Below, one piece after another: positions 1-44,030 of a stretch of DNA of 44,030 nt; position 1 is the first letter of the stretch, and each line of letters begins with the position of its first letter. Both the position numbers and the translations under genes were made by a program. The stretch comes from Armatimonadota bacterium (GTDB lineage: Bacteria; Armatimonadota; UBA5829; DTLH01). Below the pieces are notes generated by a model. It was not told the DNA's origin and did not search any database. It was given only the letters and a program-made list of their open reading frames with translations. The stretch is from positions 1 through 44,030 of the forward strand of contig JAKPFN010000099.1 in the NCBI GenBank assembly GCA_029551395.1, in the 5' to 3' direction.

Positions 1-9
1 AGGTGATTC

Positions 10-252
10 ATGTTCGGCGACGCTCTGGCAAAATTCGCGAAGATCAAGTCAATGCCTTTGGACGAGCTACTCGCCATGATCGGCCAGAAGACTGGCCAGT
101 TTGCTACGGGAACTGGTAAGATGATCGCAGAACACCCCGGGAAGTCTGCAGCGCTTGCTGGCGCTGGGTATCTCGCGGGGTCGCACGAAAGTCAGGAAGA
201 TCCTGACATCGAGCGCCAAGAGGAGATGATGCGTGCATATGGGATTCGCTAA
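10..252 (+). CDS. Small helical protein, unknown function
   Basis: An 80-residue protein I do not recognise. The sequence AGGTG lies a few bases before the ATG. The N-terminal half is amphipathic helix, and a short Ala/Gly patch near residues 44-57 (KSAALAGAGYLAGS) could touch a membrane. The C-terminus is acidic. It opens a run of overlapping small genes that leads into the head genes, and its end overlaps the next gene by about 20 bases. Position suggests a minor virion or head-assembly protein, which is inference. Confidence 0.6.
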   Translation: MFGDALAKFAKIKSMPLDELLAMIGQKTGQFATGTGKMIAEHPGKSAALAGAGYLAGSHESQEDPDIERQEEMMRAYGIR

Positions 253-802
253 AGATGACCCCAAAGTACGCGACGCGACACTCACGGCTTTGCTTGGTGG
301 TGGCGCTACTGGTGCTATCCTTGGCGGTACGGCTGGCCTTTTCGGCGATGTCCGTGGCGGAAAAAACGCACTTCTCAAAGCAGTGGGTACTAAGGCACTT
401 CTCGGAGCACTTGCATCCGGGGCACTAGCAGGCGGGTCGGCGTATATCGGCAACAAATCAATGGGGGCTCCTGAGGATGATGATCCAACCGGATATACTA
501 CAAGGGGCGGTATTGGTGGTGCTATCGGTGGCGGTATTAGTGGCGCTGGTGCAGGGGCACTAGCAGCTCGCGGAAAACTCCCGCTACCAAAGAAGTCCCC
601 TGAGTTTCTTAGAGCCTACGCCCAAAAGCTCAAGGCAATGCCCTTGAGCAAAGGCGCTGGAATAGGTGCCGCCATTGGAGCTTTAGGGCTAGGCTCACTT
701 GCCGCTTATCAAGGGGCTGATGAAGGTATGCAGCTCGACTTCATCAACAACCAGATGGCAGCCGAGAAACGCAAGAAAATGAGAGAAGAGTATGGATATT
801 GA
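233..802 (+). CDS. Glycine-zipper membrane-active protein
   Basis: A 189-residue protein with three Gly/Ala-rich segments (near residues 17-35, 52-72 and 90-116, plus one near 140-158) in the GxxxG pattern of membrane-inserting helices. The C-terminus is highly charged. I chose the GTG at 233 because AGGAG at 221-225 sits seven bases upstream. The ATG at 239 would have a 13-base gap. Small proteins of this type next to head genes often act in genome ejection or head assembly. No family was recognised, so the role is inferred from composition and place. Confidence 0.6.
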   Translation: MHMGFAKDDPKVRDATLTALLGGGATGAILGGTAGLFGDVRGGKNALLKAVGTKALLGALASGALAGGSAYIGNKSMGAPEDDDPTGYTTRGGIGGAIGGGISGAGAGALAARGKLPLPKKSPEFLRAYAQKLKAMPLSKGAGIGAAIGALGLGSLAAYQGADEGMQLDFINNQMAAEKRKKMREEYGY

Positions 803-1205
803 CATCGACAGGCTGATCCATGAATACCGCAAAGAGCAAGCCATGAAGGGCATTGCTCAGTATATCATGAGTCGGGGCGATGAAGACCTCGATCGCACTG
901 AGAAGCGTTTGTCGATCATCGAGCACAAGCGTCGCCTTGGTCTCCCTGTATCCGATGACGACTATGAGGAGGCTACCAACGAGGGCAAGAGCTTCTTCTC
1001 ACGGATCGCGCCATCGGCTGGCAAAGAGGGTCTTCAGGCTATTCCAAGTCCGAACTTCCTCAAAGGCAAGCACGAGGGGCCGTTTTTTAAATTTGCAGAA
1101 TCCCCCCGCGCTAGTTTACCATCCATGTTATTCGGAAAATCATTAGGAGCCGCAAAACATGGATATGGAAAATCAAGCGTCCTCAGTCGACTCTTCAGCC
1201 TCTAG
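792..1205 (+). CDS. Charged small protein of the head gene run
   Basis: A 137-residue protein not matched to a family. The first 70 residues are strongly charged helix (motifs such as RLIHEYRKEQ and DRTEKRLSIIEHKRR). The last 50 are Gly/Ser/Phe-rich. It overlaps the gene before by 11 bases and the scaffold-like gene after by 47 bases, so translation is probably coupled. A likely head-assembly accessory protein by position only. Confidence 0.55.
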   Translation: MDIDIDRLIHEYRKEQAMKGIAQYIMSRGDEDLDRTEKRLSIIEHKRRLGLPVSDDDYEEATNEGKSFFSRIAPSAGKEGLQAIPSPNFLKGKHEGPFFKFAESPRASLPSMLFGKSLGAAKHGYGKSSVLSRLFSL

Positions 1206-2103
1206 CGCCGCAGACCCTAGCCAGGGTGGCGATACTGGGGTTGATTTTCAGTCGCTATTTAAGCAAACCAGCCAAGAGCTTGAGCAGTCTAAGGAGCAGG
1301 CCAGTCGATTCTCTAAAGAACTCGACACGGTCAAGGAGACGTCTAGCAAGGCTTCGGACTCGCTAGAGCGCATTAAGGCAGCATTGACTGGCGAGGACTC
1401 TGAGCCGGTTGATCCTGTGCAGTCACAGGTTCAGGCTTTAGAAGCTGAGATGGACAAGGTGCTGCAGATCGCTATTGAGAGCGAAAGAGCAGGACGTCCT
1501 ATTCCTCTGACGGTATCGACTGCGGTAAACAGCCTTAAAGCTCAGATCGAGCATGTAAAGTACCGCGCATCAGCTGATAAAAAGCTGGCGGACATGGAAA
1601 AGCAGCTAAAAGAGCTGTCCAACCCTAGCAAGATGATCGATCAAACTGCCTATAACAATATGGACAGCCAGATCGTAACCGCACTAAACGCCATTTACGG
1701 CAACGGCGAGGACTATGACGACGTAAAATCGGCGCAATTTTCCTCGATCAGCCATCAGATCATTTCCGAGATCAAAGACTTGCGTCAGAACGATCCAGAA
1801 ATGTGGGATAAGATCCGTCGCAATCCCAAGGCACAGGCGAATTTGGTCAATCACTTCGTTAAAAAGACCATCCCGCCCAAGGCTCGTCAGATCATGGAAG
1901 AAGACAGCATCAAAAAGACCCCCCTTGGCACGGATGAGCTCCTGAACGCCTTTCGCGAGGCTAAAGAGCTGGCTGCCAAGGACCCTAAGGCCCAGGCATA
2001 CGTTAGCGAGATTCGCCAAGAGCTCCTATCACGCATGCTTGAGCGCAATATGGGCGGAGGGTCGTCAAGCGCTCGCACGCGCATGAGCGATTTATTCCAA
2101 TAG
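1159..2103 (+). CDS. Scaffold-like coiled-coil protein
   Basis: A 314-residue acidic protein. The first 25 residues are Ser/Ala-rich and probably disordered. Residues of about 30-75 and 95-155 are heptad-like Glu/Lys/Leu coiled coil, and the tail is Gly/Ser-rich with Arg. Long acidic coiled-coil proteins directly before terminase are commonly scaffolding proteins that shape the procapsid. That is the best reading, although here the capsid gene is not its neighbour in this linear view. The ATG follows AGGAG at 1145-1149 with a nine-base spacer. The stop codon touches the ATG of the terminase gene. Confidence 0.5.
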   Translation: MDMENQASSVDSSASSAADPSQGGDTGVDFQSLFKQTSQELEQSKEQASRFSKELDTVKETSSKASDSLERIKAALTGEDSEPVDPVQSQVQALEAEMDKVLQIAIESERAGRPIPLTVSTAVNSLKAQIEHVKYRASADKKLADMEKQLKELSNPSKMIDQTAYNNMDSQIVTALNAIYGNGEDYDDVKSAQFSSISHQIISEIKDLRQNDPEMWDKIRRNPKAQANLVNHFVKKTIPPKARQIMEEDSIKKTPLGTDELLNAFREAKELAAKDPKAQAYVSEIRQELLSRMLERNMGGGSSSARTRMSDLFQ

Positions 2104-3402
2104 ATGCAGGATTTAAAATCACTGAGGCCCTTGCAGTCGCTCGCGGCCTCTGTGTTTTTCAAGAAAAAGCGCCTACTCCTATCCCTACCGAGGCAATACG
2201 GGGGGAAGACGGAGCTAGGCGTGCGCCTTCTGTACGATATTACGCGGCGCCCCTTCACTTCCTCGTCTCTGTTCCTCGCAAAGGACAAAAAGAGCGGAAA
2301 GAAAGCTACGCGAGAGAAGTTCGAGCGAATATTTGAAAAGTCGCTGTTTGAGATCAACACCGAGAACGTTTACCTAAAGAAATGCCCAACCAGCATCATC
2401 TTCATGGACTCGGTGGACAAAGATCCAGACCGGATTCGCGGAGGTACTTACTCCATGATCCACTGGTCAGAAGTGGCATTCAGTAAGATCGAAAAGGGCG
2501 AGTCTATTATCAGCGTTTTCGACAAGGTGGTTCAGCCTACTTTGTCGCAGACCGATGGCTATGTCCTTTTGGAGTCGACCAATAACGGGCGAAACGGCTG
2601 GTGGGATCTTTGGGAGGCCTATAAAGACTACGGCTTCGCACGTCTAAAGGTCGGGCTATCTGACATGGTCTATTTGGGGCTGATCGAGCCGGAAGAATAC
2701 GACAAGATTAAAAATACTACGCATCCTGATGTTTTCCGCCAAGAGTATGAGTGTGAGTGGGTTAGCTTTCAGGGAAAGACTTACAACGAGTTCGACGAGA
2801 GCCGCCATATACAGGAAATACCCCCTCCTGAGCCCTGGCAGGTCGTCATATCGTCGATTGATTGGGGATACGATCCTTCGGCAACGTGCGTGCTGTTTGC
2901 CTACGTTGTGGAAGGTGTTCTGCATATATTCGATGAGCATTACCAACACCGAGAGCTCGGGCAGATAACTGCAGAGCAGATCGACTACAAAAAGCAGCAA
3001 TGGAACATAAAGCGCCTTGTGGCTACGGCTGACCACGAAGAAGACAGGATCGAGGAATTGACGAAACGGGGGATATCCTGTGGAAAAGCCAAAAAGATCA
3101 ATGTTTTGGGCGCCAGGATAGAGATCAAGGAAGCCTTTTACTTTGATAAGATAGTTATTCACCCACGTTGCCGCTGGCTGATCCGTGATTTAAACGCCGC
3201 AGTGTGGGATCCTAAGAAAGAAGGCGAGATAGATTACACACAATGCACCTGGGGTCATTTCGACGCCGAGGCAGCCTTGCGTTACATGATCAGAGAGCTG
3301 TCGAGCGTTGAGCGGGATAAGCCAGAAGAAAATCCCCATTTTGACTCGTCCTCACAGCAGGCTTTTGAGATGCTACGCTTAAGACAAGGGAGGGCAGAAT
3401 AA
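2104..3402 (+). CDS. terL: Terminase large subunit (packaging ATPase/nuclease)
   Basis: The motor that pumps DNA into the prohead and cuts the concatemer. This 432-residue protein has the full two-domain plan. A Walker A-like motif RQYGGKT lies at residues 30-36. The Walker B region IHWSEVAF (catalytic Glu near 123) uses Ser-Glu in place of the usual Asp-Glu, as some terminases do. The coupling motif is ESTNNGRNGW. The RNase-H-like nuclease domain has acidic residues in IDWGYDPS (Asp253), ATADHEED, and HFDAEAALRYM (Asp387). It starts one base after the previous stop and overlaps the next gene by one base (TAATG). No small subunit is adjacent. Confidence 0.93.
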   Translation: MQDLKSLRPLQSLAASVFFKKKRLLLSLPRQYGGKTELGVRLLYDITRRPFTSSSLFLAKDKKSGKKATREKFERIFEKSLFEINTENVYLKKCPTSIIFMDSVDKDPDRIRGGTYSMIHWSEVAFSKIEKGESIISVFDKVVQPTLSQTDGYVLLESTNNGRNGWWDLWEAYKDYGFARLKVGLSDMVYLGLIEPEEYDKIKNTTHPDVFRQEYECEWVSFQGKTYNEFDESRHIQEIPPPEPWQVVISSIDWGYDPSATCVLFAYVVEGVLHIFDEHYQHRELGQITAEQIDYKKQQWNIKRLVATADHEEDRIEELTKRGISCGKAKKINVLGARIEIKEAFYFDKIVIHPRCRWLIRDLNAAVWDPKKEGEIDYTQCTWGHFDAEAALRYMIRELSSVERDKPEENPHFDSSSQQAFEMLRLRQGRAE

Positions 3403-4055
3403 TGCCAGTGACTCGTGGTGAAATAAAAGGCAAGGTTCTTCGTTTGCTCATGAAAACAGCAAACTATACAGGCGCATACGAGGACGATACGATCAATGAC
3501 GCCATCCAGGAAGCTGTTGATTTTGTAGCCACCGATATGTTTGACGCCAATGAGGGCTGGCTAACCAAAGTTAGGTATATCGACACGACAGCTGGACAGG
3601 TCACTATCCCTATTCCTGAGGGCGTAGCGATGATCCAGCAGGTCAGATACCTCTTTGGGCCTAACTACATCCCTATGGACTACAATGACGCCAGCAAGGA
3701 AGCCCAGTACGCTGACGACTCAGGCGCTCGGCAATGGGCGAGTCAGTACCGGATTATTGACAACGCTTTGTACTTCAATCCTCCCCTAGCTGAGGGTGGC
3801 GAGCGTTATCTCATGCTTGAGTGCATGGAGTATCCCAAGAGACTACAACAGGATACGGACTTTCTCGAATCCCAGTTTGACAATTGCATGCAACACTTTA
3901 TTAAGTATAGATCAGCAACAATCCTTGGCGCAGGCGTTGAGAAGTTCGCTATGCCGTGGGCTGGTCTCGAAAAAGACTGGTACATGAAGACCAAGGAGAT
4001 AATCGTCAAGCGCAACCGTCAGTCGGTGCCTGTGCGAGACTTTTTGGGGTACTAA
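3402..4055 (+). CDS. Head-tail adaptor-like protein
   Basis: A 217-residue protein. The N-terminal helical part (GEIKGKVLRLL, DDTINDAIQEAVDFV) is followed by a beta-rich middle (VTIPIPEGVAMIQQVRYLF) and a helical C-terminus. This pattern matches podovirus adaptor or head-completion proteins that sit under the portal and extend the DNA channel. It is placed directly after terminase with a TAATG overlap and hands over to the next gene with another TAATG. The family call is from pattern memory, not an alignment. Confidence 0.6.
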   Translation: MPVTRGEIKGKVLRLLMKTANYTGAYEDDTINDAIQEAVDFVATDMFDANEGWLTKVRYIDTTAGQVTIPIPEGVAMIQQVRYLFGPNYIPMDYNDASKEAQYADDSGARQWASQYRIIDNALYFNPPLAEGGERYLMLECMEYPKRLQQDTDFLESQFDNCMQHFIKYRSATILGAGVEKFAMPWAGLEKDWYMKTKEIIVKRNRQSVPVRDFLGY

Positions 4056-4516
4056 TGAATCCTGGCCGCTATTCTTGGAGCCATATCAGCTACATGCAAA
4101 GTCCCTATCATGTGTGGTTTATCCGCATGGGATACCCTGAGCTTGATATCTTGGAGTATCCGGACGGGGAAAAATGGGTATTTCAGTATTACAACTCGCC
4201 AGTCGTTCCCAGCGTGACCAAGTGGCAGGCTGTTCTAGGGCCTTTGCGTAACATAGACTTGACCTACTCTATGCTCGAAAAATACGCCAACATGCTCGAC
4301 ATTACGAAAAGAGCTTTTTGGGACAGAGAAAACTCTGTCAGCAAAAGGTCAGAAGAAGAATTTGAGGCAGTCGAGCGCCACAGGGAGGAGATGGTCGAAC
4401 GGGCGAGCCAAGCCTTCTTGCGCAATCCTGACTTGATGGATAGGATCGCAAAGAACGGAACGTATGAAATGGAGCTTGGGCGGATCGCCCGCCATGTTCC
4501 AGTACACGAATTATAG
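4055..4516 (+). CDS. Structural-cluster protein, unknown function
   Basis: A 153-residue protein that I start at the ATG overlapping the previous stop (TAATG). The reading frame extends upstream but only inside the adaptor gene. The N-terminus is aromatic-rich (PGRYSWSHISYMQSPYHVWF). The second half is charged helix. It lies between the adaptor-like gene and a gene with a strong SD. It is probably a virion or assembly protein, but no domain was recognised. Confidence 0.6.
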   Translation: MNPGRYSWSHISYMQSPYHVWFIRMGYPELDILEYPDGEKWVFQYYNSPVVPSVTKWQAVLGPLRNIDLTYSMLEKYANMLDITKRAFWDRENSVSKRSEEEFEAVERHREEMVERASQAFLRNPDLMDRIAKNGTYEMELGRIARHVPVHEL

Positions 4517-4527
4517 GAGCCGCCGCT

Positions 4528-5223
4528 ATGTCTATCCCAAGCTACGTTATCCAGGCTAGTCCTCTCAGCAAGCTATTCATGGCAGGTTGGGGAGAAAAGC
4601 TAGAAGCCGATCCAGAAAAGATCTTCTCTGATACTCCTTTTGAAGTCATGATCCCTAAGACCAACGGAGCGATCAAGCTCACGCACAATAAGCCTGTGCA
4701 TATCACCAAGCTAGAACCGCCCCAGCCTTCTAGGATCAAAGACGAGTACATGGTCGACGATCTTGAGGGGCTTGTATTGTGGTTGATAGGCGGCGAGGAC
4801 GGTCAGCGCAGTGAAGAGACAGATATCTATGGTGTTGTCGGCCTGGCTATCGACATGGACGTATCAGGCGCTCTAGCTGACGTTGCTATGTTTGATCCAG
4901 ACAGCAAAGACGACAAAGCCAAGGCTGCTAAAAAGTTTTCTGATATCCAGAACGATCTTGTGAAACAAACCAAGTCAGCCATCAAGGAAGCTCGTGACAA
5001 GGCTGATTGGCGCGTTAAAAGAGCTATGCGGAACACGCATATAAACCTAATGAAGCAGTACGAGACGCTAAAGACGGAAGGGCGGGGCGTTTATGCCCCC
5101 TCTGTGGCTGAGGCCATTGGCGCCTATGTGCTAAAATCAGAGATCGACGCATCATCGGCGAACCGTCGCAAAATGGTCGAGATGCTCGCCAACACCATGA
5201 CCGAAACGTCCATCTTGAGGTAA
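4528..5223 (+). CDS. Structural-cluster protein, unknown function
   Basis: A 231-residue protein. The first 100 residues look beta-rich with Pro-containing turns. The second half is Lys/Ala/Asp-rich helix (KDDKAKAAKKFSDIQNDLV). It has an extended leader AGGAGCCGCCGC before the ATG, a motif seen before several other genes in this window. It lies two bases before the large tail gene. A role in joining the adaptor to the tail is possible, but nothing in the sequence proves it. Confidence 0.6.
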   Translation: MSIPSYVIQASPLSKLFMAGWGEKLEADPEKIFSDTPFEVMIPKTNGAIKLTHNKPVHITKLEPPQPSRIKDEYMVDDLEGLVLWLIGGEDGQRSEETDIYGVVGLAIDMDVSGALADVAMFDPDSKDDKAKAAKKFSDIQNDLVKQTKSAIKEARDKADWRVKRAMRNTHINLMKQYETLKTEGRGVYAPSVAEAIGAYVLKSEIDASSANRRKMVEMLANTMTETSILR

Positions 5224-5225
5224 CT

Positions 5226-8200
5226 ATGGCTAACGACTTGATTAAGCACTCGGCTGGCGTGACAGAAAGTGGGATTGACGTGTTCAATCCTGATTTCAAT
5301 CCGAGCTTGGTCCTGTCGCCAAACAGTTACAACCTCATGACCGGCATCAATCGCGGCACGGGACCCAGGTACGGCATGAGCCCGATACCTGGGCATTCTA
5401 ACCTAGACACCACTGACTCAAGCATTGGGCGTGGGATTCGTTCAGCTGAATTGACTACTGGCGACTCGTTTGATGTTTTCTTGAAGAGAAGAAAATTCCT
5501 TGGCGTTCTCCCGGTCACTCTTTTTGAGATCATCGACAGTGTTAGCTCTTTTGCCAATAACGCCCAGAAGTCTGTTCTGTTCTGGCTTATTACGGATTAT
5601 GACGGGGTACAGAATACTCTGACATTTACGCCCAATGCAGGTTTTCAGGATGGATCTTCAAGTTACAACCAATTTATCTACACAGCCCAGAACCGCTATG
5701 GGTTTTATAATCCTATTTGGGCATGGCCAGCAGATAATGGCTCGGAGCCTGCTCGTGTAAATTTCAACAGCCCGCTGTTTCGTAGGATTGGGAACGCCAA
5801 GCCTACATACCCAGCAGCAGTAAGCGCTGCGAACCTTGTTAAGGACGTTTTTAAGTTTAAAGACTCTCTTTATTATTCTTCCAATGCAGTCATTTCTGTT
5901 TCTGGCAGGAAGTGGCCTATGAAATGGCTCATAGGAAGCAAGCTGAGCAATGGGGATTCCACACACTCTGCCATTCCCAACTTTGTGTTTTATTTTTACT
6001 CTGGAACCAATGCATCAACTGCAGGGGTTTGTCCTGCTTTTAACCTTGCGAATTACAAGAAAACCCAAAGGACGATAAGCCTCTATAACCTGTACGCCAA
6101 CCAGTTAGCGGCGCTGTACACATATTCCAACTACAGCGTCGACGAGACGACGTATCCAAAAATATTAAACCAGAACGACACATCCCCCAGCATCGTTTTA
6201 AACACTACAGCCACAAGCCAGACTTTACCAGACACGGGCGGCGCGTATGCCCCGGCAAGCGTTACAAGAGTCTTATTGAATGACAACGAACTAGAATGTG
6301 ACAGCTCTTACAGAATAGCGCTCGTCGCGGCTGGCAAACCATACGCCTACGTCGTTCAGGATTGGGAACGGGATTTATCCACAAGGGTTACCCAGGCCGT
6401 TGATTTGACCAACAGGACGCATGTCCCAAGGGTTGTTAGCACGACAATCGATGGTGGTGGGCCAACGGCGTATAAGGAGCTCAGCTACGAAGCTACTAGC
6501 TGCTTTCAAAGGTGGCCAACCTATGACGGCTCAACAGCTCTGCCAACAAACGCAGGAACCGCACCCACATCGCCTTTGTACCATGTGACTACAGGGGCAG
6601 CTGGTAGTGGGGTATTGCGCTCTAATACGACGTATGAATTTACTTTTTCCTTTTTTGACAAACAGTACGGCATCGAGAGCAACGTAGGCAAACCAGCTAA
6701 ATTTCTTACTGGCACAGAGGACTTTGTTGCCTTGTCTTTAAAGAGAGATCAGAAATTCGCTGGCGTTTATGTGCAGAATGCCATGCCTCTCGATAGCTGT
6801 ATCGTAGATGACAAATATTTCGACGTTACAGACGGAACAAACACATTTCGCAATATGATGGCAAACTTCTTAGAGCTGAGGTTCTACTACCGTCCATATG
6901 GCTCTTTTGAGTGGCTTCCAGCTCTTTACATGGACTTTGCCCAATGGCTTGGCTGGCCTAACTATCGGATCATTTGGTCATGTACTGGCGACATCGCGGC
7001 CCTGCCTGGCGGTCAGCCTGGTGGGTTTATCGACTACAGCCAGCTTCCGCCTGATACCTATGATTGCGTCGTTAACTTTAAAAACAGGGCTTTTTGGCTA
7101 TCAAAGAACAACCTCGTGTTTAGCTTGGCCAATAACCCTTTTGCTTATCCGCTTCGCAACTCCGCCCCCGCCCAAGGTGGGTATCGTGGTGCTATTGTTC
7201 ACACTTACAGGGGGCAATCGAGCCAAGAGTCCAGGATCGTCATATTTGGCGATAAGGAAAACTACATTGGCAAGTTTACTGGCGAGTACATCCAGCAGCC
7301 TGTGCAGGTATCTGCTGACACAGTAGCGTCATATGACCTCGACGGTTCTGACTTCCGTATTGAGGCATGGACATCAGTTACGGCTTTCTCCCATAGGTCG
7401 GCTGTCGTAGCGGACGGGGATCTTTATTGGTGGGGTCCACAGGGTATCTATAAAGATGATGGGGTCAACAATCCCACGAAAGTATCTGGCAACATGGAGC
7501 CGGATATTTTTACTCTTTATGAGAAAACCAAAACTGATGAAATTCATTGCATCTATGATGAGACCACAAAGCACATCATTTGGTTCTATCCCCCTGCCAG
7601 CAATAGCACGATTACGCACTTACTGACTCTTGAGGTATCAACCGGGCAAATATTCCTAGATAGATTAGATTGTAAGGTCGATTGGGCTCAAAGGGTCGAT
7701 ATTAAGGACGTTTTCAAGTCAGGCATTGGCGGCGTGCGCACAATGATCGGCGCTAGAGAAACCGGCTCTAGCACTATTCAACGCGGTTATTATTTTGACC
7801 AGATCAACAGAGCAGGCGACTGGGCACCAAAAAAAGAGCTTCTTGTCAAGTCAGTATCGGCTGGACCCACAACGCTCGAAAGGGTTCTGGCCCTTGACTC
7901 CGGGGTCGATGCCACCAATTTTGCCACAATTGCTATCGGCGACTACATAACTATCCATCAGTTTAAAAATTACACAACGCTGTCGACTGGGGATGAGATG
8001 ATCAGCCTTGTCACAGGTATCGATACAGGCGCCAAAACGCTCACTATCAAGCTACCTGATGACGGCGTGCTTCCTACTGCCTCACTCGCCCAAAGGTTTT
8101 ATTTCCCTATCTGGCACGCAGCTGCAGAAGGCGACGGGCTCAACGGTATCCCGTGGGTATGGGAAACGAAATATTGGATGCCTCAGGGCGTGAACTACCA

Positions 8201-8513
8201 GGGTATCTGGCTTTGGCTCTATTTGTTCATAAAATACACAACATGGCTAAAAAGAAAGCCGAACAAGTTCAACGTGGAGTACCGCACGCCCACAAGCGGG
8301 GCCATGATTTCCGACCCGATAACCATGGTGGACAACTCTGACGGCAATTTTCAACTGTTTCATGCCCTTAGGAACGTAAAAACTAATAACCAAGGGCAGG
8401 CGATCAAGTTTAGACTCTCTGGCACTCACATTGGAGAAGAGTGGATGTTACAATACCTCGAAGCGCACGCGCTCGAAGAAGCAGGAAACATCCTCAAACG
8501 CTTTCAGGGGTAG
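5226..8513 (+). CDS. Large tail protein, nozzle/propeller type
   Basis: The longest gene, 1095 residues, with beta-rich, Asn/Thr/Tyr-rich sequence throughout. The N-terminus (residues of about 10-60) pairs an Asn-rich segment LSPNSYNLMTGINRG with RYGMSPIPG. Podoviral tail nozzle or DNA-stabilisation proteins often begin with such a segment before a beta-propeller. Internal signs include WWGPQGIYKDDG and IHCIYDETTKHIIWFYP, which look like propeller blades. Its place after the adaptor-like gene fits the tail tip that closes the DNA channel. No coiled tape-measure features are present. The alternative is a large baseplate or hub protein. Confidence 0.6.
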   Translation: MANDLIKHSAGVTESGIDVFNPDFNPSLVLSPNSYNLMTGINRGTGPRYGMSPIPGHSNLDTTDSSIGRGIRSAELTTGDSFDVFLKRRKFLGVLPVTLFEIIDSVSSFANNAQKSVLFWLITDYDGVQNTLTFTPNAGFQDGSSSYNQFIYTAQNRYGFYNPIWAWPADNGSEPARVNFNSPLFRRIGNAKPTYPAAVSAANLVKDVFKFKDSLYYSSNAVISVSGRKWPMKWLIGSKLSNGDSTHSAIPNFVFYFYSGTNASTAGVCPAFNLANYKKTQRTISLYNLYANQLAALYTYSNYSVDETTYPKILNQNDTSPSIVLNTTATSQTLPDTGGAYAPASVTRVLLNDNELECDSSYRIALVAAGKPYAYVVQDWERDLSTRVTQAVDLTNRTHVPRVVSTTIDGGGPTAYKELSYEATSCFQRWPTYDGSTALPTNAGTAPTSPLYHVTTGAAGSGVLRSNTTYEFTFSFFDKQYGIESNVGKPAKFLTGTEDFVALSLKRDQKFAGVYVQNAMPLDSCIVDDKYFDVTDGTNTFRNMMANFLELRFYYRPYGSFEWLPALYMDFAQWLGWPNYRIIWSCTGDIAALPGGQPGGFIDYSQLPPDTYDCVVNFKNRAFWLSKNNLVFSLANNPFAYPLRNSAPAQGGYRGAIVHTYRGQSSQESRIVIFGDKENYIGKFTGEYIQQPVQVSADTVASYDLDGSDFRIEAWTSVTAFSHRSAVVADGDLYWWGPQGIYKDDGVNNPTKVSGNMEPDIFTLYEKTKTDEIHCIYDETTKHIIWFYPPASNSTITHLLTLEVSTGQIFLDRLDCKVDWAQRVDIKDVFKSGIGGVRTMIGARETGSSTIQRGYYFDQINRAGDWAPKKELLVKSVSAGPTTLERVLALDSGVDATNFATIAIGDYITIHQFKNYTTLSTGDEMISLVTGIDTGAKTLTIKLPDDGVLPTASLAQRFYFPIWHAAAEGDGLNGIPWVWETKYWMPQGVNYQGIWLWLYLFIKYTTWLKRKPNKFNVEYRTPTSGAMISDPITMVDNSDGNFQLFHALRNVKTNNQGQAIKFRLSGTHIGEEWMLQYLEAHALEEAGNILKRFQG

Positions 8514-8516
8514 GCT

Positions 8517-9797
8517 ATGGGATTGCCATGGGAAGATGATGATGGTGGCTGGTCGCCAGCTAAGACGGTTGGCGGGGTCGCTGGTGTCATGGCTGGCGGG
8601 GGACCTGTTGGTGCCTATGTAGGCAGCAAGATCGCTCCTGGGGTTCAGTCTGCAGCTTCCAAAGCTGTTGGCTGGGACCGTTCCAAGCAAAAAGACCTAG
8701 CTGAGCAGTCGGGGCGCTTGTCTGATCAGGAAATTAATGACCGTCAGGGCGTTTTAGACCAGATGAGCGCCGCTGATCGGCAATACTCGGCTAATTACGG
8801 TAGCCGCATGGACGAGTACCTAGGCAAGTCCCAAAAATCAGGCATGACCTACCGGGACACACTGGCTAGAAACCAACAGCAAGCTAGGGATCAAGCCACC
8901 AACGCCCAGACGACATACACGAACGACATCCAGCCCAGGCTAAAGTCGACCATGGAGGACGCCCAGCGACAAGCTGGCTCAGCCATGTCGCTTGCTGACG
9001 CAGGGGATCCGAATAACTCCGTCCATAAAGCTGTTCGCGGCATGTACGACGAACAAGCTCAGGGCGTGGGAAAACAGGGCGTTGCAGATTACGGCGTTTT
9101 GTCAGCGTTAGGCGCGCAAGCAACCCAAAACACCATGGGAGCTGGCGGACCTATGACGGGAGCGCAAATGCAGCTCTCGCAGGCACAAAACCAGCAGGCA
9201 GCAAGCCGAGCCTATGCCATCTCTCGTCAGCGCATGGACGCTCTTAAGCAACAAGGGATTGACCGTGGTTTTGAGCAATCCAATGCCCAGTACAACCGTG
9301 GGCAGGACGCTAAAGACCGCTATGAGCGCTCTATCGGCAACTACGAAGGCGGCATGGACCGCAATATCGCTCGACAAGGGCGGTTCCGCGATGAGGACAC
9401 AGGCTACGGGCAGGGCATCATGGGCGTTGAGCGGGGCTTGGCTCAAGAAGAGTTCCAAGGCCGCGATAGCGTCGACTCCCTGAACCGTCAGAATGCCTAT
9501 GGACAGTCTAACCGAGCTTTGTCTCAACTTGACGCTCGCTACGGCAACCAGCAATCCCAGATAGCCAACCAGATGGCACAGGCTAACGCTGAGAACGCGG
9601 CACGCTCTGGCATGTTCGGCGGGATCCTGCAGGCAGGCGCAGCTGGGGCTGGGGCATACTTCGGTGGCGCCCAGGGAGCTCAGACAGGGGCTTCTATCGC
9701 CGGACCAGTAGCTCAGGGTATGGGAGGGTATCAGCAGCCTCCACAGCAACAGCAACCAGGATTTGCCTCACAGCGTAGGAGTTATCAATACGCATGA
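8517..9797 (+). CDS. Gln/Ala/Gly-rich candidate ejection protein
   Basis: A 426-residue protein. The N-terminus has a Gly/Val hydrophobic patch (GGVAGVMAGGGPVGAYVG). The centre is a long Gln/Asn/Arg-rich helical region, and the C-terminus has a second Gly/Ala zipper (residues of about 365-400) then a Gln/Pro tail. Hydrophobic patches around a long polar helix are typical of internal virion proteins that are pushed into the cell envelope with the DNA. It starts three bases after the large tail gene and overlaps the next gene by four bases (ATGA). Confidence 0.5.
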   Translation: MGLPWEDDDGGWSPAKTVGGVAGVMAGGGPVGAYVGSKIAPGVQSAASKAVGWDRSKQKDLAEQSGRLSDQEINDRQGVLDQMSAADRQYSANYGSRMDEYLGKSQKSGMTYRDTLARNQQQARDQATNAQTTYTNDIQPRLKSTMEDAQRQAGSAMSLADAGDPNNSVHKAVRGMYDEQAQGVGKQGVADYGVLSALGAQATQNTMGAGGPMTGAQMQLSQAQNQQAASRAYAISRQRMDALKQQGIDRGFEQSNAQYNRGQDAKDRYERSIGNYEGGMDRNIARQGRFRDEDTGYGQGIMGVERGLAQEEFQGRDSVDSLNRQNAYGQSNRALSQLDARYGNQQSQIANQMAQANAENAARSGMFGGILQAGAAGAGAYFGGAQGAQTGASIAGPVAQGMGGYQQPPQQQQPGFASQRRSYQYA

Positions 9798-10288
9798 CCG
9801 TACACCTAAGAAGGCAAATAGCTATCCGCACGGCTAAGGGGATCCTTGATGGACTCCCTGATGCTACCGTGTTCCCGTACCGGCTGACTGACGTTCTGCC
9901 TAAGTTCGTCTTAAATTTGAGCAACGGCTCTTATTCGGCTAACACGATCGAGATGAACGCCACAGACAGCTATGTCGTGCCTTTGCCGGTCAACTATGAC
10001 AGCGCTAACCGCATCAGCTGCTTTTTTAGAACTACCAGCCCGATCAAGGTCGTTATCGTCGATCCTGAGCTCGGGACGAGTACACACCTGATCAAGGCCA
10101 CAAACGGCACCACAAAAGGGGATCATTACGGCATCCTCATGTGGCAGGGGCGCGTGACCTCTATCACTGTGTCAGTACCAGCAGCCTTCGCTGACGCAGA
10201 AATTGATTACTTTTTGTTCAACATCCCTGATTTGACTCTTGATGCCAGCTGGCAGATCGGCAACCAAGCGCTGGGGGTAGTCTCGTGA
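9794..10288 (+). CDS. Small beta-rich virion protein
   Basis: A 164-residue, mostly beta-type protein (IKVVIVDPELGTSTHLIKA, VTSITVSVPAAF). It begins in a four-base ATGA overlap with the ejection-like gene and ends in a four-base GTGA overlap with the next. No family was recognised. Size and composition suit a small tail or decoration component. It shares a similar plan with the following gene, but not enough identity to call them paralogues by eye. Confidence 0.55.
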   Translation: MTVHLRRQIAIRTAKGILDGLPDATVFPYRLTDVLPKFVLNLSNGSYSANTIEMNATDSYVVPLPVNYDSANRISCFFRTTSPIKVVIVDPELGTSTHLIKATNGTTKGDHYGILMWQGRVTSITVSVPAAFADAEIDYFLFNIPDLTLDASWQIGNQALGVVS

Positions 10289-10725
10289 ACTATTTCACAT
10301 CGTTCATCGGTGCTATCTTTTCGGCCTGGTCGGATCCTGTCACAGATCCTATGAGCTCGCATGACGCCCAGCAGCTTATAGCGAGCAGCAAGCTAAACGT
10401 CCTCTATCATCGCCAAGAGCAGATGGAGCTCGACAGCTCAGAGTCCAGGGTTATCAGCCGAGCCAATTACACCAGCTCAGAGTGGACCTACATGGTCATG
10501 CGCGTGGTGGGTAAAGCCTATTTTGAAATAACGGCTTTGGATACGGATGACGTTACGGTAATCACTTCCAAGATCCCCGCCTACGGTACGGAGAAGATGC
10601 CAGGGATTGCCATCATTTCTAGTTACAACATAACGGCGATCTCGGTAGTATCCCAGCAAGATAACACGCTCGTTGAGCTCTATGCCGCTATTTCATGCGC
10701 AGACGACGACACGAGACTAAACTGA
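10285..10725 (+). CDS. Small virion-cluster protein
   Basis: A 146-residue protein starting at GTG inside a GTGA overlap, with GGGGG a few bases before it. The N-terminal 16 residues (MNYFTSFIGAIFSAWS) are hydrophobic and amphipathic. The rest is beta-rich (MVMRVVGKAYFEI, NITAISVVSQQDN). Unknown function. It is part of the same tightly packed virion operon. Confidence 0.55.
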   Translation: MNYFTSFIGAIFSAWSDPVTDPMSSHDAQQLIASSKLNVLYHRQEQMELDSSESRVISRANYTSSEWTYMVMRVVGKAYFEITALDTDDVTVITSKIPAYGTEKMPGIAIISSYNITAISVVSQQDNTLVELYAAISCADDDTRLN

Positions 10726-10732
10726 GGTAAAT

Positions 10733-10987
10733 ATGGACGCCGCCGCATATACCATCGGGATTAAACGACGTTTTGGGCTTTTTTTCAGAAAATACAAAGT
10801 ATGGGGACACGAGAACCAAGCCGTTGGTAACGGAGTTCGCTTAAGCCTACGCTTGTCAGACGGCTCTGTTTTAGCCGTGCCAGACATAGATAAAAAGTGG
10901 GTCAAAGTGTACCCTGATTATAGCGCCGCTATTGAAGCGCAGCGCAAGATGAAAGAGGGCCTCAAGGATGCCTTATCCAACTCGTAG
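10733..10987 (+). CDS. Small basic protein, unknown
   Basis: An 84-residue protein with a basic aromatic N-terminal half (IKRRFGLFFRKYKVWGHE) and a helical C-terminus. GAGGT lies a few bases before the ATG. Its 3' end overlaps the next gene by 20 bases. No family was recognised. It sits between two groups of internal-virion-like genes. Confidence 0.5.
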   Translation: MDAAAYTIGIKRRFGLFFRKYKVWGHENQAVGNGVRLSLRLSDGSVLAVPDIDKKWVKVYPDYSAAIEAQRKMKEGLKDALSNS

Positions 10988-12122
10988 CGAAGAATTCTAT
11001 TCCCCTGGGACCTTTCAGCCCCAGGCGATCAGCAACGCCGATACCCTTGGATTGATGCGAGAGGCTAAAGCCAGAAACTTGCAACAAAAAGGCCAGATCG
11101 GCGACCTCACAGCTGAGTCGATACGAGAACCAGCAGCCGACATGGCAGGCACTATTAAAGCCCTGCCTGGGGCGTTTGCCCAAGGTCAAGAAATGCGCCG
11201 CGCTGGTGAGAAGCATCAAATGGGCGCAGAAGAGCATCAACAAGGCATGGCTCTTGGCCAGCAACAAATGGCAGGCAACGCTCAGAACATGGAACGCGCT
11301 CGACGCACTATGGATGATGAGCAGCGTCGACGTGCATTCATGCAAGGTGGCTCAGAAGAGCAAATGTGGAAAAACGAAGTGGAAGCTGGTGGCCTAGCTA
11401 ACCAGGCCGCTCGTTCTGGTCTCGCTATGAACGCGGCCCAGCTGGCGCAGCTCAAAGCAGCCCAAGAAAAGCAAGACATCGAAGATCAGGCCAAGGTCGC
11501 CTCATTCTGGAAAAGCAAAGGCAATGTTCCAATGCCTCAACGCGGCACGCCAGAATTCAAGCAGGCTCTTGTCGACGCTGGCGCAGCTGGTCTCACCAAG
11601 TCAGGTCAGCAAGCTGAGAACACGATTTACAACTCGTCACCTGAGGGCGTTCTCACCCAGCAGAAGATGGTCGATGTTAACAACAGGATGCTCGCGTTGC
11701 GGGAATTGGCTGCAGCTCACCAAGAGTTCCAGGCGACCAGTAACATCCCTTTTGCTGACAACGCAGACAAAGAGATGGCTGTTATGAAAGCCAACGCAGC
11801 TCTTGAGAAGCTTGGTATGCCAAAGATTGACGCATGGGGCGGCGACATTACGCCAACCCTGCAATCTAACCAGATCAAGAAGGCTCTGCAGAAAGCTTCC
11901 GGAGACATTAAAGTCGCTCTTGAGGATGTTAAAAATTCTAGTGGTGGCGGTAGCGCTTCTCTTAGCACTGTTTTGGCTCAACACGAAAAGAGCCTTAACG
12001 ACATCCAAAACGTGCAGCTGGCTAATTTAAAGCGTATCGCTGCTCCTCCACCAGCTGCTCCTGGTGGGGTAGTCCCTGCTGGTGGGCAACGGCGCACAAC
12101 GCCATCAAGATTTGAGAGGTAG
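10968..12122 (+). CDS. Gln/Ala-rich helical candidate internal virion protein
   Basis: A 384-residue, mainly helical protein. Residues of about 20-165 are very rich in Gln, Ala, Glu and Met. A Gly/Ser spacer (SSGGGSAS) lies near residue 325, and a Pro/Gly-rich tail ends in RRTTPSRFER. This composition matches podoviral ejection or head-core proteins better than enzymes. It is flanked by the Gly-zipper protein that follows. It has no catalytic motif. The role is inferred from composition and order. Confidence 0.5.
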   Translation: MPYPTRSEEFYSPGTFQPQAISNADTLGLMREAKARNLQQKGQIGDLTAESIREPAADMAGTIKALPGAFAQGQEMRRAGEKHQMGAEEHQQGMALGQQQMAGNAQNMERARRTMDDEQRRRAFMQGGSEEQMWKNEVEAGGLANQAARSGLAMNAAQLAQLKAAQEKQDIEDQAKVASFWKSKGNVPMPQRGTPEFKQALVDAGAAGLTKSGQQAENTIYNSSPEGVLTQQKMVDVNNRMLALRELAAAHQEFQATSNIPFADNADKEMAVMKANAALEKLGMPKIDAWGGDITPTLQSNQIKKALQKASGDIKVALEDVKNSSGGGSASLSTVLAQHEKSLNDIQNVQLANLKRIAAPPPAAPGGVVPAGGQRRTTPSRFER

Positions 12123-12125
12123 CCA

Positions 12126-13724
12126 ATGCCCCTAGAGTTCGATGTTTCAGGACCAAGTGGGCAGGAGCAAGGGGTTAGTGTTGACAACCTCGTGCAGCTG
12201 CTTTCTCAGGACGGCGAGCAGGTTCTAAACGTATCCCCTGACGGGCTGACTCTGCAGGTCATGGGAATGAACGGGCCTATTAGCGTTCCAACTGAGCAAG
12301 CGTGGCAATCTTACGGGTTGCAGGTCACTGGATCCAAGCCTACCCAAGCAGACTATTCCCAGGTCAACCCTGCGCACAGGGCTGCTATCGAGGCTATTGG
12401 CGACGAAGACCTCAAAAAGGTGTACCTCGAAGGCGCTCTTAAAAAGCAAGGCATCAAAAACCCACAAATCATGGGTAATGGCCGTGATTTCTTCTATTTC
12501 GATCCTCAATTCGGCAAATATGTAGCTTTGACCAATAATCCTGATTGGGACAAGTCTGACCTAGCTGAGGCTGGGGCGGCATTACCTCGTATCGCTGGCT
12601 CGATTGTCGGTGGCGCAGCTGGGGCGCTGGCTGGGAACATCCCAGGGGGCATGGCTGGCGCTGCAGCTGGTGGCGCATTGGGTAACACTGCAGCCCAGGG
12701 GCTTGTCGGTTACTTTAATCCTGACGCTGGGCAGGTCATGTCCCAAAATATGGGCAAGATGGCTAAAGGCGCAGCTGGCAACGCAGCCGTTGACGCTCTA
12801 AGCTTCGGGGTTCCTGCAGGGCTTGGAAAAGTATTTGGCCCAGCTGTCCAAAAAGGCCTCGGGTCAAGCCTCGCTCGTGGCGCTGGCGAGCTCATGGAGT
12901 CAGGCGGGCGTGTGGTCAATAAGCTGGCAAAGGTGGCTGACAACGAAATTGGTCAGAATCTAGCGTCTAGCTTTATCCCTGGTGCAGCTGAAATGAGCAC
13001 AGGCGGTATTTTAGCCCAACTCCCCGGTCAGGCGATCAGAGGAACCGCACGAGGGCTCGGCAAACTAGGTGAAAGCGAGTTCCTGCAAGGCGCTGCTCCT
13101 GAGATGGCCAGCGGCATGAAGGGGCTTAGCCAAAAGTTGCTACGCCGAGCTCCTACTCCTTCTAACTTCACCAACGAGTTCAGCGAAGGCGCTAGAAAGG
13201 CTGCATCATTTCTTGGTGGCAAAGCACCAGGAGCAAGAGAAGTCGGTGCTGAGGACATCCTTGGCAACGCCGGTGAGCTTATTGGTGGTGCTCGCGGCAC
13301 TCGCAAAGGCATTTTCGATCTTTACAAAGCCGGGCGAGATATCGGACAGAACCGCAGTGAAGCCCTTGAGGCCGCAAAGGCCATGTACGCCGAGAAAGCC
13401 GCTACTGCTCAACGTTTTGGCGAGGCTGGTCGTGTTGCTGGTCGCGGTATCCAAAACCTTGAGAATGTAGGCCGTGGGCTTGAGCAAGCCGGTAATAGCA
13501 TCGCTAGTGTGGCGCTCAAGGGGGCCAGGGCTGGGGGCTATGTAACTGGTAAAACAGGCTCTTTGGTAAAGGCTGCTGGCACGGTAGGCCAACCTATTGA
13601 GAACCGCATGCTTACTCGTTACGGCGCCGAAGAAGCTTACGACAGGATTAAGCCGAAGAGACCTTGGCAAATGACGCCGCAACAGGATACCATAAAGTCA
13701 CAACTGGCATACTCTGATTATTAA
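12126..13724 (+). CDS. Glycine-zipper candidate ejection protein
   Basis: A 532-residue protein. The first 150 residues look globular, with a TQADYSQVNPAHRAAIE stretch. Residues of about 155-200 form a strong Gly/Ala zipper (IVGGAAGALAGNIPGGMAGA) and more Gly/Ala-rich stretches follow. The C-terminus is basic. Such proteins can insert into membranes, and in podoviruses the genes before the portal or after the tail tip often encode ejected proteins. No lysozyme-type motif was found. A head-core role is the alternative. Confidence 0.5.
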   Translation: MPLEFDVSGPSGQEQGVSVDNLVQLLSQDGEQVLNVSPDGLTLQVMGMNGPISVPTEQAWQSYGLQVTGSKPTQADYSQVNPAHRAAIEAIGDEDLKKVYLEGALKKQGIKNPQIMGNGRDFFYFDPQFGKYVALTNNPDWDKSDLAEAGAALPRIAGSIVGGAAGALAGNIPGGMAGAAAGGALGNTAAQGLVGYFNPDAGQVMSQNMGKMAKGAAGNAAVDALSFGVPAGLGKVFGPAVQKGLGSSLARGAGELMESGGRVVNKLAKVADNEIGQNLASSFIPGAAEMSTGGILAQLPGQAIRGTARGLGKLGESEFLQGAAPEMASGMKGLSQKLLRRAPTPSNFTNEFSEGARKAASFLGGKAPGAREVGAEDILGNAGELIGGARGTRKGIFDLYKAGRDIGQNRSEALEAAKAMYAEKAATAQRFGEAGRVAGRGIQNLENVGRGLEQAGNSIASVALKGARAGGYVTGKTGSLVKAAGTVGQPIENRMLTRYGAEEAYDRIKPKRPWQMTPQQDTIKSQLAYSDY

Positions 13725-13733
13725 GGGGCTATC

Positions 13734-14171
13734 ATGGCTTTTAAATTAACAGCGTTTGAAGCTCGTTCTCTCGAATTGCAGAACGTCTCTTTCAAGCGTG
13801 GGATCCAACAAGTAGTTTTGACCATCACTGCAGCAAACACAGACACGGACCTGGATATCGGCGACGAGACCGGCACGTTCTGGACAGATGCACAAGCTGA
13901 TGGAACATATGGCACCATGGCAGCCCAGGCTCTCGCAGCTTTGAAGGCTATCATGGCCAACGCAGCTCACATGATCGATTGGCACTGCCCACAGCTCACT
14001 GGATACATCCAAGCAGCTGTGCCTGCAGGTTCTCAGTACCAAGTAGCGGTTGATACCCTTGGCTATGACTTTACGTTAGCCTCTGGTTCTGCTCCTACTT
14101 CGTATAAAATGATCTTTGACGTCGAATTGATTGCGGGAGCCTTTCCTGTAGTCTCGGCCTATAACCTTTAA
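13734..14171 (+). CDS. Virion protein, short paralogue
   Basis: A 145-residue protein homologous to the next gene. Both carry ITAANTDT followed by LD(I/L)G and GTFW in the first third, and APTSY near the C-terminus. The sequence is beta-rich. Two adjacent copies ending at a strong terminator suggest an abundant structural product such as a decoration or tail protein. The SD is AAGGGG before the ATG. Function is not proven. Confidence 0.6.
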   Translation: MAFKLTAFEARSLELQNVSFKRGIQQVVLTITAANTDTDLDIGDETGTFWTDAQADGTYGTMAAQALAALKAIMANAAHMIDWHCPQLTGYIQAAVPAGSQYQVAVDTLGYDFTLASGSAPTSYKMIFDVELIAGAFPVVSAYNL

Positions 14172-14182
14172 GGAGTTAAACA

Positions 14183-14860
14183 ATGACTTTTGCACTTGCG
14201 AGCGTTAAGGCTTATGGGGTTGAGGCCGAAGAGCCGGTCAACAACAAATATAAGCAATGTTTGGCACTCTCCATCACGGCTGCCAACACTGACACTGCCC
14301 TGGACCTCGGCACATACGCTGGGACGTTCTGGTCGGCTGTCGGAGCCACCGAGCCAGGTATCACGGCTCTGTTGGCGATCAAAGACATCCAAACCCGTGC
14401 TAAGTCCTTCTTGGGCATCGCAGGCACAGGCGTTGCTGGCAAAAGCCAAGTCCAAGGCGGTATCACCAAGCTTGATTCTTCGGCATCAGCTGGCGGCGCT
14501 GCAACCGAGACCCTCACGGTCACCGGCCTTTTGACCACTGACGTATTGTTGGCTGTTAGCCAATTCGTCAAAGGCGCAAACGGCACGGCATTGATCGCTT
14601 ACGGCGGCGCGACTGGTGTCTGCTCTGTCAACGGCCAGCTTGGCGTTGAATGGACCGCTAACCCGGGCGCAGGCGCAAAGCTTCGCGTTGAAGTTCTCCG
14701 CGCAACTCCCGTATCTGGTCAGTACATCCTGTCCATGAACGGCACCAACGGCCAATTGCCTGACGTGACCTTCTTCTCTGGCGACGCTCCCACGTCCTAC
14801 ACTGTAGTTCTCACCTGGGAACTCAAGGACGGAGAGATCCCTGTAGAAGTTGCCGCGTAA
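14183..14860 (+). CDS. Virion protein, long paralogue with inserted domain
   Basis: A 225-residue paralogue of the preceding gene. It shares the N-terminal ITAANTDT...GTFW block and the C-terminal APTSYTVVLTWEL block. It carries extra sequence between them (about residues 95-180: TETLTVTGLLTTDVLLAV, and GAGAKLRVEVLRA), which resembles a small beta domain common in phage structural proteins. AAGGAG precedes the ATG. The gene is followed by a clear intrinsic terminator, which fits high expression. It is probably a surface or tail structural protein. Confidence 0.6.
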   Translation: MTFALASVKAYGVEAEEPVNNKYKQCLALSITAANTDTALDLGTYAGTFWSAVGATEPGITALLAIKDIQTRAKSFLGIAGTGVAGKSQVQGGITKLDSSASAGGAATETLTVTGLLTTDVLLAVSQFVKGANGTALIAYGGATGVCSVNGQLGVEWTANPGAGAKLRVEVLRATPVSGQYILSMNGTNGQLPDVTFFSGDAPTSYTVVLTWELKDGEIPVEVAA

Positions 14861-14885
14861 AGTGGCGTAATGTTCTGAAAGAGCG

Positions 14886-14908
14886 GCCCCCGTCATGGGG
14901 GCTTTTTT
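14886..14908 (+). terminator. Intrinsic terminator
   Basis: A perfect 6-bp stem GCCCCC/GGGGGC with loop GTCAT is followed by six T. It lies 26 bases after the stop of the long paralogue and ends the first part of the virion operon. Confidence 0.9.
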
Positions 14909-14923
14909 GTTGGAGCCGCCGCA

Positions 14924-15187
14924 ATGGAAAAAATGCAGAAGCAATCGATCATGATAATTTTGTCTAGCGTTGAGCAGCAACTAGCCGCGTTGCGAACCTT
15001 GCTCATGTTAGGATCAAACCAAGAGACCGCGACTATGCACAAGCCCATCCCTGGCAAGCCGTCCGATTTATGGACGACTGACCAAGAGGATGCGAAAATA
15101 GCCGAGGCCTTAGCTGCGGACAATGAGCAGGATCAACTGCTCCAGGAAATTTTCGAGAAAGCGCAAAATGGCGAACAACGTAAATAA
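14924..15187 (+). CDS. Small acidic helical protein upstream of portal
   Basis: An 87-residue helical protein, preceded by GGAGCCGCCGCA, the same extended leader as other genes here. The first 30 residues are amphipathic (IMIILSSVEQQLAALRTLLM). The C-terminus is Glu/Gln-rich. It overlaps the portal gene by 20 bases. Unknown function, possibly a portal-assembly partner by position. Confidence 0.55.
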   Translation: MEKMQKQSIMIILSSVEQQLAALRTLLMLGSNQETATMHKPIPGKPSDLWTTDQEDAKIAEALAADNEQDQLLQEIFEKAQNGEQRK

Positions 15188-17594
15188 GTCAGCGATCTAC
15201 GCGAAGGACTTGCCCTGGAACACGTTCAAGCCTGAAGAGCTTGGGCCTACCATCATCCAATTCGTTGGTGACCATGAGCCGTTCTTTCGACGCTGGGCTG
15301 AGACCTGGTACGAGAATTTCCAATTCCTGTTTGGTAACCACAGCGTAAAGTGGTCTAGGCGTTACGGCTTCGCTGTTGACTATGATTTCCTCAAGACCAA
15401 CTCCGCTTTCGCTTTGCGGGCGAACACCAACTTAGCTAGAACGATCATCGAATCCTTGGCGAGCTTTATCTACGGCAATATCCCTACCTGGGATGTTGAT
15501 ACCATGGACGAGTCGAGCATCAAGGGTAAACGCTTTAAAAAGATCGTACAGAAAATCCTAGATGCCTACATGCAAAGACTGCTCATGCAAAAGGAGCTCT
15601 CTGTTGCTGCAGTCATTTACGTCATGTTCGGCCAAGTGTGTTGGGAGGTTGATTGGGATCCTATGGTAGGCCAGCTCATGGAGATACCTCGCCAGCGTAA
15701 GGTGCAGGTTCCTCTGTGGTCGACGTACATGGCTCCAAACCAGATGACGGGCGGGCTCATAGAAGTACCGAGCCAGGTCATGACCTCTCAGGGCACACCA
15801 GCCATGGAAGAGCGCTGGGAACCTGTTTTAGATGCCATGGGCAGGCAAATCATTGATAAGATGTTTGCTGGCGATGTTGCAGTCAATGCTCTGACGCCAT
15901 TTGAGTATCGCCGAGAGCTCGGTAAATACTCGATGCACAAGAGCAAGTGGATCCAGCGCTTTAAGCTCATGGATTACGATGAATATCTTGACTATTACAA
16001 GAACATCAACGGCAAGACTCCTGAGTTCGGCAAAATTCGCCCTGTGTATTCTGATCCGACTGTGTACGACCAGGCGATCAGGCACTTCATGCGCATGCAG
16101 TTTACCTCGCCCCCAGCTGCAGACGAGGGATTTAACCGTACGCAGAACGTTTTCAAGTCAAGCTTGTTCAAATACAAGGTTTGGGTTGTCGAGCACTGGG
16201 ACAGGCCGCACCCTGACAAGTGGCCGCTCGGTCGTCGTGTTGTCGTCGCTAACGGCACCTGTACGCACGTCACAGCGCCTCTATACAATACGAACACTAG
16301 AGACGGGTGGCACCCTTTTGTCGAGTCACAGTGGCTTACAGCGTCTCCCAACTCCATTGCGGCTGGGCCAACCAATGACGTGATCCGTAAGAACAAAGAG
16401 CTGAACGTCAAGGATAGCCTTGTCGCAACAGCTGTTCGCCGGAACATGGGTTCTCAGCTACTTGTCAAGATAAATTCTGGAATAGATCCACAGCAATTGA
16501 CTGGTGAGCCAGGGATGACTCACGAAGTCAATGACGTCGATGGAGCTCGCTGGCTGCATGACGACATGCCTATCCCGCCCGTTATGTCCAGGTTGCGGGA
16601 AATGGACAAAGAGGACGTTTATGAGACCTCTGGCTCTGCTGATGCTATCCGTGGGCAGCCTTCTACTGGCGCCAGCTCAGGGTATCAAGAGAAGCAGCGA
16701 GAAGAGCGTGAGGAAAAGCGCCTTGGCACTCCTCGCAGGGAATTCCAGTATGGTGTTGGTAGCGTAGGCTCTAAGATCATTTCATGTCTTAAAGCTAACG
16801 TGATCAAGCTAGACGACAACGTCATGGGCTTTCTCAAGCGCTCTGCAGCTGGGGAATTCAACTCACAGGATATTATCGCCTTTTTGTCAACACCACTGGA
16901 CTACGGCATCGACGTTAAGGTCGAAGAATCCTCCATGGCCGTTAAATCTAAAGCATCGCAGCAAGCTCTCCTCCAGGAGCTCGCTCAGGGGGCTCTCGGG
17001 CCAAGGTTGGCAAACGATGCCAAAGTGCTCGACGAGTATCTGAAATACTTCAACGCCGAGACTTTACGCGATTCCAGCTCGCCACATAGGGACAGGGCAA
17101 ACAGGGAGAACGAGGTGTTCCTCGACTTCTTGCGACTTGGACCGAGCGCTGAGGGGATATCAAACCCTGTCGTTATCTTCGAGGATGACGACATCATCCA
17201 TCTTGCTGAGCATACAGAGATATTCGTCAAGAATTTCGAAGAATTCAAAAACGACGAAGCCTTCATGTTGCGCTTTATGACACACATGGAGCAACACAGG
17301 ATCCAGCAGCAAGAGAAAGAAGGGGCTTTGATGCCAGGTACAGCCACCCAGACGGCTACCATGATGGCACAGGCCCGCACATCAGCGCTTCCTACTCCCC
17401 AGAACATCATGGTGGATAGTAGGAACCGTCAGATGATGCAGCAAAAAGCGCCGCCGCCGCAACAGCAGCCACAAGGGCAAAAAGCGCCACAAGCGCCCCG
17501 TCAGCCCTCGGCACCTGAACAAGGGGCTGGTAATATAAACCCACAGGCACCAAGCCAAAATACGCCATCGGCGAACAAAGGGGGCTTAAGATGA
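15168..17594 (+). CDS. Portal protein
   Basis: The ring through which DNA enters and leaves the head. The 808-residue product has the portal pattern. The N-terminal helices contain WYENFQFLFGNHSVKW. The core includes WEVDWDPMVGQ and HWDRPHPDKWPLGRR. The conserved turn-and-helix region RGQPSTGASSGYQEKQREE is followed by a long helical stem. A Gln/Pro-rich disordered tail (residues of about 745-808) completes it. The open frame reaches upstream to 15123, but I start at 15168 because the residues before it are a read-through of the previous gene. It ends in an ATGA overlap. It is unusually far from terminase. Confidence 0.85.
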   Translation: MANNVNKSAIYAKDLPWNTFKPEELGPTIIQFVGDHEPFFRRWAETWYENFQFLFGNHSVKWSRRYGFAVDYDFLKTNSAFALRANTNLARTIIESLASFIYGNIPTWDVDTMDESSIKGKRFKKIVQKILDAYMQRLLMQKELSVAAVIYVMFGQVCWEVDWDPMVGQLMEIPRQRKVQVPLWSTYMAPNQMTGGLIEVPSQVMTSQGTPAMEERWEPVLDAMGRQIIDKMFAGDVAVNALTPFEYRRELGKYSMHKSKWIQRFKLMDYDEYLDYYKNINGKTPEFGKIRPVYSDPTVYDQAIRHFMRMQFTSPPAADEGFNRTQNVFKSSLFKYKVWVVEHWDRPHPDKWPLGRRVVVANGTCTHVTAPLYNTNTRDGWHPFVESQWLTASPNSIAAGPTNDVIRKNKELNVKDSLVATAVRRNMGSQLLVKINSGIDPQQLTGEPGMTHEVNDVDGARWLHDDMPIPPVMSRLREMDKEDVYETSGSADAIRGQPSTGASSGYQEKQREEREEKRLGTPRREFQYGVGSVGSKIISCLKANVIKLDDNVMGFLKRSAAGEFNSQDIIAFLSTPLDYGIDVKVEESSMAVKSKASQQALLQELAQGALGPRLANDAKVLDEYLKYFNAETLRDSSSPHRDRANRENEVFLDFLRLGPSAEGISNPVVIFEDDDIIHLAEHTEIFVKNFEEFKNDEAFMLRFMTHMEQHRIQQQEKEGALMPGTATQTATMMAQARTSALPTPQNIMVDSRNRQMMQQKAPPPQQQPQGQKAPQAPRQPSAPEQGAGNINPQAPSQNTPSANKGGLR

Positions 17595-17917
17595 TGAAGA
17601 TGAGCCGGTCGCAAATGCTCTCAGTGATCAACAGCATGAGCGACGACAAACTAGCCGAGGCTTTGGACGCTACTGGCGTCGAGACAGGCGTACAAGGCTA
17701 CGACATGGGCGAAGGCGAAGAAGCCGAAGGACTCGAATCCTGGAACGCTCGGGACGTAAGCATCGAGAGCTCGCCGCGTCCTCCCATTATCGACAAAGCT
17801 AAATTTGAAAAGCCGCAACCCCAGATGGGCATGAGGCCCAAGTATGACGTAGGTCAGGATGACCTTTCTGGGCTCCAAGGATTCATGCCTACCGAGGGGA
17901 TGGAAGGGCAATACTAA
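17591..17917 (+). CDS. Acidic accessory protein after portal
   Basis: A 108-residue, Glu/Asp/Gly-rich protein that starts in a four-base ATGA overlap with the portal. No fold is evident beyond an N-terminal helix (SRSQMLSVINSMSDDKLAEAL). The rest looks disordered. Its stop overlaps the next ATG by one base (TAATG). Unknown function. Translational coupling suggests a portal-linked role. Confidence 0.5.
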   Translation: MMKMSRSQMLSVINSMSDDKLAEALDATGVETGVQGYDMGEGEEAEGLESWNARDVSIESSPRPPIIDKAKFEKPQPQMGMRPKYDVGQDDLSGLQGFMPTEGMEGQY

Positions 17918-18144
17918 TGTACCCGCATACCAGACTACTCGTTGACGCCCTGAGCTCGCCGGATGAGATGCCAGTCGAGGAGCCTGCTATGCATGACTCC
18001 CCAGACGATCCCAAGATCCTGCAGCTACGGCTCAAGAGGAAGTACCAGCTCGGCATGATCAAGAAAATGCTTGAGGATGGCGGGTATGGGGAATTAGCTA
18101 AAATGACAACGATTGGGAAAAAATCTTACGATATTGAGGAGTAA
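17917..18144 (+). CDS. Small protein, unknown
   Basis: A 75-residue protein beginning in a TAATG overlap. The N-terminus is acidic and Pro-rich. The centre is a basic helix (ILQLRLKRKYQLGMIKKML). No family was recognised. It belongs to the portal operon. Confidence 0.5.
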   Translation: MYPHTRLLVDALSSPDEMPVEEPAMHDSPDDPKILQLRLKRKYQLGMIKKMLEDGGYGELAKMTTIGKKSYDIEE

Positions 18145-18149
18145 CAGCC

Positions 18150-18608
18150 ATGATAGGTTGGAGCGGAATTACACTGCCCACAGGATCGTCGACCGGGAAC
18201 CTAAAACAGCTTTATCCGACCTGGTGCCCCACTGGGGTAGCCAAGGCATCGGCTACAAACGGCCAGCAGATCCGAGGACCTGTGGAAGGTATCTTGTACA
18301 GTTTGCAAGTCAAGACTGACGGGATCGAAGGCGGTACGATCGAGATTTGGGACATCGACGGAAGCGAAGCAGGGGCTGATGTTTCCTCAGCTGATACCAT
18401 CACCAACGCCCAGCTCGTAGCACTGCAGGCTGCTGGATCGGCGAAACTGATCTATAGCCAGAATTTCGTGGCGTCTCCCACGACTCCATTCGGGACAAGC
18501 CATAGAACATTCCAAAAAGGCCTGGCAGCCCGGTATGTCGGAGACGGCACATGCGAGCTCAACGTGGTCGTTCAAGGTGGATACAGGCTTACTACCAAGG
18601 TGGGATAA
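18150..18608 (+). CDS. Small beta-rich virion protein
   Basis: A 152-residue protein, rich in Gly, Thr and Val with beta-strand pattern (GILYSLQVKTDGIEGGTIEI, ELNVVVQGGYRLTTKVG). AGGAG stands before the ATG. It has no signal peptide, unlike the next two genes. It is probably a small structural protein that links to the fibre genes. Its TAA overlaps the next ATG by one base. Confidence 0.5.
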   Translation: MIGWSGITLPTGSSTGNLKQLYPTWCPTGVAKASATNGQQIRGPVEGILYSLQVKTDGIEGGTIEIWDIDGSEAGADVSSADTITNAQLVALQAAGSAKLIYSQNFVASPTTPFGTSHRTFQKGLAARYVGDGTCELNVVVQGGYRLTTKVG

Positions 18609-20293
18609 TGAAACGTTTAATTGCGCTCTATTTGTTGCTAACGGCGACGATTGCGACGGCAATCCCGCTTGATTATTTCAATACCTATGTGACCAACTAC
18701 CCAAACGAGTCTAAGAAGGGCTCTTGGGTCCAGCTGCTCGCTCGGGGCAGTGGCACAAATCAAATGTACGTCCTCGAAGTGGACCCCACCACGGGCGCGT
18801 TGCCTGTGAGCGGTTCCTTTAGCTTTTCGGTGGACAAGAACTATGGTGCGGTTGGCGCCAACACGCTACGCACGGCTTCGCAGATCGGTAACGCCACAGG
18901 GGCAGCTGATTTCGACGCAGGCAACTACTCGGCGCAGACATTGCGCGTTGTGGTAGCCAGCGACCAGCCAGCTATACCTGTGACATCAGCACCTAACGTC
19001 ACAGACTATGGAGCCACTACCAATGCCCAACGAGTCGCATCGCAAATTGGTAATTCGACTGGCGCCGCCGCTTTCGGAACTGGAACGAGGTCAGCCCAAA
19101 CGCTCAGGGTTACTGTGGCGACTGATGACGTGGTTCCGGCTAGTCAGTCCGGTACATGGAACATCAACGACGTTACTGGAACGATTTCTTTGCCGACTGG
19201 CGCGTCGACGGCTGCGAAGCAAGATACGGGTAATACGTCCTTAGCTTCTATCGACGGCAAAATCCCTGCCCTTGGTCAGACCACTATGTCCGGTAGCCTT
19301 CCGGTAGCTATCGCCAGCGACCAGACAGCCGTCCCAGCGTCGCAATCAGGTACCTGGACCGTTCAACCTGGCAACACGGCTAATACCACCCCATGGCTTG
19401 CTACGATTAACCAGGGCGGCAATAGCGCCACTGTAACGGCATCTAACGCCTTAAAGGTTGACGGGTCAGCGGTAACTCAGCCAGTATCAGCTGCATCATT
19501 GCCTTTACCTACAGGCGCAGCCACCGAGGCCACGCTGTCAACCTTAAGCGGGAAAATAGCCAATGACTATGGAGTTAGTTCCGGAGCCGTTAGAACTGCC
19601 AGCCAGCTTGGAAATGCAACCGGATCCGTCGATTACGGTTCAGGAGCTGCTGGTGCTCAAACGTTACGAACCGTTCTTTCTACACGTCAAGAGTCTGTTA
19701 CCACCCCACTTGCGGCACAGCTATCTAATGGTAGTAGCGCAGTGGATTACGATTCTGGCGCCGCAGGATCTGCAACTCTTAGAACCGTGCTTAGTACACG
19801 ACAGGAAAGCGTCGCGACTCCACTTGCCGCGCAACTTAGCAACGGAACGACAGCGATTGACTACGGCTCAGGATCAGCTGGCGCGGCAACTATTAGGGTT
19901 GTGCCTAGCACAAGATCTGAGTCAGCAGCCACGCCGCTCTCCGTTAGAATCAGTGACGGCACCAACTTCTCAACCCCCGCCCAAGCAGGAAGGAGCTACG
20001 CTGACTCGGCTCGACTCGATTATTCTTCAACCTCGGTAACGACTGGGGCATGGGTTCAGCTGATCGCGTCGACTGCAGCCGTGATCAACCAAATTTACTT
20101 GTTCGATAGCTCAGGACAGACTCTTGAGCTTGGCACAGGGGCAGCTGCCTCTGAGACAAGAAAGGCTATCATTCCTCCTGGTGGCATCGATGGACCTTTG
20201 AATTTGGCCATCCCAGCAGGTACTCGCGTTTCGATCCGTGCTGTATCGGCAACGGCTGACGTCGGGGAAATTGACTTTACGGGGCTTCAATAA
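18608..20293 (+). CDS. Repeat-rich fibre-like protein with signal peptide
   Basis: A 561-residue protein. I start it at 18608 in a TAATG overlap, giving MKRLIALYLLLTATIATA, a textbook Sec signal peptide. The frame also runs 19 codons upstream. The body is made of beta-rich repeats of the kind found in phage tail and appendage proteins (ASQIGN..GAA, PASQSGTW). Residues of about 340-453 hold three 38-residue tandem repeats with the core TLRTVLSTRQESV. A virion fibre should not need export, so either the N-terminus is a membrane anchor or the protein is delivered to the envelope. Confidence 0.6.
   Translation: MKRLIALYLLLTATIATAIPLDYFNTYVTNYPNESKKGSWVQLLARGSGTNQMYVLEVDPTTGALPVSGSFSFSVDKNYGAVGANTLRTASQIGNATGAADFDAGNYSAQTLRVVVASDQPAIPVTSAPNVTDYGATTNAQRVASQIGNSTGAAAFGTGTRSAQTLRVTVATDDVVPASQSGTWNINDVTGTISLPTGASTAAKQDTGNTSLASIDGKIPALGQTTMSGSLPVAIASDQTAVPASQSGTWTVQPGNTANTTPWLATINQGGNSATVTASNALKVDGSAVTQPVSAASLPLPTGAATEATLSTLSGKIANDYGVSSGAVRTASQLGNATGSVDYGSGAAGAQTLRTVLSTRQESVTTPLAAQLSNGSSAVDYDSGAAGSATLRTVLSTRQESVATPLAAQLSNGTTAIDYGSGSAGAATIRVVPSTRSESAATPLSVRISDGTNFSTPAQAGRSYADSARLDYSSTSVTTGAWVQLIASTAAVINQIYLFDSSGQTLELGTGAAASETRKAIIPPGGIDGPLNLAIPAGTRVSIRAVSATADVGEIDFTGLQ
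19622..19963 (+). repeat. Three tandem 38-residue protein repeats
   Basis: Units with period 114 bases. The two best-matched 24-codon cores start at 19661 and 19775, with the third at 19889. The first two cores differ at one residue out of 24, yet 19 of 24 codons differ. The third unit is more diverged in protein. Boundaries are approximate because the units grade into weaker upstream repeats. Confidence 0.75.
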
Positions 20294-22281
20294 TGAAAAA
20301 TACATGCCGCGCTCTCTTAGTATTCATTTTCACCTATTCCCAGGCCTTCGCAGCTGGTCCAGTTATCTGGAACGGCACACGCTCGAAAGCTCTGACTCAA
20401 AAGGGATTCGTTTTATCTGACAGCTCTGTTGTCGATAACGACGGCCAGCTCAACTATGTGAAAAACGGCCATGGTGAGGTATCGGCTACGGGTTGGACAA
20501 CTTACGATGATGGAGCAGCTACTCCTGTCGACTGCACGGGCGGAACGGTATCTGAGACTATCACCAAGAGCTCGACGACTCCACTGGTCGGGGCTGGATC
20601 TTTGCTACTGACCAAGGACGCTGCAAACAGGCAGGGCGAGGGGGCTGCTTATAACTTCACTATCGACAACGCCTATAAGTCAACTCCACTGCAAATCAAG
20701 GTTACAGCACTTGGGAGCGCAAACTACGCGGCATCGGATATTGGGATCTATGTCTATGACGTAACCAACGCGCAGCTTCTAACACCTGCGGCTGTAAACA
20801 TCGCGGCTGGCACTTTCACGCTCAATAGCTTTTTTGTAGCGACAACTAGCACGAGTTACAGGCTTTGTGTTCACACGCAGTCGACGAATGCGAGCGCTTA
20901 CACGCTACAACTCGACAGCGTGAGCGTTGGTCCATACTCCGTTGGTGTCGGATTTGCTGGAACGGATTGGATCCAAAATACCGGGTTTACTGTTAACGGT
21001 TTCAACACTGTAACTAATACCAGGTTCTATACCAGAAGAGTAGGAGACTCACTCCAAGTTATAGGGTACTTCCAAGCTGCATCTGGTGCCGCATCCACAG
21101 CTTCAGTATCTCTACCTTCTGGTTTGACAATTGATAATACCAAGGTAGTCCCATCAGCAGCTAACACATATACCTTGGGACCAGTATTTAGGTTGAAATC
21201 TGGATCTCCCGGAGCGAGTGCTATTGGTACTGTTCTGTTTTTAGATGGATCAACAACAGACAGATTTTTCTTCTCTGACAACGGAGCTTTAGCAAGCACT
21301 GAGTATCTTAAAACCAACGGAAGCAACATTGATGCTGGTTCTGATGCTTGGTCATTTGGCCCAATCAATATCCCAATCGCTAACTGGAATTCTGGGACAC
21401 AACTAGCTGACCGAGCGGTCGAGGAATATGCGAGTAATTCATCTACAACGGTAACGGACGATACCACAAGCTTTGCATATGGTCCTTTTGGATCTTTTAT
21501 CCCGAACGGGTCAGCTGCTGGCCCATTCAAAAAAACCGTTAGATTCCAGTATCCTGTCCAGACAACGGACAGCCTTATTGTTGAATTGCAAGTAGGTGGA
21601 TCAAACCAATGGGTGCCCGTTTCAACTTCAACTCAATCAACAGGAATCGGGCCTTTTCTTTACCTTGGCGGTGCAAGCGCAGGTATTGGGGTTAACAACA
21701 ATACTGGTTCCACAACCGATATAAATGTTTTTTTTGGAAGATATGCCAACTATTCCGGGGCTGGTTCATTTGGGTCAGGCGGGGATAACTGGTCAACATT
21801 TTCGGCATCAAAATGGAGATTAAGGAAAATCAGCGGCGGGGCGCTGGTAGGTTATCCTCAGTCCACTGATAATATACTCGGCTCGACAACAGGGCTTGCA
21901 CCAGCGGACGGATATATCGGTCAACAAATCAGTAGCTCTCAAAGTGGTATTGGCGGGATAAATACCGGAGTTTACACGACGATTCAAAGTATCGTTCTCA
22001 CCCCAGGTATTTGGGATATTAATGCCACAACAAGGATACCCTCACAAACCGTGACAAACGTTGATTGGGGGATCGCGACCACAACCAATTCAAACACTGG
22101 TTGGGTTTTTGGCGATAACGCCAACTCAATTCTAACAATAGCCGGGCAAGATACAGGGGGAACTATTGTTGGCGTTCGCGTTAACGTTCCGTCTACTACT
22201 ACCTATTATTTAACCATGAGGCCATTTGGCGGAAACATCACTGCGGTGGCATGTAGGCTTTCGGCCGTGAGGGTCCACTAA
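20293..22281 (+). CDS. Fibre-like/receptor-binding protein with signal peptide
   Basis: A 662-residue protein starting in a TAATG overlap. The N-terminus (CRALLVFIFTYSQAFAAGPV) is a Sec signal peptide with a likely cut after AFA. After it come carbohydrate-binding-like beta domains: one ends YTLQLDSVSVGP, and another is of the type seen in phage fibres (FYTRRVGDSLQVIGYFQA, VSLPSGLTIDNTKV). It is coupled to a similar exported protein before and a lipoprotein after. It may be a surface adhesin, a receptor-masking protein or a fibre that matures through the envelope. The signal peptide is the odd feature. Confidence 0.6.
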   Translation: MKNTCRALLVFIFTYSQAFAAGPVIWNGTRSKALTQKGFVLSDSSVVDNDGQLNYVKNGHGEVSATGWTTYDDGAATPVDCTGGTVSETITKSSTTPLVGAGSLLLTKDAANRQGEGAAYNFTIDNAYKSTPLQIKVTALGSANYAASDIGIYVYDVTNAQLLTPAAVNIAAGTFTLNSFFVATTSTSYRLCVHTQSTNASAYTLQLDSVSVGPYSVGVGFAGTDWIQNTGFTVNGFNTVTNTRFYTRRVGDSLQVIGYFQAASGAASTASVSLPSGLTIDNTKVVPSAANTYTLGPVFRLKSGSPGASAIGTVLFLDGSTTDRFFFSDNGALASTEYLKTNGSNIDAGSDAWSFGPINIPIANWNSGTQLADRAVEEYASNSSTTVTDDTTSFAYGPFGSFIPNGSAAGPFKKTVRFQYPVQTTDSLIVELQVGGSNQWVPVSTSTQSTGIGPFLYLGGASAGIGVNNNTGSTTDINVFFGRYANYSGAGSFGSGGDNWSTFSASKWRLRKISGGALVGYPQSTDNILGSTTGLAPADGYIGQQISSSQSGIGGINTGVYTTIQSIVLTPGIWDINATTRIPSQTVTNVDWGIATTTNSNTGWVFGDNANSILTIAGQDTGGTIVGVRVNVPSTTTYYLTMRPFGGNITAVACRLSAVRVH

Positions 22282-23099
22282 TGACGCAAGCCATCATCAT
22301 AGCTTTGCTCCTTTTGTCGGGCTGCTCCTTTAAGGAGCCAAAACCTTCCACGGACAGCCGTAGGGGGGAGCTGCAGGCTATGTATGACAGTAGGCTCGCT
22401 GAGTACAACGCATCGACCTCGGTTGACCATGGTTGGCCATCCACGAAGGATTGCGACGGAGTCCTGTGGGCAGGCTTGGCTTGTTACGCTGGGGCTGAGG
22501 TTGATATTGGCCTAGCTGAGTATGAGCCAGGTAGGATCGAGCGCCGTCCAGCGCCTAGCTGTTACCCTGATGAGTCCGGATCGACCATTAGCCGAGATCA
22601 GCTAACTGGTTACATAGCTTGCAGATGGCGTAAAAACGACACAGAGGCTCTTAAGCGCCTTGCTGACTATGGAGAGGTGCATAGCTGGATCATGGGCGAG
22701 CCAGGGTGGAAGCTAGATCTCGTTTTTATGGGTCAAAACCTCCAAGCTATCCTCGGCAAGATGATAGACCGCTACAAAGACCTTCAAATCACCTTCGCGC
22801 CTTTAAATCGCGATTATGAGCGCCATATCCAGACGATTCAGATCAACCTGCTGGCTGACCTGGCAAAGCTGGACTTTCTGCAGCTTGACAGAGTGAGCCA
22901 AAACGTCAAATATGACAATCAAGACGCACTATTTCAGGCCACCAAGGGGAAATTCTCGGGGGATATGCAGGAAGCCGTCACCCTGCTCTTATCTGCTGAC
23001 TATAAGTGCCCGTCTTATGTTCGCGGGGCAGATAAGTATTGCGCCGTCCATTGGCTGTTAGCGACAAGAGTCGCTTTGGATTCACTCAAGGAGGAATAG
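22281..23099 (+). CDS. Phage lipoprotein, conserved-type
   Basis: A 272-residue protein starting in a TAATG overlap. The N-terminus MTQAIIIALLLLSGC is a lipoprotein signal with lipobox LSGC. The mature part has paired Cys blocks (KDCDGVLWAGLACYAGAEVDI, split by the writer into KDCDGVLW and CYAGAEVDI) and the stretch DYGEVHSWIMGEP. I recall similar Cys-containing proteins of unknown role in other phages, but cannot confirm. It should be fixed to a membrane facing the periplasm or outside. Possible roles are superinfection exclusion or host-envelope change, which is inference. Confidence 0.6.
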   Translation: MTQAIIIALLLLSGCSFKEPKPSTDSRRGELQAMYDSRLAEYNASTSVDHGWPSTKDCDGVLWAGLACYAGAEVDIGLAEYEPGRIERRPAPSCYPDESGSTISRDQLTGYIACRWRKNDTEALKRLADYGEVHSWIMGEPGWKLDLVFMGQNLQAILGKMIDRYKDLQITFAPLNRDYERHIQTIQINLLADLAKLDFLQLDRVSQNVKYDNQDALFQATKGKFSGDMQEAVTLLLSADYKCPSYVRGADKYCAVHWLLATRVALDSLKEE

Positions 23100-23100
23100 T

Positions 23101-23316
23101 ATGTTCGAGAAAATGCTCATGGAATTGCTTGTGAAGATCGTTGGCCAACTTTTGACTCCTGACGTTGTCAAAAAGGCAAAAGAGCAATTGATCTGCTGGT
23201 TGCAGAGCCAAGTCTCCAATACCGCTAACGAGATCGATGACAAAGTAGTCGAGATCATCGCAAAAGCGCTTGAAGTCGACTCCTGCCCCACCGTTGTCCC
23301 TGTAGTGGCCAAGTAA
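23101..23316 (+). CDS. Small amphipathic protein
   Basis: A 71-residue helical protein with an excellent SD (AAGGAGGAATAGT before ATG). The first 20 residues (MFEKMLMELLVKIVGQLLTP) form an amphipathic helix, and the C-terminus is acidic then hydrophobic. It may bind a membrane, and a holin-like or lipoprotein-partner role is possible. No family was recognised. Confidence 0.55.
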   Translation: MFEKMLMELLVKIVGQLLTPDVVKKAKEQLICWLQSQVSNTANEIDDKVVEIIAKALEVDSCPTVVPVVAK

Positions 23317-23334
23317 TTCGCAAGGAAGCCGCCA

Positions 23335-23883
23335 ATGCGAATCAATCAAGTGGTGCTATTCCCCTCAGTCCCTTTATTTGGGGGCGAGGGGATAACATCA
23401 GGCCGCTACACAGAAAAAGAAGCCGTGCATGGGTACATGGATAGTATCCTTGAGCACATGGAAGAGGACCGGATCGTTTGCCGAGTCCATAGTGATAGCG
23501 AGCCAATACTCCCCAACACGCTCTTAATCCACTGCCAGATAGGCCTAGACAAGCCAAACAGCAAAGCTAAGTGCAATATGGCCACGGTCGACTTCGTAGG
23601 CCAAGGAGCTCTGCCTCTTGCGACGCTGCTTTGTGAGGCTTTAGTCGACTGGGGCAAGTCATACGTTGACTTTCACCACAAAACCGCCAACCCCAAGGTT
23701 GCGAATGAACCGCATTATGACGATACGCTCGGAGTGATCATCAAGCCGTTTAAGATCAATGGGCCTCAGGTTGACGACTACATGCGTAGCTTAGATCAGC
23801 TAGGCAAAACTATCGCCTATAGCATCTATGAGTTCATGCTCTCGCGTGGCGAGCAACCAAACGTCATGAAGGTGGACAAATGA
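23335..23883 (+). CDS. Amidase_3-like protein, apparently degenerate
   Basis: A 182-residue protein. Its layout recalls zinc N-acetylmuramoyl-L-alanine amidases (Amidase_3): a start strand, then E-rich KEAVHGYMDSILEHM, a RVHSD element, LLIHCQIG where those enzymes have SIHAN, and a final helix DYMRSLDQLGKTIAYSIYEF. However the first strand has PSVPLFGG, not the Gly-His zinc motif, and the C-terminal Glu is not in place. It may be an inactive or diverged wall binder, or unrelated. GGAAGCCGCC precedes the ATG. It overlaps the next gene by four bases. Confidence 0.4.
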   Translation: MRINQVVLFPSVPLFGGEGITSGRYTEKEAVHGYMDSILEHMEEDRIVCRVHSDSEPILPNTLLIHCQIGLDKPNSKAKCNMATVDFVGQGALPLATLLCEALVDWGKSYVDFHHKTANPKVANEPHYDDTLGVIIKPFKINGPQVDDYMRSLDQLGKTIAYSIYEFMLSRGEQPNVMKVDK

Positions 23884-24074
23884 CCACACTGCTTTTTCTC
23901 CTGGTCGCCGTGCTCTTGTTTATGGCGGGATTTACGCTAATAACGCTGATCGACCTGATCGGCATGGTAAACCGCACAAGAGATCTGGAAAAGCAAGTCC
24001 ACGACAAATGGTGGGAACACTGGGAATCGATTAGAAACAAGAGCAAGACTATCCGCGCAAAGCCTCGCGAATAG
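23880..24074 (+). CDS. Single-span membrane protein (holin/spanin-like)
   Basis: A 64-residue protein in an ATGA overlap with the amidase-like gene. Residues of about 3-28 are one strong membrane helix (LLFLLVAVLLFMAGFTLITL), followed by a charged C-terminus with KWWEHWE. A small protein with one span after a wall-acting gene suggests a lysis role, but the topology alone does not decide this. Its end overlaps a minus-strand gene by 26 bases. Confidence 0.5.
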   Translation: MTTLLFLLVAVLLFMAGFTLITLIDLIGMVNRTRDLEKQVHDKWWEHWESIRNKSKTIRAKPRE

Positions 24075-24381
24075 CCTCGTCTCGATTCTTTGATACCCTG
24101 TCCTTCCAGCCCTGGGACGTCGAACGCTTGACTTCCAGCTCGTCTCGTTGTTCCCGAGCCTTTTTCTTTACTTCAGGGTTGCCTAGTAAATAGTCCGTCA
24201 GGTTGTCCTTAGCTCGCATGAGAAGCTTAAGCCTGAGCTCGTCAATGTAGTCCATGAGGATCTTGGGATCCTGTGGATAACCGTTGTTAGCTATGTCCTC
24301 GTCCATCTTGTTCATTTCGACAGCAAAGACATTCTGGATATCGTCTAGGGTAATAAAACCAAGGCTAGGGTCGGCTTTCAA
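24049..24381 (-). CDS. Charged helical protein, unknown
   Basis: A 110-residue protein that starts at TTG, eight bases after AAGG. It is helical and highly charged (KKKAREQRDELEVKR). It overlaps the membrane gene upstream by 17 bases, so the pair is probably one operon. It converges with the plus-strand gene at 23880-24074. No family was recognised. Confidence 0.5.
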   Translation of the reverse strand: MKADPSLGFITLDDIQNVFAVEMNKMDEDIANNGYPQDPKILMDYIDELRLKLLMRAKDNLTDYLLGNPEVKKKAREQRDELEVKRSTSQGWKDRVSKNRDEAIREALRG

Positions 24382-24568
24382 GGTTGCGGCCTTTCACTCT
24401 GCAGTAGAGCTCTAAGTAGTCGATGCGCTTTTCGTGGTCATCCACCTTGTATATCGCGACAGCCAGGTTTTCGCTAATACGATTGATATTCACAGCCATC
24501 CAGCCGAGCACGGCGAGCGTCGCAGATAAGAGACCAGGCATAAGCCAATCTAACATGCGTTTTTCCAC
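24365..24568 (-). CDS. Small membrane protein with C-terminal coiled segment
   Basis: A 67-residue protein. I start at the GTG at 24568, ten bases after GGGGGA. The frame can begin at a TTG at 24577, where spacing is too short. Residues of about 7-28 are one membrane helix (LMPGLLSATLAVLGWMAV), then a coiled segment (VDDHEKRIDYLE). This arrangement recalls small phage holin or accessory-lysis proteins. Confidence in that role is low. Confidence 0.45.
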   Translation of the reverse strand: MEKRMLDWLMPGLLSATLAVLGWMAVNINRISENLAVAIYKVDDHEKRIDYLELYCRVKGRNLESRP

Positions 24569-24571
24569 TGC

Positions 24572-24600
24572 TTGCAAATCCCCCAGAATGACTTAACAAT
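24572..24600 (+). promoter_or_regulatory. Candidate sigma70 promoter, leaderless start
   Basis: TTGCAA (24572-24577) and AACAAT (24595-24600) are 17 bases apart. Each matches the consensus at four of six bases. The expected start of RNA falls on or beside the ATG at 24606, which has no SD. Confidence 0.35.
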
Positions 24601-24605
24601 TAGTC

Positions 24606-24797
24606 ATGCTTACATCTAAAGCAGCGGCAAAGACCGAAAAGATCGACGAGAACCGTACTAGGTATTATTACCTAAACAGGGACGATTCTAAAGAGCTGTG
24701 GGACGTCCCAGGCTTTTTCGCCGTAGTAGTCAAAGAGGAGCCAGGGCTGTATGTTATTGATTTGTATAAGCAACCCTTTTTATGGTGGACAATATGA
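24606..24797 (+). CDS. Small protein upstream of papain-like peptidase
   Basis: A 63-residue protein I do not recognise. It is Lys/Glu-rich at the start, then has strands with aromatic residues (TRYYYLNRDDS, PGFFAVVV). No SD is visible before the ATG. The stop sits in an ATGA overlap with the peptidase start, so it may be translated together with it. It could be a chaperone or inhibitor of that peptidase, which is guesswork. Confidence 0.4.
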   Translation: MLTSKAAAKTEKIDENRTRYYYLNRDDSKELWDVPGFFAVVVKEEPGLYVIDLYKQPFLWWTI

Positions 24798-25642
24798 AAA
24801 AGCTTCTCCTTTTACTGTTTGCGCTTTTGTCCTGCAAAGCCGTCGCGGACGATATCGCCCCGAGCGGACCTACCGGCCTAGTTTTTCCAGACAATTGGCA
24901 GTCGATGGCGTCCTGGGACAACACGCAGCCGACCGCAACCCTTCCAGCGAGGTTTAACTGGAACGACTTCATGCGACTGCAGCCGATCCGCAATCAAGGC
25001 TCGTGCGGTTCCTGCTGGGCGTTCTCGGTCACGGCTGTAACAGAGTCGCTACACAGGATCCTGTTTCCCATGCTTTTTCCTATCGTCGACCTAGCCGAGC
25101 AGACACTCGTTAGCACCTGCGAGCGTGGCGGGGATTGTGGCGGTGGATTCTTTGACGCCTTTGACTACATCAAGAACTCAGGGCTGCCAAAAGAAGCTGA
25201 TGATCCGTACAGAGCTCGCAACTCCTCATGCCAATCAGGACTCACACCATTCGCCAAGATTACCGGCTGGTCATATGTAGGCGACGAAAACAGAGGCCCT
25301 ACGATCGAGCAGATCAAGCAAGCAGTCTATGACCATGGGCCTGTTAGCATCGACATCAACGGGAGCCTGTCCAATACTGCCTCGGTCATAAAGTCCTGTG
25401 GCTCAACCATGACAAACCATATGGTCAACGTGGAGGGTTGGGTCGATGATCCAGACTATGCAGACTACGGCGGGGGATATTGGATTATCCGCAACTCCTG
25501 GGGGAAAGACTGGGGAGACCACGGCTATTTTAAGATCGTGTACAAATCTCGTGGTGGCTCTAAATGCAATGGCGCAGGGAGCACAGCAGCCTACGCCATC
25601 ATGAACAACGTACAGAATATCCGCGAATACCTGGGCCTATAG
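24794..25642 (+). CDS. Secreted papain-like cysteine peptidase (C1A)
   Basis: A 282-residue endopeptidase of the papain family. All active-site parts are present: QGSCGSCWAFS (oxyanion Gln68, nucleophile Cys74), LAEQTLVSTC, DCGGG, NHMVNVEGW (His209), and IIRNSWGKDWGDHGYF (Asn234). The first 18 residues (KKLLLLLFALLSCKAVA) form a signal peptide. A Cys in LLSC could even make it a lipoprotein. Only about 30 residues precede the mature domain, so the usual long inhibitory propeptide is missing. I start at 24794 because of the ATGA overlap. A frame start at 24782 adds four residues. C1A peptidases are rare in phages, so a cargo or host-interaction role is likely. Confidence 0.9.
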   Translation: MKKLLLLLFALLSCKAVADDIAPSGPTGLVFPDNWQSMASWDNTQPTATLPARFNWNDFMRLQPIRNQGSCGSCWAFSVTAVTESLHRILFPMLFPIVDLAEQTLVSTCERGGDCGGGFFDAFDYIKNSGLPKEADDPYRARNSSCQSGLTPFAKITGWSYVGDENRGPTIEQIKQAVYDHGPVSIDINGSLSNTASVIKSCGSTMTNHMVNVEGWVDDPDYADYGGGYWIIRNSWGKDWGDHGYFKIVYKSRGGSKCNGAGSTAAYAIMNNVQNIREYLGL

Positions 25643-25810
25643 TGGTTGCGCGGTATCTGGCTTTTTGAACTGGATAAGTGACATCATTTGAGTCACCAGC
25701 ATTTGCGCAGGGGTAGCCACCGCCCCTGGCTCTGGCTCAGGAGTATTTTGCAGGTCAAGCGAGACCTCTCCCCCGTCAATGTCCTCGATTGTAATAACGA
25801 TCTTAGCCAC
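25637..25810 (-). CDS. Small acidic phage protein
   Basis: A 57-residue gene below the usual length cut-off. It starts at GTG at 25810, with GGGAGGA about eight bases before it. The sequence begins AKIVITIEDIDGGEVSLDL (beta-type) and continues with a Pro/Ala linker and a helical TPAQMLVTQMMSLIQF. It converges on the peptidase gene, with stops overlapping. Good SD and protein-like sequence support it. Function unknown. Confidence 0.6.
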   Translation of the reverse strand: MAKIVITIEDIDGGEVSLDLQNTPEPEPGAVATPAQMLVTQMMSLIQFKKPDTAQPL

Positions 25811-25865
25811 TATTCAATCCTCCCCTGTTAGATGATACGATTCACTAAACCACGAGGGTAAAGCG

Positions 25866-26594
25866 CTGGCGATTAAACGCTATGTTGTTATCCCAGATCT
25901 TCATGTGCCTTATCATGACGTGGGATACATCGCGCTACTAGAAAAAGTTATAAAATTCACAAAACCTTATGGAATTGTCCAACTTGGCGATGCCTTAGAC
26001 TTCTGGCAGATCTCAGCCTACGACAAGAATCCCCTGCGAAAGCAAACCATCGCCGAGGATGCTCAAATCTACAAGGGTATCCTGCAAAGATGGGCTGACT
26101 TGCTGCCTATAGATGGTGTCATTCACCAACTTGAGGGAAATCATTGCGATAGGTTAAGGCGATACATTTGGCGGAACGCCAAAGAGCTCGCCGGGCTCGT
26201 CCAGACCGTCCCCGAGATGATCGGGCTAAGGGATTTGGGTATCAGAACCGTTTGGCACCCCTTAGCGCAGTGGGATAGTTGTAAGATCGGCGACGCTGTT
26301 TGCCACCATGGCCATTTTTTCAACATGCACGCTGCAGCCGGTAACCTAATCAAGTACCCAAAGAGCCTAATTACTGGCCACACGCACAGGTTCCAGTACG
26401 TTTCCAACGGAACGCGGTTTTCCTGCACGCTGGGGCACGGTAGCAACGAGACCGAGACCGCACATCAACCAACGCCAACGGGCTGGCAACAGGCTTTTGC
26501 GATCCTAAGCGTCAATGGTCATAAAACACACATCGAGCCGGTACTAGTCCACAACGGGGAATGCGTTGTGTACGGCAAAAGGATCGACGTATGA
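25866..26594 (+). CDS. Calcineurin-like metallophosphoesterase, CTG start
   Basis: A 242-residue dimetal phosphoesterase. Motifs in order are PDLHVPYHD (Asp11, His13), LGDALDFW (Asp42), EGNHCDR (Asn92, His93), CHHGHFF (His near 148) and TGHTHR (His172, His174). The essential first motif lies before the only ATG/GTG (GTG 25905), so the start must be upstream. The frame closes at 25835 and the only plausible start is CTG at 25866, with GAGGG at 25854-25858 seven bases away. Phage members act as DNA or nucleotide phosphoesterases. The substrate is unknown. It ends in an ATGA overlap. Confidence 0.85.
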   Translation: MAIKRYVVIPDLHVPYHDVGYIALLEKVIKFTKPYGIVQLGDALDFWQISAYDKNPLRKQTIAEDAQIYKGILQRWADLLPIDGVIHQLEGNHCDRLRRYIWRNAKELAGLVQTVPEMIGLRDLGIRTVWHPLAQWDSCKIGDAVCHHGHFFNMHAAAGNLIKYPKSLITGHTHRFQYVSNGTRFSCTLGHGSNETETAHQPTPTGWQQAFAILSVNGHKTHIEPVLVHNGECVVYGKRIDV

Positions 26595-26887
26595 GGATCC
26601 CAAGGTGCTTTCTGATCGGTGACAACGTGTGGACCGTCAAGTTTGTACGCAAGTTCAACTGGGATGGCGTCAAAGACAGCGACCTCATGGGGCTGTGTGA
26701 TCCCGAGAAGCAAGAGATACTCATAAAATCGGGACTAAAGCCGATAGAAAGACTTGAAACGCTCGTCCATGAGCTGTTTCATGCCATAGAATGCGAGTAT
26801 GATATAAAAATCGAGCACAAGCTAATCTATAAAATAGAAGGCCTGGTCACAAAGCTACTTGTCGACAATTTTCTTGGAAAAGTGTGA
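26591..26887 (+). CDS. HExxH metalloprotease-like protein
   Basis: A 98-residue protein starting in an ATGA overlap with the phosphoesterase. It carries HELFHAIECEYD (His60, Glu61, His64), the zinc-binding helix of small metallopeptidases of the SprT/ImmA type, and an acidic/His third-ligand region (KIEHKLIYKIEG). The fold is minimal. Relatives often sit near phage replication genes. Its target is not known. The upstream frame extension to 26561 is not used. Confidence 0.65.
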   Translation: MRIPRCFLIGDNVWTVKFVRKFNWDGVKDSDLMGLCDPEKQEILIKSGLKPIERLETLVHELFHAIECEYDIKIEHKLIYKIEGLVTKLLVDNFLGKV

Positions 26888-26907
26888 ATGTTGCCCCTCG
26901 CGGGGTG

Positions 26908-27147
26908 TTACTTGTCGAAGTTTCTTTTTCGCCATTCGTTGTATGATTTGCGCAACTCGCTGGCTTGTAACTCTAAGATACAGGCAACATCGTAAACCTC
27001 TTTGGCGTTTGCCTCACACAGCACCGACTCGGTGAAGCGTACCATTTGGTCCAAAGCATCCTTAAGCCATACGTTACCGGAGTCTGTATCGTGACGTTCG
27101 ATTAGGATATCGTCTGGGTGGTATGGCGTGACGCTGTAATCGCTCAT
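26908..27147 (-). CDS. Small early-operon protein
   Basis: A 79-residue, mostly helical protein with an acidic start (DYSVTPYHPDDILIERHDTD) and a basic end. It is the last gene of the minus-strand early operon and overlaps the gene before it by four bases. No family was recognised. Confidence 0.55.
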   Translation of the reverse strand: MSDYSVTPYHPDDILIERHDTDSGNVWLKDALDQMVRFTESVLCEANAKEVYDVACILELQASELRKSYNEWRKRNFDK

Positions 27148-27353
27148 TTGCCCCGCTCGCTTTGGTGGTCGAGAAAATCGGCTGCCTCCAAAAGAAATTT
27201 TGCGAGCTTCCTAGCTTCTTTTGCGTCAATGAAATTTATTTGGGTGGGTTCTTCATAGTTTCGCCCTCCAAAATAAATACCGTCCTCAATACCCGCATAA
27301 AGTATTCTACCGGTCCAGTGTGTCATTAGCGGTTTACGCGGCTCCCTCTTCAT
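27144..27353 (-). CDS. Small early-operon protein
   Basis: A 69-residue protein with a possible beta-sheet start (GRILYAGIEDGIYFGG) and a helix (DAKEARKLAKFLLEAADFL). It is joined by four-base overlaps to both neighbours. No family was recognised. Confidence 0.55.
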   Translation of the reverse strand: MKREPRKPLMTHWTGRILYAGIEDGIYFGGRNYEEPTQINFIDAKEARKLAKFLLEAADFLDHQSERGK

Positions 27354-27532
27354 ACGCCCTCGCCTAGATGGGAGAGGGCTGGAACAATTTTAAATGAAAA
27401 TCCAAATACCACGCGCATCATAAATCTGTGAAATCTATTTGGAGGCGTACCGATACAATCAATTGAAAAACTATCTGTTAGCTTCATGGTGTATGTAACT
27501 TTATTTGTATAGATTATTGTGCCGTTAATCAT
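27350..27532 (-). CDS. Small early-operon protein
   Basis: A 60-residue protein with alternating polar and hydrophobic residues (IIYTNKVTYTMKLTDSFSI), then a basic Phe-rich middle (FHRFMMRVVFGFSFKIV). It is linked by four-base overlaps on both sides. No family was recognised. Confidence 0.5.
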   Translation of the reverse strand: MINGTIIYTNKVTYTMKLTDSFSIDCIGTPPNRFHRFMMRVVFGFSFKIVPALSHLGEGV

Positions 27533-27849
27533 TTGTGGTTCCCTAGTTTCAACAGCGTTTCATTCGCAATGTCTCTGACATGCCACGCCTGATAGTTCTC
27601 ATCCTCAATAGTCCAGACCCGCGCGCACATTTCGCCCCATGGTTCGTCGCATATCTTTTCTATCTCAACCAACGCGGAGCGCATCGCCTCGCACTGAGAG
27701 AGAATCGGCATAATTTTCTCAACTAACTTGTCACCAATCTCTTTAGCCCTAGTAGACTCAAATACCTGATTGCTTGGTAGCGGGTCCCAACACATTGAGG
27801 CCTCGCCTAGCGCCATGAAAATAGATTCCTTCAATTCATCAGCCGTCAT
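27529..27849 (-). CDS. Early-operon protein, unknown
   Basis: A 106-residue protein. The frame extends to 27900, but I start at the ATG at 27849 because a run of eight G (the SD) lies directly before it and it overlaps the previous stop by four bases. It is helical (ADELKESIFMALGEASM) with four Cys including MCARVW and ILSQCEAM. Function unknown. Confidence 0.6.
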   Translation of the reverse strand: MTADELKESIFMALGEASMCWDPLPSNQVFESTRAKEIGDKLVEKIMPILSQCEAMRSALVEIEKICDEPWGEMCARVWTIEDENYQAWHVRDIANETLLKLGNHK

Positions 27850-27974
27850 TCCCCCCCCTCTTCCACAACCGGCACATCCTGCCAGTCGGACCATTCCCAA
27901 GATTGGCGATCATTGAATTTACGATATTGCAGCACCATCTCACCGCCACGCATCAAGAATCGGAGCTCGATCAT
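27846..27974 (-). CDS. Very small early-operon protein (42 aa)
   Basis: A 42-residue gene starting at ATG 27974 inside a four-base overlap with the zinc-finger gene, and ending in a four-base overlap with the next. The product (MIELRFLMRGGEMVLQYRK, then WEWSDWQDVPVVEEGGE) looks like a complete little beta protein, and I recall similar small proteins in phages. Overlaps on both sides strongly support it. Confidence 0.65.
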   Translation of the reverse strand: MIELRFLMRGGEMVLQYRKFNDRQSWEWSDWQDVPVVEEGGE

Positions 27975-28498
27975 CGTTCTTCTCCCGGCAGGATTTCGCG
28001 GACTTTGATCCACTTATCACCCTCGAATATGTTTGCGTGCTTATCGGAGTCGGGCCAAACTTCAGGCACACACGCGCCATTAGGTGTCAGTAGCGGGTAC
28101 CTAATCCACCACTCCCGCGCCACCCGCTCAGGCTTCGGGGGTTCGGGTTGCTTCATCGTAAAAGAGGGTTGATTCGTCGGATGCTTCGGGCACGATAATA
28201 CTGGCATCGGCCCTATGGTTGTCCTGCTGTGCCCGTCGCCTTCCTTGAATGTGTCGCCGCAGTATTCGCATACGTCAGGCTTCGGGGGTTCGGGGTTCAC
28301 TTTCGCAACTCTGCAAAGCGTACAGAAAAAATTGCCGTGCGCGCCTTCATGCCATACGTGCTCACACGCCTTCGGCTTGCGCTGCTTGGCGGCGTAGTCG
28401 AGAAATTTGTCGGCTTGTGCAAATGAATCGGCGCAAGGTTGACCTCCCTTATAGCAACTAACCGCAAATATTTGCGCCGCCAACTCCTCCCTATTCAC
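27971..28498 (-). CDS. Zinc-finger-like early protein
   Basis: A 175-residue protein with two Cys/His clusters: CEHVW...FFCTLC (residues of about 46-65) and CEYCGDTF...GHSRTT...CPKH (about 77-108). The linkers carry EPPKP twice. The C-terminal 50 residues (EWWIRYPLLTPNGACVPEVW) look like a separate small domain. I start at GTG 28498 because GGAGG lies eight bases before it and it forms a GTGA overlap with the gene upstream. The frame also opens at GTG 28513. It is a probable nucleic-acid or protein-binding factor. Confidence 0.6.
   Translation of the reverse strand: MNREELAAQIFAVSCYKGGQPCADSFAQADKFLDYAAKQRKPKACEHVWHEGAHGNFFCTLCRVAKVNPEPPKPDVCEYCGDTFKEGDGHSRTTIGPMPVLSCPKHPTNQPSFTMKQPEPPKPERVAREWWIRYPLLTPNGACVPEVWPDSDKHANIFEGDKWIKVREILPGEER
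28128..28294. repeat. Direct repeat of 20 bases inside the zinc-finger gene
   Basis: The 20-mer at 28128-28147 recurs at 28275-28294, 147 bases apart. It is read in frame on the minus strand and encodes the EPPKP linkers. It reflects a linker duplication or local gene conversion. Confidence 0.85.
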
Positions 28499-28689
28499 TT
28501 CACATGCCTCCACGTTTTCTTATTCTTAATCCTCGATATCGCCGCGATGCTTACTGCAAAGTGCTGTGCGATGAACGTGAGGGATTGCTTATCCTTTATC
28601 CGTCGCTTGATTTCAAGGACGTTATCCTCTGTAAGCTTTGCGCTACATACTTGCGAGCCTCTTGGCCCGTTCCATTTTTTACTCGACAT
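28495..28689 (-). CDS. HTH DNA-binding protein
   Basis: A 64-residue protein that I start at ATG 28689 because GGAGG stands nine bases before it. The upstream extension lacks support. The core (SAKLTEDNVLEIKRRI, then LTFIAQHFAVSIAAISRIKN, ending KTWRHV) is a helix-turn-helix of the kind that follows HNH nuclease domains in phages. The nuclease half is absent. It is either a free regulator or a remnant of a homing endonuclease. It ends in a GTGA overlap. Confidence 0.65.
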   Translation of the reverse strand: MSSKKWNGPRGSQVCSAKLTEDNVLEIKRRIKDKQSLTFIAQHFAVSIAAISRIKNKKTWRHVK

Positions 28690-28733
28690 CGATAGAATCC
28701 TCCAAGCGTGAATTGAAATAGCGGCGAATATCG

Positions 28734-28913
28734 TCACGGAGCTTGATTTGGCGTGGCGTTGTGCCTGTCTCCTAATTGGAGCTCGACCGTCAGAATGTTG
28801 TTAATGCCCTGCTTTTGCAGATAAGCAATCCATCGCTTGTGCAAGTCATACCTTGACTTGTAGCGCACGGGGTTGGATATCACCCCGATTACCCAGAAAT
28901 TATGCAGGTTCAT
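28734..28913 (-). CDS. Truncated glycosyltransferase-like fragment
   Basis: A 59-residue protein, started at ATG 28913 with AGGAG seven bases before. Its sequence (FWVIGVISNPVRYKSRYDLH, then ILTVELQLGDRHNATPNQ) resembles the first 60 residues of much longer phage proteins thought to be sugar transferases, as I recall them. No continuation is visible in any frame after the stop. It is therefore either a short derived gene or a decayed remnant kept in the operon. Confidence 0.5.
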   Translation of the reverse strand: MNLHNFWVIGVISNPVRYKSRYDLHKRWIAYLQKQGINNILTVELQLGDRHNATPNQAP

Positions 28914-29067
28914 TTGCTGGCTCCTGATCAATCGTGGCTTTTCCTACTTTCTCGTCATTTGCCAATGACAGGCAAAAAGACAGAACCGCACACTTTTCAT
29001 CAGGAGTTAAATTCTCCAAAACCTTGCTAACCCTAACAGCGGCATACGCCCCGGCGAGCTTACTCAT
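28900..29067 (-). CDS. Small early-operon protein (55 aa)
   Basis: A 55-residue helical protein (SKLAGAYAAVRVSKVLENLT, then CAVLSFCLSLAND). It overlaps the membrane protein before it by eight bases and the next gene by 14 bases. GGGGA lies a few bases before its ATG. No family was recognised, but its place in the chain supports it. Confidence 0.6.
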   Translation of the reverse strand: MSKLAGAYAAVRVSKVLENLTPDEKCAVLSFCLSLANDEKVGKATIDQEPANEPA

Positions 29068-29224
29068 GAAAGATTCCCCATAGCGACGTTAAAAATGAGA
29101 TCGTCGCGATGGTAGCTAAAACGATTATGGTTTGCATCATCTTTTGCACACGCAAATCCTCGACCGCTTTTGGATTGGCTTGGCTAAAGCGTATGGCTCT
29201 GATTAGATTGTATGAACTGATCAT
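29060..29224 (-). CDS. Small single-span membrane protein
   Basis: A 54-residue protein starting in a four-base ATGA overlap with the RecT gene. Residues 1-29 are polar (SYNLIRAIRFSQANPKAVED) and residues 30-51 are a membrane helix (TIIVLATIATISFLTSLWGI). It could be a holin or a membrane anchor for early proteins. No family was recognised. Confidence 0.6.
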   Translation of the reverse strand: MISSYNLIRAIRFSQANPKAVEDLRVQKMMQTIIVLATIATISFLTSLWGIFHE

Positions 29225-30114
29225 TTTTTAATCCTTTCTAAAAGCATGCCGGTCATGGCCGTAATCTTTGACGTGGTGGAGTCCAGGAGAAACTTGTCGG
29301 GGTCAGGCAATATATCGTCCATTTTGACCTTGGCTTCTTTTGCCTTAAGGTATGTGTCCATAAAGCTCTTGGTAGCAGCCTCGTGCTCGGCCATATGATC
29401 GCGATCCTGAGTGCCTTGCTCTTGTATGGCTATGATCTTCTCGGACTGTACGTCGATATAGTCCGCGTTTTCCTGAGCTACTGCAGCATGGATAGGATTG
29501 TCTGATGAAAGCGGCAGGAGCTTGATCATTTTTCGAATAACTGTCTTAAGTGCCATGCTCTCGAAGGCTGTATTCCACGCGCTGTCGCGTCTATCCAGAC
29601 CTTTCGCGTAACGGTTCTTATGCTCCTCAACTTGAGCAACCGACATAACCTCAAACATGAACTCGCCGCCAATAGGAGCCGCCCCCGCGTAGAAATGGGT
29701 AGCCACTGCACTCTTGAAGCGCGGCACATGACGGATGATGCTAAAAGAACCGAACGAAACTTCAAAGTCATCACCATCATATACAACCTTAGCTTGAACA
29801 TTGGTAACCGCCTTACTGCGCCATAGAAGCGCCAAATAGCCCTGATACTGGATCATTAGCTTGCACTCTGTCTTGTACGGGATCAGAGCACATTGTTTGA
29901 GTTCCCCGAATTCCAGCCCCAACTGAGCTGCTTGCATCACGGCGCCGCAAAATGACACGGGGTCGCACTGTTGCAGGTACGGGTTCTTTCTTAGTTCGGT
30001 TAAAGCGACTCGAATCATGCGGTCCGGTGAAAGCCCTGAGGCTTGTGGGATGGCTGACATCAGCTGCCCACGGTTCTGTACGAGAAGATCGTTGACTTTT
30101 ACTAGGTTGCTCAT
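29221..30114 (-). CDS. recT: RecT-family single-strand annealing protein
   Basis: A 297-residue recombinase that anneals complementary single strands for phage recombination and repair. Family hallmarks are NPYLQQCDPVSFCGAVMQAA, LGLEFGELKQCALIPYK and KLMIQYQGYLALLWRS. The C-terminus is acidic and helical, typical of the partner-binding tail. It follows the Gp157-like gene by a four-base overlap and precedes a small membrane gene the same way. No recognisable exonuclease (RecE or lambda Exo type) is beside it. The VRR-NUC protein elsewhere might supply nuclease activity, which is speculation. Confidence 0.92.
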   Translation of the reverse strand: MSNLVKVNDLLVQNRGQLMSAIPQASGLSPDRMIRVALTELRKNPYLQQCDPVSFCGAVMQAAQLGLEFGELKQCALIPYKTECKLMIQYQGYLALLWRSKAVTNVQAKVVYDGDDFEVSFGSFSIIRHVPRFKSAVATHFYAGAAPIGGEFMFEVMSVAQVEEHKNRYAKGLDRRDSAWNTAFESMALKTVIRKMIKLLPLSSDNPIHAAVAQENADYIDVQSEKIIAIQEQGTQDRDHMAEHEAATKSFMDTYLKAKEAKVKMDDILPDPDKFLLDSTTSKITAMTGMLLERIKK

Positions 30115-30614
30115 TTCTTTTCTCCTGTGGCGTAAAATCTAATGTGTTTTCCTTGTTTAATTTCTGCAAAAGTAAGTACCTCCCCTTTGTTTAGAGCCTC
30201 CTTCAGCGCTTCCTTGTTCCAATCGTATGTAGTTTTCTGTACTACATACTCAGGATAATTCAAGAACATTTGCGGGGTAGCTAATTCTTTTGTCTCAACT
30301 GACTTGGGAGAATTTTGCACTTGTACCCGGAACATTTCGCCGGGGAGCTTTTCAAATCCGTTAGTTACCATTTGAAACTGCACGTATTGTTTAAGCCGTT
30401 CAGCTTTCCCAAGAATGGCGTCGCGTTTTTGACGCAGCTGAGCAATGTATTCTTCGTCGATCATCTTTGCGGACGCAGCCCAGCTGTCTAGTCGCCACTT
30501 AATGGCGTCAACCTTGTCCTTTATGTCTCCCACCACCTCTGCTGGATCGAATTCTTCTGGTAGCAGGTCGTCGTCAATATCCCTTAGCCTGTTTAACAAG
30601 TCTCGTAGCGTCAT
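30111..30614 (-). CDS. Gp157-family phage protein
   Basis: A 167-residue protein of the siphovirus Gp157 type. These have an N-terminal helical coiled part (DKVDAIKWRLDSW, KRDAILGKAERLKQYVQFQM) and a C-terminal beta part with the FRVQVQNSPKSVE strand. Such genes usually sit next to RecT or single-strand-binding genes and have been linked to phage resistance in streptococci. Here it is the first gene of the early operon with promoter and strong SD (AGGAGG). It overlaps recT by four bases. Confidence 0.8.
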   Translation of the reverse strand: MTLRDLLNRLRDIDDDLLPEEFDPAEVVGDIKDKVDAIKWRLDSWAASAKMIDEEYIAQLRQKRDAILGKAERLKQYVQFQMVTNGFEKLPGEMFRVQVQNSPKSVETKELATPQMFLNYPEYVVQKTTYDWNKEALKEALNKGEVLTFAEIKQGKHIRFYATGEKK

Positions 30615-30634
30615 AATGTCCTCCTGTGAGGAGA

Positions 30635-30663
30635 GTTATGCACTACATGAGACTACGGGTCAA
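30635..30663 (-). promoter_or_regulatory. Sigma70-type promoter for early operon
   Basis: On the minus strand TTGACC (30658-30663) and CATAAC (30635-30640) are exactly 17 bases apart. TTGACC matches five of six and CATAAC four of six consensus bases. The Gp157-like gene starts 21 bases downstream, after AGGAGG. Confidence 0.7.
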
Positions 30664-30678
30664 TACTTTTTTGCAGGG

Positions 30679-31020
30679 TTAGCGGTATACCCAAAATGTG
30701 GGCTTTGTGCGGTTATCTAGGTGGATGAAGTTACTACCAAGGCCTACTCCAAAGAGCCCATGAGCCTTGGCGAGCTCCATAAACTTCATACGCATTTTGA
30801 CCGTAGGAGCAGATAGATCAACGGCGCGGCCAAGCAGATGGTAGCTACCAGCAACGCCGCCAACACGGACATTATGGTCAAGGCATCGATAAGCACTGTT
30901 GACCATGATCGCCTCGCCATAGTCCTCCCTTAGCGCGTTGAGCGAGGCCATAAAGTCAGGAGACATACGGCACTCGCCACAACACGGACACTTTAGTTCG
31001 TCGTCAGAGAAGTAGGTCAT
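30679..31020 (-). CDS. Peptidase M15 endolysin
   Basis: A 113-residue zinc peptidase of the M15 (D-Ala-D-Ala carboxypeptidase-like) family, which many phages use as endolysin to cut wall peptides. The metal and catalytic residues are in SYHLLGRAVD (His61, Asp68) and FIHLDNR (His100), with the family segment NSAYRC. The N-terminus has the usual CPCCGEC. It overlaps the previous gene by four bases and is the last gene of the tail-fibre operon. There is no signal peptide, so a holin is needed. Confidence 0.88.
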   Translation of the reverse strand: MTYFSDDELKCPCCGECRMSPDFMASLNALREDYGEAIMVNSAYRCLDHNVRVGGVAGSYHLLGRAVDLSAPTVKMRMKFMELAKAHGLFGVGLGSNFIHLDNRTKPTFWVYR

Positions 31021-31376
31021 GGCGCTGGATATTTAGATAGTTCTGATTGGCTCGACAAGGACAAATCCTTGACATAGCCCTTCGACGTAATATTTCCCGT
31101 GCCACTGGTGTACGTCCAAGCTAGACGGATATATGGGGCAGCCGTATCAACGTCGTCATAAACGTAGTTACCAGAAGCCGTGACAGCCTGGGATGAATTC
31201 TGCACATCAACCCAGGTTACCTTGTCAATGCTCGCTTGGAGCTTCAGCGTGCCTTCGACATCAACGCCGGTAAAAGTCGTCTGAATATATGCCCGGTAAT
31301 TATCACCTAAGCTCAGAATGCCACTGTTGACATCAGAGGAGGCATCGACAGATGGGAGCCAGGTAAAAGCGAGCAT
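31017..31376 (-). CDS. Small beta-sandwich virion protein
   Basis: A 119-residue protein with beta-strands (FTWLPSVDASSDVNSG, LKLQASIDKVTWVDV, YIRLAWTYTSGTGNI). It looks like a beta-sandwich fold that phages use for decoration or tail surface. It lies between the helical mini-genes and the endolysin, overlapping the latter by four bases. The identity is inferred. Confidence 0.55.
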   Translation of the reverse strand: MLAFTWLPSVDASSDVNSGILSLGDNYRAYIQTTFTGVDVEGTLKLQASIDKVTWVDVQNSSQAVTASGNYVYDDVDTAAPYIRLAWTYTSGTGNITSKGYVKDLSLSSQSELSKYPAP

Positions 31377-31556
31377 CTATTTCTCCTTTTTGATCGGTGT
31401 AGGTGGCGGGGGCATGGTCAACTGTTGCAAAACTTGCAACGCTTGTACAAGGGCTGCATGATCGGCTCTTGTTACCCTTAAGCTTGAGACAGCCTGGTCC
31501 AAAATAGACAAGGCTTGCTGTGGCGACATAGACTGCTGAGCTTGCTGCGGCGTCAT
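31377..31556 (-). CDS. Small Gln-rich helical protein A
   Basis: A 59-residue protein with ATG at 31556 and GGAG six bases before it. The frame opens 12 bases earlier at TTG but has no SD. The helix contains QQALSILDQAVSSLRVTRAD, then a Pro-rich tail. It resembles its neighbour B (pattern TR...ALL.A.QVL). It may be a fibre-assembly partner. Confidence 0.5.
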   Translation of the reverse strand: MTPQQAQQSMSPQQALSILDQAVSSLRVTRADHAALVQALQVLQQLTMPPPPTPIKKEK

Positions 31557-31558
31557 AC

Positions 31559-31687
31559 CTATCTCCAAGAGTTCGCTAGGACTTGGATTGCCCGGGCTAG
31601 AAGCGCTTGCTCCTCAGCCGTCCTAGTCTGTTTTGTACTTAACTCCGAAACGATAGCCTGAGCCTGCAATTTTGTCATTACGAACAT
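31559..31687 (-). CDS. Small helical protein B (42 aa)
   Basis: A 42-residue gene between the fibre gene and protein A. The ATG at 31687 is used here, but the ATG at 31678 is also possible. Its sequence (TKLQAQAIVSELSTKQTRTA, then ALLARAIQVLANS) aligns loosely with protein A, suggesting they arose by duplication. Function unknown. Confidence 0.5.
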   Translation of the reverse strand: MFVMTKLQAQAIVSELSTKQTRTAEEQALLARAIQVLANSWR

Positions 31688-31695
31688 GATTGCCC

Positions 31696-34155
31696 CTAAG
31701 TCATAAGCCCAAGAGCCCTGACAGCGTCATAGACTTCTTGCAGCATTGTTTGCTCGGTTGCACCATACGTCCCACCAGCAGTTTGAGCTCCGGATGAAAC
31801 TGGTTGTGCTACTGGTGTAGTTCCATAAAATCCGATTTGATCATCGAACCTCGCGTCACCAGTTACTTGCAAAGCAAGACCTGCCGCAGCCGTATCATCA
31901 GATACCGCAGTCCCACCGATACGAAGTGCGCCAGCTAACCAGTTTTGAGAAGCGCCATCGATATAGAGGCCCCACGATACCGTCCCAGGGTCACCGAACG
32001 GCAAAGCCATCTCATACCCGTAAAGGCGATTAACCGTGGTCACGCCGTTAGGGATTGCAAGGGCACGGCAAAGAGCGACAGTGTCGGCTGTACCTCCACC
32101 AGCGCCAGCGTCAAGAGACAAAGCGAACACTGCGCCAGCGACACGGTCAATAGTCGATCCCGTACCCATGTTAAGAACAGCCGGAAGGCCAAGCGCCGTG
32201 ATGCCAAGGAATGCGGTTGTTACTGCCGCATTATCTCCAATGCTAATCAGAGCCGCAGTGTTAAGGCCTAAGGTGTCAGCGTTGGCGATTGTGACGTTTG
32301 CCGCAACGGTCGGTTGGCAAATGAGCGAGTTCGCTGAACCAGGGTTCCCGCCTCCATCAACGACAGTGTATGGTGCGAATGACGTTAGTGAGCCGATTGA
32401 TAAAGCGCCAGTAAATGACAGCGCCCCATCAATTTGCACGTCACCTTGGAAGTATGCCGCACGTTTTGTTCCAGGGTTAATACCGCCAGACATTGGCGTC
32501 TCGGCATACGTTACTTGTGGGTTGCTCGCCGTCCCAGTGATCGGGAAATTAAGGTTTGCCGCTATTGTGAAGTTAGCGTTGAGCGCCGCTACGACTTGCG
32601 TTGCTGTTGAAACACCTGACTCAATTGAAACAACGACATGCTGCCCACCGGTTAGCGTTGCGACTTCATTCCCTGCCGTTGTTGTGTTCGTGTATTCAAT
32701 CGTAATGCTGTTACCGAAAGTCCCGGCTGTCTGTGATTCGTAGGTAATATCCTGAACAGCTAGGCTTGCTTTTACGCCAGCGTAAAGCGTCACGTTGTTT
32801 GAATACACGGACAACAAGTCACAGTTTGCGGTCGCGTTTGCGATGTTCGGATTAATCGACAAACCTGTGAAATATGTCGTGTCCGTGATGGTCGGGTTAA
32901 CGGCAATGCCGTTCATCCCGTTAGTCATCGTCCCGAAGTTGCCGTTAATGGCGATAATGTTGGCGTTGGAATTGCCAAGCATAGTCCCGACTGTCGGGTT
33001 GATAGAAATGGCGGTGAAATTGCAGTTGTTTGCAATTGTCCCGATTTGTGGGTTGAGCGAAACAGACTGGTAGTTCTGCATTGCCCCGCCGTTGGAATTG
33101 AAGGCGTCTATGAAGGCATAGACGCCTTTACCAGCATCGAGGGTTACTGACGCATCAAAACCAGGCGCGAAATAGTAACCGTTGACGTTCTGAGTAAAGT
33201 TCACGCCTGCCTGCACGTTGGCGTATGCTAGTGCGTAGTTCAGGCCCCTAACATTGATAGGATCGGTTCCGTTTCCGAGACCAAAGAAAGTGGAAATACC
33301 TTCAAGACCACCAACGTCTCCGGTGTTCTGAGCGAAAATGTTGTTAACGATACCAGTCGCGGCTCGTCCACCAGTACCAAAGGCAAATCCTGAATTGTTT
33401 TGGTCAAGGGCAATGCCCAATTGCAGACCGTTGACCGAGTCACTAGGAGACGCTTGTAATGGCTGAACATCAAGGTTAAACGTGTTCGCCGTGAGGTTGA
33501 CCGCCAGGTTGTTTGGCGCAGTGGTATTAGGCATGTAAAGGCCTAAGCTGTTGGGGTCGACCTGAAACGAACCAAGCGTGGCAATGTCTCCAGAACCGTT
33601 AAAGAGCGCAACTCTGTATGCCGTACCCGTTGGCGGGTAGTTCGCGGCACTAATGTTCCCTGTAATATTGACGTCAGTATTGACCTGCAACTCGGCATTG
33701 GTGAGCCGCATGACTTCCTGGTTGTTACAGCTCCAATACTGAGCGCCGTCGCCGTCAGATCCCCAGCCCGTATCGTTGCCAGACTCTCCAAAGCCGAACA
33801 CAGGGTTAGGAGAGACGCCTTCTGGGGCGATAAGAGGCCACTTAACCGCGCCGCTTAATGTGTTGGCTACGTCGTCATATGTCCAAGCAAGCGTTGTGCT
33901 GTCGATAATGAGCGCCGCGACTCTGTCGTCGACACGCTCGTCCGTGTAATATTTTCGAGTGCCTTCCGAGATATTGGTCGTGGTTAGAACGACTGAGCCA
34001 GTCTGTCCGTTGACTGACGAGACCGACGTACCGCTCACAGGACCCCAATCAGCGTCCCCGTCGGCGTTTGAGAGCTTGGTCAATACCTCGCCGGTCGTTC
34101 CACCAGGAGGGACGCCGCCGCCAGAAAGAGGGAGCTTAATATATCCGTCAGCCAT
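31696..34155 (-). CDS. Tail fibre protein
   Basis: An 819-residue fibre. The N-terminus (GVPPGGTTGEVLTKLSNADG) is a common fibre attachment motif, and it continues with VSSVNGQTGSVVL. The shaft is long, Asn/Gly/Thr-rich and repetitive (AINGNFGTMTNGMNG, SINPNIANATANC). The C-terminus (IGFYGTTPVAQPV ... MLQEVYDAVRALGLMT) matches a frequent receptor-binding or trimerising end. No signal peptide is present, which contrasts with the two fibre-like proteins on the plus strand. AGAGGT lies six bases before the ATG. It follows two small regulators. Confidence 0.85.
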   Translation of the reverse strand: MADGYIKLPLSGGGVPPGGTTGEVLTKLSNADGDADWGPVSGTSVSSVNGQTGSVVLTTTNISEGTRKYYTDERVDDRVAALIIDSTTLAWTYDDVANTLSGAVKWPLIAPEGVSPNPVFGFGESGNDTGWGSDGDGAQYWSCNNQEVMRLTNAELQVNTDVNITGNISAANYPPTGTAYRVALFNGSGDIATLGSFQVDPNSLGLYMPNTTAPNNLAVNLTANTFNLDVQPLQASPSDSVNGLQLGIALDQNNSGFAFGTGGRAATGIVNNIFAQNTGDVGGLEGISTFFGLGNGTDPINVRGLNYALAYANVQAGVNFTQNVNGYYFAPGFDASVTLDAGKGVYAFIDAFNSNGGAMQNYQSVSLNPQIGTIANNCNFTAISINPTVGTMLGNSNANIIAINGNFGTMTNGMNGIAVNPTITDTTYFTGLSINPNIANATANCDLLSVYSNNVTLYAGVKASLAVQDITYESQTAGTFGNSITIEYTNTTTAGNEVATLTGGQHVVVSIESGVSTATQVVAALNANFTIAANLNFPITGTASNPQVTYAETPMSGGINPGTKRAAYFQGDVQIDGALSFTGALSIGSLTSFAPYTVVDGGGNPGSANSLICQPTVAANVTIANADTLGLNTAALISIGDNAAVTTAFLGITALGLPAVLNMGTGSTIDRVAGAVFALSLDAGAGGGTADTVALCRALAIPNGVTTVNRLYGYEMALPFGDPGTVSWGLYIDGASQNWLAGALRIGGTAVSDDTAAAGLALQVTGDARFDDQIGFYGTTPVAQPVSSGAQTAGGTYGATEQTMLQEVYDAVRALGLMT

Positions 34156-34203
34156 TTTTGTACCTCTGATTGTTCAGAGCTATTATGAATGACTGACGCC
34201 AAA

Positions 34204-34365
34204 CTATCTAGGGTGGCTCTTTAGGTATTTGGTCAAAATCATCCTAATTGACAAAGAAACAGGCAGACCGTTTTCCTTGGCGTACATTCTGAGCTTGCCC
34301 ATGAGCGACTCGGACAGCCTTAAAGATATGATTTTATTGAGATCGTTAGCAATTCTTACGGTCAT
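34204..34365 (-). CDS. Ribbon-helix-helix regulator (53 aa)
   Basis: A 53-residue protein. The order of a short beta-strand (SLRL), helix (SESLMGKLRMYAKENG) and second helix (VSLSIRMILTKYLKS) is that of Arc/MetJ-type DNA-binding proteins. It overlaps the HTH gene upstream by four bases and lies before the fibre gene. It probably binds DNA as a dimer, perhaps controlling the fibre operon or the helicase gene opposite. Confidence 0.6.
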   Translation of the reverse strand: MTVRIANDLNKIISLRLSESLMGKLRMYAKENGLPVSLSIRMILTKYLKSHPR

Positions 34366-34562
34366 TTCTTTCCCCTATAGTATCCACGTTTTCCACCGGC
34401 CTGGCGCACAGGATTAAGCATGCCGTGCATTCTCAAAATCCTAGAGACGCTTTCAGCACTCAACGCAAGGTGCTTTGCAACTTCAATACGAGACCAGCCA
34501 TGCCCAGACAACTCTAAAATTCTTGCCTCTAATAAAACAGCTCGCCCTCGTCTTTTATGCAT
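34362..34562 (-). CDS. HTH transcription regulator
   Basis: A 66-residue protein with a clear helix-turn-helix: IEVAKHLALSAESVSRILRM. The N-terminus is basic (HKRRGRAVLLEAR). I chose ATG 34562 because AAGGTG sits seven bases before. An upstream TTG adds two residues. It is divergently transcribed from the helicase gene with 35 bases between them, so it is well placed to control both directions. Confidence 0.7.
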   Translation of the reverse strand: MHKRRGRAVLLEARILELSGHGWSRIEVAKHLALSAESVSRILRMHGMLNPVRQAGGKRGYYRGKK

Positions 34563-34597
34563 TGCCAAACACCTTACGTTGAGTTACCAACCGTTAC

Positions 34598-36229
34598 ATG
34601 CAATTACGTCACTACCAAGAAAAAGCAATAAATGAAATAAGAAAGTTCTACGCAGCCGGAACTCGCAAAGTGCTTCTGCATCTAGCGACCGGGGGCGGAA
34701 AGACGGCAACGTTTTGCCATATGATCAAGCTCGCCGCAGAAAGAGGCAAAAGGTGCCTAGTTGTCGTTCGTGGCGTCAAGCTTATAGAGCAAGCAAGCGA
34801 CCGTTTAACCAGAGATGGCGTACAGCATGGCGTCATGCAGGGCACTAAATCATATGGGTTGCACTTGCCTGTCGTGGTCTGCTCTATAGACACCGTTTAC
34901 CGCAGAAGAGAACCGATTGAAGCCGATTTTATCGTTATCGATGAAGCGCATCAAACGGGAGGAAAAGGCTACAAATGGTTCATAGATCAGTATCCTAAGG
35001 CATACTTTTTACCAGTTTCGGCAACGCCACACCTTAAGAAGGGAATGCGGCACATTGCTGAGGCAGTCGTTTACCCAATATCCATCCAAAAACTGATTGA
35101 AGAAGGCTACCTTGTCGGGAGCAAAACATATGTGGGACAAGAGCCAGACCTTTCAGGGGTTAAAATCAACTCGACAGGAGACTATGACGAGGACCAGCTA
35201 GCGGGGGTAATGACACAAGCCGCGCTGATCGGCGTGCCTTCCAAAAACTACAAAAAACTGGCCGATAAGAAGAAAGCATTGATCTTCGCGGTAAATATTA
35301 GGCACTCAAAATCACTGGCCGAGCAGTTTATTCAAGATGGTTACGCCGTTGAACATATTGACGCAGATACTCCTATCCCAAAGCGAAACGCCATTTTAAA
35401 TAAACTTAAAACCGGCGAGCTGGACCTTGTGACAAATGTTGGCATTTTGCACACTGGCTTTGACCTGCCTGAGCTTGAATGCATCATCATGGCCAGGCCA
35501 ACACTAAGCTACAACCTGCATATCCAAATGCTCGGGAGAGGCACTAGGCCAGCCCCAGGCAAGACTCACTTTACAGTCATAGACTGCGCAGGGAACACTA
35601 AGCGCCATGGTTTTATCGAGGACGAGGAAGAGTGTGTCATAGATGGTAAAAAACTCAGAAAAAGCTCAACCGTCAACTGCGAATGTCATGATAACCACAA
35701 GACCGACAAAGGGGAGTTTATCCCCGAAAAGCACCCATGCACTCTAATCTACAGCATCGATCAAAAGGAATGCCCGGCGTGTGGTTGCGTCAACCTTCAC
35801 TATGTCCCAAAAACAAACCCATTTGAGGACGCGGATCCTGAAAAGACCAGAAATACTCTAACGGTTGAAGCGGAAATGACTGAATACACAAGAGGTATTG
35901 CTTCCGATACCGAAATGTGGATCAAGAGAGCCCAAAAACAAGGTTACAAAAAAGGCTGGATCTATATGATGTTAAAAACAAAATACGGCGATCAAGCAGC
36001 TAACGAAGTATGGAACAAAAAAGTCAAAAGACTGAAAAAATGGCCGCAACGGGACCAAACCACACAGAGCTCGTCAAGGCTATCGTCTATCAATTTAACA
36101 AGTCAGGTAAATGCTTTGTCTGGGGAAACAACACTGGGGCTCTCAAAGCTGGCTCAGGAAGGTTGGTTCGATTCGGACTTGTCGGCTCACCAGACATCAT
36201 TGGGTTTGATCGACAAGGAAGATTTATAG
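34598..36229 (+). CDS. DEAD/DEAH-box helicase (SF2)
   Basis: A 543-residue helicase or translocase. Motifs are: Q motif region RHYQ, motif I ATGGGKTA (Lys35, Thr36), motif II DEAH (115-118), motif III SATP (141-144), and motif VI region QMLGRGTRP near residue 320. A Cys-rich zinc part lies near residues 365-405 (CECHDNH, HPC, CPACGC). The last 60-70 residues are Ser/Thr-rich and lie in the same bases as the start of the VRR-NUC gene in another frame. No SD is obvious. It is the first gene of the replication block. Confidence 0.9.
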   Translation: MQLRHYQEKAINEIRKFYAAGTRKVLLHLATGGGKTATFCHMIKLAAERGKRCLVVVRGVKLIEQASDRLTRDGVQHGVMQGTKSYGLHLPVVVCSIDTVYRRREPIEADFIVIDEAHQTGGKGYKWFIDQYPKAYFLPVSATPHLKKGMRHIAEAVVYPISIQKLIEEGYLVGSKTYVGQEPDLSGVKINSTGDYDEDQLAGVMTQAALIGVPSKNYKKLADKKKALIFAVNIRHSKSLAEQFIQDGYAVEHIDADTPIPKRNAILNKLKTGELDLVTNVGILHTGFDLPELECIIMARPTLSYNLHIQMLGRGTRPAPGKTHFTVIDCAGNTKRHGFIEDEEECVIDGKKLRKSSTVNCECHDNHKTDKGEFIPEKHPCTLIYSIDQKECPACGCVNLHYVPKTNPFEDADPEKTRNTLTVEAEMTEYTRGIASDTEMWIKRAQKQGYKKGWIYMMLKTKYGDQAANEVWNKKVKRLKKWPQRDQTTQSSSRLSSINLTSQVNALSGETTLGLSKLAQEGWFDSDLSAHQTSLGLIDKEDL

Positions 36230-36366
36230 CCGTTGAGTGCAAAACAGGCACAGGCCGCCTAACGTCTTACCAAAAAGACTGGTGGGATAAAGCAGCAGAG
36301 GCAGGAGTAAATGGTATAGTTGCCAGAGACATCCACCATGCGCTTGACTTCCTAAACTCTCTGTAG
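36040..36366 (+). CDS. VRR-NUC nuclease
   Basis: A 108-residue PD-(D/E)xK nuclease of the VRR-NUC type: GSPDIIGFD, AVECKTGTGR and YQKDW carry the metal-binding Asp/Glu/Lys and Gln. Phage members are structure-specific nucleases that resolve branched DNA. The ATG at 36040 is my choice, though 36010 in the same frame is possible. It overlaps the helicase 3' end by 190 (or 220) bases. It belongs with primase and helicase genes. Confidence 0.85.
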   Translation: MAATGPNHTELVKAIVYQFNKSGKCFVWGNNTGALKAGSGRLVRFGLVGSPDIIGFDRQGRFIAVECKTGTGRLTSYQKDWWDKAAEAGVNGIVARDIHHALDFLNSL

Positions 36367-36379
36367 TCTCTTGTAGTTC

Positions 36380-37138
36380 ATGAAAATATCTTTATCTATC
36401 AACCCGGCTGGCGAAGCCTGGGCGCAACGCCACTTTAAGATACAAGAGATCTCTCTCATAAGAGAGCTCGCCGACTATATGCTATCAGGAGCATGGTCGC
36501 CGATCGTGTGGTCAGAAGGCTACCGTAAGACGGACAATTTTCTGAGCTGTGACTATCTTGCTCTTGATTGTGATGATGGAGCGTGGACAATCGAGAGCGC
36601 TAAGTCGTGGTTAGCAAAGAATGAGCTTAAAGGCATCATCGGCACGACAAAGAGCCATCAGGTAGCCAAGGGCGAAAAGCCTGCCTGTGACAGGTTCCGT
36701 GTAGTAGTCCCATGGGATAGGCCAATTACTGACTACCGGCTTTATCGCGCCAACATGGAAGAGCTGCTGCGCAATATCCCTGCTGATAAGGCTTGTAAAG
36801 ACGGCGCTCGCTTTTTCTATCCGTGCAAGAAGATCGAATACTTTCAAAACGGCAAAGGCTATCCGTGGATTAATATCCCAAAGCCAGTACAACGCCCACC
36901 AAACCCCCAATATGCCGCCAATGGTATCCTGCCTAAGTTCATCCAGGATATGCTTACAAACCCACCAGGAGAAGGTGGGAGAAACACGCATTGCTTTAAG
37001 GTGGCTGCAGCCATGGCTAAGTTCGGATTTAGCGAGCAGGACGCTATTAGTGCGGTTCAATCTATGCGCATGACACTACCGGAAAAAGAGGTGCTTTCCG
37101 CTGCAAAATCTGGTTATAAAACTGGAAGAAAAAGATAA
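36380..37138 (+). CDS. PrimPol-like DNA primase
   Basis: A 252-residue primase of the archaeo-eukaryotic/PrimPol type. The catalytic motifs are LALDCDDG (Asp63, Asp65), KSH (His93), RFRVVVPW (Arg105/107), and the KDGARFFYP element. A helical C-terminus (residues of about 185-245) resembles primase C-terminal accessory domains. It would make primers for the SF3 helicase encoded next. No DNA polymerase gene is seen, so it may recruit the host replicase. Confidence 0.8.
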   Translation: MKISLSINPAGEAWAQRHFKIQEISLIRELADYMLSGAWSPIVWSEGYRKTDNFLSCDYLALDCDDGAWTIESAKSWLAKNELKGIIGTTKSHQVAKGEKPACDRFRVVVPWDRPITDYRLYRANMEELLRNIPADKACKDGARFFYPCKKIEYFQNGKGYPWINIPKPVQRPPNPQYAANGILPKFIQDMLTNPPGEGGRNTHCFKVAAAMAKFGFSEQDAISAVQSMRMTLPEKEVLSAAKSGYKTGRKR

Positions 37139-37145
37139 AAAAGAA

Positions 37146-37165
37146 TCCCGTTCTCGCAAACGGGA
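37146..37165. promoter_or_regulatory. Intercistronic hairpin before SF3 helicase
   Basis: A perfect 7-bp inverted repeat TCCCGTT/AACGGGA with a 6-base loop lies between the primase and SF3 helicase genes. No T-run follows, so it is more likely an mRNA processing or stability element than a terminator. Confidence 0.5.
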
Positions 37166-37194
37166 CCTGGGACAAAACACGCACAGAGGTTTTA

Positions 37195-38643
37195 ATGACA
37201 ACTAATCCCGAAAATGTCAACGAATTTCCTACCATCGAAGAGCTCTCAGAAGAAGAAATAGCAGCCCTCAAAGAAATAGATGAGCCACAAGAAGAAGATC
37301 CTTCTCCCCTTGTTGAACTCACTCGCGAAGAAGTGAAGAAACATCAGAAAAAAGACAAAGAAAAGAACCTCTTAAAGAAAGAGATCTACAATATTATGGT
37401 CAGAGCTCTGACCGGGCAATTTCTGCCGCGAAGCGATTGGCCTGAGCTTGAGACTAAATTCTCAGTAATGCAAAACAGCGACAAGACTGTGCGGTTTGTC
37501 GAAATTGATCAGCGCGGGGTCGTTAAGCTTATTTCTGTCGATGGTGTTAAAAATGCAGCTCTAGGATACCTGAAGAGCAACAAAAAGCATGGGTACATGC
37601 ATCTAAAGAGGAATGACTTAGCGGAGATCGCGAGCCTTCTACAGGCTACTGTCACCCCGATCAAAGAGTCCGACATATCTCCAGTTCTGCAGAAGTCGAC
37701 CAAAGGGCTTTGCTGGCATCGCCTCGAATGGGATCTAGCCGATGGGGAGACACCACTCTTTGATGAGCTCTGCTCAAGAACCAGCAACACAGAATCGTTT
37801 CAGTGTTGGATCGGATCCCTGTTCTTTCCCAAGGCAGACCGGCAAACCTACCTCTGGCTCTATGGTGGTGGGCGCAACGGCAAGGGATCTCTCTGTCGAG
37901 TCCTCGCCAAGATCTTTGGGCCAGGTTACAGCTCTGAGCAGGTACCAACTGCAGCCGAACAGAGATTTTGGAGCATGGGCCTATTAGGCAAGAGGCTGGT
38001 AGCTTTTCCTGATTGCAACCATACGGCCTTTACTAAGAGTGGGCTCATTAAGTCTGTGACTGGTGGTGACAAGATACGTGTCGAGTTTAAGGGCGGGGGG
38101 GTTACGTCAGAAGAGCTTACATGCATGCTCCTGATTCTTTCCAACAACCGCCCCCAGATCAGCAACCAAGAGTCCGATATGCGCCGGGCTATATTCTGTG
38201 AAATAGGCCCGATCACTACAGACTTTGGACAGAACTATGAAGCGGAGCTTTGGGGAGAAGCGCCGTTTTTTGTCCACAAGTGCATCAAGCTGTACAAAGA
38301 GAAGTACCCGACCTTTTCGGCAATCAGGCCAGATCGCGAAGCCAATCACCTACTGGCGAGTCAGGCTGATGCTTATTTTGAAGACATGTTCCAAAAGCAC
38401 TTCAGGCTGGACCCTGATTCCTCGATACCTGCTGAGGAACTCCGTAGGATCTGTCGTGATGAAAAAATGGACGAATTTAAGTCTCGATACTTCTGTATGT
38501 GGATGGAAAACACGCACGGAGTTAAGTACAAACTATTGAGATCTAAGGATAATTGGAAGGTTCGCCGGTATGCCTATACTGGTATCCGTAAAAAAACAAC
38601 ACATGACGATATTTTGGAGCTTGATTTCAGTGATGAGGGTTGA
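37195..38643 (+). CDS. SF3/D5-type replicative helicase
   Basis: A 482-residue helicase of the phage/plasmid P4-D5 type. The N-terminal 60 residues are very acidic then basic. A D5_N-like part precedes the ATPase. Walker A is YGGGRNGKGS (Lys230). Walker B is RLVAFPDCN (Asp273), and motif C is LLILSNNRP (Asn317). The typical primase half is absent and supplied by the gene before. AGAGG stands five bases before the ATG. The candidate origin starts about 40 bases after its stop. It is the helicase most likely to be loaded at that origin. Confidence 0.88.
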   Translation: MTTNPENVNEFPTIEELSEEEIAALKEIDEPQEEDPSPLVELTREEVKKHQKKDKEKNLLKKEIYNIMVRALTGQFLPRSDWPELETKFSVMQNSDKTVRFVEIDQRGVVKLISVDGVKNAALGYLKSNKKHGYMHLKRNDLAEIASLLQATVTPIKESDISPVLQKSTKGLCWHRLEWDLADGETPLFDELCSRTSNTESFQCWIGSLFFPKADRQTYLWLYGGGRNGKGSLCRVLAKIFGPGYSSEQVPTAAEQRFWSMGLLGKRLVAFPDCNHTAFTKSGLIKSVTGGDKIRVEFKGGGVTSEELTCMLLILSNNRPQISNQESDMRRAIFCEIGPITTDFGQNYEAELWGEAPFFVHKCIKLYKEKYPTFSAIRPDREANHLLASQADAYFEDMFQKHFRLDPDSSIPAEELRRICRDEKMDEFKSRYFCMWMENTHGVKYKLLRSKDNWKVRRYAYTGIRKKTTHDDILELDFSDEG

Positions 38644-38681
38644 TAGTCTAAACAAATCAAGCGGTTCCAACCTCTGAATCG

Positions 38682-38970
38682 CGTCATAAACGTCATACAG
38701 CGTCATATGAACGTCATACAGCTTCTCGTATGACGTTTTTTTATGCCTAAATCCAGCCGGTTACGACCTGTTTTACCCTGTGGATAACCCGCGTCATGCG
38801 TCATTTTACTTCCTATCCATATCTCTCTCTTTTTTATGTGAGTTATACCTAATGATAGAAAAAAGAGTATGACGCTATGACGTTCCGGATATTACTGACA
38901 AAATCACGTCATACCCTGCAAAAGCGTCATACTGACGTTATGACGTTCTTGTGCAATTTTTGTGCAATTT
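38682..38970. other. Candidate replication origin with iterons
   Basis: A gene-free region (38644-39037) holds twelve copies of CGTCAT or its complement. Plus-strand copies begin at 38682, 38691, 38701, 38712, 38792, 38799, 38907 and 38925. Complement copies begin at 38730, 38869, 38877 and 38940. The first four are 9, 10 and 11 bases apart, close to one helical turn. A perfect DnaA box (TTATCCACA) is on the minus strand at 38779-38787, and 38801-38870 is AT-rich. A tandem 11-mer TTGTGCAATTT lies at 38949-38970. This fits iterons, initiator sites and a melting region beside the helicase gene. The region could also be an operator cluster. Confidence 0.7.
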
Positions 38971-38978
38971 GCCAGCTG

Positions 38979-39007
38979 TTGCCATGCGGCCTGACAGGCG
39001 ATATTCT
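38979..39007 (+). promoter_or_regulatory. Promoter for serine peptidase gene
   Basis: TTGCCA (38979-38984) and TATTCT (39002-39007) are 17 bases apart. They match five and four of six consensus bases. AAGGAGGG (39023-39030) and the ATG at 39038 follow at normal distances. Confidence 0.6.
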
Positions 39008-39037
39008 CTTCTGCAACCAACCAAGGAGGGTTAACCT

Positions 39038-40066
39038 ATGAGAATTATCGTGCTATTCCTGGCCATTGTGGCGGCTTGCTTAAAATGCACCCCCACCGGT
39101 GACCATAACCAGCAACTAGAAGAGTCATGGTCACAGACAACAAAGCGAGATACTTCCATGTGGGTCAACCAAGGGGACCTGAGACTATTCGACGTTGTCA
39201 TGGTGGATTCAGGCCCAGACCGTCTAATGTCAAATCTGATAGGCGGGACCGTTCCCCAGGCCTCTGAGTACCCTGCTACCTTCGCCTCGCGTCAGAGTGG
39301 CTCTGGCTGCACGGCAACCCTAATCGCTGAGGACGTCCTCCAATTGGCTGCCCATTGCGTGGGTAACGGCCGCACTGCTCAAATAACAAGCAACGGCCAG
39401 TCATACACAGGCACCTGTACCCATGCCCCTGGCTACCAGGGAGATGCCACGGCTGACTGGGCTCTGTGCAAAATGTCAACAGTCGTCGATAGAACGTGGT
39501 ACGAAAAAGTCCTCCAGGATCCCACCAAGATCGCTGTCGGTGGCAAAGTTACCCTCGCAGGAGCAGGTTGCACCCAGCCTGGCGGTAATGATGGCGCATT
39601 CGGCACGCTAAGAGTCGGGCAAGCCACCATCACTCAAGTACCCACTTCAGACAATGACACCGTCACAAAGGGCGGCGCGGCACTTTGCTTCGGTGATTCT
39701 GGCGGGTCCGCCTTCTACGAAGAAGTCGGCGGGCAAAGGTGGGTCATGGGCGTCAACTCTCGGGGAGATATCCAGTCTACCAGCTATTTAGCTTCCGTGT
39801 TCACAGCTAGTGCGAAAAATTTCTACAAAGCTTGGGCACAGACCAACAATGCTAAAATTTGTGGCATCGATCCGGCTGCTGTGAAATGCCAAGGGAGCAC
39901 AGTCGACCCCACACCTCCATTGCCACCACAATGCAAGGTCGCTCTGGACCTATTCACAAAATGTCTTTACGACATCCCACGGCTTGCTATCGCGCAGCCA
40001 GCCCAATGCCGGAAAGCATATGCTGACCTTTTCGCTTGCGAAGAAGCAGCCGAGCTCGCACAATAG
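39038..40066 (+). CDS. Secreted trypsin-fold serine peptidase, lipoprotein
   Basis: A 342-residue peptidase of family S1. The catalytic triad is intact: AAHCV (His106), DWALCKM (Asp140) and GDSGGSAF (Ser221). The mature domain begins near LIGGTVPQASEYP, as in activated chymotrypsin-like enzymes. The N-terminus (IIVLFLAIVAACLKC) is a lipoprotein signal with lipobox VAAC. The residue six before Ser221, where trypsin has Asp, is Ala, so Lys/Arg specificity is not expected. A Cys-containing helical tail (residues of about 295-342) follows a TPPLPP linker. It has its own promoter and terminator, typical of a cargo gene. Confidence 0.9.
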   Translation: MRIIVLFLAIVAACLKCTPTGDHNQQLEESWSQTTKRDTSMWVNQGDLRLFDVVMVDSGPDRLMSNLIGGTVPQASEYPATFASRQSGSGCTATLIAEDVLQLAAHCVGNGRTAQITSNGQSYTGTCTHAPGYQGDATADWALCKMSTVVDRTWYEKVLQDPTKIAVGGKVTLAGAGCTQPGGNDGAFGTLRVGQATITQVPTSDNDTVTKGGAALCFGDSGGSAFYEEVGGQRWVMGVNSRGDIQSTSYLASVFTASAKNFYKAWAQTNNAKICGIDPAAVKCQGSTVDPTPPLPPQCKVALDLFTKCLYDIPRLAIAQPAQCRKAYADLFACEEAAELAQ

Positions 40067-40105
40067 CTCTGTACTGCACGCCACTCCTACGCACTGCATC
40101 CTTGG

Positions 40106-40137
40106 ACCGTCCATTCTTATGGGCGGTTCTTTTTTTG
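40106..40137 (+). terminator. Intrinsic terminator after serine peptidase
   Basis: A 9-bp stem (ACCGTCCAT/ATGGGCGGT, one G-T pair) with loop TCTT is followed by TCTTTTTTT. It lies 39 bases after the peptidase stop, so the peptidase is a single-gene unit. Confidence 0.88.
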
Positions 40138-40182
40138 GCCCAACCGTGAGATAATAAATTAACCGCACACAAGGAGAGTAAT

Positions 40183-40425
40183 ATGCCAATTATATTGCTT
40201 ATTTTGCAGATCGTCTCGGCGATCCCGTCCATCATCAGCACGATCAAAGCCATCATGGACATCATCCATGGCCTCAAAGGCGACGCCAAAAAAGAGGCTA
40301 CTTCGCAATTGCGTGAAATTTTAAAGAAGCACACTGCTAAGAATAAGCCGGTGGCTGCGGGGGCTGCTCAAGCCGAGCTTGCTGACTTCTTGTCTGACCT
40401 CAGAGACAAGCATGGCATCGTCTAG
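40183..40425 (+). CDS. Small membrane-active protein
   Basis: An 80-residue protein. Residues 2-30 (PIILLILQIVSAIPSIISTI) are hydrophobic and helical, and the rest is Lys/Ala-rich. AAGGAGAG precedes the ATG, and GATAAT (40150-40155) may be a -10 element. It has the style of the 23101-23316 product: short, one amphipathic or membrane helix. A holin-like or capsid-accessory role is possible, with no family match. Confidence 0.55.
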   Translation: MPIILLILQIVSAIPSIISTIKAIMDIIHGLKGDAKKEATSQLREILKKHTAKNKPVAAGAAQAELADFLSDLRDKHGIV

Positions 40426-40868
40426 GCACCTGGCTTTTTAAGATCCCAAGCGCCCGGTTGATCCCACAGGTCAAGCTGTATCGTGGCGCTTGCTGCCTTT
40501 TGCCTCGACTCAGGGTTGCTGCCAAGGCTGAGCTTTAAGATATCCATGCCAATCTTGGCTAGGGTTTGCGCGGCGACCAGGTCGGCATTGTTGTACTTTG
40601 TCATTTCGTCCTCCATGCGAGGACCATCATCTGAGATCTCTTTGAGCTTTCTAATCCCCTTGATCAATGTAGCCTCGGCCAGGCGCTTTAACTCATAAGA
40701 TATTTCAGCAGGCTTTTGGATATTGTTCGAAATGTACTGTAGGAGCTCGTCCTCAGGGATTCCACAGGCCTTGGCAGCCTCACGAATTGGCACACCTGCA
40801 CGAATTTTTCTCGTCAGCCCTTCATAATCGCGATTTGGTTCAGGTAAGCTTTCGATAGTGGACCTCAA
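40422..40868 (-). CDS. Possible small terminase or HTH protein
   Basis: A 148-residue protein with an N-terminal helix-turn-helix (GVPIREAAKACGIPEDELLQ). A helical middle (SYELKRLAEATLIKGIRKLK) and LAKIGMDILKLSLG follow. This resembles small terminase subunits, which bind the packaging site through an HTH and form rings with the helical part. It starts at TTG 40868 without an SD. It is opposite in strand to both terL and the capsid gene (ATG 23 bases away), which is unusual. It could also be a regulator of the capsid operon. Confidence 0.45.
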   Translation of the reverse strand: MRSTIESLPEPNRDYEGLTRKIRAGVPIREAAKACGIPEDELLQYISNNIQKPAEISYELKRLAEATLIKGIRKLKEISDDGPRMEDEMTKYNNADLVAAQTLAKIGMDILKLSLGSNPESRQKAASATIQLDLWDQPGAWDLKKPGA

Positions 40869-40891
40869 ACTAAATCAAGAGGATTAAAAAT

Positions 40892-42175
40892 ATGTCAGGA
40901 GCTACCTTTAGCGATGTTGACAGCTACGGCCTTCTAAAGGAGCTGTACGCTGACGATGTTCAATTCCAAGAGCACATTCTCTCGTCATTCTATAACTTTC
41001 TACGGAAAGCCTCCAAAGGGGAAGTAGAATTTGACGGCAAGTATTGGAACCAAGGCGTTGTGTTCCAACTCAACGAAAGCTACGGAGCTAAAAACGACTC
41101 CGAGCGTTTGCCTGATTCTGACTTCCAAAAAGGCGTTTTCGCGAAATATCGCCCGAAACTCATGTACTCAAGCATCGAGATGACGACCTTCGCGGCAACC
41201 CGTGGACACAAAAACGGGCGCCCCAACGGCAAGTACCTCGAAGACACGATCAAGGGCACCTTGCTCTCTTTCATGTCCAACCTCGACTCCGATGCACTCG
41301 GCAACGGTCGCGGTTACCGCGCAACGATCTTGACTGCAACTCCTGCAGCAACCTCTTTCACCGTTGACTACTCGACGCGCCTTCGTCCTGGCATGAAGCT
41401 GGACTGGTACGACTCGACCTTGGCAACCAAACGCGGCTCGATCAAGATCGCGCTTCGTGGCGTTGACCGCATGAACAAAACGGTTTACATCGACACGACT
41501 TTTGGCACAGGCGCAGTCCCGGCTGGCGCAGTGGCAGACGACGTCCTCGTTGTTTACGGCGCTCTCGCAGCTGGCGAGCCTTCTGACGGTCGTCATATGG
41601 GCGGTTACGCTCGTATCGTCGACAACACGCTTTCTTTGGGCTCTTTGGCCAGCTCGACCTACGCAGCTTGGGCAGCAACCAACATCAACGCAGGTTTGGC
41701 TAACCCCAACCAAGAGATCCTTCAGCAACACTGGGATGCTATGGGCATCATCTCTGGCGTAGATCCTAACCGCATGGCTTTCAACCAAGCCTGGAAACGT
41801 GGATACCTCAACGGTTTCCTCAACCAACGCCGGTTTACGTCTAACAACTTCGACACTGGCGCATCCAGCCTCAGCTGGTCACCTGTGAAAATGGGCAAAG
41901 ACGACAGCGGCAAAAAAGTCTCTGGCATCGAGATGCTCGAAGACAAAAACATGGACCCCACCGCAGTCTATATCTGGAACCATGACGCGCTGTGCATCGC
42001 CACGGACTACGGCGATCAACCGCACTTGGCAGACGAAGACGGCTCTGAATTCCGCTTCCGTCGTAACTACGACTCCATGAACGGATTCTTCCGCTTCTGG
42101 GCAAACGTTGTTGTTAAACAACGAAACGCGGTCGGACAGATCTACAACTTCACACCTGCATCAGGCGTAATCTAA
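40892..42175 (+). CDS. Major capsid protein
   Basis: A 427-residue protein with the pattern of HK97-fold coat proteins: an N-terminal helix (YGLLKELYADDVQFQEHILS), GKYWNQGVVFQLNESYG with the spine-like NLDSDALGNGRG region after, a beta-rich middle, and C-terminal strands (GFFRFWANVVVKQRNAVG). Codon use is more uniform than in neighbours (frequent GGC, GCA and TTC), as expected for an abundant protein. AGAGG precedes the ATG and an intrinsic hairpin follows the stop. No protease is adjacent. The family is inferred, not aligned. Confidence 0.75.
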   Translation: MSGATFSDVDSYGLLKELYADDVQFQEHILSSFYNFLRKASKGEVEFDGKYWNQGVVFQLNESYGAKNDSERLPDSDFQKGVFAKYRPKLMYSSIEMTTFAATRGHKNGRPNGKYLEDTIKGTLLSFMSNLDSDALGNGRGYRATILTATPAATSFTVDYSTRLRPGMKLDWYDSTLATKRGSIKIALRGVDRMNKTVYIDTTFGTGAVPAGAVADDVLVVYGALAAGEPSDGRHMGGYARIVDNTLSLGSLASSTYAAWAATNINAGLANPNQEILQQHWDAMGIISGVDPNRMAFNQAWKRGYLNGFLNQRRFTSNNFDTGASSLSWSPVKMGKDDSGKKVSGIEMLEDKNMDPTAVYIWNHDALCIATDYGDQPHLADEDGSEFRFRRNYDSMNGFFRFWANVVVKQRNAVGQIYNFTPASGVI

Positions 42176-42186
42176 TCTTAGAGATG

Positions 42187-42217
42187 GGGGGCTTATAGGC
42201 CCCCTGTCTTTAATTTT
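42187..42217 (+). terminator. Hairpin after major capsid gene
   Basis: Stem GGGGGC/GCCCCC with a 6-base loop, followed by a broken T-rich stretch (TGTCTTTAATTTT). Termination is likely partial, leaving reduced read-through into the small genes downstream. Confidence 0.7.
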
Positions 42218-42226
42218 GAGGCTCTT

Positions 42227-42514
42227 ATGATTGACGATCAAATGCTAATCCAAGCTGTGCGCGAGCGCCTCATGGATGAGCTCAAAAAAAAGAGCGACGC
42301 CCAATCTATTGTCAATAACGTCTATGGTTCACCCATGGCGGGGGGTCAGGGGGTCATGGGCGCCCTTGGCGGCGAGGGTGGTCAAGGCTCTCCTGATCCT
42401 CGTGAGGACGGCGACTACTTCGTTGACATCATGCGCGAAAACCTTGATCCCAACGATCCCAGCAAAGGCTGGAAGAAAAACGTTCATCGCTATAAAAAAA
42501 AAGTGACACCCTAG
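42227..42514 (+). CDS. Small virion-cluster protein, short form
   Basis: A 95-residue product read without a shift. The N-terminus is helical (DDQMLIQAVRERLMDELKKK), followed by a Gly-rich spacer (GGQGVMGALGGEGGQGS) and an acidic DYFVDIMRENLDPND segment. It ends two residues after a Lys run that is coded by nine A. A longer product is likely; see the next entry. It follows the major capsid gene with a weak terminator between. Confidence 0.6.
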   Translation: MIDDQMLIQAVRERLMDELKKKSDAQSIVNNVYGSPMAGGQGVMGALGGEGGQGSPDPREDGDYFVDIMRENLDPNDPSKGWKKNVHRYKKKVTP

Positions 42515-42744
42515 ATCCCCCTCCTGATGGCGTTGAGCGCCAACGCCTTACTCGTGAGCAATACCTACAAGAAGCCCTTGACGACGTGGACCCCATGAAA
42601 TATGCGGGCGAAGGCTGGTTTGCGACCGAGGAATATCCAACTGCAGATGGTATCGACAACCCATACACAGCTGGGGACGTAGGGCACGAGGAAGAATACT
42701 ACCCAGGCCCAAGGCGCAAGGGTAGTCGGAGGGTTACGCCGTGA
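42494..42744 (+). CDS. -1 frameshift extension of the post-capsid protein
   Basis: In the -1 frame after the A9 run (42494-42502), an open frame encodes a coherent protein: SDTLDPPPDGVERQRLTREQ, YLQEALDDVDPMKYAGEGWF, ATEEYPTADGIDNPYTAGD, and a basic end. A stop in that frame lies just before the A-run, and no good start exists within it until GTG/ATG near its middle. It ends at TGA 42742-42744, forming a GTGA overlap with the next gene. Shifting by -1 on the A-run would give a 172-residue product. A base-count error in the A-run is the alternative. Confidence 0.6.
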
Positions 42745-43250
42745 GTTTGGCTAATTTCATTAAATACCTGTCAAAGACATCCCCTAAATTGGCTGAAGAT
42801 GCCAACAAAGTCGCTAGGTACAACACTTTGCGGTCTCTTGAGCGGTCTCTGCCTCTTGAAAACGGCCCGTTCAAGGAAGAGTTAAACAAGATGATCCCAA
42901 AAGGGCATTACGGGATAACTGAAAGCATCCATCCAAAGGCCGACCCAAGAGATATCAATGACCTCAATAAAGCGTTCACAATCAAACTGGACGACAACCA
43001 AAGAGCAAAAGAGTGGGCTCAGATAGGTCAGCCCACCATTCAGGAGATGGACCAATTTTCAGAAGATTTGGCAACTCCTCTTGGGGATAATTTGGGGATG
43101 ACAGCCGATGAGACCGAGAACACACTCAGAAAACTTCAGAAGATTTACGGGTATGTCATGCACAGGCACCCGGATTACTCTGACGCCATGATAGAAAATA
43201 AAATCCCAGGCTTCACTAAATGGATGGAAAAGAAGAAACTAGGACAATAG
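42741..43250 (+). CDS. Head-cluster protein with MSL-type N-terminus
   Basis: A 169-residue helical protein starting at GTG in a GTGA overlap with the frameshifted ORF. It begins MSLANFIKYL, sharing a motif with the next two genes (MSLAKYLMKK and MSLSKWMLKA). The middle holds KADPRDINDLNKAFTIKLDD and DETENTLRKLQKIYGYVM. No family was recognised. The shared start suggests that all three are targeted to the same place. Confidence 0.6.
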   Translation: MSLANFIKYLSKTSPKLAEDANKVARYNTLRSLERSLPLENGPFKEELNKMIPKGHYGITESIHPKADPRDINDLNKAFTIKLDDNQRAKEWAQIGQPTIQEMDQFSEDLATPLGDNLGMTADETENTLRKLQKIYGYVMHRHPDYSDAMIENKIPGFTKWMEKKKLGQ

Positions 43251-43259
43251 GAGATAACC

Positions 43260-43451
43260 ATGTCCCTCGCAAAATACCTGATGAAAAAGGGCATCGTAAA
43301 ATCCCCCTCCCAGTCTGACCTCCCACACAAAGGCAAGGAGAAGTCTGAGGACAAGGAGATTTCCGAGTACGCTGAGAGTATCGAGGACGGCGAGGGCAAG
43401 GAAAAGCTCGACGCCATGATTAAAAAAATGCGGCAAAAGCCATACTGTTAA
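43260..43451 (+). CDS. Small charged protein with MSL-type N-terminus
   Basis: A 63-residue protein beginning MSLAKYLMKKG, then highly charged (KGKEKSEDKEISEYAESIED). AGGAG precedes the ATG. Apart from the N-terminal match to its neighbours it has no recognised feature. It may be a scaffold or head-core peptide. Confidence 0.55.
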   Translation: MSLAKYLMKKGIVKSPSQSDLPHKGKEKSEDKEISEYAESIEDGEGKEKLDAMIKKMRQKPYC

Positions 43452-43461
43452 GGAGTCCACA

Positions 43462-43749
43462 ATGTCATTATCAAAATGGATGCTCAAGGCTGGGAAGAAA
43501 CTTGAAGAAGGCGCAATCAAAGCCAGCTCGAAGGCTACTGACGCAGCCATCAAGGGTGCTGAAAAAGCTGGTAAGGGCATCGACAAGGCTGCCAAGGCGA
43601 CCTCTAAAGGCGTCGACAAAGGTTTCAAAGCAGCCAAAGAGAACAAGGGCAAGGTAGGTCTGGCAGCTGGTGGAGCTGCAGGATACGCAGCCGGAAGCTC
43701 AGGCGACGACGACAAGAAGAAGAAAAAACGCCCTTACATGGAAGACTAA
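43462..43749 (+). CDS. Lys/Ala-rich protein with MSL-type N-terminus
   Basis: A 95-residue protein beginning MSLSKWMLKAGKK. The centre is a run of Lys/Ala-rich repeats (KAGKGIDKAAKATSKGVDKG) and a Gly/Ala patch (GLAAGGAAGYAAGSSG), with DDDKKKKK near the end. AAGGAG precedes the ATG. The basic helix could bind packaged DNA. This is inference. Confidence 0.55.
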   Translation: MSLSKWMLKAGKKLEEGAIKASSKATDAAIKGAEKAGKGIDKAAKATSKGVDKGFKAAKENKGKVGLAAGGAAGYAAGSSGDDDKKKKKRPYMED

Positions 43750-43750
43750 C

Positions 43751-44030
43751 ATGGACGGTCTGAAAGCATATCAGGACGACCCTGAGAAATCTGCCATCAT
43801 CGGCGCTTTGGGCGGCGGTGCAGTGGGCGCGATCCCGGGAATCAAGAACATGATTCAAGAGTACCGGAAGGCTCAGGGGCCTTTGCTTGACGACGGCAAT
43901 GTGTTGTCCTTGCGGGCGAGGAAGCCCAATCTTGGCAAATACCTCGCTCAGAATCCTGTACTCATGAAAGAAGCACTCAGGGATAGCGCCAAGGGTGCTT
44001 TGCTTGGGTCAGGCAAGGCTGCAGTGGTCG
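43751..44030 (+). CDS. Glycine-zipper protein, cut by window end
   Basis: Ninety-three codons, open at the right end. Near residues 14-30 is a Gly-zipper (SAIIGALGGGAVGAIPG), then a charged helix and a second Ala/Gly part (DSAKGALLGSGKAAVV) at the edge. It is the same class as the proteins at 10-252 and 233-802, so the two ends of the window may belong to one cluster. No SD is close before the ATG. Confidence 0.6.
   Translation, partial: MDGLKAYQDDPEKSAIIGALGGGAVGAIPGIKNMIQEYRKAQGPLLDDGNVLSLRARKPNLGKYLAQNPVLMKEALRDSAKGALLGSGKAAVV

What the first reader, a model, noticed from the sequence alone, without database searches (positions are those of the whole stretch)
18608..23099. Fibre-like virion proteins and a lipoprotein carrying export signals, in one coupled run
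Two large proteins that look like tail fibres or adhesins (18608-20293, 20293-22281) both begin with clear Sec signal peptides. They are joined by TAATG overlaps to each other and to a lipoprotein (22281-23099). Normal fibres assemble in the cytoplasm and lack such signals, as the third fibre (31696-34155) does. The run may display phage-encoded proteins on the host surface, for example for exclusion of other phages, host adhesion or a fibre added outside the cytoplasm.
Basis: partly seen in the sequence, partly recalled or inferred. Interest (0 to 1): 0.72.

Follow-up and report, generated by a model that had tools for sequence, protein, structure and literature searches.

The report
Phage fibre proteins tagged for export
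A phage genome encodes fibre-like proteins and a lipoprotein that carry export signals, and related export-tagged sets turn up in many other uncultured phages, suggesting that these phages send part of their fibre machinery out of the host cell instead of, or before, building it into the particle.

Summary
18608-20293 and 20293-22281 begin with Sec signal peptides, 22281-23099 with a lipobox; all three joints are TAATG; the third fibre (31696-34155) has no signal. It is more than chance: (1) all six lineages found of the 22281 lipoprotein keep a lipobox and lie downstream of fibre-type genes, the order of T5 pb5-Llp. (2) 20293 is the distal domain of ordinary phage fibres with anchor and shaft missing and a signal peptide in their place. 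(3) A full phage genome, ctLwi270, has four adjacent signal-peptide genes right behind its portal gene; 28 of 37 5'-complete relatives of the first (24 distinct) can start with one too. (4) Signal-bearing fibres have four times the cysteine of signal-less ones, in even numbers in 24 of 26 against 13 of 35: a mark of disulphide folding outside the cytoplasm, though the window's own two fibres (0 and 3 Cys) do not show it. The phage also encodes a signal-bearing papain and trypsin. I read it as an exported late module acting on the host surface, most likely receptor masking or stripping. Export is well supported, function inferred, host unproven. Fitting to virions outside the cytoplasm is not excluded: 18608 keeps both ends of signal-less relatives.

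The parts
15123..17594 (+). portal protein, head of the coupled run
   Evidence: phrog_156 E 1.5e-5; 47% to the portal of ctKpZ937
17591..18144 (+). two small genes (17591-17917, 17917-18144) coupling the portal to the run
   Evidence: ORFs and overlaps
18150..18608 (+). 152-aa presumed virion protein upstream of the run, no signal
   Evidence: 40% to ctKpZ937 11149-11616; weak Phage_cement_2, E 0.027, below cut-off
18608..20293 (+). 561-aa repeat-rich fibre-like protein with Sec signal peptide
   Evidence: translation; N- and C-terminal homology to signal-less genes at the same place in L003 and L082; no Cys in the mature part
18608..18661 (+). signal peptide MKRLIALYLLLTATIATA
   Evidence: score 12.5; 6 of 5000 shuffles reach it
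20293..22281 (+). 662-aa receptor-binding-type fibre domain with Sec signal peptide in place of virion anchor and shaft
   Evidence: homology to distal fibre domains starts at aa 51-54 here but at aa 225-631 in five signal-less homologues, of eight homologues compared
20293..20352 (+). signal peptide MKNTCRALLVFIFTYSQAFA
   Evidence: score 13.0; 29 of 5000 shuffles reach it
22281..23099 (+). 272-aa lipoprotein, predicted helical with an (alpha/alpha)-toroid-like shape
   Evidence: lipobox here and in five other lineages; AlphaFold2 pLDDT 85, pTM 0.83; VIA-align Z up to 13.8
22281..22325 (+). lipoprotein signal peptide (14 aa) and lipid-bearing Cys15
   Evidence: sequence; 9 of 5000 shuffles reach the score
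24794..25642 (+). papain-family cysteine protease with signal peptide (or lipobox LLS|C)
   Evidence: PF00112 E 7.1e-43; QGSCGSCW, NHMV and RNSWG present
39038..40066 (+). trypsin-family serine protease with signal peptide (or lipobox VAA|C), 12 Cys in the mature part
   Evidence: PF00089 E 2.4e-13; AAHC, DWALC and GDSGG present
31696..34155 (-). ordinary fibre-like protein without signal (contrast)
   Evidence: no credible similarity to either exported protein
2104..3402 (+). terminase large subunit (shows that this is a phage)
   Evidence: phrog_2 E 9.6e-24; 51% to ctKpZ937
40892..42175 (+). major head protein (shows that this is a phage)
   Evidence: phrog_14242 E 2.7e-33

Best explanation
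The run is an exported late module of a tailed phage. Translated with the portal and head genes, its products are sent out by Sec. The lipoprotein is lipid-anchored. The 20293 protein is a free receptor-binding domain: its virion anchor and shaft are gone and a signal peptide stands there instead. The 18608 protein is an exported form of a presumed virion-surface protein. Outside the cytoplasm they act on the cell's own envelope; most likely they mask, jam or strip the receptors that this phage's fibres would bind, so that further phages and the progeny do not adsorb to the dying cell or its debris. The signal-bearing papain and trypsin would help by cutting surface proteins. Shown by sequence: signals, lipobox conservation, fibre-lipoprotein order, anchor loss, recurrence, cysteine signature in related exported fibres. 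Inferred: late timing, site of action, receptor masking, role of the proteases.
For: Signals score above shuffles. Lipobox in six of six lipoprotein lineages, each downstream of a fibre-type gene: overlapping in the window and L245, 9 bases in L070, 59 in L046, about 460 in L239, one gene between in L074. T5 Llp is adjacent to and downstream of the receptor-binding protein pb5, and added purified pb5 itself blocks infection (passages of PMC9586334). 20293 aligns from aa 51-54 to fibres where the same domain starts at aa 225, 277, 342, 404 and 631. Other fibres with signals: ct8d5349, ctLwi270 with four in a row behind the portal, L060 with two in a row, L227, and 28 of 37 5'-complete members of the ctLwi270 family. 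Signal genes sit together: 27 adjacent pairs against a permutation mean of 10.6, maximum 21 of 2000. Phage hallmark genes in these loci: portal in L190, L194, L216, L219; terminase in L192, L208, L217; head protease in L199. Cys 1.42 against 0.31 per 100 aa; even counts 24 of 26 against 13 of 35. Hydrolases with signals: GH28/pectate-lyase tailspike in ctLwi270, apiosidase in L191, papain in L225, papain and trypsin in the window. ctLwi270 keeps a separate 'tail collar' gene and the window a signal-less fibre, so the exported proteins need not be the only fibres.
Against: Most fibre homologues have no signal: 59 of 87 distinct complete ones, and nearly all relatives of 18608. The nearest whole relatives, ctKpZ937 and L082, lack it at the same place; the scorer gave the L082 gene 12680-13180 a weak 10.7, which I discount because the stretch aligns with mature sequence in the window. 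The window's two exported fibres do not show the cysteine signature themselves (0 and 3). 18608 keeps both ends of a signal-less, presumably virion, protein, and both signal-bearing proteins of L060 match PHROGs called virion structural protein. No similarity links the exported 20293 to the phage's own fibre 31696, so masking of the same receptor is not supported by sequence. The proteases are not in the same run. No localisation or virion data exist, and the host is unproven.
Confidence: 0.45

Rival explanations
1. The exported fibres are virion parts finished outside the cytoplasm: they fold and form disulphides in the periplasm and are fitted to particles at or after lysis.
For: Genes lie behind the portal in the window, ctLwi270 and L190. 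18608 shares N- and C-terminal segments with signal-less 154- and 166-aa proteins at the same place in L003 and L082. The two signal-bearing proteins of L060 match PHROGs labelled virion structural protein. Disulphide-type cysteine signature in the exported families.
Against: 20293 has lost the usual anchor and shaft; other, signal-less fibres remain in the window and ctLwi270; from the literature as I recall it, no tailed phage is known to fit fibres outside the cytoplasm.
Confidence: 0.2
2. Lysogenic-conversion adhesins: phage fibres turned into host surface adhesins, as with PblB or in the manner of Bdellovibrio MAT fibres.
For: Signal peptide plus fibre is the plan of MAT proteins (PMC10769870); PblB is a phage tail protein with a predicted signal that mediates adhesion (PMC4508584); lectin-like LamG in ctLwi270.
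Against: Genes are coupled to the portal gene, so expression should be late and lytic; I noted no integrase among the families matched, but not every gene was tested; no similarity to solved MAT tips by sequence (inconclusive).
Confidence: 0.15
3. An egress module: exported hydrolases, lectins and adhesins loosen the host's protein coat or surrounding matrix before or at lysis.
For: Signal-bearing papain and trypsin in the window, papain in L225, GH28-type tailspike in ctLwi270, apiosidase in L191; neighbouring lysis-type genes in L245 and L227 (assigned by eye, not by a family search); toroid-like lipoprotein model resembling glycan-active folds.
Against: The window's proteases are apart from the run; the two fibres have no enzyme domain match; fold similarity of a helical model at Z about 10-14 may be a common arrangement only.
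Confidence: 0.15
4. The hydrophobic N-termini are incidental or the starts wrong, and the proteins stay in the cytoplasm.
For: Signals are absent in most homologues; one mechanical start (18551) buries the first signal.
Against: Three consecutive genes, no usable alternative start for the two fibres, low shuffle rates, and recurrence with the cysteine signature in relatives.
Confidence: 0.05

Closest known systems
Phage T5 pb5 and Llp (receptor-binding protein and superinfection-exclusion lipoprotein)
   Same: Lipoprotein gene adjacent to and downstream of the receptor-binding gene (PMC9586334, passages read); lipobox; six lineages here.
   Different: 272 aa and helical instead of a small lipoprotein; no PDB chain matched the family profile (an Llp structure, 8A60, is cited in the paper); here the fibre itself is also exported, which pb5 is not (recalled).
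Bdellovibrio MAT (mosaic adhesive trimer) proteins
   Same: Phage-fibre-like proteins with signal peptides, displayed outside the cell (PMC10769870, passages and section 10).
   Different: Encoded by the bacterium, not by a phage late operon; the ~130-aa domain after the signal could not be compared; host here not shown to be a predator.
PblB of streptococcal prophages
   Same: Phage tail protein reported with a putative signal peptide and acting as a host surface adhesin (PMC4508584, passages read).
   Different: Gram-positive host; a single protein; for the S. mitis PblB the paper reports display after phage-induced permeabilisation and release.
Lambda Lom and Bor (roles recalled)
   Same: Phage-encoded exported envelope proteins; Lom is encoded directly behind the tail gene J.
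   Different: Not fibre-like.

Membership tests
T5 Llp / Cor superinfection-exclusion lipoproteins | lipoprotein signal with lipobox | tested here: met
   six of six lineages
T5 Llp / Cor superinfection-exclusion lipoproteins | gene next to the receptor-binding protein gene (holds for T5) | tested here: met
   downstream of a fibre-type gene in six of six lineages; one gene between in L074, about 460 bases in L239; in L046 the fibre is judged from its N-terminus
T5 Llp / Cor superinfection-exclusion lipoproteins | small size | tested here: not met
   272 aa; the paper's Llp comparison counts 61 residues
T5 Llp / Cor superinfection-exclusion lipoproteins | sequence or profile similarity to Llp | tested here: inconclusive
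   profile A5 against PDB chains: 0 matches up to E 1; a short divergent protein can be missed
T5 Llp / Cor superinfection-exclusion lipoproteins | binds the outer-membrane receptor and blocks adsorption | not testable with these tools
   needs expression and adsorption assays
Conventional virion tail fibre | N-terminal virion anchor and shaft ahead of the receptor domain | tested here: not met
   20293: domain starts at aa 51-54 against 225-631 in five signal-less relatives
Conventional virion tail fibre | homology to receptor domains of phage fibres | tested here: met
   20293 to L015 36% over 656 columns, E 4e-76
Bdellovibrio MAT proteins | signal peptide followed by a fibre | tested here: met
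Bdellovibrio MAT proteins | conserved ~130-aa beta-rich domain after the signal, S74 or known tip | tested here: inconclusive
   no PDB match by sequence or profile; the domain itself is not available as a reference
Papain family C1 (24794-25642) | catalytic motifs and curated score | tested here: met
   PF00112 147.7 bits, cut-off 20.7; motifs

The most novel reading that the evidence does not exclude
Many uncultured tailed phages build part of their fibre set in a second compartment: fibres, lectins and depolymerases encoded behind the portal gene are exported by Sec, folded with disulphides outside the cytoplasm, and attached to particles or to the cell surface only when the envelope opens.
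Probability: 0.2. Interest if true: 0.85.

Novelty: new variant of a known kind. Interest (0 to 1): 0.62.

Why it matters
Tailed-phage fibres are taken to be made and attached in the cytoplasm. Runs of fibre-like, lectin-like and hydrolase genes with export signals, recurring behind phage head genes and carrying a disulphide signature in relatives, mean that either phages have an unrecognised late secretome aimed at their own host's surface, or some virion parts are finished outside the cytoplasm. Both can be tested directly, and both affect how receptor-binding proteins are annotated: a 'tail fibre' in a metagenome may not be on the particle.

Tried and rejected
Bdellovibrio-host idea: dropped, because the MAG's RpoC is nearest to Armatimonadota (best 73%). 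That this MAG is the phage's host is itself not supported: tetranucleotide correlation with eight of its contigs is 0.556, against 0.70-0.93 for each of those contigs with the rest and 0.64 for lambda, although GC agrees with the RpoC locus (0.508 and 0.509).

Searches that found nothing or little: 20293 in viral contigs, none confirmed; 20293 in 61 genomes, only the window's own; portal profile in viral contigs, 1 locus, and in genome contigs, none; trypsin and lipoprotein in the phage collection, none; P0005 in 291 genomes of the phylum, 2 with short matches; PADLOC and NCBIfam, none; 16S by pattern, none.

AlphaFold2 of 20293 was poor (pLDDT 51, pTM 0.37) and was not searched. The lipoprotein model gave no PDB Foldseek match below E 0.001, one viral match at 3.6e-8 to an uncharacterised phage protein, and VIA-align Z up to 13.8 to cyclases and glycan-active toroid folds; no enzyme function is claimed.

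In the first fibre scan (77 loci) signals were seen in L012, L029, L033, L060 and L072; L019 is hydrophobic without a basic residue; L008 and its near-duplicate L009 were flagged by the looser rule and discounted, and a few other flags fell on internal or non-typical starts (L021, L038, L066, L079). In one search several ORFs were picked in the wrong frame, so one search was used instead; it accepts any start in the first 100 codons, which favours finding a signal. The cysteine counts leave out duplicate N-termini, fragments without a 5' end and, for parity, proteins without Cys or without a stop; 22 of the 26 signal-bearing ones come from one family and are not independent. The fibre sample was gathered partly with signal-bearing queries and is not a survey.

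Literature: brought up no paper that describes runs of signal-bearing phage fibres; only open-access papers are held, and of most hits only the listing was seen.
Full report
What is there. The window is one whole contig (C154, 44030 bases) of a metagenome-assembled genome of 165 contigs. It is a tailed phage: terminase (2104-3402), portal (15123-17594) and major head protein (40892-42175) match phage families. Its nearest named relative is ctKpZ937 from Manatee Spring (terminase 51%, portal 47%). The finding's three genes follow the portal through small genes, mostly with overlapping stops and starts.

The signals are real features. 18608 begins MKRLIALYLLLTATIATA|IPLD, 20293 begins MKNTCRALLVFIFTYSQAFA|AGPV, 22281 begins MTQAIIIALLLLSG|C. 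SignalP was not available, so I wrote a scorer for a charged start, a hydrophobic core and a cleavage motif. Shuffles of the own N-terminus reach the score in 6, 29 and 9 of 5000; pooled shuffles pass in 117 of 10800; T7 gives 0 of 48 called genes, and lambda gives 4 of 74 (lom, Rz, RexB and the lipobox gene at the place of bor). No start with a ribosome site lies downstream of the signal in the first 70 codons of either fibre. The third fibre (31696-34155) has no signal and no credible similarity to the two exported ones.

What 20293 is. Its residues 51-661 align with the distal part of an ordinary phage fibre, L015, at 36% over 656 columns (E 4e-76), and parts of it with L005, L008, L054, L059, L070, L074 and ct8d5349. 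In L015, L005, L008, L054 and L074 the matching part starts at residue 277, 404, 342, 631 and 225, behind an anchor and shaft. Here it starts at residue 51-54, so the anchor and shaft are gone and a 20-residue signal stands in their place. The ct8d5349 homologue keeps a shaft and also begins with a signal, MFNKILIAIVFIITCLNAFS, behind a good ribosome site; its deposited start lies upstream of it.

What 18608 is. Two relatives, ctKpZ937 and L082, carry at the same place, behind homologues of 18150-18608, short genes (154 and 166 aa) that share its N-terminal segment (YVLEVDPTTGALPV; E 4e-6 to L082, 0.025 to L003), and L003 shares its C-terminal segment (E 4e-7). They have no signal by eye; the scorer gave the L082 gene a weak 10.7, which I discount because the scored stretch aligns with mature sequence in the window. 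So a signal stands in front of what is probably a virion-surface protein in relatives. This is the main evidence for the rival that the protein still reaches virions.

What 22281 is. It belongs to a phage lipoprotein family found in six lineages (window, L239, the L046 group, L245, L070, L074). All six have a lipobox, and each lies downstream of a fibre-type gene, overlapping it in the window and L245. In T5 the exclusion lipoprotein Llp is adjacent to and downstream of the receptor-binding protein pb5, and added pb5 itself blocks infection (passages of PMC9586334). The family here is larger, and no PDB chain matches its profile. The model is helical and well predicted (pLDDT 85). Its shape resembles alpha/alpha toroids, which include glycan-active enzymes (Z up to 13.8), but for helical models such values can be a common arrangement.

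It recurs. ctLwi270, a full phage genome with a distantly related portal, has four adjacent signal-bearing genes straight behind its portal gene: 846, 195, 263 and 532 aa; the third has a LamG-type lectin domain, the fourth a GH28/pectate-lyase domain and a tail-spike match. A scan for the first found 37 loci in IMG/VR. Of 43 matching reading frames among all loci held, 37 are 5'-complete and 28 of these can start with a signal: 24 distinct N-termini against 7 distinct without. In the 37 loci signal genes sit together: 27 adjacent pairs against a permutation mean of 10.6 and a maximum of 21 in 2000. Phage hallmark genes were found in eight of the 37 held stretches (L190, L192, L194, L199, L208, L216, L217, L219), plus a weak head-protein match in L201; the rest were not resolved. 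Further signal-bearing fibres lie in L012, L029, L033, L060, L072 and, by eye, L227.

A mark of folding outside the cytoplasm. Pooling the fibre families, 28 distinct signal-bearing proteins have 1.42 Cys per 100 residues and 59 signal-less ones 0.31 (p 9e-11). Among those with Cys and a stop, the mature count is even in 24 of 26 against 13 of 35. Among all genes of at least 120 aa called in 42 loci, signal genes are even in 50 of 61 and others in 109 of 237. This is expected if the exported proteins form disulphides. Relatedness weakens the p-values, since 22 of the 26 are one family. The window's two fibres have 0 and 3 Cys and do not show it; the lipoprotein (6 besides the lipid Cys), the papain (7, one of them catalytic) and the trypsin (12) fit it.

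More exported proteins in the same phage. 24794-25642 is a papain-family protease and 39038-40066 a trypsin-family protease, both with hydrophobic leaders that could be cleaved signals or lipoboxes and both with the catalytic motifs present. A papain with a signal-like leader, seen by eye and cut by the end of the held stretch, lies near an 18608-like gene in another phage contig, L225. An apiosidase-like signal gene lies in L191.

Mechanism. I think that the run is an exported late module acting on the host's own surface. Shown: signals, order, conservation, anchor loss and recurrence. Inferred: late timing, from coupling to the portal gene. Inferred: the free receptor domain and the lipoprotein mask or jam the receptors, while the proteases strip surface proteins. 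The strongest result against it is that 18608 keeps both ends of a signal-less relative, which would suit a virion part fitted after export; the two L060 proteins, which match PHROGs called virion structural protein, point the same way. Many fibre homologues also have no signal, so export is an option that phages gain or lose, perhaps with the host.

Host. The MAG is Armatimonadota by RpoC, but composition does not tie the contig to it, so the host is open.

Novelty. Exported phage proteins (T5 Llp, lambda Lom), a phage tail protein with a predicted signal (PblB, PMC4508584) and bacterial exported fibres (MAT, PMC10769870) are known. Runs of signal-bearing fibres, lectins and hydrolases inside phage head-tail regions were not described in any paper that my ten searches of the open library brought up, as far as listings and passages showed. 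I file it as a new variant of a known kind.

Noticed in passing
24794-25642: Signal-bearing papain-family protease with all catalytic motifs; the only PF00112 match in the MAG.
   Followed up: partly
39038-40066: Signal-bearing, cysteine-rich trypsin-family protease next to the head-protein end of the genome; no relative in the phage collection.
   Followed up: partly
30679-30966, minus strand: M15-type peptidase (PF08291, E 1.8e-18), probably the endolysin, far from the exported run.
   Followed up: no
29221-30114, minus strand: RecT-family recombinase (PF03837).
   Followed up: no
L083:14090-19590 (ctLwi270, MW202554): Four adjacent signal-bearing genes behind the portal; the record's product names do not mention signals.
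   Followed up: yes
L214:9796-12504: 902-aa signal-bearing protein with DUF4215 repeats in a run of signal-bearing genes.
   Followed up: no
window as a whole: The phage contig is binned in an Armatimonadota MAG, but its tetranucleotide profile does not match it; possibly misbinned.
   Followed up: partly

Follow-up and report, generated by a model that had tools for sequence, protein, structure and literature searches.

A two-sided repeat array beside an SF3 helicase gene as the probable replication origin of a tailed phage

The window analysed here, a stretch of 44,030 bp, comes from a bacterial draft genome, of which it forms a single contig (G000:C154). It carries the genes of a tailed phage: a terminase and a major head protein were recognised with PHROGs profiles and the portal protein is 47% identical to an annotated one. 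In a gene-free gap of 394 bp, directly after a helicase gene, the short word CGTCAT is repeated many times. What is this array for? Its anatomy and its neighbourhood suggest that positions 38682-38945 very probably correspond to a phage replication origin, at which the SF3 helicase encoded just before it would act. Confidence in this reading as an origin is high. The putative origin would be one of the Sfi21/P4/PICI kind, and ordinary in kind. The replication genes and the elements of the array are as follows.

34598-36229, + strand: SF2 (ResIII/DEAD) helicase (Pfam ResIII, 4.9e-23; phrog_16 DNA helicase, 4.7e-87)
36010-36366, + strand: VRR-NUC nuclease (Pfam VRR_NUC, 1e-6; similar proteins in the relatives L013-L015)
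36380-37138, + strand: primase-like gene with a PriCT_1 C-terminal region (phrog_2135 DNA primase, 1.9e-11)
37195-38643, + strand: SF3-type helicase, proposed initiator that would bind the iterons (Pfam DUF5906, 2.1e-12)
38682-38804, + strand: left iteron set, seven CGTCAT (++++-++), consensus (A/G)CGTCATA, from the motif count
38709-38738, + strand: inverted iteron pair, a terminator-like hairpin with an 11 bp stem followed by a T run, from RNA folding
38779-38787, - strand: perfect match to the DnaA box TTATCCACA, of doubtful relevance, with two further perfect matches in the window
38803-38862, no strand: AT-rich core between the iteron sets, the richest 60 bp of the region (73% AT against 49% for the window)
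38869-38945, no strand: right iteron set, five CGTCAT (--++-), from the motif count
38949-38970, + strand: perfect tandem 11-mer TTGTGCAATTT, seen in the sequence

All replication genes are carried by the + strand, as are the genes on both sides of the array. The SF2 helicase is 26% identical, over most of its length, to the orf443 helicase of Sfi21 (E 5e-45). The primase-like protein matches PriCT_1 just under the Pfam cut-off (6.1e-4) and shares 34% identity with the primase of phage MW202458 (see below). The product of 37195-38643 is a helicase of the SF3/D5 type. It matches D5-family DNA primase PHROGs (phrog_1156 DNA primase, 2.9e-21) as well as the DNA primase of PDB entry 7ola (1.1e-4), and its core resembles the putative primase of Sfi21 (E 5e-8). 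A preliminary description of this DNA had noted a primase and a helicase but no polymerase; indeed no DNA polymerase was recognised among the scanned window proteins, a scan that did not exhaust the small and unmatched ones. The gene that follows the array (39038-40066) encodes a trypsin-like peptidase (Pfam Trypsin, 2.4e-13) with an apparent secretion signal. A papain-like peptidase, judged from sequence only, is encoded at 24782-25642 and also carries an apparent secretion signal. Two such peptidases are an unusual phage cargo.

The array covers 264 bp. It starts 38 bp past the stop codon of the SF3 gene, abuts the start of the protease gene and is located 1.9 kb before the major capsid gene. 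Its 12 exact CGTCAT/ATGACG sites, ten of which extend to the 7-mer CGTCATA, form two sets flanking the AT-rich region. These sites, the start-to-start spacings of 9, 10 and 11 between the first four of them, the perfect DnaA box on the minus strand, the AT-rich stretch, the tandem 11-mer and the position directly after the helicase gene had all been pointed out in the preliminary description and were found again here. The gap is however not the only long gene-free region, as had been stated, since three others are longer (24075-24605, 531 bp; 40426-40891, 466 bp; 34156-34597, 442 bp). The proposal that the repeats occupy one face of the helix holds only loosely: with a helical turn of 10.5 bp, the first four are spread over about 70 degrees, and the spacings of the later ones vary.

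CGTCAT is a mildly common word in this phage (57 sites in the whole window against 18.4 expected). Nevertheless, at the density found elsewhere in the window, only 0.41 sites would be expected in the array region, against the 12 observed. In 100 simulated second-order Markov genomes, in which the densest k-mer of any kind was scored per 300 bp, the densest 6-mer reached a mean of 4.7 copies and a maximum of 7, and the densest 7-mer a maximum of 4, against 12 and 10 respectively in the array. The hexamer count called for in the preliminary description thus sets the array apart from chance. Just one other pair of CGTCATA was found in the draft genome of origin outside the array, which is therefore not a host chromosomal motif, and a literature search on the word returned no relevant use. 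GC skew, also put forward as an origin mark, did not behave as one: it passes from +0.03 (34598-38643) to -0.08 (39038-42175), a sign opposite to that usual for a bidirectional origin. The hairpin formed by two facing iterons at 38709-38738 (-17.3 kcal/mol, z -4.8), followed by its T run, probably also terminates the transcript of the helicase operon. A single sub-threshold Rfam match at this hairpin (E 0.096) was judged to be due to chance.

Relatives of the phage were found by a search with a capsid alignment. A search of viral contigs with the helicase alone and a search with a single portal sequence retrieved none, and the capsid alignment had no match in genome contigs. The closest annotated phage is MW202458 (ctKpZ937, Manatee Spring), a circular record of 42,151 bp, with 62.5% identity to the window for the capsid, 50% for the terminase and 47% for the portal. 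It carries 11 copies of GTARCAGC (also given as GGTAACAGCA) around an AT-rich centre, those to the left all on the + strand and those to the right all on the - strand; elsewhere the record has a single copy. As in the window, its array is found in a gene-free stretch, with the SF3 gene on one side and the capsid gene on the other. However, the word is different, the two sets are perfectly inverted and the array precedes the helicase gene instead of following it.

Three IMG/VR relatives, L013, L014 and L015 (capsid identity 52-53%), carry a DUF3987 primase-helicase where the window has its SF3 gene, with an array directly at its 3' end. L013 includes seven CGCAAYCAA with a period of 9, - to the left and + to the right; L014 includes ten TGGCGAC with a period of about 11; L015, statistically the weakest, has four GTGGCAC among nine GTGGC. 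A perfect 16-bp inverted repeat (GGGTCTAAAACGTATA ... TATACGTTTTAGACCC) occurs within the iteron region of L014 (3130-3175). Since these three phages use another helicase family, keep the layout with a changed word and have arrays that lie 7-8 kb away from the capsid gene, the array goes with the replication gene and not with the capsid gene. Enterococcus phage 4995_2, which was found by helicase similarity and shares its family with Streptococcus phage Sfi21, has seven GGTAGAYAGT on either side of a core of 90% AT, in the stretch that directly follows its primase-helicase gene, and none elsewhere in the locus. No array was observed in the L010, L012 and L016 records, but these are fragments without an SF3 match and are thus uninformative. 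Streptomyces phages Doxi13 and Kardashian, of distant primase/polymerase similarity, showed no comparable array in the stretch examined.

The same anatomy is known from systems with an annotated or described origin. In the Sfi21 record, the 302 bp of non-coding DNA that follow the 'putative primase' (SF3) gene are annotated as 'origin of replication, phage inhibitory sequence' and contain 11 GTAAC on both sides of a 93% AT core. This region (the PER element) is reported to act as an independent origin that infection activates (PMC6356513). The window shares with Sfi21 the module order SF2 helicase - primase - SF3 - ori and the short repeats on either side of an AT-rich core directly 3' of an SF3-type gene. 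It also includes a Sipho_Gp157 gene, a family linked with the Sfi21 element (PMC6356513). The two differ in their word (GTAAC against CGTCATA), in their capsids, which are unrelated, and in their primases, which show no detectable similarity by BLASTP. Moreover, the Sfi21 origin was tested experimentally, that of the window being a candidate predicted from sequence. The orientation of the sites in the window is less tidy than in MW202458 or L013, but it is mixed in Sfi21 too.

In the P4 record, crr is annotated immediately 3' of the SF3 primase-helicase gene alpha, from which a terminator separates it. Its ten type 1 repeats, each of 8 bp, occur in both orientations, and the arrangement is like that of the window. 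Unlike the window, P4 has two cis regions, ori and crr, that are far from each other, a fused primase-helicase, another repeat (TGTTCACC) and a crr spacer which is not AT-rich (52%). In PICI, the origin is found just 3' of rep, and two iteron sets with an AT-rich region between them are always present (PMC6092414). The position 3' of the rep helicase, the two sets with their AT region and the separate primase and helicase genes of PICI/SaPI (PMC6092414, PMC7581432) are all found in the window, and the anatomy of Sfi21, 4995_2 and the window phage is the same as that of the PICI/SaPI rep-ori. However, PICI and SaPI are satellites, elements without a full set of virion genes, whereas the phage of the window is a tailed phage of full size that encodes a capsid, a portal and a terminase of its own.

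Which protein would bind the repeats? In SaPI Rep and in SCCmec Cch2, a D5-type helicase, it is the C-terminal domain that binds the iterons, which lie a short way downstream of the gene (PMC7581432). The preliminary description had named the helicase as a possible binder, and it is this candidate, acting through its C-terminal part, that published C-terminal binding in the same protein class favours (PMC7581432, PMC4234260). No Pfam family matched the C-terminal region of the window SF3 helicase and its structure model (pLDDT 35) was unusable, so that the iteron-binding domain is a putative one. A winged-helix-type signal is present at the C-terminus of the L014 helicase and a Pox_D5 signal at that of the Sfi21 and L030 helicases. 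MW202458 encodes, on the minus strand at 37242-37535 and 38095-38448, two stand-alone small proteins which resemble the C-terminal part of its own SF3 helicase (about 30% and 67% identity). Possibly they compete for the iterons or act as regulators at the origin.

For the window origin we infer the following course of events. The C-terminal domain of the SF3 helicase would bind CGTCATA in both sets, giving hexamers on either side of the AT-rich core. The core would then melt, allowing the helicase to load and unwind. The phage primase (36380-37138) would lay down primers, which a host polymerase would extend.

The alternative that survives best assigns a part to the host: DnaA would bind TTATCCACA and be needed to open the AT region, while a phage protein would bind the iterons. 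DnaA boxes are typical of several plasmid origins and the array does include a perfect one. However, further perfect copies occur in the window at 6375 and 24272, and no TTWTNCACA was found in the arrays of MW202458, L013, L014, L015 and 4995_2. The box was for these reasons dropped as origin evidence. The second copy (24272-24280) lies in the longest gene-poor gap (24075-24605, 531 bp), where no repeat array was seen. DnaA-dependent iteron plasmid origins are recognised by a conserved DnaA box and a plasmid-type Rep gene beside the iterons; here the box is not conserved and the neighbouring gene encodes an SF3 helicase. Moreover, in SF3 systems such as P4 alpha the initiator itself both binds the origin and unwinds it (PMC4234260). 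Dependence on DnaA is thus improbable. From the iteron-plus-DnaA origin of the preliminary description, the iteron half is well supported, by comparative anatomy and two annotated controls, and the DnaA half is not supported. The better analogy is SaPI/P4/Sfi21 and not the DnaA-plus-iteron plasmids.

Repeat arrays bound by RHH proteins exist, and a small phage repressor of the HTH or RHH type might use the repeats as operators controlling the helicase operon or the protease gene, next to whose start they lie; MW202458 encodes an Arc-like protein. This reading is very unlikely, because the repeats track the primase-helicase gene across phages whose neighbours are otherwise different and promoter-like sites do not exceed chance level. 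It is possible, on the other hand, that the same repeats serve as both origin and operator. Even less credit can be given to a partition site (centromere) of a phage-plasmid. Short intergenic repeats on a phage contig within a bacterial draft genome would suit it, but no ParA/ParB-like protein was found among the scanned window proteins, the neighbours of the array being the SF3 helicase and the trypsin-like protease, and none was seen beside the arrays of the relatives. Finally, a packaging start (pac/cos) or recombination site, suggested by the 1.9 kb that separate the array from the major capsid gene, can hardly be entertained given that the L013-L015 arrays adjoin the primase-helicase gene 7-8 kb from the capsid gene.

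The word CGTCATA is not confined to this phage. A triple CGTCATA pattern matched 38 viral stretches, 21 of which hold a bidirectional array (at least five copies, at least two per orientation, within 450 bp); the reversed word, used as a control, matched 45 stretches, none with such an array. The word had been chosen beforehand from the window, but the thresholds of five copies and two per orientation were set after seeing the matches and the contrast of 21 to 0 is therefore descriptive. The matches comprise two groups of related sequences, with 12 and 5 members, besides several singletons. Such arrays were seen in phages and mobile elements that are not related, directly following a replication gene in the first four of these examples:

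L030, 10902-11156: after a D5_N primase-helicase gene
L064, 10660-10925: after a VapE-like helicase gene
L077, 1035-1247: on a Mycobacterium shimoidei contig, after a primase/helicase fragment
L146, 1747-1810: after an AAA_25 (DnaB-like) gene
L063, 2431-2662: array
L052, 8055-8360: array

The link with a helicase is not general, since the genes neighbouring the arrays of the two larger groups are of unknown function. The two bases preceding CGTCATA are AA or AG in the window, AA in L064 and L063, TC or CC in L030 and L077, and TT or AT in L052 and L146. A short C-terminal stretch, YKKxMYGRxY, is shared by L030 and L064 and is a lead only. Close capsid relatives of the window phage use quite different words. 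The recurrence of CGTCATA may be due to common ancestry of a binding domain, to convergence or to a host factor that the elements have in common. A tentative idea, which we consider rather doubtful, is that CGTCATA is a portable origin word on which unrelated elements with different helicases have independently settled, or which they have exchanged, the 2-bp prefix giving specificity. If so, origin specificity would be an exchangeable module, and it could decide between which phages and satellites there is competition for initiators, or titration of one another's.

The array places a testable candidate origin in a poorly known phage group. The layout of two iteron sets around an AT core, beside a helicase gene, is that of satellites and is found in ordinary tailed phages as well, which contradicts a published claim that the layout is unique to them among known bacterial replicons. 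With a constant layout and a word that varies from one relative to the next, these phages provide matched helicase/iteron pairs for studies of DNA recognition by SF3 helicases. A host might be protected by a plasmid with the array that titrates the initiator, as in the case of Sfi21.

Follow-up and report, generated by a model that had tools for sequence, protein, structure and literature searches.

A conserved adenine run behind a phage capsid gene as a probable site of programmed frameshifting, the favoured route being transcriptional slippage

In a little-known group of phages, a small gene located directly downstream of the major capsid gene carries a run of nine adenines (A9) where, with high probability, programmed frameshifting takes place through either the polymerase or the ribosome. 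The more specific reading, in which transcriptional slippage is the main route, is one that we hold with some preference but much less firmly. The window, namely the whole stretch of DNA that was analysed (44,030 bases), is an entire contig (C154) of a 165-contig, 3.58-Mb bin, and Pfam and PHROG searches also identified genes for the large terminase, an SU10-type adaptor and the portal on it. Most passes over the A9 would produce a short protein of 95 aa; in a fraction of them the run would be read as one A longer, leading into the -1 frame and to a 172-aa fusion with an extension of 80 residues. RNA polymerase would add this A (transcriptional slippage), and ribosomal slippage on A AAA AAA may contribute to it. 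That slippage occurs at the A9, as well as its rate and level, is something that we infer from the DNA sequence. The features concerned are the following:

40892..42175, plus strand: major capsid (head) protein gene (PHROG 14242, E = 2.7e-33; 52-72% identical in relatives)
42227-42514, plus strand: zero-frame ORF of 95 aa, which would supply the N-terminus of the proposed 172-aa fusion
42493-42495, plus strand: TAA of the -1 frame, which abuts the A9 and bars entry into this frame from upstream
42494-42502, plus strand: A9, putative slip site, AAA AAA AAA in the zero frame and then G
42496-42744, plus strand: -1-frame extension, 82 codons, 80 aa past two lysines
42741..43250, plus strand: following gene, encoding 169 aa from a GTG start; Pfam and PHROG searches gave no match

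The preliminary description of this DNA had reported a zero-frame ORF stopping just past nine adenines, a stop closing the -1 frame just 5' of the run, and an 80-residue protein in that frame ending in a GTGA overlap, and we recovered each of these elements. The zero-frame ORF ends as TAT AAA AAA AAA GTG ACA CCC TAG, with the A9 three codons 5' of the stop and the TAG terminating the ORF at 42514; the -1-frame TAA lies at 42493-42495; and the -1 frame is open to 42744, shows coding constraint (see below) and has a TGA that overlaps the GTG (42741) of the next gene as GTGA. The predicted fusion junction consists of lysines followed by SDTLDPPPDGVER, and the conserved core of the extension reads ER..LT.E.....DPMKYAGEGWFATEEY. 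Two products near the capsid, which could be made in a set ratio, had been proposed; as regards the position of the gene, which adjoins the major capsid gene, this is correct. The A9 is the sole run of at least nine A or at least nine T in the 44,030-base contig. Another long run, A8 at 42284-42291, is found near the start of the zero-frame gene; past it the -1 frame stops after 11 codons and the +1 frame is open for 73 codons to 42506, and this run is probably due to chance.

Relatives were searched by scanning viral contigs and genome contigs, and by blastn and tblastn in phage records. Homologues of the zero-frame ORF were found in eight other contigs: the phage record collection provided one, MW202458 (L004), and the viral contigs seven more. 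A search of 291 genomes of the phylum of the bin gave a match only in the bin's own genome, and the scans of genome contigs returned nothing beyond five weak terminase matches. With the window included, the searches gave in total five phages with the A-run and four with a split form, counts that leave out eight weak terminase matches (L018-L020 and L021-L025; 23-31% identity). The four relatives with the A-run are:

L003: A9 at 4739, capsid 67% identical to that of the window; short form of 105 and predicted fusion of 200 residues
L004 (MW202458): A10 at 322, capsid 63% identical; 110 and 180 residues
L006: A10 at 3985, capsid 61% identical; 110 and 181 residues
L015: A10 at 5807, capsid 72% identical; 118 and 211 residues

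The same layout is kept in all five phages (window, L003, L004, L006 and L015; runs of 9, 9, 10, 10 and 10 A) while the flanking sequence differs. In each of them a -1-frame stop abuts the run (TAA in four, TGA in one), the zero-frame stop follows 1-6 codons 3' of it, and a shared core is encoded in the -1 frame, clearest as DPMKYAGEGWFATEEYARP together with the preceding T.EE stretch; over the alignments, the -1-frame proteins of the near relatives are 44-54% identical to that of the window. The claim of a -1 frameshift at the A-run is thus strengthened, since the run, the -1 relation and the homologous downstream frame are maintained in five of five near relatives, the window included. In the public record of MW202458 the zero-frame ORF (L004 7-339) is unannotated, and the annotated gene, which begins at an ATG at 351, covers just the downstream part. 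In L003 an HNH-endonuclease-like ORF of 208 aa (4970-5596, minus strand, recognized by eye) lies directly past the -1 frame, a place where the window has none.

This conservation also bears on two other explanations. Long A-runs are error-prone and the window phage is represented by one assembly, such that the true gene might be a single fused ORF broken by a homopolymer sequencing or assembly error. Nevertheless, five contigs from different sources show the same -1 relation, for which random frames would give (1/3)^5, about 0.004, and a stop abuts the run in every -1 frame; the retention of the A-run layout in contigs from different sources makes such an error very unlikely. We attribute an equally small likelihood to phase variation, in which the phage population would vary in the run length of its DNA and thereby switch between the short and the fused form. 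Homopolymers are hypermutable and this alternative is discussed in a paper on recoding (PMC3711429), but every one of the five consensus sequences is out of frame in the same way, whereas the in-frame state would be expected sometimes.

The -1 frame is under coding constraint in all five A-run phages, as judged from the distribution of substitutions in their sequences: over the ten pairs that they form, differences per codon at positions 1, 2 and 3 amount to 0.29, 0.23 and 0.62 in the -1 frame and to 0.44, 0.34 and 0.68 in the zero-frame part, the extension thus appearing, if anything, the better conserved of the two. In agreement with the earlier claim that the first 30 codons of the -1 frame contain no good start, they are devoid of ATG, GTG and TTG in the window, with the earliest GTG at codon index 30 and the earliest ATG at 33. 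In the window and in L015, where the first start codons occur at codon 30 and codon 90, respectively, the conserved core begins 5' of every ATG, GTG or TTG, so that an ordinary start cannot make the extension in these two phages. Possible -1-frame starts exist at codon 24 in L003, codon 9 in L004 and codon 7 in L006, and re-initiation could therefore add a separate short product in these three. As a general explanation, coupled re-initiation after the zero-frame stop would yield a separate downstream protein, with the A-run and its G's serving only as a ribosome-binding site. It is in line with the ATG overlapping the stop in four of four distant relatives, with the AAGGGG found 8 nt 5' of the in-frame ATG in L006, and with the ATG at codon 9 in L004, which is the start annotated by the depositors. 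We regard it as improbable given that conservation begins well 5' of the first starts in the window and L015 and that the window and L003 have no G-rich motif 3' of the run.

How easily such runs might arise by chance differs among these phages. In three of the four relatives (19-20 kb examined in each) there is a single run of at least nine A, at the homologous spot, and in the AT-richer L015, 15.9 kb contain five such runs, including one at the homologous spot. The absence of other runs of this length from the DNA examined of four of the five phages speaks for the frameshift reading. When the protein was kept fixed and codons were redrawn according to the usage of each phage, the probability of at least nine A at the site was 0.10, 0.23, 0.53, 0.23 and 0.40, with a product of 0.0012 under the assumptions that the five phages are independent and that the lysines are fixed. 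That this product is not extreme is a point against the frameshift reading. In a host control, no A or T run of at least 8 was found in 95,609 bases of the bin, drawn from 33 partly overlapping loci, which shows only that long A/T runs are rare in the bin loci. The dnaX locus of the bin (L067, 4 kb) had no A-run over seven. The contig may not belong to the host of the bin.

Programmed frameshifting being the preferred reading, its route has to be considered. DNA alone cannot tell a slip of the polymerase from one of the ribosome since the fusion protein is the same either way. A -1 shift of the ribosome at A AAA AAA(G) of an unslipped mRNA, as in dnaX of E. coli or in phage tail-chaperone genes, would generate the same 172-aa fusion, and we consider it a possible but clearly less likely main route. 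Several features speak for it: all five runs contain an X XXY YYZ heptamer (A AAA AAA/AAG), a known ribosomal slip motif, with tandem zero-frame AAA codons, the run of L006 ending in AAG; the zero-frame stop comes soon 3' of the run; Shine-Dalgarno-like (AAGG-type) motifs occur 10-13 nt 5' of the run in L004 and L006, and weakly in L015; modest downstream stems are predicted in the window (z -2.9) and L003 (z -2.6), these being the best of five windows tried; and ribosomal frameshifting is described as well established in phage coat and tail genes (PMC5009743). Against this, when folds and Shine-Dalgarno-like motifs were examined, no 3' stem and no upstream Shine-Dalgarno was common to the five sites, the stems of the window and L003 being weak or separated from the run by some 20 nt or more. 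The last codon of the run is AAA, not AAG, at four of the five sites, and in E. coli, A_AAA_AAA is reported to shift far less readily than A_AAA_AAG (PMC5009743). Furthermore, seven A's would be enough for the ribosome, whereas all five runs have nine or ten.

RNA-polymerase slippage appears more likely than ribosomal -1 slippage because the runs are pure stretches of nine to ten A and no stimulator of the stem or Shine-Dalgarno type is common to the five sites. All five are A homopolymers of nine or more whose length is conserved. According to a review, bacterial RNA polymerase slips efficiently at runs of nine A's or T's (PMC5009743), and conserved A9 runs have been taken as a sign of purposeful slippage (PMC5009743, PMC3711429, PMC1088944). 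The bin encodes tRNA-Lys genes for both UUU and CUU (30 of 41 tRNA places examined), and Thermus thermophilus is likewise described as having both kinds (PMC5009743). Several known systems share some features with the window gene and differ from it in others. Translation of phage lambda gpG/gpGT likewise shifts to the -1 frame shortly before a small ORF ends and enters an overlapping ORF, within a late operon. The lambda pair is encoded between the tail tube and tape measure genes and uses a G-type slippery site. By contrast, the window gene lies past the capsid gene, and no known family matched its sequence. The dnaX gene of T. thermophilus, for which transcriptional slippage at A9 is reported, likewise has nine sense-strand A's and two products with a common N-terminus (PMC1088944); it is a different gene (tau/gamma), and slippage leads there to the shorter product whereas in the window gene it would give the longer one. 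Closer in outcome are tssM1 of Citrobacter rodentium, which has an A11 run (PMC4256274), and Shigella mxiE/spa13, where a stop likewise follows a long homopolymer of A or T and slippage produces a C-terminally extended protein (PMC4256274, PMC5009743). These are, however, bacterial secretion-system genes, and tssM1 has been proven by mass spectrometry of cDNA. Gene 10A/10B of phages T7 and T3 and the coat proteins of Listeria phages are also head-region genes with a short and an extended form (PMC5009743), but in these the coat gene itself is frameshifted, by the ribosome, while here it is a separate small gene after it, with A9 or A10. As to polymerase slippage in phages, it has been suggested, without being assigned, for N4-like Vibrio phages in which long homopolymers were noted (PMC3670811) and also for a methyltransferase of Campylobacter phages (PMC2853527).

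The preliminary description had proposed to look for fused or split forms among relatives, and split forms occur in all four of the more distant relatives that we found (L008, L010, L011 and L012; capsid 52-55% identical). They have no A-run and encode the two parts as distinct genes; the downstream gene has an ATG of its own, which overlaps the stop of the upstream gene. As L011 is nearly a copy of L012, and L010 resembles both closely, this set represents about two lineages. The capsid-protein tree separates the A-run from the split forms by a single branch (support 76/94; recovered in 96% of 200 bootstrap trees), although the very long outgroup branch makes the root unsure. The separate overlapping genes of the distant relatives suggest that the two parts probably act together, in one complex. 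Arthrobacter Jasmine-type phages (capsid 24% identical) were also considered; by the annotation of the record, what follows their capsid gene is a 'tail spike' and not the frameshift gene.

Since the gene directly follows the major capsid gene and precedes the packaging genes, we propose that the pair probably represents a minor protein of the head or of head assembly, in a short and an extended form. Neither part (P0001 and P0002) matched Pfam, or PHROGs at E 0.1. A PHROG scan of all 8 members per alignment gave chance-level matches only (lowest E 0.13 with the upstream part, 0.025 with the downstream one), and PDB sequence profiles gave, for the two parts, one match at E 0.99 and none. AlphaFold models were poor, with a mean pLDDT of 55 (extension) and 64 (short protein); in the short protein, the better parts form an N-terminal helix and a hairpin. 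A tail assembly chaperone similar to lambda G/GT was discarded as a candidate: there was no PHROG match at E 0.1, and the gene follows the capsid gene.

In tailed phages, frameshifting is documented mostly for tail chaperones and coat proteins and by ribosomal slippage. Our literature search found no report of this gene or of phage ctKpZ937, and none in which polymerase slippage was demonstrated for a phage head gene. The kind of slip mechanism is known; the gene family is new. The most inclusive proposal, which we advance tentatively and to which we accord slightly less than even probability, is a head-module family in which polymerase slippage at a conserved A9/A10 sets the ratio of short to extended head protein, with a sister lineage splitting the pair by ordinary starts. 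If true, the expression of a single protein pair would have switched in nature between fusion by slippage and a split form. Comparison of the A-run phages with their split sisters is also a clean natural test case for the way in which phages set the ratio between two probable head proteins. Should the slip be transcriptional, a phage virion-region gene would join the reported list of IS elements, dnaX and secretion genes. The MW202458 record, in which the zero-frame ORF is missing from the annotation, further exposes an annotation gap.

Several side observations were made. An exact terminal overlap of 15-200 bases was not found at the contig ends; an ORF at 43670-44030 runs off the contig end, and similar glycine-rich small proteins are encoded at 1-802, a likeness that would suit a circular map. 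Two protease-like genes are present, a phage-borne trypsin-like serine protease at 39038-40066 (Pfam Trypsin, E = 2.4e-13), with a signal-peptide-like start by eye, and a papain-like protease sequence, also recognized by eye, at 24782-25642. Finally, the small genes at 42741, 43260 and 43462 are three in a row with alike starts (MSLANFIKYLSK, MSLAKYLMKKG and MSLSKWMLKAGKK), and small genes 3' of the frameshift gene in L003, L006, L008, L010 and L012 have loosely similar starts by eye; these like N-termini could be a common tag, for example for uptake into the head.
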